Shown: positions 1 to 22,404 of the stretch, piece by piece
Layout of the letters: every line of letters starts with the position of its first letter
Position numbering within the stretch: the stretch's first letter is position 1
Virus record (IMG/VR): IMGVR_UViG_3300021962_005447
Coordinates: 1-22,404 of that record
Reading direction: 5' to 3' (one strand)
Source of the DNA: a virus
DNA length: 22,404 bases
Position numbers and translations under genes: made by a program
Notes under the pieces: generated by a model
What the model was told of the DNA's origin: nothing
The model's input: the letters and a program-made list of their open reading frames with translations, nothing else
Databases searched by the model: none

Positions 1-143
1 TGCGTAGGCTTAGCCTTGGGCTCAGCTTCGGGCTTTGCTTTAGCTTTGGTATGTTTGGCAACAGGTTGATCTGCCTTAGCCTTAAAAATGTTATTAAGGT
101 CTAAGTCTATCTTAGTTTGCGTTTGTGTTTTCTTTGTTGCCAT
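1..143 (-). CDS. N-terminal part of a Lys/Ala/Pro-rich protein (cut by window edge)
   Basis: The reading frame starts at ATG 143-141 and runs off the left edge of the window, so only about 47 residues are visible. The start MATKKTQTQTKIDLDLNN is followed by a low-complexity, positively charged tract of repeated Lys-Ala-Lys and Pro-Glu/Lys units, as in disordered linkers or nucleic-acid-binding tails. It starts 4 nt after the stop of the 372-aa gene upstream and is probably cotranscribed with it from the promoter near 1291-1319. No family can be recognised from this fragment. Confidence 0.7.
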   Translation of the reverse strand, partial: MATKKTQTQTKIDLDLNNIFKAKADQPVAKHTKAKAKPEAEPKAKPT

Positions 144-147
144 GTTA

Positions 148-1266
148 TCACCATGAAGGTAGCTTTTTCATTTTAGCAGTAAGTTTAAGACCAATTGTCT
201 TTAACGCTTCTCTACGCATCTTATCTCGTGCCTTGCGGCCTTCGCTGGTCCTGTTATTGGTACCTAGGATCTCTCTGCTGTACATAGTCCAGCTTACTGC
301 ATGTGTTGCAATTAAAGACTCCTGCTCTGGCCATCTTGCTTTCTTAATAAACATAGCGTATTCTTGGCTACTGCGTGGACCCAGTGCCATTTGAGGTTCT
401 ACCAGGTCCCATTTCTTATCCATTACATCTCTACAGAAGCCTGTTAAGCCTCCAGGATAACTCTTAATCTTTTTAACGTGCTTAACGTTAATGCCTGTAG
501 TGTCCAAAACATATTTGACCATGTCGTGGATCCTATCATGCTCACGCTGTGCTTCCTGTTGCTTAGTTAGGTATTCTCTATACAGTTGTTCTTGCTGTTT
601 TAGAATTTTACCAAGTATAGGATGCTGTTCAAATTTTTCTTGCTCTACAAAATTAAGAGCCCTGTCTCTGGCATCATATAATGTAATTCTGTTAGCATAG
701 CCATTTTTAATTTGATATTGGTACTTGCTACCATTACGGTCTCGCCAGACATATAGCTCACCATCTCGGTTGTACATATGAAAGGTGGAAGCTTCAGTGG
801 TACACCACTTTGTACCTGCACCTAAATATCTTGCGGCAGCGGCAGTTTGCGGACTGGCTAACTGTCCAAAAGGACCATTGTACAATATCTTAGTGCCTTT
901 AATAATTGGAAAGGCACCTTTTTCTTTTACAGTTTTGGTTATCAGTACTTCCTTAATCTCAGGATTAAGAATCCGGTCAATGGTCTCATCTAGTTCATAA
1001 AAACTAAATTGGTTAATGTCTCGCTTTTCCAAACGAGGCTTTAGCTTGTCAAAGTTTTCTAGTACAGTCTTGACACGAGCTGTATCCTCAAACTTAAATT
1101 GGTTATTAATTAATTGCTTGGCCAGCCAAGGAACATACTGCAAGTTCTTGGTAGGATCCATTTTCTCTAGTGCAACAACAATCTCCACCGGTTCCATTCT
1201 GGTATGGCGAATGACGTCTGCAAATTTGTTTTTAAATTTCTCTACAGTTATCTCACGTTTAGACAT
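148..1266 (-). CDS. Hypothetical phage protein, 372 aa, with a GTKWCTT motif
   Basis: This is an intact 372-residue soluble protein rich in Lys and Arg. It has no signal peptide or membrane segment. The N-terminal third is helical and charged. Around residues 145-200 there is a segment with GAGTKWCTT, then aromatic and glycine-rich strands (YNRDGELYVW, YQYQIKNGYAN). This Trp-Cys-Thr type motif recurs in uncharacterised phage proteins, but I cannot tie it to a function. The C-terminal quarter is Arg/Lys rich. The start is supported by an AGGGAGG ribosome binding site 5 nt before ATG and by a consensus sigma70 promoter at 1291-1319. It is the first gene after the last tRNA (Asp) of the array. 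Confidence 0.85.
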   Translation of the reverse strand: MSKREITVEKFKNKFADVIRHTRMEPVEIVVALEKMDPTKNLQYVPWLAKQLINNQFKFEDTARVKTVLENFDKLKPRLEKRDINQFSFYELDETIDRILNPEIKEVLITKTVKEKGAFPIIKGTKILYNGPFGQLASPQTAAAARYLGAGTKWCTTEASTFHMYNRDGELYVWRDRNGSKYQYQIKNGYANRITLYDARDRALNFVEQEKFEQHPILGKILKQQEQLYREYLTKQQEAQREHDRIHDMVKYVLDTTGINVKHVKKIKSYPGGLTGFCRDVMDKKWDLVEPQMALGPRSSQEYAMFIKKARWPEQESLIATHAVSWTMYSREILGTNNRTSEGRKARDKMRREALKTIGLKLTAKMKKLPSW

Positions 1267-1290
1267 GTGCCTCCCTGCGTCTAAAATTAT

Positions 1291-1319
1291 ATTTTACTAT
1301 ATAACCTTAGGTATGTCAA
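1291..1319 (-). promoter_or_regulatory. Sigma70-like promoter for the 372-aa gene
   Basis: Minus-strand TTGACA (1319-1314), a 17-bp spacer and TAAAAT (1296-1291) lie just upstream of an AGGGAGG ribosome binding site and ATG 1266. The -35 begins 20 bp past the CCA end of tRNA-Asp, so this restarts transcription after the tRNA array. Confidence 0.85.
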
Positions 1320-1338
1320 CTAACGCAAGAATTTAAAA

Positions 1339-1415
1339 TGGCGACCTGGAAGGGACTTGAACCCTCGGCCTTCCGCGTGACAGGCGGATGCTCTAACCAA
1401 CTGAGCTACCAGGCC
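1339..1415 (-). tRNA. tRNA-Asp(GTC)
   Basis: Full cloverleaf: acceptor GGCCTGG pairs with CCAGGTC (one G-T), anticodon loop CTGTCAC, normal D and T arms (TTCAAGT loop) and an encoded CCA. It is the last tRNA of the array in the direction of transcription. Confidence 0.97.
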
Positions 1416-1424
1416 ATTAAATTC

Positions 1425-1642
1425 GTAAGTGTTTGGCTACTCTACCCGATTGAGCCCCAAACTGAGTTGTTACCCTGTCCGTCAATATTTGCGTCTAGGT
1501 CAGACTTGCTTCTGCCCGATTGTGTGTCTCAAGTCGCCCATGGGGCCTTGCGGTCAATAACAATCTTACCGTGTCTGTATGGCAGCGACAATCGCCCACT
1601 TTCGGTACGCTCAAAGTGTAAAGCGGGGTATTCCAAAACTAC
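1425..1642 (-). ncRNA. Putative structured RNA A between tRNA-Ile2/Met and tRNA-Asp
   Basis: The 230-nt gap between two tRNAs has no convincing gene but can fold as one closed unit on the minus strand. GTAGTTTTGG (1642-1633) pairs with CCAAACACTTAC (1436-1425) as ten base pairs with two single-base bulges. Just inside, TACCC pairs with GGGTA. Inner hairpins include CACTTT/AAAGTG, GCGA/TCGC and GACTTG/CAAGTC. GC content is visibly higher than in neighbouring spacers. It would be excised with tight ends by tRNA processing on both sides. No known RNA family is recognised, and folding by eye is only suggestive. Confidence 0.45.
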
Positions 1643-1645
1643 ATA

Positions 1646-1724
<79 letters not shown>

Positions 1725-1730
1725 TTAAAC

Positions 1731-1817
1731 TGGTGGGTGAGGATGGAATCGAACCAACTCAGGCGTAAGCCAACAGATTTACAGTCTGCCGCGACTCTCC
1801 AACTTCGCCGCTCACCC
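1731..1817 (-). tRNA. tRNA-Tyr(GTA)
   Basis: Acceptor GGGTGAG/CTCACCC, anticodon loop CTGTAAA, a long variable arm as expected for bacterial tRNA-Tyr, T loop TTCGATT and an encoded CCA. Confidence 0.96.
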
Positions 1818-1845
1818 AATAAAATATAAAGCATTTTAAAATACA

Positions 1846-1998
1846 CTAAGGGAACTTGAACAAATTCTCAATACCGTCTATTGATTCAATGTTTTTGTCA
1901 TTACTGCCTAACTGCCCGTCACGTTCGGTCACATACGTACTCATACGCTTCTTGGTGTAATCTTGGCGTGTATCCGTCGATACCCTTATAACCTTCAT
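1846..1998 (-). CDS. Small hypothetical protein, 50 aa
   Basis: A 50-codon frame starts at ATG 1998-1996 and ends at TAG 1848-1846, 28 nt before tRNA-Tyr. The product begins MKVIRVSTDTRQDYTKKRM and ends NIESIDGIENLFKFP. It is charged, soluble and without recognisable domains. A purine-rich GTTAGGGTGT precedes the start and could act as ribosome binding site. The frame is short enough that chance cannot be excluded, but the amino-acid composition looks protein-like and it fills a stretch otherwise empty of genes. Confidence 0.5.
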   Translation of the reverse strand: MKVIRVSTDTRQDYTKKRMSTYVTERDGQLGSNDKNIESIDGIENLFKFP

Positions 1999-2022
1999 AC
2001 ACCCTAACGGATCAGGTAACCC

Positions 2023-2125
2023 TTAATATACTTTAAAATGCTCTGCATCCCCCGGCGGTATTTGTAGTACATCAATATAGATTAATCCTTGCTCCAACTC
2101 AACTAAGGTTGGGGATTCTATACAT
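2023..2125 (-). pseudogene. Frameshifted small reading frame (about 33 aa if corrected)
   Basis: A strong GGAGGAAGG ribosome binding site precedes ATG 2125-2123, but the frame MYRIPNLS stops after eight codons. If one C of the CCCC run (2114-2111) is skipped, the frame reads on as IPTLVELEQGLIYIDVLQ and ends with PPGDAEHFKVY at TAA 2025-2023. This could be a small gene broken by a one-base insertion, a sequencing error in a homopolymer, or a +1 programmed shift. I cannot distinguish these from one sequence. Confidence 0.4.
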
Positions 2126-2141
2126 CACTTGTACCTTCCTC

Positions 2142-2266
2142 CCGCTTCCCGACAGGGACCGTTCTCGCACTGCCAGCGGCCTTTAGGTTTGAAGACTACC
2201 ACCCGTAGCTGTCACGCTACTTCTCATCGTGTGGGTCACACTATCCGGAGACACCCGGAACGTCTT
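2142..2266 (-). ncRNA. Putative structured RNA B after tRNA-Glu
   Basis: Immediately after the CCA end of tRNA-Glu the minus strand can form a four-way junction of about 75 nt. AAGAC (2266-2262) pairs with GTCTT (2196-2192), enclosing three hairpins: CCGG/CCGG, GTGTG/CACAC and GTAGC/GCTAC. Further on, CCGCT (2179-2175) pairs with AGCGG (2146-2142) around an inner TCCC/GGGA hairpin, ending just before the GGAGGAAGG ribosome binding site of the next small frame. It is GC-rich compared with the surrounding spacers. It may be a stable RNA, a leader structure, or both. Confidence 0.4.
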
Positions 2267-2340
2267 GGTACACCGTACGAGAATCGAACTCGTCTTTCCG
2301 CCTTGAAAGGGCAGCGTCCTAACCGATAGACGAACGGTGC
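2266..2340 (-). tRNA. tRNA-Glu(TTC)
   Basis: Acceptor GCACCGT/ACGGTGT (G-T at the first pair), anticodon loop CTTTCAA, T loop TTCGATT and an encoded CCA. It is preceded by putative structured RNA E and a strong promoter. Confidence 0.96.
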
Positions 2341-2354
2341 GTAAAATGATAAAA

Positions 2355-2443
2355 GATAAGGGATACAAAATGCTGTCGTTTAAAACTAAGCGCGGAGTAC
2401 CCAGGCGATTTGCAGGGCCTAATAGCCGCTAGTTTCCCTTATC
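2355..2443 (-). ncRNA. Putative structured RNA E, leader of tRNA-Glu transcript
   Basis: The stretch between the promoter at 2480-2507 and tRNA-Glu folds into one long element. GATAAGGGA (2443-2435) pairs perfectly with TCCCTTATC (2363-2355). Inside, AAACTA pairs with TAGTTT, GCGG with CCGC, and AGGC with GCCT. The nested arrangement makes a nearly continuous rod ending 15 nt before tRNA-Glu. No reading frame of note exists here. It is probably a stable RNA or a processing or stability leader. Confidence 0.5.
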
Positions 2444-2479
2444 AATTTTTAAAGAACTTTTACTGCTTACTTGTTAACA

Positions 2480-2507
2480 ATTATACAGTCTTTAAACTGC
2501 TTGTCAA
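2480..2507 (-). promoter_or_regulatory. Consensus sigma70 promoter (TTGACA-16-TATAAT)
   Basis: Both hexamers match the consensus exactly on the minus strand: TTGACA 2507-2502 and TATAAT 2485-2480 with a 16-bp spacer. It sits 3 nt beyond the stop of the receiver-domain gene and would drive RNA E, tRNA-Glu and the tRNAs beyond. Confidence 0.9.
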
Positions 2508-2510
2508 CCA

Positions 2511-2948
2511 TCAGATATTTAAATGTTTTTGGGCATTAGCTATGTACTGCTCAATACGTACTTTACCTGCAGGATTCATGCTATGCACTACAAACTGCGG
2601 AAACTTGTATCCATTATCTTCACAGTAATCAACTAGCCATTTAGCACAATCATATCCGGTCTTTTCATTACCATAATCAAATGTAATGTTTAGTCCATCT
2701 GAGAGATCATCACCTGGCATCCAAATAGTAAATTTATTGTCAGTTGTATCATTTTCCTTTAGCATTGCCACATAATGCTCATCAGCTAAATCATGATCAA
2801 AACAAACAAAACCTGGTAAACCGTTTTGTTTAATGTGTGCAACAAATTGATCGTAATTACGAACTACATTTAGATCGTTACGCGGAAACAATGCCCAAGT
2901 TACTTGACTTGGTGAACGCTCGTCATCTAAAAACAATGTGTAACTCAT
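2511..2948 (-). CDS. Receiver-like domain protein (cyclic-phosphate-processing cREC type)
   Basis: The 145-residue protein has the fold signature of a stand-alone CheY-like receiver of the cREC type: FLDDER at residues 6-11 (paired acidic residues 8-9), FDHDL around 50-54 with Asp51 in the phospho-acceptor position, then TGYDCAKWLVDYC and a C-terminal VVHSMNPAG element. The HS.N signature replaces the usual Lys of classical receivers. Comparative-genomics work on the cREC family proposes that it processes cyclic-phosphate RNA ends; that is a family prediction, not shown here. Its place inside a tRNA array would fit an RNA-end repair job. The start is ATG 2948 with AGGAAAAA 4 nt upstream, 16 nt after tRNA-Ser. 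Confidence 0.75.
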   Translation of the reverse strand: MSYTLFLDDERSPSQVTWALFPRNDLNVVRNYDQFVAHIKQNGLPGFVCFDHDLADEHYVAMLKENDTTDNKFTIWMPGDDLSDGLNITFDYGNEKTGYDCAKWLVDYCEDNGYKFPQFVVHSMNPAGKVRIEQYIANAQKHLNI

Positions 2949-2964
2949 GGGATTTTTCCTAAAC

Positions 2965-3056
<92 letters not shown>

Positions 3057-3066
3057 GTATAAGTTA

Positions 3067-3095
3067 ATTATACAATCAACTTAGAAATATGTCAA
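3067..3095 (-). promoter_or_regulatory. Perfect consensus sigma70 promoter between two tRNA-Ser genes
   Basis: TTGACA (3095-3090), a 17-bp spacer and TATAAT (3072-3067) lie on the minus strand. The predicted start is a few bases before the 5' end of tRNA-Ser(GCT), so this is a dedicated promoter for that tRNA and the receiver-domain gene. Confidence 0.92.
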
Positions 3096-3099
3096 CCTC

Positions 3100-3187
3100 T
3101 GGCGGAAGAGGTGAGATTCGAACTCACGGACGCTTTCACGTCGGCGGTTTTCAAGACCGCTGGATTAAACCGCTCTCCCACTCTTCC
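3100..3187 (-). tRNA. tRNA-Ser(TGA)
   Basis: Acceptor GGAAGAG/CTCTTCC, anticodon loop CTTGAAA, a long variable arm, T loop TTCGAAT, discriminator G and CCA encoded. Confidence 0.96.
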
Positions 3188-3194
3188 TTTGTAT

Positions 3195-3277
3195 TGGTGC
3201 CCATGGAGGGACTCGAACCCCCACTCTCGCGAACTGGAACCTAAATCCAGCGTGTCTACCAATTTCACCACATGGGC
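3195..3277 (-). tRNA. tRNA-Leu(TAG)
   Basis: Acceptor GCCCATG/CATGGGC, anticodon loop TTTAGGT on stem CTGGA/TCCAG, a long variable arm as expected for Leu, and an encoded CCA. Its first base (3277) is the G of the TAG stop codon of the upstream sulfotransferase-like gene. Confidence 0.96.
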
Positions 3278-3873
3278 TAAATGTTAACAAACTTTATACT
3301 GTTAATTAGCTCGTAATCATCTTTGTAAAGTTTTTTTATGAGCTCATTATCAATTTGTTTAATTAATTTATTACCTACATTTAGATTTAATTGATTAAAA
3401 TCTAAACCATAAAATTTTTCTATATCTTGTACAACGTTATTACCATACCAAAAAAAATCTATATTTTCTAAAGACAAATTTGAGATAAATTTGCACTGCG
3501 GTTGAAAATGACAATCATTTGTAACTAGTCTATTGTTAGAAATTAAAGGTAAATTATCAAATAAGTTTTTTCCTGTAGTCAAAAACATATTTAATGCACT
3601 GATAAATCTTTCAACAGGGTCACGCAAAACAATAATATATTTACTGCTGGGTTGATCAAGGTAGTTGGAGGGAACCCAGCTATCTGTGTTTGATGTTAGA
3701 GCAGCAATGGAAATGCTTGTAGAAGCATTTTTTGGTACCATTACAAAATGTAAATTTTTTTCTTCGTTGAACAAAGACAATCCCAAAGGATGGTCGGCGA
3801 TCCGATCACAATTATTTTTTAATTGTAATTCAACATACTGTTGAAGTATTCTTTGTGATAAGTTTCCGTTCAT
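3277..3873 (-). CDS. Sulfotransferase-like protein (198 aa)
   Basis: Two landmarks of PAPS-dependent sulfotransferases are visible: a 5'-phosphosulfate loop-like VPKNASTS at residues 46-53 and a 3'-phosphate motif LRDPVERFISAL at 83-94. The protein is short (198 aa) with an Asn-rich, AT-rich coding sequence. I place the start at ATG 3873: the longer frame upstream runs through tRNA-Gln, which makes it implausible. No Shine-Dalgarno is present; a TATAAATA octamer (3886-3879) ends 5 nt before the ATG, suggesting a leaderless late transcript. The stop TAG (3279-3277) shares its last base with the 5' end of tRNA-Leu. Its substrate is unknown; a phage or host surface glycan is a reasonable guess. 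Confidence 0.75.
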   Translation of the reverse strand: MNGNLSQRILQQYVELQLKNNCDRIADHPLGLSLFNEEKNLHFVMVPKNASTSISIAALTSNTDSWVPSNYLDQPSSKYIIVLRDPVERFISALNMFLTTGKNLFDNLPLISNNRLVTNDCHFQPQCKFISNLSLENIDFFWYGNNVVQDIEKFYGLDFNQLNLNVGNKLIKQIDNELIKKLYKDDYELINSIKFVNI

Positions 3874-3878
3874 CAATA

Positions 3879-3886
3879 TATTTATA
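3879..3886 (-). promoter_or_regulatory. T4 late-promoter-like octamer TATAAATA
   Basis: An exact TATAAATA on the minus strand ends 5 nt before ATG 3873. T4 late promoters use this octamer as the -10 element, so transcription would start at or next to the ATG. It lies in the 22-nt AT-rich spacer after tRNA-Gln. Confidence 0.55.
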
Positions 3887-3895
3887 GCTAAAAAA

Positions 3896-3969
3896 TGGCT
3901 GCCCCTCAAGGATTCGAACCTCGGCTGCCGGAATCAAAATCCGGTGTCCTACCACTAGACGAAGAGGCA
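3896..3969 (-). tRNA. tRNA-Gln(TTG)
   Basis: Acceptor TGCCTCT/AGGGGCA (one T-G), anticodon loop TTTTGAT on stem CCGGA/TCCGG, T loop TTCGAAT, discriminator G and CCA encoded. Confidence 0.96.
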
Positions 3970-3978
3970 ATAAACTTA

Positions 3979-4054
3979 TGGTACCAAGAGCCGGGATCGA
4001 ACCGGCGACACCGGGATTTTCAGTCCCGTGCTCTACCAACTGAGCTATCTTGGC
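3979..4054 (-). tRNA. tRNA-Phe(GAA)
   Basis: Acceptor GCCAAGA/TCTTGGT (G-T at the first pair), anticodon loop CTGAAAA, T loop TTCGATC, discriminator A and CCA encoded. Confidence 0.96.
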
Positions 4055-4060
4055 AAATTC

Positions 4061-4138
4061 TGGCCGGCCCTGAGAGACTCGAACTCCCGACCTTACGGTT
4101 CGTAGCCGTATGCTCTAATCCAACTGAGCTAAGGGCCG
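4061..4138 (-). tRNA. tRNA-Arg(ACG)
   Basis: Acceptor CGGCCCT/AGGGCCG, anticodon loop CTACGAA (A34 likely edited to inosine), discriminator G and CCA encoded. Only one base separates it from the CCA of tRNA-His upstream. Confidence 0.96.
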
Positions 4139-4139
4139 A

Positions 4140-4216
4140 TGGGGTGAAGGACGGGACTCGAACCCGCGACAACAGGAATCACAATCCTGGACTCTACCAA
4201 CTGAGCTACCGACACC
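4140..4216 (-). tRNA. tRNA-His(GTG), acceptor stem with two mismatches
   Basis: The anticodon loop is TTGTGAT on stem CAGGA/TCCTG. The extra G at position -1 opposite C73 typical of tRNA-His is encoded, as is CCA. The acceptor strands GTGTCGG and CCTTCAC leave mismatches at pairs 4-69 (T-T) and 5-68 (C-T). The 5' strand with the mismatches is also the end of the coding sequence of the upstream SGNH gene, whose TAG stop is tRNA bases 8-10. Confidence 0.92.
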
Positions 4217-4886
4217 ATTGTGCTAATTGTTCTGCTACTGCTTTTGCCGATCTTGTTCCGGGATGCATGTTATCAGCGCCATGATCTAGATAATGAAATA
4301 AATTTACGTTTAACGCATCACGGGTATTTGGAAAAAAAGTGCCTTGAAAGTGCTTTGTATTTTTCCATATAATTTCTGCCATTTTCTGCAAAAAAATTGA
4401 TTGCATCAATGGGTTGCTTTCACTTATATTCCACGCATCAAAAATTGATTTGATACTGCGGCTAAAAATATTGTCTCCTGGCAGATTATTAGTCCATGAT
4501 CCAATGTGACATGGAGTGTTTTTATAAAAATATGTAATCCTGTTTATGCTAGTCCATAAGTTAATAACTGCATAAGGTGATTGATTCGACTCCGCTAATA
4601 TTGTTTGATTAAATACAGAATACGCTATAGAACTTGATGGAACCCCCATGTTTATAACAGGACGCTTCAACAATTTTTCTAACTGATAAGGTATAGTTTC
4701 ATCATCACTAAGACCAACACCAAACACATTTGAACAGCCAAATATTACAACAGACTCCTGCCAATTTATATCGCTAAATTCCGGAGCTCGGTAGTTAAGA
4801 GAATTAAGTTTGACATCTGTAACCACTAAGTCTCTAATGTTTCCAGGGAGAAACTGATCTTTTTTATAATATTCTATATTCTGCAT
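4206..4886 (-). CDS. SGNH/GDSL-like hydrolase (226 aa)
   Basis: The protein resembles SGNH-fold esterases/acyl hydrolases. Block I is FGCSNVFGVGL with nucleophile-position Ser52. An INMG segment near residue 81 matches block II, and the C-terminal DNMHPG (Asp205, His208) matches the Asp-x-x-His of block V. The usual Gly-Asp-Ser is Gly-Cys-Ser here. Such enzymes commonly deacylate or acylate surface sugars. I choose ATG 4886 rather than the TTG codons just upstream; it lies 6 nt after an exact TATAAATA and no ribosome binding site is visible. The last codons (Trp-Cys-Arg-stop) are read through the 5' strand of tRNA-His, so the gene and tRNA overlap by about 10 nt. Confidence 0.7.
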   Translation of the reverse strand: MQNIEYYKKDQFLPGNIRDLVVTDVKLNSLNYRAPEFSDINWQESVVIFGCSNVFGVGLSDDETIPYQLEKLLKRPVINMGVPSSSIAYSVFNQTILAESNQSPYAVINLWTSINRITYFYKNTPCHIGSWTNNLPGDNIFSRSIKSIFDAWNISESNPLMQSIFLQKMAEIIWKNTKHFQGTFFPNTRDALNVNLFHYLDHGADNMHPGTRSAKAVAEQLAQWCR

Positions 4887-4892
4887 CAACAA

Positions 4893-4900
4893 TATTTATA
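4893..4900 (-). promoter_or_regulatory. T4 late-promoter-like octamer TATAAATA
   Basis: An exact TATAAATA ends 6 nt before ATG 4886 of the SGNH gene and starts 9 nt after the CCA of a tRNA. The geometry matches the octamer before the sulfotransferase-like gene at 3873. Confidence 0.55.
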
Positions 4901-4909
4901 AGAATTAAA

Positions 4910-4985
4910 TGGTAGCAACGGGCAGACTCGAACTGCCGACGGGCGGCGTATGAGACCGCTGCTCTACCAACTGAGCTACGTTGCT
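4910..4985 (-). tRNA. tRNA with CAT anticodon, probably elongator Met
   Basis: Acceptor AGCAACG/CGTTGCT, anticodon loop CTCATAC on GCGGT/GCCGC, T loop TTCGAGT, discriminator A and CCA encoded. The first acceptor pair is A-T, so it is not a standard initiator. Its first two bases are the AG of the TAG stop of the upstream SGNH gene. Confidence 0.92.
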
Positions 4986-5400
4986 AAATTTTTGCTTTGC
5001 TAACTAGATCCTTGTAGCCGCGCCAGCTGGGATGAATCTTATCCGGCTGTACATATGGCGTACTTACAATAATATCTTTGTATTCACGTGCAAGTCTTTC
5101 TACAATAGCATTTACCTTAGGCTTACAAAATCCTTTGTTGCAAGGAGGCATAATCCAAACTACACGCTTTGCTTTGACTCGAATACGCATCTTACGCAAT
5201 TCTTTTTCAGTGTTAACACCTGCGTGATCGTTAGTGCCTAAGCTGATAACAACTGTATCAGCTTGAACAGGATTCATACCCCAACGCTGATTCCACTGCC
5301 AAGAGTTAAATCCGCCCTTGGAATATGACACGCATTCCGTTGGTGCAAACATCTTAGTACCAACTGCAATGCTGTCACCTAAAATCAAACATTCTAACAT
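4984..5400 (-). CDS. SGNH hydrolase (138 aa)
   Basis: All blocks of a compact SGNH hydrolase are visible: LILGDSIAVG with nucleophile Ser10, an oxyanion Gly near residue 30, LGTND at 54-58 and DKIHP with catalytic Asp120 and His123. At 138 residues it is shorter than typical SGNH esterases (about 180-200). No signal peptide is seen, so it acts in the host cytoplasm or on the virion. The start ATG 5400 has AAGGGAAG upstream, unlike its neighbour SGNH gene. The TAG stop (4986-4984) overlaps the first two bases of the following tRNA by two bases. The substrate may be an acyl group on a glycan made by the sugar operon; that is inference. Confidence 0.85.
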   Translation of the reverse strand: MLECLILGDSIAVGTKMFAPTECVSYSKGGFNSWQWNQRWGMNPVQADTVVISLGTNDHAGVNTEKELRKMRIRVKAKRVVWIMPPCNKGFCKPKVNAIVERLAREYKDIIVSTPYVQPDKIHPSWRGYKDLVSKAKI

Positions 5401-5421
5401 ACTTCTTCCCTTATTCTAACC

Positions 5422-5496
5422 TGGTGCTCCCGGAAGGATTCGAACCTCCAACCAAACCGTTATGAGCGGTCGGCTCTACCATTGAGCTACAAGAGC
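5422..5496 (-). tRNA. tRNA with CAT anticodon (Met or Ile2)
   Basis: Acceptor GCTCTTG/CGGGAGC (two T-G pairs), anticodon loop CTCATAA on GACCG/CGGTT, followed by TTGGT as in Ile2-type tRNAs, discriminator A and CCA encoded. This is the third CAT tRNA in the window; which is charged with Met or Ile cannot be settled by eye. Confidence 0.92.
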
Positions 5497-5508
5497 GAGC
5501 CAGGTAAC

Positions 5509-5584
5509 TGGTGGACTGTGTAGGGATCGAACCTACGACTTACTGATTAAGAGTCAGCTACTCTACCTACTGAGTTAACAGTCC
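5509..5584 (-). tRNA. tRNA-Lys(CTT)
   Basis: Acceptor GGACTGT/ACAGTCC, anticodon loop CTCTTAA, T loop TTCGATC, discriminator A and CCA encoded. D arm begins TAACTC rather than TAGCTC. Confidence 0.95.
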
Positions 5585-5591
5585 GTTAACT

Positions 5592-5792
5592 TTAATTAGC
5601 TACAACAGCGGCAGCAACCACTACCAATAACACAGCAATTGCTTGCCACTTTACTCGTGCAAACATCATTTGTGTTTGCTTGTTACGTGAGTCAGTTGTT
5701 TGATTCTGTGAGAAAGAAACAAGTCCCCTAAGCAATGCAAACAGTGTAAGTGCTGCCGCAATAGCAATAAGCACAACCATGAAAACAAGCAT
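5592..5792 (-). CDS. HIG1-like twin-transmembrane protein (66 aa)
   Basis: Two hydrophobic helices (about residues 2-22 and 48-64) flank a polar, basic loop. The pattern TLFALLRGL, a polar stretch, then RNK...MFARVKWQAIAV closely follows the HIG1 (hypoxia-induced) domain of alphaproteobacterial twin-transmembrane proteins and mitochondrial respiratory supercomplex factors. In bacteria and mitochondria such proteins bind cytochrome oxidase; a phage copy might tune host respiration during infection (inference). Its start ATG 5792 overlaps the TAA of the upstream membrane-protein gene (TAATG), so the two are translationally coupled and may act together. Confidence 0.7.
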   Translation of the reverse strand: MLVFMVVLIAIAAALTLFALLRGLVSFSQNQTTDSRNKQTQMMFARVKWQAIAVLLVVVAAAVVAN

Positions 5793-6094
5793 TAGATATG
5801 CTCACCGTCAACACTACGACCCCAACCAGCCTTCTTAACAAAGAGTTCCGGTTTCACTGTTGCAGTAGTGTATACTGCCACTGTCATGGCAGCGGCACCG
5901 ATAAGAACGGCATGGCCAATCAAACTTACTGCAAGAAATGTATAACTTCCAATCGCAACACTAAACGCAATGGCCCACATCCATCCTAGGATCTGATAGA
6001 CCATATGTCGAATATTACCTTCCGGAATATTACGCAACGGACTCTTATTATAGTCGAAGATAAAATTCCAACTGTTCAGTACAATGCTTTTCAT
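5792..6094 (-). CDS. Small membrane protein, 100 aa
   Basis: An N-terminal soluble part (MKSIVLNSWNFIFDYNKSPL) is followed by two transmembrane segments, about residues 34-55 and 57-78, then a polar tail ending GWGRSVDGEHI. No family is recognised. The start ATG 6094 has a GGAAG ribosome binding site and lies 24 nt after tRNA-Lys(TTT). It is translationally coupled to the HIG1-like gene, so a shared job in the inner membrane is likely. Confidence 0.85.
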   Translation of the reverse strand: MKSIVLNSWNFIFDYNKSPLRNIPEGNIRHMVYQILGWMWAIAFSVAIGSYTFLAVSLIGHAVLIGAAAMTVAVYTTATVKPELFVKKAGWGRSVDGEHI

Positions 6095-6118
6095 TATATT
6101 CTTCCTTCATTATAAAAA

Positions 6119-6194
6119 TGGTGGACCCTCCGGGGCTCGAACCCGGGACCAATAGATTAAAAGTCTACTGCTCTACCTACTGAGCTAAAGGTCC
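6119..6194 (-). tRNA. tRNA-Lys(TTT)
   Basis: Acceptor GGACCTT/AGGGTCC, anticodon loop CTTTTAA, T loop TTCGAGC, discriminator A and CCA encoded. Confidence 0.96.
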
Positions 6195-6201
6195 GTGTTG
6201 A

Positions 6202-6411
6202 TTAGAAATCCAACGGTATACCGTAATCTTGCTTTCTGCCCTGATAATGATCATCAGTGACACAATACATATGAGGAACTAGTTTTTGTTTCTTTTCTAA
6301 TTCTTTTGCCATCTCATAATAACATGAGAATTCGTTCTTGTATCGAACTTCTTTCTTCTCAACAAATCCACCATCGGGTGTAAAAAAGAAAATGATTAAC
6401 CAATACTTCAT
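6202..6411 (-). CDS. Small hypothetical protein, 69 aa, paralogue of the next gene upstream
   Basis: The product starts MKYWLIIFFFTPDGGFVEKK and has YCVTDDHY near residue 49. It shares the layout of the 66-aa protein encoded just upstream: a YWL...F.F start, a central Cys-containing helix and a YCV(T/S)D element, pointing to a tandem duplication. The hydrophobic start may be a beta strand rather than a membrane helix, given the charged residues that follow. ATG 6411 overlaps the TGA of its paralogue (ATGA). Function unknown. Confidence 0.8.
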   Translation of the reverse strand: MKYWLIIFFFTPDGGFVEKKEVRYKNEFSCYYEMAKELEKKQKLVPHMYCVTDDHYQGRKQDYGIPLDF

Positions 6412-6608
6412 ACTTCTGGATCCTGTGCTAGTCTATACTCTTCGTCGCTCACACAGTAAAACTGTGCCTGCATTTGAGTATTAATAATTGTACGAACATA
6501 TTCGCCGGCGAACTTTTCGCATTGTTCCATGTTAGCGGCTTCAATCATTTCTCTGGCCTGAAACTCATCATTAACATCAAACAAGAAAACAAACAACCAA
6601 TAAGTCAC
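6408..6608 (-). CDS. Small hypothetical protein, 66 aa
   Basis: The product starts with GTG (6608) overlapping the TGA of the upstream gene (GTGA). It reads (M)TYWLFVFLFDVNDEFQ and later FYCVSDEEYRL. It is the paralogue of the 69-aa protein that follows. No family is recognised. The conserved Cys and YCVSD motif could mark a small structural or regulatory fold. The three genes from 6790 to 6202 are translationally coupled and driven by the promoter at 6820-6848. Confidence 0.75.
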   Translation of the reverse strand: MTYWLFVFLFDVNDEFQAREMIEAANMEQCEKFAGEYVRTIINTQMQAQFYCVSDEEYRLAQDPEV

Positions 6609-6790
6609 ACTGTGACTCCGTTAACATAATCGCCGGCGGCGTCCCATGCTTCATCTTCAGTATCGTATGAAGCCTGCGAACGAACCGCCGGACCTTCAAG
6701 AAACTTAACTCGCCATACCCACGCCCACGGAGCGGAAGGCTCAACGAGGCAAATTGGGGCAACATCTTTTTCAATCATTGCTGAACGCAT
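6605..6790 (-). CDS. Small hypothetical protein, 61 aa
   Basis: The product is MRSAMIEKDVAPICLVEPSA followed by a Trp-rich strand (WAWVWRVKF) and an acidic helix near YDTEDEAWDAAGDY. It is soluble and acidic, with no known domain. ATG 6790 has an AAGGAG ribosome binding site 9 nt upstream and follows a good sigma70 promoter. It opens a three-gene coupled operon. Confidence 0.75.
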   Translation of the reverse strand: MRSAMIEKDVAPICLVEPSAPWAWVWRVKFLEGPAVRSQASYDTEDEAWDAAGDYVNGVTV

Positions 6791-6819
6791 TTGGTATACT
6801 CCTTACTTCCTACTTTACT

Positions 6820-6848
6820 ACAATAGCAAATGTTCTAGAGTCTGTCAA
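6820..6848 (-). promoter_or_regulatory. Sigma70-like promoter (TTGACA-17-TATTGT)
   Basis: TTGACA 6848-6843 and TATTGT 6825-6820 on the minus strand with a 17-bp spacer, upstream of the three-gene small-protein operon and tRNA-Lys(TTT). Confidence 0.8.
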
Positions 6849-6858
6849 CCAAAAAATG

Positions 6859-7074
6859 TTACATCCATGCATTTCGTAATGCTTGGCGTTCCCAGCCATA
6901 GCCGTCTGCATCCGGATCTTCATCGTATTCGGGAAAGTCCTCTGGAGCAGTATCGTTGTAGTGCTCCATCTCTATCTCTTCTTCTAGACTAGCCTTCTGC
7001 CACGCATAGTATTCATCACCACGCGGATTCATAAACTTCTGCATACCAATGTCATTGAGAATCGGATCAAACAT
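6859..7074 (-). CDS. Small acidic hypothetical protein, 71 aa
   Basis: The product starts MFDPILNDIGMQKFMNPRGD and is strongly acidic in its second half, with an EDFPEYDEDPDADG stretch. I take ATG 7074, which has AAGGA upstream. An upstream GTG in the same frame would add 55 residues that are only the shadow of the 57-aa gene encoded in another frame. It is third in a run of small genes behind the promoter at 7388-7415. No function can be assigned. Confidence 0.75.
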   Translation of the reverse strand: MFDPILNDIGMQKFMNPRGDEYYAWQKASLEEEIEMEHYNDTAPEDFPEYDEDPDADGYGWERQALRNAWM

Positions 7075-7084
7075 CTGCTGTTCC

Positions 7085-7258
7085 TTAGTCAAAGAAATTA
7101 CCCTTAGCCCAATAGTAGTTGCGTAGCGAACCACTTGCCATCCAAGCGCCTTGCGGCAGCGGACCAAACATCTTGTTAGCTTTGTCCATTGCTTCAAGCA
7201 TACGATTAGCTTCAACTTCAATCCGCTTACCTGCGGCACTAAACGAATAAGTATTCAT
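7085..7258 (-). CDS. Small hypothetical protein, 57 aa
   Basis: The frame runs from ATG 7258 to TAA 7087-7085 and encodes MNTYSFSAAGKRIEVEANRM, an amphipathic helix with several Met, then GPLPQGAWMASGSL and a C-terminal NYYWAKGNFFD. The start overlaps the TAA of the preceding 33-aa gene (TAATG). The composition (no low-complexity, balanced) and tight coupling support it as real. No family is recognised. Confidence 0.7.
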   Translation of the reverse strand: MNTYSFSAAGKRIEVEANRMLEAMDKANKMFGPLPQGAWMASGSLRNYYWAKGNFFD

Positions 7259-7359
7259 TACATCATCTCACTAGGAACAAGAGCGTAACCAACTTTCATA
7301 TCTTCACGAACAACTGTGAAAACTACAAAAGCAAAAGCGGCGACTGTAAAAACAAACAT
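7258..7359 (-). CDS. 33-aa single-pass membrane peptide
   Basis: The frame from ATG 7359 to TAA 7260-7258 encodes a very hydrophobic helix (MFVFTVAAFAFVVFTVV) followed by a short polar tail (REDMKVGYALVPSEMM). An AGGGAG ribosome binding site lies about 8 nt upstream and the promoter at 7388-7415 sits just before it. It is translationally coupled to the next gene. The size and single helix resemble small phage membrane modulators, but no family is recognised. Confidence 0.65.
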   Translation of the reverse strand: MFVFTVAAFAFVVFTVVREDMKVGYALVPSEMM

Positions 7360-7387
7360 CCAACTACTCCCTACTGCCTACATTTTA

Positions 7388-7415
7388 ACAATAGCATCTT
7401 TTGGGTATATGTCAA
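7388..7415 (-). promoter_or_regulatory. Sigma70-like promoter (TTGACA-16-TATTGT)
   Basis: TTGACA 7415-7410 and TATTGT 7393-7388 on the minus strand with a 16-bp spacer. It lies between tRNA-Gly(TCC) and the 33-aa membrane peptide gene. Confidence 0.75.
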
Positions 7416-7434
7416 CCGAAAAAGTAGAAATAAT

Positions 7435-7510
7435 TGGAGCGGGCGAACGGGTTCGAACCGTCGACATCTTGCTTGGAAGGCAAGTGCTCTACCAACTGAG
7501 CTACACCCGC
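7435..7510 (-). tRNA. tRNA-Gly(TCC)
   Basis: Acceptor GCGGGTG/CGCCCGC (one T-G at pair 6-67), anticodon loop CTTCCAA, T loop TTCGAAC, discriminator T and CCA encoded. Confidence 0.96.
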
Positions 7511-7517
7511 ATTAAAA

Positions 7518-7592
7518 TGGCTCCCTAGGATGGGTTCGAACCACCGACCAGACGATTAACAGTCGTCTGCTCTACCACTGAGCTACTAGGGA
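7518..7592 (-). tRNA. tRNA-Asn(GTT)
   Basis: Acceptor TCCCTAG/CTAGGGA, anticodon loop CTGTTAA, T loop TTCGAAC, discriminator G and CCA encoded. Confidence 0.96.
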
Positions 7593-7599
7593 ATAAAAC

Positions 7600-7674
7600 T
7601 GGCATACCCTCAAGGATTCGAACCTCGACCAGCGGTTTTGGAGACCGTTATGCTGCCGTTAACACCAAGGGTAC
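7600..7674 (-). tRNA. tRNA-Trp(CCA)
   Basis: Acceptor GTACCCT/AGGGTAT, anticodon loop CTCCAAA, T loop TTCGAAT, discriminator G and CCA encoded. The D arm is divergent: TGGTGTTAACGGC replaces the usual TAGCTC context. Confidence 0.9.
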
Positions 7675-7680
7675 AAAAAA

Positions 7681-7755
7681 TGGAGCGGGCGAAGAGATTC
7701 GAACTCTCGACAGCTTCGTTGGCAACGAAGGGCTCTACCACTGAGCTACGCCCGC
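7681..7755 (-). tRNA. tRNA-Gly(GCC)
   Basis: Acceptor GCGGGCG/CGCCCGC, anticodon loop TTGCCAA, T loop TTCGAAT and an encoded CCA. Its first ten bases are also the last codons and TAG stop of the upstream oxygenase gene. Confidence 0.96.
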
Positions 7756-8219
7756 GTATAAGCGAAAGGTTTTTTATCCCAAGGATTTATACCTATTGAT
7801 TGCCTAATGCCTGTACAAGGTGTACCTGCATGTAATAAATCACTGCGAAAAATAACCGTTCGATTTGTTCTCGGTGCTATACTAACACCGTATTCTGGAA
7901 AAAATAAGTTACCACCTTTGGATACATTGACCAAAGGATAGTAAACTATACTGCACAAAGGATGAATCAGTTCGCGCCTTATGCTCCAAGCATCTTCATC
8001 TTTGTCTTTGTGCGGATCAGGTGTATCATAATTAATATGCATTTCACATCCAATCATAGCTGAGAGGTCAAAGTATTTACTTGCCATATCAACTAGCTGT
8101 GAAGCAAATGATAACTGATCTGAGTCAAACCATGTATCATCATCTGATAGAGAAACTGCCCAACGCTGAACAGCTTTTAGATCTTTCTCTGCAAATGTAT
8201 CGTCAAATATATGAAACAT
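7746..8219 (-). CDS. 2-oxoglutarate/Fe(II)-dependent oxygenase (157 aa)
   Basis: The protein has the iron-binding facial triad of the prolyl-4-hydroxylase-like 2OG oxygenases: His70-x-Asp72 in DPHKDKDE, distal His130 in LLHAGTP, and Arg139 about nine residues later, which would bind 2-oxoglutarate. Between them lie FFPEYG and SIAPRTNRTVIF, matching the core double-stranded beta helix. I start at ATG 8219, since the longer frame runs through tRNA-Ala. Such enzymes hydroxylate proteins, nucleobases or small molecules; the target here is unknown. The final codons and the TAG stop (7748-7746) are tRNA-Gly bases 1-10. It lies between two tRNAs with no ribosome binding site apparent. Confidence 0.85.
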   Translation of the reverse strand: MFHIFDDTFAEKDLKAVQRWAVSLSDDDTWFDSDQLSFASQLVDMASKYFDLSAMIGCEMHINYDTPDPHKDKDEDAWSIRRELIHPLCSIVYYPLVNVSKGGNLFFPEYGVSIAPRTNRTVIFRSDLLHAGTPCTGIRQSIGINPWDKKPFAYTRA

Positions 8220-8229
8220 AGTTATAAAA

Positions 8230-8305
8230 TGGTGGAGGATAGCGGGATCGAACCGCTGACCTATAGCTTGCAAAGCTACCGCTCTCCCAGCTGAGCTAAT
8301 CCCCC
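8230..8305 (-). tRNA. tRNA-Ala(TGC)
   Basis: Acceptor GGGGGAT/ATCCTCC with a G3-T70 pair, the hallmark of tRNA-Ala; anticodon loop TTTGCAA, T loop TTCGATC, discriminator A and CCA encoded. Confidence 0.97.
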
Positions 8306-8331
8306 GGGATATTTTACTTATCATTTAAAAA

Positions 8332-8409
8332 TGGTCGGGATAGTAGGATTCGAACCTACGACCCCCTGGTCCCAAACCAGGTGCGCTAACCAGACTGCGC
8401 TACATCCCG
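8332..8409 (-). tRNA. tRNA-Pro(TGG)
   Basis: Acceptor CGGGATG/TATCCCG, anticodon loop TTTGGGA, T loop TTCGAAT, discriminator A and CCA encoded. Its first ten bases form the last codons and TAG stop of the upstream sulfotransferase-like gene. Confidence 0.96.
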
Positions 8410-9044
8410 AATATCTTGTATAAAGGATTTCCTTTATTAAACTCTTCTAATACGTCAACGTGTTGCTCAACAAACTGTTGTGTAAAGGTTGAATCGTATG
8501 TATAACTGTATGTATCATCGTATCTATGTAGTTGATACTTAGAATAGGAATCGTTCATGTTTTCAAGGATTATTAATTCTCCCGGAAAAGATTTGAACCA
8601 TTCCCCCATTACAGAAATTTCATTAACTAATATTGTTAAAATATCTAAAGATTGAGGACCAGTCAAATGTATAGTTTCTCTATTTGTTCTAGAGTCACAT
8701 ATACTCGTTTGTTTGATACCTGCAATGCTTTTAAGTTGTTCTGTAAAGTTTAATCTTAAACAATAATATAACTTTGCAGACTTTAACAGTTCACCAATCA
8801 ATGATGCATTATGTGGATAAAGCATCAATAGGTGATCTATGTGAAACTTAGCTACTGTATTACTAATTTTTGAAAGTGCTAGTGTTTCTTTAACTATTTG
8901 TTCAATGGGCTTTAGCAGTTCGTTATCGAAGCCTCTGTTATCAGTAACAGGTTCGTAAAGGTTAACTGCGCTGTGCTCCAATTCTAAAAATCTACACAGC
9001 GAATTGCTTCCGCTTCTTGGTGTAGATATAACAAGGTGTAACAT
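8400..9044 (-). CDS. Sulfotransferase-like protein (214 aa)
   Basis: The N-terminus VISTPRSGSNSLCRFLE (residues 5-21) matches the PAPS-binding loop of the sulfotransferase/Stf0-like fold, and a later YCLRLNFTEQLKSIAG segment is placed where the 3'-phosphate motif falls. At 214 residues it is compact. The start ATG 9044 lies 5 nt after TGTAAATA with no Shine-Dalgarno, as in two other tRNA-embedded genes. The end reads Phe-Gly-Met-stop through tRNA-Pro positions 1-10. It is unrelated at the sequence level to the 198-aa sulfotransferase-like gene beyond the short motifs, so it probably acts on a different acceptor. Confidence 0.75.
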   Translation of the reverse strand: MLHLVISTPRSGSNSLCRFLELEHSAVNLYEPVTDNRGFDNELLKPIEQIVKETLALSKISNTVAKFHIDHLLMLYPHNASLIGELLKSAKLYYCLRLNFTEQLKSIAGIKQTSICDSRTNRETIHLTGPQSLDILTILVNEISVMGEWFKSFPGELIILENMNDSYSKYQLHRYDDTYSYTYDSTFTQQFVEQHVDVLEEFNKGNPLYKIFGM

Positions 9045-9049
9045 ATTAA

Positions 9050-9057
9050 TATTTACA
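9050..9057 (-). promoter_or_regulatory. Late-promoter-like octamer TGTAAATA
   Basis: This one-mismatch variant of the T4 late octamer ends 5 nt before ATG 9044. It is in the short spacer after a tRNA, in the same position as the octamers at 3879-3886 and 4893-4900. Confidence 0.45.
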
Positions 9058-9066
9058 CCTTAGTGT

Positions 9067-9160
9067 TGGTACTCTCGGGTGGATTCGAACCACCGACGCT
9101 CCCTAATCTGGGGACTATGCCGTGTATAAGACGGGTGTTTTACCACTAAACTACGAGAGC
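9067..9160 (-). tRNA. Unusual tRNA, anticodon TAT with a long variable arm
   Basis: Acceptor GCTCTCG/CGAGAGT, D arm GTTTAGTGGTAAAAC, T arm GGTGG/CCACC with loop TTCGAAT and an encoded CCA. The anticodon stem is CCGT/ACGG with a C-C at the outer pair; loop CTTATAC gives anticodon TAT (Ile, AUA). Unusually for Ile, the variable region is about 23 nt and can form a TCCC/GGGA hairpin, a feature of class II tRNAs (Leu, Ser, Tyr). The amino acid identity is therefore uncertain. Confidence 0.8.
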
Positions 9161-9161
9161 A

Positions 9162-9236
9162 TGGTATCAGTAGGTGGATTTGAACCACCGACCTACGCCT
9201 TATCAGGGCGGTGCTCTACCGCTGAGCTATACTGAT
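9162..9236 (-). tRNA. tRNA-Ile(GAT)
   Basis: Acceptor ATCAGTA/TACTGAT, anticodon loop CTGATAA, T loop TTCAAAT, discriminator A and CCA encoded. One base separates it from the tRNA with the TAT anticodon. Confidence 0.96.
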
Positions 9237-9244
9237 ATACAAAT

Positions 9245-9391
9245 TTTAGATAACCGCTCAGTTTACTATTCTTTTGCCGACTGATGTAGCTTTGTCTACA
9301 CTGTGCTTTTCCTAGGATCACAGTCATTAAGCCGCGAACAAGGTCAGTCCTCGGTATGTCGATTCGCTAACGAGCCGAACAGTTATCTAAA
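9245..9391 (-). ncRNA. Putative structured RNA C between tRNA-Cys and tRNA-Ile
   Basis: The 158-nt gap between two tRNAs is gene-free and closed by a perfect 10-bp helix, TTTAGATAAC (9391-9382) with GTTATCTAAA (9254-9245). Inside are a hairpin TCGGCTCG/CGAATCGA (9378-9359, one mismatch), a helix GACTGA/TCAGTC (9349-9344 with 9284-9279) and, nested in it, hairpins ACTGTG/CACAGT and TGTAG/CTACA. This is a compact multibranched fold of about 147 nt. tRNA processing on both sides would release it almost exactly. I recognise no known family. Confidence 0.55.
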
Positions 9392-9394
9392 CTC

Positions 9395-9472
9395 TGGAGG
9401 GACGGGCCAGATTTGAACTGGCGACTTTACGGATTTGCAATCCGTTGCATTGGACCACTCTGCCACCGTCCC
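9395..9472 (-). tRNA. tRNA-Cys(GCA)
   Basis: Acceptor GGGACGG/CCGTCCC, anticodon loop TTGCAAA on CGGA/TCCG, T loop TTCAAAT, discriminator T and CCA encoded. Confidence 0.95.
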
Positions 9473-9478
9473 AAAATA

Positions 9479-9555
9479 TGGTGCCCCAGCACGGATTCGA
9501 ACCGCGGACCTCCCGCTTACAAGGCGGTTGCTCTGGCCAACTGAGCTACTAGGGC
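9479..9555 (-). tRNA. tRNA-Thr(TGT)
   Basis: Acceptor GCCCTAG/CTGGGGC (one T-G), anticodon loop CTTGTAA, T loop TTCGAAT, discriminator A and CCA encoded. It is the first tRNA of the array in the direction of transcription. Confidence 0.96.
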
Positions 9556-9566
9556 GTGAATTTTTA

Positions 9567-9760
9567 CCACACTCTTAGGAATGTGGGTAGATAAGCATAG
9601 GACTCATTGACAGCTTGCCAGTGTGACCACGCCTCTGGCCGCGGCCCTATGCTTATCTACTCTAGGTTTTTACCACCGGTGTTGTCGCCACCAGCTTCTC
9701 ATCCCCTAGGCCGCCCACGTTAGTAGCAGTTTATTTAAAGTGTTCTGCAGGACCGCGTTC
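9567..9760 (-). ncRNA. Putative structured RNA D, leader of the tRNA array
   Basis: This gene-free stretch lies between the promoter at 9779-9807 and tRNA-Thr. It contains a perfect 15-bp helix, GTAGATAAGCATAGG (9660-9646) with its complement at 9601-9587, capped by a GC-rich region with GCCAG/CTGGC. A second hairpin, CCACA/TGTGG (9586-9582 with 9571-9567), abuts the long helix and could stack on it. Upstream, CTGGTG pairs with CACCGG (9694-9676). The sequence GTGGTAAAAA occurs twice, once after each hairpin arm. It is much more GC-rich than adjacent spacers. It is likely an abundant stable RNA or processing leader. Confidence 0.55.
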
Positions 9761-9778
9761 CCTATTAACACTAGACTA

Positions 9779-9807
9779 ACTATACGCTATCTTTATATCG
9801 TTGTCAA
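9779..9807 (-). promoter_or_regulatory. Sigma70-like promoter for the tRNA array (TTGACA-17-TATAGT)
   Basis: TTGACA 9807-9802, a 17-bp spacer and TATAGT 9784-9779 on the minus strand, directly downstream of a terminator. It would start the transcript carrying RNA D and the first tRNAs. Confidence 0.88.
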
Positions 9808-9821
9808 CATCTTTTTTGACT

Positions 9822-9860
9822 ACAATAAAAAACCCCCGGTTGCTTCAGCTTCCGGGGGTC
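9822..9860 (-). terminator. Rho-independent terminator
   Basis: On the minus strand ACCCCCGG pairs with CCGGGGGT (8 bp) around a 12-nt loop, followed by TTTTTTATT. It ends the 36-aa gene transcript and insulates the tRNA-array promoter. Confidence 0.9.
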
Positions 9861-9891
9861 TTATTAATGTAAAAATGTGCGTACACTTAGA

Positions 9892-10002
9892 TTACATTAA
9901 GCCCCCCATATCAATTGTAAAAGCACAGCCGTAATGGGTTACTTGCCAATTGCTTGACATGCGTCCTTCCGGTTTTGCTATTGATATATGTTGCTTCATC
10001 AT
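9892..10002 (-). CDS. 36-aa hypothetical protein
   Basis: A monocistronic small gene lies between its own promoter (10009-10036) and a strong terminator (9822-9860), which argues strongly that it is real. The product starts MMKQHISIAKPEGRMSS and ends HYGCAFTIDMGGLM. It is soluble, with a single Cys and no known domain. ATG 10002 or 9999 may be used; AAGG precedes both. The isolated, strongly expressed transcription unit suggests a small host-modulating protein, but nothing in the sequence says which. Confidence 0.75.
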   Translation of the reverse strand: MMKQHISIAKPEGRMSSNWQVTHYGCAFTIDMGGLM

Positions 10003-10008
10003 AACCTT

Positions 10009-10036
10009 ATTATACATGAATGTTGACTTGTGTCAA
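10009..10036 (-). promoter_or_regulatory. Consensus sigma70 promoter (TTGACA-16-TATAAT)
   Basis: Both hexamers are exact consensus on the minus strand (10036-10031 and 10014-10009) with a 16-bp spacer, 7 nt before the first ATG of the 36-aa gene. The predicted start lies very close to the ATG, so the leader is short or absent. Confidence 0.85.
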
Positions 10037-10074
10037 CCTTTTTGTTAACTTTATTTATCTTTTTGATTTAAATA

Positions 10075-10087
10075 GGGTTTTTAACCC
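10075..10087 (-). terminator. Short hairpin at the end of the queD-like gene
   Basis: GGGTT and AACCC pair around AAA, overlapping the TAA stop of the queD-like gene, followed by TATTTAAAT. A weak intrinsic terminator is possible. Confidence 0.4.
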
Positions 10088-10641
10088 TCGTAAACTGCAC
10101 TATTTGCGCTATGTTCAAACACTTCAGCACTACGTAGCTTAACACCTTGTCCAACAGGATAGCGGCAACTAAATGTCTTACCGTTGGGTAATGTGTAGCT
10201 TTCACCGCGCTGATAAGTTTCTAGAATTTCCTGCATAGTATTGTATACAAGCTCTGCAAACTTTTCACAACCTACACCTTCAACGATTCTAATATCGCAT
10301 ACTGCGCCTCGAACGTTTGGAATAGGACTTTCTGGATCGTTGAAGCCACCAATAGTAACCAAGTCGTTCATCTGCTTAAAGAATGGAAGATGAGGATCGT
10401 CATGTGCAACAACCAGTGTGTGATCGAACATGTATTCACTCCACTCCTTGAATGCCTTAAGACCACCAAAGTCCATAACCCAGTTACGGTCGTCCAGTGT
10501 TTCACTTTCAAACACTAGTTTGATACCCAGTGAGTATCCGTGTAGTAAACTGCAATGACTATGTGTACTGCGCCACTGACGGAATGTACAGCTCAGTCCT
10601 CGGTCGTTGCCATATGTTTTTGTAGATAGATATTTTGCCAT
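10081..10641 (-). CDS. queD: QueD/PTPS-like 6-carboxytetrahydropterin synthase homologue
   Basis: The 186-residue protein has the tunnelling-fold PTPS/QueD pattern: CSLLHGY at residues 30-36 (family CxxxHGH), a strand GIKLVFE, WVMDFGGLK (family MDFxxLK) and DHTLVVAHDDP (family LDHxxLN). QueD makes 6-carboxytetrahydropterin in the preQ0 route to queuosine and to 7-deazaguanine DNA modifications in phages. The second His of HGH is Tyr and the N-terminal zinc His is shifted (THSHC), so this is a divergent subfamily and its activity should not be assumed. ATG 10641 follows AGAGGAG by 9 nt; the longer frame adds an unlikely extension. The gene has its own promoter and a leader with competing helices. 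Confidence 0.8.
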   Translation of the reverse strand: MAKYLSTKTYGNDRGLSCTFRQWRSTHSHCSLLHGYSLGIKLVFESETLDDRNWVMDFGGLKAFKEWSEYMFDHTLVVAHDDPHLPFFKQMNDLVTIGGFNDPESPIPNVRGAVCDIRIVEGVGCEKFAELVYNTMQEILETYQRGESYTLPNGKTFSCRYPVGQGVKLRSAEVFEHSANSAVYEG

Positions 10642-10649
10642 TGTTATTT

Positions 10650-10710
10650 CTCCTCTGAATAGCAATGACACGCAGAGTGTTTAAAGAGGGATGAGCGTCT
10701 AAAGTCCTCT
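10650..10710 (-). promoter_or_regulatory. Candidate RNA switch in the queD-like leader
   Basis: The leader contains AGAGG (10710-10706), CCTCT (10689-10685) and a second AGAGG inside the Shine-Dalgarno (10656-10650). CCTCT can pair with either, so translation could be on or off. In the first pairing the loop ACGC (10698-10695) can also pair with GCGT (10673-10670) downstream of an A-rich segment, an H-type pseudoknot like that of preQ1-I riboswitches. It lacks an exact match to the preQ1-I core, so this is inference from architecture and from the gene it precedes. Confidence 0.4.
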
Positions 10711-10733
10711 ATTACTATTTAGATAATATGCTT

Positions 10734-10762
10734 ATAATACAGTATGTTTATTGGTTTGTCAA
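10734..10762 (-). promoter_or_regulatory. Sigma70-like promoter for the queD-like gene (TTGACA-17-TATTAT)
   Basis: TTGACA 10762-10757, a 17-bp spacer and TATTAT 10739-10734 on the minus strand. The TGA stop of the upstream 411-aa gene is embedded in the -35 element. Confidence 0.88.
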
Positions 10763-11994
10763 GCCTTAAATACATTTTTAATAGCTGTATTCAATAGTTC
10801 AACCGTTCTTAATGCATTGGTCTCGAGATTAGAAAAGTTATGATTTGTTATTGAATATATCTCATCATGTTTTTCTGATGTTATTATTTGTTCCGATGCT
10901 TCAATTACTAAATCCAATCGTTTTCTGTCATTTGAACATTTATCGTAGATTTCGTTACAGATTCCATCAAATGTTTTATAACCGCGTTGTTTTAATACAT
11001 CAAGTATACCAGCAGTACTTAGTAAAACAAACGGATGATGATTATAAATTGCCTTATGTGTTTTTTCCGTTACAAAGTGCGTATGTCCTTTATAATAAAA
11101 TGTTTCTGGAATAAGGCTTGCTCTTGAATTAGAAAATATCACTGTGTGATCATAAGGGTAACTAGGACAATGATTTATTTTTGATATGGAAAAGCTAGCA
11201 GAGTCTGTTCTGATACTGTTAAATGAAAAATAATAAAATCTAACATTGTCTGGAGAGCCTTGGTATTGCCTTAACATAGACACTACATCATCGAAAGGAA
11301 GTTCTTTATTCAACCATGTATAATATTCTTTACATACTTCTTCTGCAACATGTTCTATATCTGAGTCTTTGATTAAACAACCAGTAACAGCATTATCCAA
11401 CAAACCTTTTTCCCATAACTTATGCATAGCAAATATTCTAATCGGTTTATCAATTTTACCAAATAGATATTTGATACCTTTTGGAGAAGTTGGGTTGTAT
11501 GATTTATTATAGTCACAACCTAATACTCGATGAAAGAAAAACGTTTGTAATTCGTAATAGTCAATAAGAAGAATTTGGTTAGGAGCAAGTCCTAACATCT
11601 GAGCCAGTTTAGTCTGATTGTTGTTGCCTTCATAAATATTACCAAGGAACAAAATATCTTTTAAAGGAACGTTGTTTTTTTCTATATATGACTTAACCAG
11701 ATTATATTCTCTTAAGATAGCTTTATTTGTATAACCATTTATTGTGTTAAGGTATACTTCGTTAGCATAATATAAAACTAACTTATCTCCTTTTAAATAC
11801 GGGTCGTGCCTACAAATTCGACCATTGCCCCAAGGTACTTTAGTAGATTCTAATTGGTTAGCTTCGTTTGCAAAAAAAAACTTTAATGGTATGTTTGCAG
11901 TATAATACTCGCTGTTTAAGAACCAATCAATGCTTTGATTGAATCTGTTATCTAACTCACCATTAATAGTTTCAACTTCGTTTGTAATGTTCAT
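10759..11994 (-). CDS. Hypothetical protein, 411 aa, possibly glycosyltransferase-like
   Basis: This is a soluble 411-residue protein with many Asn and Tyr residues and no signal peptide. The C-terminal part has FVTEKTHKAIYNHHPFVLL and then LKQRGYKTFDG followed by EIYDKC, R and an amphipathic helix. The EKT.KAI...HPFV block resembles the C-terminal donor-binding region of some capsular or fucosyltransferase-like phage proteins, where a conserved Glu-Lys holds the nucleotide sugar. I treat this as a weak hint only. It starts at ATG 11994, overlapping the TGA of the nuclease gene (ATGA), so it is the last gene of the lysis/envelope operon. Confidence 0.7.
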   Translation of the reverse strand: MNITNEVETINGELDNRFNQSIDWFLNSEYYTANIPLKFFFANEANQLESTKVPWGNGRICRHDPYLKGDKLVLYYANEVYLNTINGYTNKAILREYNLVKSYIEKNNVPLKDILFLGNIYEGNNNQTKLAQMLGLAPNQILLIDYYELQTFFFHRVLGCDYNKSYNPTSPKGIKYLFGKIDKPIRIFAMHKLWEKGLLDNAVTGCLIKDSDIEHVAEEVCKEYYTWLNKELPFDDVVSMLRQYQGSPDNVRFYYFSFNSIRTDSASFSISKINHCPSYPYDHTVIFSNSRASLIPETFYYKGHTHFVTEKTHKAIYNHHPFVLLSTAGILDVLKQRGYKTFDGICNEIYDKCSNDRKRLDLVIEASEQIITSEKHDEIYSITNHNFSNLETNALRTVELLNTAIKNVFKA

Positions 11995-12434
11995 TTACAC
12001 CAGCTTGTTTTTGCCTCACCGTAGTACTCACGAGCATAGCCCTTGCTGATTAACTGATCACGTAGGCTCTTGCCGTCTAGCAGAACATCTCCTAATACAC
12101 GGCCACCATACTTATCCCAATCCATTAGTACAATTTGTAACTTCTTGGCTGCGGCTATTGAATCTTTGGTAAACTTGGTTGCTTCTTGTCCACGTGCATC
12201 TTCGCTAGGACACATAGCTCTGTGACCTTTTTCTGGTGTGTCTACACCGAATACTCTAATGCTTAATTCTTTTTTAAGCGGGTCTAGTAGCCAAGGTGCG
12301 GCAAAAGCAACTGTATCACCGTCGATAACTCGTGTAATTTGTGCATCGTATGTTACACCTGGTTTTTGCTTTTGTGCAACTGCTGGCGATGCAGAAACTA
12401 GTAGGGCCGCTACTAGCATAATTTGTTTAATCAT
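11991..12434 (-). CDS. Secreted staphylococcal-type nuclease (147 aa)
   Basis: A signal peptide (MIKQIMLVAALLVSASPAVA, likely cut after residue 20) precedes an SNase/thermonuclease domain. RVIDGDTV (35-42) holds the calcium-site Asp residues, IRVFGVDTPE carries catalytic-position Arg60 and Glu68, and DKYGGRVLG carries Arg112. SNases hydrolyse DNA and RNA with Ca2+. Export to the periplasm is unusual for a phage nuclease; it could degrade released host nucleic acid or competing phage DNA. The ATG 12434 lies behind an AGGAG that is half buried in a 9-bp hairpin, and an AATAAATA late-like element sits in the hairpin loop. Confidence 0.9.
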   Translation of the reverse strand: MIKQIMLVAALLVSASPAVAQKQKPGVTYDAQITRVIDGDTVAFAAPWLLDPLKKELSIRVFGVDTPEKGHRAMCPSEDARGQEATKFTKDSIAAAKKLQIVLMDWDKYGGRVLGDVLLDGKSLRDQLISKGYAREYYGEAKTSWCK

Positions 12435-12441
12435 AAAAACT

Positions 12442-12481
12442 CCTGGGTTGAAAATTATAATAGTATTTATTCCAACCCAGG
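12442..12481 (-). promoter_or_regulatory. Hairpin containing promoter elements and covering the nuclease ribosome binding site
   Basis: CCTGGGTTG (12481-12473) and CAACCCAGG (12450-12442) form a perfect 9-bp stem. The 22-nt loop carries the late-like octamer AATAAATA (12471-12464, partly in loop) and a TATAAT (12459-12454). The 3' arm runs into the AGGAG ribosome binding site and is followed by TTTTT. Read-through transcripts could terminate or hide the ribosome binding site, whereas transcripts started inside the loop could not form the stem. Confidence 0.5.
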
Positions 12482-12488
12482 ATATTTT

Positions 12489-13094
12489 TTAGTGTCTCTT
12501 TTTATAGAATACGTGATTACCTATACGAATGGTTCTCTTTAATGTGCGAGACCAACTAGGACTAACATATGTTGCATGAAAGAATAGCGCACCGTGTGTA
12601 GGGTCAGATACATGACCTTTTAATGATTGTTTTGCTATTTGTAAACTTTCCTGCCAACGTTCACTTAATGTTTTGGGATATGCTTTACGTTGGCATACCC
12701 AACTAAACTGGCAAGTGCCACGATTTTTTTGATAGACAACACCACAAATAGATTCAGGAAACATTGAACTATTAGCTCTATTCAATGTTACGTGTGCTAC
12801 TGCGGCTTTGCCTTTATCGCTCTCGCCACCTGCTTCATAATAAATGTTCTTTGCCAGACACATCAGCTGACGATCATTTACAGGTTTTTCTTTTTGTTTA
12901 ACTATAAGCATCGCTCTTGTGGGAGTGGGTGCATATAGTAACTGTGATTGTGCTTCAATCTTTTCTATGTGTTGTTTAGCAAGATCACTAGGACCTTGTT
13001 CGGCTAACGCATTAGTTGACGCAAATAAAACTCCGATAGTTAAAGCTACGACAACATTTCTAATGGTTAGACTAATGCCTTGTTTAAGGGACAT
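12489..13094 (-). CDS. SleB-type cell wall hydrolase with signal peptide (201 aa)
   Basis: A signal peptide (basic start, hydrophobic residues 10-30, ASTNALA before the cut) is followed by a linker and a Hydrolase_2 (SleB) domain from about residue 75: IYYEAGGESDKGKAAVAHV with catalytic-position Glu87, LNR, CQFSWVCQ, GALFFHA and a C-terminal IGNHVFYK. SleB enzymes are lytic transglycosylases that cut peptidoglycan glycan strands. The Sec signal means it can reach the periplasm itself, as a signal-arrest-release or secreted endolysin would. ATG 13094 has a very strong AAGGAGGAGGAG ribosome binding site. It is the second of two SleB genes in the operon. Confidence 0.92.
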   Translation of the reverse strand: MSLKQGISLTIRNVVVALTIGVLFASTNALAEQGPSDLAKQHIEKIEAQSQLLYAPTPTRAMLIVKQKEKPVNDRQLMCLAKNIYYEAGGESDKGKAAVAHVTLNRANSSMFPESICGVVYQKNRGTCQFSWVCQRKAYPKTLSERWQESLQIAKQSLKGHVSDPTHGALFFHATYVSPSWSRTLKRTIRIGNHVFYKKRH

Positions 13095-13127
13095 TACTCC
13101 TCCTCCTTATTAATGTTTGTTTTTGCC

Positions 13128-13457
13128 TTACTTAAAGAATATCAAAGCCATCAAAATTGATTGACCAATAAATCCAAAACCAATGATATTCAACGCTACA
13201 AAATTTCTTTCCAAGATAGACTTGATATAGAAAAGTCCTAGCGCGGCCCAAAGAATAATAATCATATCAATGGGCGGTGTGTTGTCTGTGAGTCCTGTCA
13301 TCAACCCAAGTAAGGAAGGGACGGTGACAGCGTGTAGTGCAATTAGGGCGGTCCAACCGATACTGTCGATTGAAATTTTCCTAATGCTGTTCTTGAACTC
13401 AAGAGCAAGATTGTGAAAAAAGTTTGACATCTTAATTTTAAATGTTTCTAAATTCAT
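13128..13457 (-). CDS. Membrane protein between two SleB genes, holin candidate (109 aa)
   Basis: A basic amphipathic N-terminus (about 30 residues) is followed by three hydrophobic segments near residues 33-52, 63-80 and 86-108. Length, several helices, and a position translationally coupled (ATGA) between two cell-wall hydrolase genes match a class I-like holin. Holins have no conserved sequence, so context is the main argument. The C-terminus ends in a hydrophobic helix plus a single Lys rather than the usual basic tail. An immunity or accessory membrane protein is the alternative. Confidence 0.6.
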   Translation of the reverse strand: MNLETFKIKMSNFFHNLALEFKNSIRKISIDSIGWTALIALHAVTVPSLLGLMTGLTDNTPPIDMIIILWAALGLFYIKSILERNFVALNIIGFGFIGQSILMALIFFK

Positions 13458-14002
13458 GATGATACCTTTTTACCTTTATAAAAAATATGTTGACCAATTT
13501 TAGTAATCTTCTTGAAACCCCAATTTGGGTTCACATAGTCTGCATGATAATACAATGCTTGATCTAATGATTCTAAACGAAAGTCCTCCAGCAATACCAT
13601 TTTAGCTACGCGATAACTTTCGTCATATAACTCTTTGTTAATTGGTCTATTGCGATGAGTTGAATCGCAATACCAACTAAATTGGCAAACAATTCTGCCT
13701 GTGAAGTTATTTTTTTGGTACACTACGTCGCAAATTTCATTAGGGAAATCTGGATTCTGTGTACGGTTAATAGTTACTTGAGCAACTGCAACTTTTCCTT
13801 CGAACGGTTCATTACCTGCTTCTCTATAAATGTTTAGTGCCAAACATTTTAGATCTTTTTGAACCTGTTCAGCTGATGCTGTACTCATTCCTGTTTTAGG
13901 ATTAGTTTCCTTGAATTTGTATGCTGTAACAGCAGACGTGAGCATAGCGATGATTGCTACGCCAATGGCAAGGTTTAACCCTTTGATTGATTTTTCTAAC
14001 AT
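13454..14002 (-). CDS. SleB-type cell wall hydrolase, membrane anchored (182 aa)
   Basis: An N-terminal hydrophobic helix (residues 8-28) after a short basic start could be a signal-arrest-release anchor rather than a cleaved signal. The SleB/Hydrolase_2 domain covers about residues 50-178: NIYREAGNEPFEGKVAVAQV with catalytic-position Glu61, INRTQNP.FP, CQFSWYCD, ALYYHADYV and IGQHIFYKG. It is a paralogue of the 201-aa hydrolase two genes downstream. It opens the lysis operon behind a perfect promoter, with GGAGG as ribosome binding site and a small GGGTA/TACCC hairpin just upstream. Confidence 0.92.
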   Translation of the reverse strand: MLEKSIKGLNLAIGVAIIAMLTSAVTAYKFKETNPKTGMSTASAEQVQKDLKCLALNIYREAGNEPFEGKVAVAQVTINRTQNPDFPNEICDVVYQKNNFTGRIVCQFSWYCDSTHRNRPINKELYDESYRVAKMVLLEDFRLESLDQALYYHADYVNPNWGFKKITKIGQHIFYKGKKVSS

Positions 14003-14076
14003 TTACATCCTCCTGTTGGGTAGTAAATACCCTCGGTTGGCACGATTTAACTTACGAATTACTAGTTCGTAGTTAA

Positions 14077-14105
14077 ATTATATAACACTTTAACGGAAAT
14101 GTCAA
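14077..14105 (-). promoter_or_regulatory. Perfect consensus sigma70 promoter of the lysis operon
   Basis: TTGACA 14105-14100, a 17-bp spacer and TATAAT 14082-14077 on the minus strand. A leader of about 70 nt follows with a GGGTA/TACCC hairpin near 14020-14034 just before the GGAGG ribosome binding site. Confidence 0.92.
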
Positions 14106-14122
14106 GTCTATGTGTTTTTGAG

Positions 14123-14148
14123 CATCTATTGTACTATTTTAATAGATG
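14123..14148 (-). repeat. Inverted repeat at the end of the Sm-like gene
   Basis: CATCTATT and AATAGATG pair perfectly (8 bp) around a 10-nt loop and include the TAG stop of the Sm-like gene. No T tract follows on the minus strand, so it is more likely an RNA-stabilising 3' hairpin, or a binding site, than a full terminator. Confidence 0.5.
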
Positions 14149-14416
14149 AAGTAGATTCCGTATAAGCCCGGGCAATTTCTTTATCGGTGGGTGCATATGC
14201 AATCACCGTAGCTTTATTTAGCTTAGTAACCTCTGGTTGCGCTGTCATCATCCAGGGTACAATACCCATTCCCTGATTCCCCATTGCTAGTGTGCAAGGT
14301 TTTTTAATATGAATCTCAGTGTCTGTGATAGATTCAAATCTTCCTAGTACTTCTTCGCCTGTTAGTAGCTTAATGCTTACAATATCGCCTTGATCTAGTG
14401 GTTTTTGAATTAACAT
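14126..14416 (-). CDS. Sm-like (LSm) protein, 96 aa
   Basis: The N-terminal 70 residues follow an Sm fold: a short helix, then LDQGDIVSIKLLTGEEVLGRF (Sm1-like, with the Gly-Glu-Glu-Val-x-Gly turn) and strands ending with KATVIAYAPT (Sm2-like). A Sm-like protein of putative cyanophage origin has a published crystal structure and forms a ring, so the family exists in marine phages. A role as an Hfq-like RNA chaperone is possible given the putative structured RNAs in this window, but that link is inference. ATG 14416 has no strong ribosome binding site beyond AAAGG. An extended -10 lies at 14532-14540. Confidence 0.7.
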   Translation of the reverse strand: MLIQKPLDQGDIVSIKLLTGEEVLGRFESITDTEIHIKKPCTLAMGNQGMGIVPWMMTAQPEVTKLNKATVIAYAPTDKEIARAYTESTSSIKIVQ

Positions 14417-14525
14417 GTGTTTGCCTTTGTATATGTTTATTTAATGTTTTTTGTAGTGTTTACAAGAGTAAAATGATGTGTTTTAATGCGCTTTACCTTG
14501 TTTTCAGCACACTTTATCGTTTGAC

Positions 14526-14547
14526 GCTAAAATTATAGCATTTTAGC
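14526..14547. repeat. Inverted repeat overlapping a promoter
   Basis: GCTAAAA (14526-14532) and TTTTAGC (14541-14547) flank an 8-nt centre. The minus-strand extended -10 TGCTATAAT (14540-14532) lies within it, so a bound regulator here would block transcription of the Sm-like gene. A weak plus-strand promoter (TTGACG 14521-14526, 17 bp, TAGCAT 14544-14549) also overlaps it. Confidence 0.45.
14532..14540 (-). promoter_or_regulatory. Extended -10 promoter for the Sm-like gene
   Basis: TGCTATAAT on the minus strand is a perfect extended -10. No good -35 is seen, which extended -10 promoters can do without. The leader to ATG 14416 would be about 110 nt. Confidence 0.6.
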
Positions 14548-14580
14548 ATCATTTTTGCTGTTTAAATTAAATACTAGTAC

Positions 14581-14671
14581 GGACAGAATATGTTCAGTCT
14601 AACAAATAATGTTTTTTTGCGTCCCTCTTAGTATACGCTATATAGTAGCCCAGAGCTGCAACTGACTGTCC
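14581..14671. ncRNA. Putative structured element F upstream of the Sm-like gene
   Basis: The roughly 300-nt gap between the sugar operon and the Sm-like gene holds no gene. GGACAG (14581-14586) pairs with CTGTCC (14666-14671) and TCAGT (14594-14598) with ACTGA (14661-14665), closing an element with an inner near-palindrome TACTATA/TATACTA and CTCT/AGAG. The fold works on either strand. A weak plus-strand promoter at 14521-14549 would transcribe it away from the Sm-like gene toward the palindrome at 14688. The strand is undecided. Confidence 0.35.
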
Positions 14672-14687
14672 CAATTAAAAGAGTAAA

Positions 14688-14703
14688 TGGTAGGCGCCTA
14701 CCA
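14688..14703. terminator. 16-bp perfect palindrome at the end of the sugar operon
   Basis: TGGTAGGCGCCTACCA is perfectly self-complementary and lies 13 nt past the end of the glycosyltransferase-like gene. On the minus strand TTTACTCTTTTAATT follows, a poor but possible T tract; on the plus strand AAATACTTTT follows. It may end transcripts from both sides or be a protein-binding site. Confidence 0.5.
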
Positions 14704-14716
14704 AATACTTTTATAA

Positions 14717-15466
14717 TTACAATATGATTGTTTCTTCTTGTATATCGATTGGTATATTAACTGTGCCTGCGATTTGCTTCATTGCATCGACTCTCGATGT
14801 TGTGTCTCTACTGCTATGTAAATGAATTATATTAGCATCCGTAAATTTACACCCATTCCACTCTTCTGCAAAAGGTATATTTAAGTTAAAGATCTGAAAG
14901 GCCATCTTTGGATCATGTACCTCAGATACATCCAACCCTTGACTCCACAACTGATAGTTGTGAATCAACTGTCCCCAACTCCAATCGTTTTCCTTGTGTG
15001 TAAACCACTTGTCCATGAGTCTTTCGCCTAAGTCCCAAACTTGTGGATCCATCGCCGCCGGATAGTATCTAACATCATCGTTGAAATAATGCTGTGCTTC
15101 TTCATGTGTTTTTGGATCAGTATAATTAAACATCATCATGTCATTATACTTACCAAACACTTCTGTTGGTTTGAGGAACATAGTATCTGCTCCCATACAC
15201 AAGATGTTGCAGGGCTCTTTGTGCCATAGTTCCTTAATCATGTACCAATGTGCTATTTGATATGCTCTAGAATCAAGTACTGGTGCAGTAAATTTAATTT
15301 CTTCCCAATCGCCTTGTAGATAAGTTTTAGCACTGCTTCTACTGATAGAATACATGTTTTCATAGTCTAAGAGGTCACGTTCAGCCTTTGGATTGTCTCC
15401 GGTGCCTTTCCAATAACCCCAGTGCTTTATAATTGGGCGCACAGCGCCAATAAGATAATTTTTCAT
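14717..15466 (-). CDS. Putative glycosyltransferase (249 aa)
   Basis: The protein is soluble and looks like a small GT-A fold transferase: NILCMGADTMFLKPTEVFG near residues 87-105 resembles the strand plus acidic metal site (Ala-Asp-Thr) followed by the Phe-Leu-Lys-Pro turn seen in nucleotide-diphospho-sugar transferases. A Trp-rich acceptor region (KENDWSWGQLIHNYQLW) follows, and HLHSSRDTTSRVDAMK lies near the C-terminus. It is the last gene of the sugar operon, 4 nt after the 4,6-dehydratase stop, and would use the sugar made by the upstream enzymes. The family assignment is by pattern only. Confidence 0.6.
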   Translation of the reverse strand: MKNYLIGAVRPIIKHWGYWKGTGDNPKAERDLLDYENMYSISRSSAKTYLQGDWEEIKFTAPVLDSRAYQIAHWYMIKELWHKEPCNILCMGADTMFLKPTEVFGKYNDMMMFNYTDPKTHEEAQHYFNDDVRYYPAAMDPQVWDLGERLMDKWFTHKENDWSWGQLIHNYQLWSQGLDVSEVHDPKMAFQIFNLNIPFAEEWNGCKFTDANIIHLHSSRDTTSRVDAMKQIAGTVNIPIDIQEETIIL

Positions 15467-15470
15467 AGTT

Positions 15471-16421
15471 TCACCAAATAAAGTTTTCTTTGTAATATTT
15501 TACAATTTTTACAAGTTCTGCATCAAAGTCAGCTTTCGCTTGCCAACCTAATGATTTAATTTTAGAATCGTCAATTGCATATCTAACATCTTGCCCTGGA
15601 CGTTCATACGTTGTGTCTAAATATTGTTCTTCGTTGCCTGGTAGTCCTAGAAGATTAATAATCTTTCTTGCAACTACAATATTTTGTTCTTCGAATGTAC
15701 CTGAAATATTATAAATTTCATTAACAATACCTTTTTCAATAATTGTTATTACTGCTGAAGCTGTATCGCTTGCATGTAACCACGTTCTACGCGGTGTGCC
15801 TTTATTATGTAGCAACACCTTTTTTCCTAAAGTCAGATACTTGATAGCGTGAGGAATAAATTTTTCTGTGTATTGCCCAATTCCGTAATTGTTTGTTGGT
15901 CTAACAATCACGTACGGTAAATTATATGTTCTTGCCCAAGCAATAACCAACATGTCAGCTGCCGCTTTTGTTGCGCTGTAAGGATTGCTAGGTTTTAACA
16001 AATCAGTTTCTTTATGGAAGCCTTGATCTAAATCGCCGTACACCTCATCTGTGCTAAAATGTAGTAGTACAGGTGTCTTTTTTCTACCGCTAATCTTTGT
16101 TCTAATAAGTTCTAAGATATTATGTACACCACTGATGTTACTGTCTACAAATTCAGTACTGCTAACAATACTATTATCTACATGAGTTTCTGCGGCTGTG
16201 TTAATAAAATAATCACAGTCATATATCATTGTCAATTCGTTGATATCTTTGTTTTCAAATTTAAAATTTTTGTACGTTGATAAATCATCGAGTAGATTCC
16301 AATTGGCAGCATAGGTACCTTTGTCAACCCCGCAGACATACCAGCCTTTTTCTAAGCAAGATTTAGCAACATGGTAGCCAATAAATCCTAAACATCCTGT
16401 AACATATACAGTTTTATACAT
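15471..16421 (-). CDS. NDP-glucose 4,6-dehydratase (extended SDR, RfbB-like)
   Basis: The 316-residue protein has the NAD-binding loop VTGCLGFIG at 7-15, the HFSTDEVYGD signature (121-130) with the Thr-Asp-Glu triad diagnostic of nucleotide-sugar 4,6-dehydratases, and YSATK at 148-152 with catalytic Tyr and Lys. RPTNNYGIGQ and the C-terminal ERPGQDVRYAID match dTDP-glucose dehydratases. It makes an NDP-4-keto-6-deoxyhexose, the substrate for the 3-dehydratase encoded in the same operon. Its start overlaps the upstream SDR gene by 8 nt. Length is slightly shorter than bacterial RfbB (about 350). Confidence 0.9.
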   Translation of the reverse strand: MYKTVYVTGCLGFIGYHVAKSCLEKGWYVCGVDKGTYAANWNLLDDLSTYKNFKFENKDINELTMIYDCDYFINTAAETHVDNSIVSSTEFVDSNISGVHNILELIRTKISGRKKTPVLLHFSTDEVYGDLDQGFHKETDLLKPSNPYSATKAAADMLVIAWARTYNLPYVIVRPTNNYGIGQYTEKFIPHAIKYLTLGKKVLLHNKGTPRRTWLHASDTASAVITIIEKGIVNEIYNISGTFEEQNIVVARKIINLLGLPGNEEQYLDTTYERPGQDVRYAIDDSKIKSLGWQAKADFDAELVKIVKYYKENFIW

Positions 16422-17358
16422 AAAGCCATTCCTGATTGTTTAAATACCAATTAACAGTTTGTTCAAGCCTCTGTTGATAAGACATCGGTTCCACCCATCC
16501 CGAATCATAAAACTTCTGCGGATCTACGGAGAAACATAAATCGTGTCCGGGTCTGTCAACTGGTATAAAGTTATAATTTAGTTTTTTACCCATTATGTCG
16601 GCTATGTTATTGGCGAATTCAAAGTTGTCAATAAACTTGTTGCCTGCGCTATTCCACTTTTCACACAATCCTACTTGTGTTCTAATTGCAAAGTCTGTGT
16701 GGCTAGCAACATCACCTGCATAGAACCAACGTCTTCCGCCTATTTGATTTTCTTTGCCCACATGAATATCTAACGATTCGTTATTAAGTAATTTTTTAAT
16801 AATGATAGTAGGCAATCTATTTGGCTGACACATTGGACCAAACGTATTGTTAATGTGTATAATGCTTACGGGTAGTTTATAAGTATGTGAATAGCTTACA
16901 CAAAGCTCTTCACCTGATGCCTTAGAGGCTGCATAAGGACTGTTAGAACGATAAGCATCATTCTCACCACTATCACTGCCAATCGGTATCGGTCCAAACA
17001 CTTCGCCTGAGCTATAGTAAACAAACTTTTTAAGATTAATTTGTCTAGCTAGCTCTAATAGATTTAACGTTCCTATTACATTATCTAAAACAGATTCAAC
17101 TGGTGCAGTAATGCTATCAGCCGCACTGGGATTTGCGCCAGCATGAAGAATAATATCTATGTCTTTGAATGTATTGAGGTCGTACGTATCTCTGATGTTG
17201 TGTTCTACAATTTTAATCTTATCAGAAAATTCAGCTATTCTTTTTAAATTCTTTGTTCCAGGTCTAACCAAACAGATAACGTTGTTGTCTTGGCAAAATT
17301 GCTCAACAAGGTAACGACCTATGAATCCTGTTGCACCTGTAATTAATATGTTATTCAT
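16414..17358 (-). CDS. NAD-dependent epimerase/dehydratase (extended SDR, 314 aa)
   Basis: The protein opens with MNNILITGATGFIGRYL (GxxGxxG) and carries YYSSGEVFGP at 114-123 and YAASK at 142-146, the SDR catalytic Tyr and Lys. The C-terminal DRPGHDLCFSVDPQKF is typical of nucleotide-sugar epimerases or dehydratases. The active-site segment is SSGEVFG, not the TDEVYG of a 4,6-dehydratase, so an epimerase or 4-keto-reductase is more likely. I take ATG 17358, which overlaps the TGA of the FkbM gene (ATGA); the longer frame only shadows that gene. It would finish the deoxysugar started by its neighbours. Confidence 0.85.
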   Translation of the reverse strand: MNNILITGATGFIGRYLVEQFCQDNNVICLVRPGTKNLKRIAEFSDKIKIVEHNIRDTYDLNTFKDIDIILHAGANPSAADSITAPVESVLDNVIGTLNLLELARQINLKKFVYYSSGEVFGPIPIGSDSGENDAYRSNSPYAASKASGEELCVSYSHTYKLPVSIIHINNTFGPMCQPNRLPTIIIKKLLNNESLDIHVGKENQIGGRRWFYAGDVASHTDFAIRTQVGLCEKWNSAGNKFIDNFEFANNIADIMGKKLNYNFIPVDRPGHDLCFSVDPQKFYDSGWVEPMSYQQRLEQTVNWYLNNQEWLYV

Positions 17359-17987
17359 TCTACTACTTTGTAAACTAAATCTGTAGCGTGTGTTGCTACG
17401 TGTTTGTAGTTCCATTGAGCTAAGAATTCTTCTATCATGCTAAATGTAACACCATATCGCTGTGCCCAAGGTTCAAACCATTCTACAGAAATAACAGGCT
17501 TAAACTTATTAATTGTTTCTGTTGCTCCTAGCAGACCAAAGTATTCATACCCTTCAGTATCTAGCTGTATTAGGTCACAACGATCAAGTTCTAAATCATC
17601 AATTCTAAAAGTTGGTATATTACCTACACCTTCAACATGAGTAGCACCTACATCGTGTCCGTGATGATTGAGCGCAATAAATTTATGTTGATCACCTACA
17701 CAAGCATTAAATTTCATAACGTTTGAGTAGTCACAATTTAATGATAACGCTAAAAAGTTTAGAGGTTCAGGTTCAAATGTATAAACTCTTTCAAATGCTT
17801 CTGCATAATCACGAATATAAAAGCCTGCATTGCCGCCTGCTTGAACAACTACTTTTCTTTCTGGCACATGAGTACAAAGATCTTTAACAACATTGTTGTA
17901 TTGATGCATGTAACTCCAGCATCCGTAATCTCCAGCAGGCCACCACCATTCGCCACGTTTTTCTAATTTGTCGATAAGTTTATCCAC
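17355..17987 (-). CDS. FkbM-family methyltransferase (210 aa)
   Basis: VVQAGGNAGFYIRDYAEAF is the SAM-binding motif I, FERVYTFEPEPLNFLAL motif II with the conserved Glu-Pro-Glu, and LIQLDTEGYEYFGLLGA with Asp-x-Glu-Gly the FkbM signature near residue 140. The C-terminal FKPVISVEWFEP completes the family pattern. FkbM enzymes O-methylate sugars and other hydroxyls. The start is GTG 17987. It lies 2 nt after the transketolase-like gene and overlaps the next SDR gene. It would methylate the operon's sugar product. Confidence 0.9.
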   Translation of the reverse strand: MDKLIDKLEKRGEWWWPAGDYGCWSYMHQYNNVVKDLCTHVPERKVVVQAGGNAGFYIRDYAEAFERVYTFEPEPLNFLALSLNCDYSNVMKFNACVGDQHKFIALNHHGHDVGATHVEGVGNIPTFRIDDLELDRCDLIQLDTEGYEYFGLLGATETINKFKPVISVEWFEPWAQRYGVTFSMIEEFLAQWNYKHVATHATDLVYKVVE

Positions 17988-17989
17988 AA

Positions 17990-18469
17990 TTAAGTCCTTT
18001 TAATATTTAGATAGCAAGGTTCATTACTGTAGATAAACTCGTGCCAGATACTTCTTAATTCCTCTTCGCTGTTAGGTTTGTAAATTTTAATATTAGGAAA
18101 CGCCTTTAAAGCATCTTCATCATCTACAGCCCAATGGCTAAATCCTAAATGCCCATAATCTTTATCTCGTCCGGTGCCTACAAGTTTTACTGGTGCGCCT
18201 TCATGATTGAGATAGTTTCTTAACCATTCATACGGTCTAAAAATTACAAATGGTGTAATGCTATAGCAAATAGGAATTTTATTGTTATGTGTAAGACCTA
18301 CAGCGGCGCCTAACATAAGCTGTTCAGCGGCACCAACATTAAATGTTCTGTCAGGTGCTACTTCTCTGCTTTTGTTTAGTACACCAAAGCCTAAATCACC
18401 TGTTAAGAGATAAACATTATTATCATTGGCTAATGTTTCAGCCATCAATTGTCCAAAAAGATTTCTCAT
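17990..18469 (-). CDS. Transketolase-like pyrimidine-binding subunit (159 aa)
   Basis: The protein is the Pyr domain of a split transketolase: LLTGDLGFGVLN near residues 21-32, FNVGAAEQLMLGAAVGL with Glu49, the residue that activates the thiamine ring, and a C-terminal half with PYEWLRNYLN and LVGTGRDKDYGHLG. It lacks the third, C-terminal transketolase domain. It overlaps the TPP-binding subunit gene by 4 nt (ATGA) and so is made with it in equal amounts. Split two-gene transketolases occur in marine phage sugar clusters and in archaea. Confidence 0.88.
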   Translation of the reverse strand: MRNLFGQLMAETLANDNNVYLLTGDLGFGVLNKSREVAPDRTFNVGAAEQLMLGAAVGLTHNNKIPICYSITPFVIFRPYEWLRNYLNHEGAPVKLVGTGRDKDYGHLGFSHWAVDDEDALKAFPNIKIYKPNSEEELRSIWHEFIYSNEPCYLNIKRT

Positions 18470-19074
18470 AGTTTATCTAAATCCTCAGGCTTTAAAATAT
18501 AATAATGTGTTAGTACACCCTCTGCGAAAGACCACTTTGGTGGCTCTGTGTTACGAATGTTAATACGTGGCAAGAAAGCCTGTAATCTATTGTTGATATA
18601 ATCTCTGTCAATCATATCGTAGGCAATCATTCCGTTTACATTGACATATACTTCTAAGTTATCTAACTTTGCTTCGTATATAAACCGTAGTGCTTCCCAA
18701 ATAGATCCTTCGCCGCACTCGCCGTCACTAATAAGGCAATGTACTTTACGATCTCTATTAGCTAGTGCATAGCCTGTTGCTACAGTAAGGCCCATTCCAA
18801 GACTGCCGGTAGAACAATATATACCATCAGAAAGGTTGCGATGAGGATGAACTCCATGCTTGTGAAAAAGTTCTTCAGCGTTTCTATTTTCATATTTTTC
18901 CAATACAACATACAATGCAAGAGCGGCATGTCCAGAGCTTAGAATAAAAGGCTCGTCTGGTTGCTTGGCTGCGTAAATCTCATCGATTATATTAACAGCA
19001 TTAAGAGTAGAACTAAGATGTCCTATCTTTTCTTTAAAGCTGATATCTACGATTCGTTGTTCTAATTGATTCAC
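18466..19074 (-). CDS. Transketolase-like TPP-binding subunit (202 aa)
   Basis: This is the PP domain of the split transketolase: SSGHAALALY near 46-55, GIYCSTGSLGMGLTVATGYAL (84-104) and the Mg-diphosphate motif ISDGECGEGSIWEA (115-128), then YVNVNGMIAYD (the Asp-x-Asn becomes Val-x-Asn). The first glycine of the usual GDGE motif is Ser. It starts with GTG 19074 overlapping the upstream TGA (GTGA). The enzyme would move a two-carbon ketol unit between sugars; in a deoxysugar operon it could build a branched or extended sugar or feed a heptose route. That role is inference. Confidence 0.88.
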   Translation of the reverse strand: MNQLEQRIVDISFKEKIGHLSSTLNAVNIIDEIYAAKQPDEPFILSSGHAALALYVVLEKYENRNAEELFHKHGVHPHRNLSDGIYCSTGSLGMGLTVATGYALANRDRKVHCLISDGECGEGSIWEALRFIYEAKLDNLEVYVNVNGMIAYDMIDRDYINNRLQAFLPRINIRNTEPPKWSFAEGVLTHYYILKPEDLDKL

Positions 19075-20393
19075 TTAAACAACCCCATAAATTCATCAAC
19101 CTTCTCACCAATGTAGTTAATTTGTTCTTCTGTAATCACAGGACTTGTGCCGTGGAAGAAAGTATTTGTTAGAGAGAATGTTGCATTTGGAAAATTATTC
19201 TTAGCTTCCATTGGATCCATCAAGTGACTGTAAGCAGGTTGTAACATAATGTTGCCTGCAAAATATGGTCGTGTTTGAATCAAGTTATCTTCTAAGTGTT
19301 CAACTAACTGTGTTCTGCTAAAAGGAGCAGACTTTCTAATTGTTAGTGGGAAGGCAAACCAGCTTGGATTGCTGTGTTCTCTTGCTCGAGGTAGATGGAA
19401 AAATTCTTCATACTTTTCGTAAACCTTAAACAACAGATTATAATTTTCTCTACGTCTAGCATGGATCTCATCTAGCTTTTCTAACTGTTTTAGACCCATA
19501 GCACTTTGCATTTCAATAGGCTTTAGGTTGTAGCCAATTTCATCATACACATACTTGTGGTCAAAGATTTCATCGGGCATTGTAGGAATCCAATTATTAA
19601 ATCGTTTGCCGCATGTACCACGCTTCATCTTATTTGCTTGAGGACCAACACAGTAACATCCACGCCCCCATTCACGGAAACTACGTAGAATAACTTCTTG
19701 TTCTTTTGTATTAGAAGCTACAAAGCCGCCTTCACCCATTGTCATGTGGTGTGCAGGATAAAAACTACAGCTTGCCATCTCACCAAAACTGCCAAGAGGC
19801 TTATCCTTGTATGTACTGCCTAGTGCATCACAGCAATCTTCTAGCAATACAAGATTATACTTGTTAACTAATTCCATTAGCTGATCCATGTTAGGTGGAT
19901 TACCTAGCACGTGAGCAAATGTAATAACTTTAATATCAGGATCACTAGCAAGTACACGCTCGCAATGATCTAAATCGATGTTTAGTGTTTCAAGTTCGAT
20001 GTCAACAAACACAGGAGTAAACCCTACTTGTAGTGTAGGATTTAGAGTAGTAGGGAAACCTGCAATAGGCATCAATACCTTAGTGCCTTTAGGAAAATTA
20101 TAACCTCGCTTACTAGTAAGCGAAGACATCATTAGCAGATTACTGCTACTACCGCTGTTGGTTAGAATACCAAATTCTTTGCCGAACTGTCTTGGAAACT
20201 TTCGTTCAAACAATAAACTCTTATTTCCCATCACCAACCAACCGTCAAGTAACGTTTCTGCGGCTGCAACTATTTCTTCAGCATCAAAAAAAGGACCTGC
20301 GTAGTTTACAAAATCTTTTCCTGGTTGCCAGGTCTTGTCTGCGTTACGTTGTTCGATATAGGTACGAATTTGTGCAAGTATTTCTTGTTTCAT
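19071..20393 (-). CDS. rfbH: PLP/[2Fe-2S]-dependent NDP-4-keto-6-deoxyglucose 3-dehydratase (E1, RfbH-like)
   Basis: The 440-residue protein is a DegT/DnrJ/EryC1-fold enzyme with the two features that mark the E1 3-dehydratases. The PLP lysine is replaced by His in SFYPAHHMTMGEGG (His215/216), and an iron-sulfur cysteine set follows: EDCCDALGS (187-188), GCYC (246, 248) and TCGK (261). E1 removes the C3 hydroxyl of a 4-keto-6-deoxy sugar on the way to 3,6-dideoxyhexoses. It normally needs an iron-sulfur reductase (E3), which is not in this window. It heads the operon; a TGTAAATA late-like element lies 30 nt upstream and AGGAAAA serves as ribosome binding site. Confidence 0.92.
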   Translation of the reverse strand: MKQEILAQIRTYIEQRNADKTWQPGKDFVNYAGPFFDAEEIVAAAETLLDGWLVMGNKSLLFERKFPRQFGKEFGILTNSGSSSNLLMMSSLTSKRGYNFPKGTKVLMPIAGFPTTLNPTLQVGFTPVFVDIELETLNIDLDHCERVLASDPDIKVITFAHVLGNPPNMDQLMELVNKYNLVLLEDCCDALGSTYKDKPLGSFGEMASCSFYPAHHMTMGEGGFVASNTKEQEVILRSFREWGRGCYCVGPQANKMKRGTCGKRFNNWIPTMPDEIFDHKYVYDEIGYNLKPIEMQSAMGLKQLEKLDEIHARRRENYNLLFKVYEKYEEFFHLPRAREHSNPSWFAFPLTIRKSAPFSRTQLVEHLEDNLIQTRPYFAGNIMLQPAYSHLMDPMEAKNNFPNATFSLTNTFFHGTSPVITEEQINYIGEKVDEFMGLFK

Positions 20394-20422
20394 GTTTTTC
20401 CTGTAGTCTGTGTGTTTCGTGA

Positions 20423-20430
20423 TATTTACA
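20423..20430 (-). promoter_or_regulatory. Late-promoter-like octamer TGTAAATA for the sugar operon
   Basis: TGTAAATA (one mismatch to the T4 late octamer) lies on the minus strand 29 nt before ATG 20393, leaving room for a leader with AGGAAAA as ribosome binding site. No sigma70-type promoter is visible in this gap. Confidence 0.5.
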
Positions 20431-20463
20431 ACTTAGAGCAAGTCTCTAATCGTAATACTGGCG

Positions 20464-20682
20464 TCATTTCCAATGTAGTAAGAACATGGCCATGTCTGCA
20501 CGGTTACGAAATTTAAAAGTATCAAAGCTGGTACGCCTGCCAATGCCTGTTTCATTTACCCATTTAGCAATAGGAAACATATCAGCGTCGCTGATGCCTG
20601 CCATCACACCTGCGGCTGGAAAAATTTCTGTTCTAGCAGTTAGAGATAGAGGTAAGTTTTCAGTCCAAATAATTTTTTTCAT
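20464..20682 (-). CDS. Small hypothetical protein, 72 aa
   Basis: The product starts MKKIIWTENLPLSLTARTEIF and ends FKFRNRADMAMFLLHWK. The ending closely resembles that of the protein encoded just upstream (ECKEDLAMFVLRWG), so the two are probably diverged relatives. I choose ATG 20682, which overlaps the upstream TGA (ATGA) and has GAGGTGG as ribosome binding site. There is no membrane segment and no known family. Confidence 0.75.
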   Translation of the reverse strand: MKKIIWTENLPLSLTARTEIFPAAGVMAGISDADMFPIAKWVNETGIGRRTSFDTFKFRNRADMAMFLLHWK

Positions 20683-20942
20683 CCCCACCTCAATACAAAC
20701 ATTGCCAGATCTTCCTTACATTCAAATGTAAGTACCATGCCTTCGTGTTTATAGCGGGTACTAATACCGGATGCGTCTAACCAAGAATCAATTTCTTCTA
20801 CGTTATCGATCCACCAGCTGGCACTTTTAATAATAGCATAAGAACCAATGCCTTCCATATCCCCAATAAGGAAATGCCCAGCATTATCTCCTAACGTAAC
20901 TACACCCATCCGATCAGTGACCTTAACTTTCTTGCTTTTCAT
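20679..20942 (-). CDS. Small hypothetical protein, 87 aa
   Basis: The product starts MKSKKVKVTDRMGVVTLGDN and has a central IKSASWWIDNVEEIDSWLDA segment and a C-terminal MVLTFECKEDLAMFVLRWG. I use ATG 20942, which overlaps the end of the sulfotransferase-like gene by 20 nt. A TTG 36 nt upstream is possible but less likely. The C-terminal motif is shared with the next protein (see that entry). Function unknown. Confidence 0.75.
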   Translation of the reverse strand: MKSKKVKVTDRMGVVTLGDNAGHFLIGDMEGIGSYAIIKSASWWIDNVEEIDSWLDASGISTRYKHEGMVLTFECKEDLAMFVLRWG

Positions 20943-21687
20943 TAACAAAATAATACGGTTGTTGTTTAATATAATCAATTAATTCGTAATCTTTTTTTCT
21001 AAAACTATTAACAAACCAGTTAATGTTATCTGTAGAAAAATTATAACTTTGTTCAATATCGAATTGTGACCTCGATCTCATTAAAAATGGATCGTCAGGC
21101 ATATCGACATTAAACATCGTTCGCATAAAGTAATTTAAAGATTTGATGTCTATTGCGGCTGCAACTTTAGTTTCCAATTTTTTGTAATCTTCTAAGTCAC
21201 CTAACCACCAAGATATAGATTGGGTCACTAAACCCAAAGGCACATGATTCTTAAAATTAGGACCGCTATTAAATGAATATAGTTTTGTTACGATATCAGA
21301 GTCTGCTTTTAATAAAGAGCATAAATCATTTGGTGTGTTGCACTTAGTTAATAAGTCTTTACTCCATAGAGGTTGAGACTTTTGAAATCTGATATACTCT
21401 TTGTTAGACTGCTCCTGCAAATCAGGATATTTTTCTATAAAAAGTTTGTGACGTAAATCTAAGGTTTTTATTTCCCAAAATCCGCTACAGAATCTTTCCC
21501 AAGGATCTCTAACACAATATATAACTTTAGTCTTGGATGTAAAAAGTGTTACACTGTGAGAAGGGTTAACATTGAAAATCTTAAAACCGCTTGAATCTAA
21601 ATTCAATAGGGCGGTGCCGCCGGTTTTTGGAATATGCAAATATGTGCTATCTTTTATATTGTTAAAGAGGTTAGATTGCATGTTCAT
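20923..21687 (-). CDS. Sulfotransferase-family protein (254 aa)
   Basis: This is the clearest of the three sulfotransferase-like proteins. YLHIPKTGGTALL (16-28) is the PAPS 5'-phosphosulfate loop with the P-loop-like Lys-Thr-Gly-Gly-Thr, and YCVRDPWERFCSGFWE (57-72) is the 3'-phosphate site. The size and the later PLGLVTQSISWWLGD segment match the carbohydrate sulfotransferase (Sulfotransfer_2) family. No signal or Golgi-type anchor is present, as expected for a phage enzyme acting in the bacterial cytoplasm. It starts within the end of the uvdE gene (17-nt overlap; ATG 21687 or 21681). Confidence 0.85.
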   Translation of the reverse strand: MNMQSNLFNNIKDSTYLHIPKTGGTALLNLDSSGFKIFNVNPSHSVTLFTSKTKVIYCVRDPWERFCSGFWEIKTLDLRHKLFIEKYPDLQEQSNKEYIRFQKSQPLWSKDLLTKCNTPNDLCSLLKADSDIVTKLYSFNSGPNFKNHVPLGLVTQSISWWLGDLEDYKKLETKVAAAIDIKSLNYFMRTMFNVDMPDDPFLMRSRSQFDIEQSYNFSTDNINWFVNSFRKKDYELIDYIKQQPYYFVNEKQES

Positions 21688-22404
21688 AAAGACGTTGTGA
21701 TGCTAAGTTCTTAGCCTTGCTCTCGCACATAATGTCAGCCCAATCTAAATGAGTTAGGGCCCAGTCATTGACTGCGCTATTCCAGTAGTAATCGCTGTGT
21801 GCGCGAAGTTTTGCTTTCTTGTAACCCTGCTCTAGCAGTGTGTTAAGATCGGGTCTAGTGTCCCTACAGTGGTCAGGGAGCAGGTCTTCTCTGCTAACTG
21901 AGTAATGAATAACAGGACGCACGCCGCGCCAACTATCAATAACCCTTTTAATGCGGTCGTCATTAGCTTCAATGTATTCTCCATTTCTAATCCAGTGGTG
22001 GTGAATGTCCAACACCAACGCACAGTGGTCTACTAGTTCTAGGCTCGAATTGAGACCCCAGGACATTTCGTCGTTTTCGATTGTGAGGGTGTTTCTTGCT
22101 TCGGTGCTGAGTCTTGGGATAACTCGCTTGATACCTTCGGGGCCTTGACGACCTGCGATGTGGACGTTAATTTTAAAGTCCTGAAACGATTTACCATACC
22201 CCATCCATCTCGCCATATCTGCATGATATTCAAACTCCTCTACGCTACGGTCAACAATGTCTGGTGTATCGCTTGCAAGTACACAAAATTGTCCGGGGTG
22301 GAAACTAAGTCTGACGTCGGTCCGGCGAGCCAGTTCACCAATCGACTCAAAACGAGGTACCATAGCATTAATGACATCTCTACGATGCCAAAAATAAGAC
22401 CAAG
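21671..22404 (-). CDS. uvsE: UV-damage endonuclease UvdE (C-terminal part, cut by window edge)
   Basis: The frame is open to the right edge, so the N-terminus is missing; about 243 residues are visible. The TIM-barrel UVDE motifs are all present in order: LSFHPGQFCVLAS, EEFEYHADMARWMG, NVHIAGRQG, LTIENDEMSWG, ALVLDIHHHWI, PVIHYSVS and LRAHSDYYWN. These His, Glu and Asp residues form the metal cluster. UvdE nicks DNA 5' to UV photoproducts and some abasic sites, starting an alternative excision repair; phages use such enzymes to survive sunlight. The stop overlaps the start of the sulfotransferase gene, so they are cotranscribed. Confidence 0.92.
   Translation of the reverse strand, partial: WSYFWHRRDVINAMVPRFESIGELARRTDVRLSFHPGQFCVLASDTPDIVDRSVEEFEYHADMARWMGYGKSFQDFKINVHIAGRQGPEGIKRVIPRLSTEARNTLTIENDEMSWGLNSSLELVDHCALVLDIHHHWIRNGEYIEANDDRIKRVIDSWRGVRPVIHYSVSREDLLPDHCRDTRPDLNTLLEQGYKKAKLRAHSDYYWNSAVNDWALTHLDWADIMCESKAKNLASQRLYEHAI

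Follow-up and report, generated by a model that had tools for sequence, protein, structure and literature searches.

Stop codons borrowed from tRNAs and a probable exchange of genes in the tRNA array of a T4-like phage group

Why do protein genes lying among the tRNA genes of a phage take their stop codon from the tRNA that follows, and how did they come to lie there? The question is raised by a virus sequence of 22,404 nucleotides (IMG/VR record IMGVR_UViG_3300021962_005447), which is referred to here as the window. Positions 1339..9555 of its minus strand, on which all features described below are located, hold an array of 25 tRNA genes that houses several protein gene cassettes. All 25 tRNAs have Rfam matches, and their order is shared with another contig, G004. 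A preliminary description of this DNA had reported five protein genes stopping in the 5' end of the next tRNA, and the coordinates of the tRNAs and of the open reading frames agree with it: in each of the five, the TAG stop is supplied wholly or partly by the tRNA. The trait applies to five of the seven junctions; two further genes of the array (5592-5792 and 6202-6411) end with their own TAA, 7 nt upstream of a tRNA-Lys.

In three cases the whole stop codon corresponds to U8-A9-G10 of the tRNA. Gene 2 (4206..4886, 226 aa) ends in TAG 4206-4208, which is nt 8-10 of tRNA-His(GTG) (4140..4215), a tRNA whose first 24 nt are the same as in G004. Gene 4 (7746..8219, 157 aa) ends in TAG 7746-7748, nt 8-10 of tRNA-Gly(GCC) (7681..7755). 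The stop of gene 5 (8400..9044, 214 aa) is TAG 8400-8402, nt 8-10 of tRNA-Pro(TGG) (8332..8409). The other two junctions share only part of the codon. Gene 1 (3277..3873, 198 aa) stops with TAG 3277-3279, of which base 3277 is nt 1 of tRNA-Leu(TAG) (3195..3277), whose acceptor stem is paired at 7/7 positions. Gene 3 (4984..5400, 138 aa) stops with TAG 4984-4986, of which two bases, 4985-4984 (AG), are nt 1-2 of a tRNA with a CAT anticodon (4910..4985). Genes 1 and 2 likely begin with the ATGs at 3873 and 4886. The reading frame listed for gene 4 begins at 8324 and crosses a tRNA-Ala, so that the ATG at 8219 is the likely start.

The protein names given earlier have held to different degrees. 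Gene 3 is a GDSL/SGNH hydrolase with a Pfam Lipase_GDSL_2 match above the cut-off; only two tblastn matches to it, both distant, were obtained in named phages. Gene 1 is weakly sulfotransferase-like (Sulfotransfer_2 at 19.8 bits, below the cut-off of 22), and gene 2, earlier called an SGNH gene, matches DUF6473 only, also below the cut-off, with an unusable predicted fold (pLDDT 32). Gene 4 resembles 2OG-Fe(II) oxygenases (2OG-FeII_Oxy_3 at 22.1 bits, below the Pfam cut-off of 27; phrog_274, E=9.5e-8). For gene 5, earlier described as sulfotransferase-like and with a putative P-loop-like N-terminus, the family profile search gave no match and the predicted fold (pLDDT 37) was unusable; tblastn gave no match in named phages, and an alignment scan of genome contigs found no cellular source.

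Comparison with related genomes gave a divided answer. The overlap is seen beyond the window too, in several families and in several phages, with protein identities as low as 46%. Within the same T4-like group, 14 of 50 gene-to-tRNA junctions stop at tRNA position 8; in viral tRNA loci outside the group, a sample of 80 picked by means of a tRNA pattern, the count is 2 of 54 (p=6e-4). The group count is 12/45 after deduplication (p=0.001) and 7/35 when only contigs that were not fetched for the trait are considered (p=0.02). Of the gene ends that fall inside a tRNA, 15 after deduplication, 12 use position 8, against 31% expected from a random reading frame (p=1.4e-4). This reading-frame test and the 80-locus comparison rule out chance alone as the cause of the overlaps. 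A strict need for U8-A9-G10 is ruled out by contig G002, where one gene stops at tRNA nt 22-24 and another junction lies at nt 13. Some relatives, in turn, have independent stops: SGNH homologues that are not followed by a tRNA end at the same codon, there with a TGA or TAA of their own, and in two contigs the members of a GNAT-like family carry a stop of their own. The same gene family can precede different tRNAs, both with and without its own stop.

The preliminary description had also proposed that gene-tRNA cassettes are swapped through recombination in tRNA sequence, and several lines of evidence support this. In G004, genes 1, 2 and 5 are absent and other genes are present at other places. 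The homologous site lacks the gene and its flanking sequence has been co-converted; where gene 2 is missing, the gap between tRNA-Met and tRNA-His measures 7 nt. The tRNAs with a changed upstream segment have diverged between the window and G004, whereas the remaining tRNAs are nearly identical (changed versus unchanged junctions, p=2e-4). Replaced tRNAs have left 3' scars of 13 nt (Leu in G004), 10 nt (Ala in G004) and 45 nt (Ile in contig G003), which were taken from direct alignment, the automated scar search being too noisy for a statistic. In G002, G003 and G004, genes for HNH or other endonucleases end at or in tRNAs, in the same position as the cassettes, and this homing-type arrangement, like the occurrence of one family before different tRNAs, agrees with the proposal. 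Some observations count against exchange: certain junctions have changed without a change in the tRNA, as in the tRNA-Met that follows a 177-aa gene in G004 and shows 0 differences, and genes 1 and 2 lack relatives.

We consider it probable that in this T4-like (Kyanoviridae-related) group the tRNA array is a hot spot of recombination and homing, where genes come to abut tRNAs and borrow a stop as a side effect. Genes of free-standing endonucleases and passenger genes alike would insert right at the 5' edge of a tRNA, in many cases along with a copy that replaces the neighbouring tRNA, and double-strand breaks in tRNA genes would drive the exchange. The junction would strip the gene of its own tail or stop and of the spacer, and the gene would then terminate at the first in-frame stop of the tRNA. 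Most commonly this would be the nearly invariant U8-A9-G10, at a cost of only 2-3 extra codons, and selection on the tRNA would hold this stop in place. No endonuclease gene was seen beside the five genes of the window, so any homing may have taken place elsewhere, or there may have been none. Most of the pattern could come from ordinary homologous recombination between arrays.

The arrangement also bears on how the genes are expressed. In T4, a late promoter is an 8-bp TATA box that precedes the start site by about one helical turn (PMC2988020). In the window, the T4-type late promoter box TATAAATA lies at 3879..3886, 5 nt upstream of the gene 1 ATG, and at 4893..4900, 6 nt upstream of the gene 2 ATG; a late promoter-like box, TGTAAATA, occupies 9050..9057, 5 nt upstream of the gene 5 ATG. 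Genes 3 and 4 have no late box. The suggestion that these genes are expressed late has thereby gained support for three of the five. Boxes of the TATAAATA type show a strong enrichment in front of genes here, in a phage whose structural genes are of the T4 type. Those exactly 5 nt before an ATG form a second class, which is prominent here and was found in 0/22 cases in the sampled part of T4 and in 1/37 in Melnitz. The box itself is shared with T4; the second class predicts leaderless mRNAs. Since genes 1, 2 and 5 start 5-6 nt after a late box, they are probably leaderless; a limited search of the literature found no report on leaderless phage genes with TATAAATA late promoters. These three genes would be made from late transcripts that run into the tRNA. 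Judging from the geometry, each gene-tRNA transcript is expected to yield either protein or tRNA and not both, since cutting by RNase P at tRNA nt 1 would remove the stop. Messages without a stop codon are rescued by tmRNA. All five relatives of at least 50 kb carry a tmRNA of their own, which might help to clear stalled ribosomes.

Other explanations have been weighed against exchange with a borrowed stop as its by-product. It is very improbable that the overlaps are an artefact, that is, reading frames running on into tRNAs without being real genes, or tRNAs that are dead. Genes 1 and 2, for which no relatives were found among viral contigs and which fell short on the codon-usage score, would fit such a view. 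For genes 3, 4 and 5 it is rejected by purifying selection (dN/dS 0.04-0.17) and by paired acceptor stems, which are complete (7/7) in 22 of 24 junction tRNAs, so that selection is seen on both products; the Rfam matches and the repetition of the layout in independent contigs oppose it further. Pure compaction, in which pressure for a small genome shrinks spacers and a gene's own stop is lost by drift near an in-frame stop of the tRNA, would need no movement of cassettes. The stops of many genes lie 2-12 nt upstream of tRNAs, as this view would predict, and the GNAT-like family has lost only a non-conserved tail. We regard it as unlikely, since whole genes are gained or lost between neighbours that stay unchanged, adjacent tRNAs are replaced and scars persist, and other viral tRNA loci show a much lower rate. 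The data on presence or absence of genes and on scars argue against compaction as the sole cause.

Slightly less doubtful, yet still improbable, is a regulated switch in which the overlap itself is selected: early transcripts would give tRNAs, late, leaderless and heavily translated ones would give protein, and the overlap would set the ratio. The phage tmRNA, tRNA boxes in empty sites and the late boxes that immediately precede three of the five genes could be read in this way, and a similar model was put forward for selB/selC (PMC8124441). Genes 3 and 4 have no box, however, and the stop position varies within a family (nt 8, nt 22, or an own stop in relatives). About as tentative is a broader, phage-wide version, a module without untranslated regions. 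It would combine a leaderless late promoter, a coding sequence without 5' or 3' UTR, and a tRNA serving as stop and, through RNase P, as maker of the mRNA 3' end. Each transcript would be spent as message or as tRNA, with the phage tmRNA rescuing the nonstop halves. The resulting built-in change from early tRNA to late protein is speculative.

Related arrangements are known from other systems. In mitochondria, where tRNAs punctuate and overlap other genes, tRNA excision sets mRNA 3' ends and may remove part of a stop codon; the polyadenylation that rebuilds such stops is not expected in these phages. The closest bacterial case is selB with a nested or overlapping selC (tRNA-Sec), for which Mukai (2021) stated the hypothesis of nonstop mRNA and either/or use as a proposal (PMC8124441). 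There, as here, the protein gene enters the tRNA and shares bases with it on the same strand, and one selB/selC lineage has its stop inside the tRNA. That case concerns one bacterial gene pair, whose stop falls on nt 46-48 or past the tRNA (PMC8124441), whereas the phage arrays involve many unrelated genes and many tRNAs, with the stop mostly at U8-A9-G10, together with late promoters and gene exchange. In T4, the free-standing endonuclease SegB, encoded in the tRNA array, cuts tRNA genes and drives inheritance of the region (PMC2988022, PMC13096335). An endonuclease gene likewise lies beside or in the array in G002, G003 and G004, though not in the window. The segB gene lies just upstream of a tRNA, with a gap of 5 nt, and has its own stop; here, by contrast, it is inside the tRNA that both the endonuclease genes and the passengers, which encode other proteins, terminate.

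Phage tRNA genes can thus also serve to stop translation and to receive gene cassettes. This is relevant to the growth and change of phage tRNA arrays, a topic now tied to anti-phage defences that cut tRNAs. The overlap sets tRNA maturation against translation on one RNA, a natural conflict that is testable, and the group-wide combination of leaderless-type late genes, overlaps between coding sequences and tRNAs, and a phage tmRNA makes the question of nonstop messages an answerable one.

The window, which is the entire virus record of 22,404 bases, carries 25 tRNAs on the minus strand (ARAGORN, Rfam). Five protein genes in this array have a TAG stop overlapping the next tRNA, at exactly the positions given in the preliminary description. 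Nucleotides 8-10 (U8-A9-G10) of tRNA-His, tRNA-Gly(GCC) and tRNA-Pro form the stops of gene 2 (4206-4886), the 2OG gene (gene 4, 7746-8219) and gene 5 (8400-9044), respectively. The overlap is one base in tRNA-Leu for gene 1 (3277-3873) and two bases in a CAT tRNA for the SGNH gene (gene 3, 4984-5400). Two further array genes have their own TAA, 7 nt 5' of a tRNA-Lys. Two non-coding spacers, at 9237-9394 (158 nt, length and sequence kept in G004, a relative with a syntenic 25-tRNA array) and at 9556-9720 (with long inverted repeats), matched no family in an Rfam search.

The window is a member of a T4-like phage group. The T4-type major capsid protein gp23 was present in 6 of 19 records of its relatives searched, and the gp23 of one relative placed Melnitz and HTVC008M (both Kyanoviridae) as the nearest named phages, at about 66% identity. 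Named phages share with the window only short DNA matches, mainly in tRNA genes.

The protein genes and the tRNAs they overlap both look real. Values of dN/dS lie at 0.04-0.12 (SGNH gene), 0.105 (2OG gene) and 0.16-0.17 (gene 5). The acceptor stem is fully paired in 22 of 24 junction tRNAs (exceptions: tRNA-His, 5/7, and tRNA-Ala of locus L132, 6/7), and tRNA-Gly and tRNA-Pro show compensatory acceptor-stem changes among relatives, though the 5' strand also codes the last protein codons. Genes 1 and 2, for which no relatives were found, are less certain as genuine genes.

Relatives were gathered through the SGNH gene (80 viral loci) and gene 5 (three). Gene 5 relatives always end within a downstream tRNA-Pro: the stop is nucleotides 8-10 at 96% and 46% identity and nucleotides 22-24 at 61% identity, where tRNA-Pro reads UAC at 8-10. 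Joined phage contigs were then surveyed, with a lower limit of 90 aa, for all genes whose end lies close to a tRNA on the same strand. Position 8 was the gene end in 14 of 50 junctions in this group versus 2 of 54 in 80 viral loci chosen by tRNA pattern alone (Fisher p=6e-4); one of those two (L199) is a gene family also present in this group. The figures were 12/45 after deduplication by hand (p=0.001) and 7/35 in contigs not chosen for the trait (p=0.02). Deeper ends are disfavoured, since 12 of 15 deduplicated ends within tRNAs lie at position 8 against 31% expected from random frame (p=1.4e-4); this would be in line with a cost that rises as the gene reaches further into the tRNA.

The overlap is a by-product of the manner in which gene and tRNA were joined. 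Of 30 distinct SGNH homologues, 26 have a length of 138 aa, regardless of downstream sequence. Those with no tRNA directly downstream terminate at a stop codon of their own, usually TGA or TAA; in the window, G004 and G005, where the CAT tRNA follows, the stop consists of a T and the first two bases of this tRNA. A GNAT-like family ends at its own stop after NYEY(L/I)NNEV.. in L130 and L131, while in G008 and L199 (tRNA-Val) and in L132 (tRNA-Ala) tRNA nucleotide 1 already lies within the codon for L of NYEYL; the tail has therefore been trimmed, and the tRNA provides the stop.

RNase P cleavage at tRNA nucleotide 1 would leave the upstream message without a stop, and a ribosome terminating at nucleotides 8-10 would cover the acceptor strand and D-arm. 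Each transcript may thus serve either the protein or the tRNA, an idea these overlaps share with selB/selC, for which it was already proposed (PMC8124441). All five relatives of at least 50 kb encode a permuted, Rfam-confirmed tmRNA (G004 54253-54774, 167 nt beyond the array's final tRNA; G005 56784-57308; G006 26289-26702; G007 119841-120216; G014 14720-15093), and G008 has one at its contig edge. About 2.3% of phage genomes carry a tmRNA (PMC9004378). The link between a group-wide tmRNA and nonstop messages is suggestive; because these phages are related, the six carriers count as one observation.

The T4-type late promoter box TATAAATA is enriched about 15- to 20-fold within 60 nt upstream of genes (G006, G007, G014). 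The usual distance to the ATG is roughly 18-40 nt; a second, sharp class lies exactly 5 nt before it (33 cases, with 0-6 at the remaining distances up to 20). This class comprises about 33 genes across G004-G007 and G014, including a G014 gene reading like baseplate wedge gene 25, and forms a genome-wide set of late genes that are probably leaderless. T4, Melnitz, HTVC008M and RN05-S differ, the class being rare or absent in the parts sampled. The spacing is 5 nt in genes 1 and 5 and in the G004 endonuclease gene at tRNA-Ala, and 6 nt in gene 2; genes 3 and 4 have no late box. As the T4 box lies about one helical turn before the transcription start (PMC2988020), the mRNA 5' end of the genes with this spacing is predicted at or next to the AUG. 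Array versions without an inserted gene have the box about 7-10 nt 5' of the tRNA.

The preliminary description also proposed exchange of gene-tRNA cassettes, which the comparison with G004 supports. Its 25 tRNAs are identical in order to those of the window, genes 1, 2 and 5 are absent, and other genes occupy other junctions. With upstream segments sorted by hand, tRNAs differ by a median of about 12 positions where the segment differs and 0 where it is unchanged (p=2e-4). Three scars of tRNA replacement persist. In G004, the new tRNA-Leu is followed by 13 nt from the 3' end of the window-type tRNA-Leu, and tRNA-Ala by a scar of 10 nt; in contig G003, tRNA-Ile(tat) is followed by the 3' half of a tRNA, 45 nt long and matching the window tRNA at 36/45 positions. 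Two junctions of G004 (tRNA-Val and tRNA-Ala) and one of G002 (tRNA-Leu(taa)) hold an HNH endonuclease gene, and in G003 an endonuclease gene ends at U8-A9-G10 of tRNA-Ile(tat), beside the 45-nt scar. A known parallel is segB, located within the T4 tRNA array; its product cleaves tRNA genes and drives the inheritance of these genes (PMC2988022, PMC13096335), and the published SegB motif, reverse-complemented, is present in the T-arm of 11 of the 25 window tRNAs. On these grounds homing or homing-assisted exchange with passenger genes is favoured; ordinary recombination between arrays may also account for the exchange.

Other features were also seen. The differences between window and G004 in tRNA-His (window 4140-4215, G004 62587-62662) lie mostly within the anticodon arm, and tRNA-Ser(TGA) (window 3100-3187, G004 62012-62103) has the same ends in both phages and varies only in the middle; gene conversion is one possible reason, escape from defences that cut tRNAs another. 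The short element agcagtaccgtctgctgaacca stands at the start of two unrelated spacers of G004, one between Thr and Cys (about 68149-68378) and one between Trp and Asn (about 66317-66407), and resembles a repeat of a mobile or structured kind. At 18663-19125 of locus L093 (G004 about 56663-57125), a GOLLD RNA (RF02032, 187.5 bits) encloses a tRNA-Lys(CTT).

Each element is of a known kind: overlap of a CDS with a tRNA, invasion of a tRNA array as by SegB, and T4 late promoters. The novelty lies in their group-wide combination in these phages.
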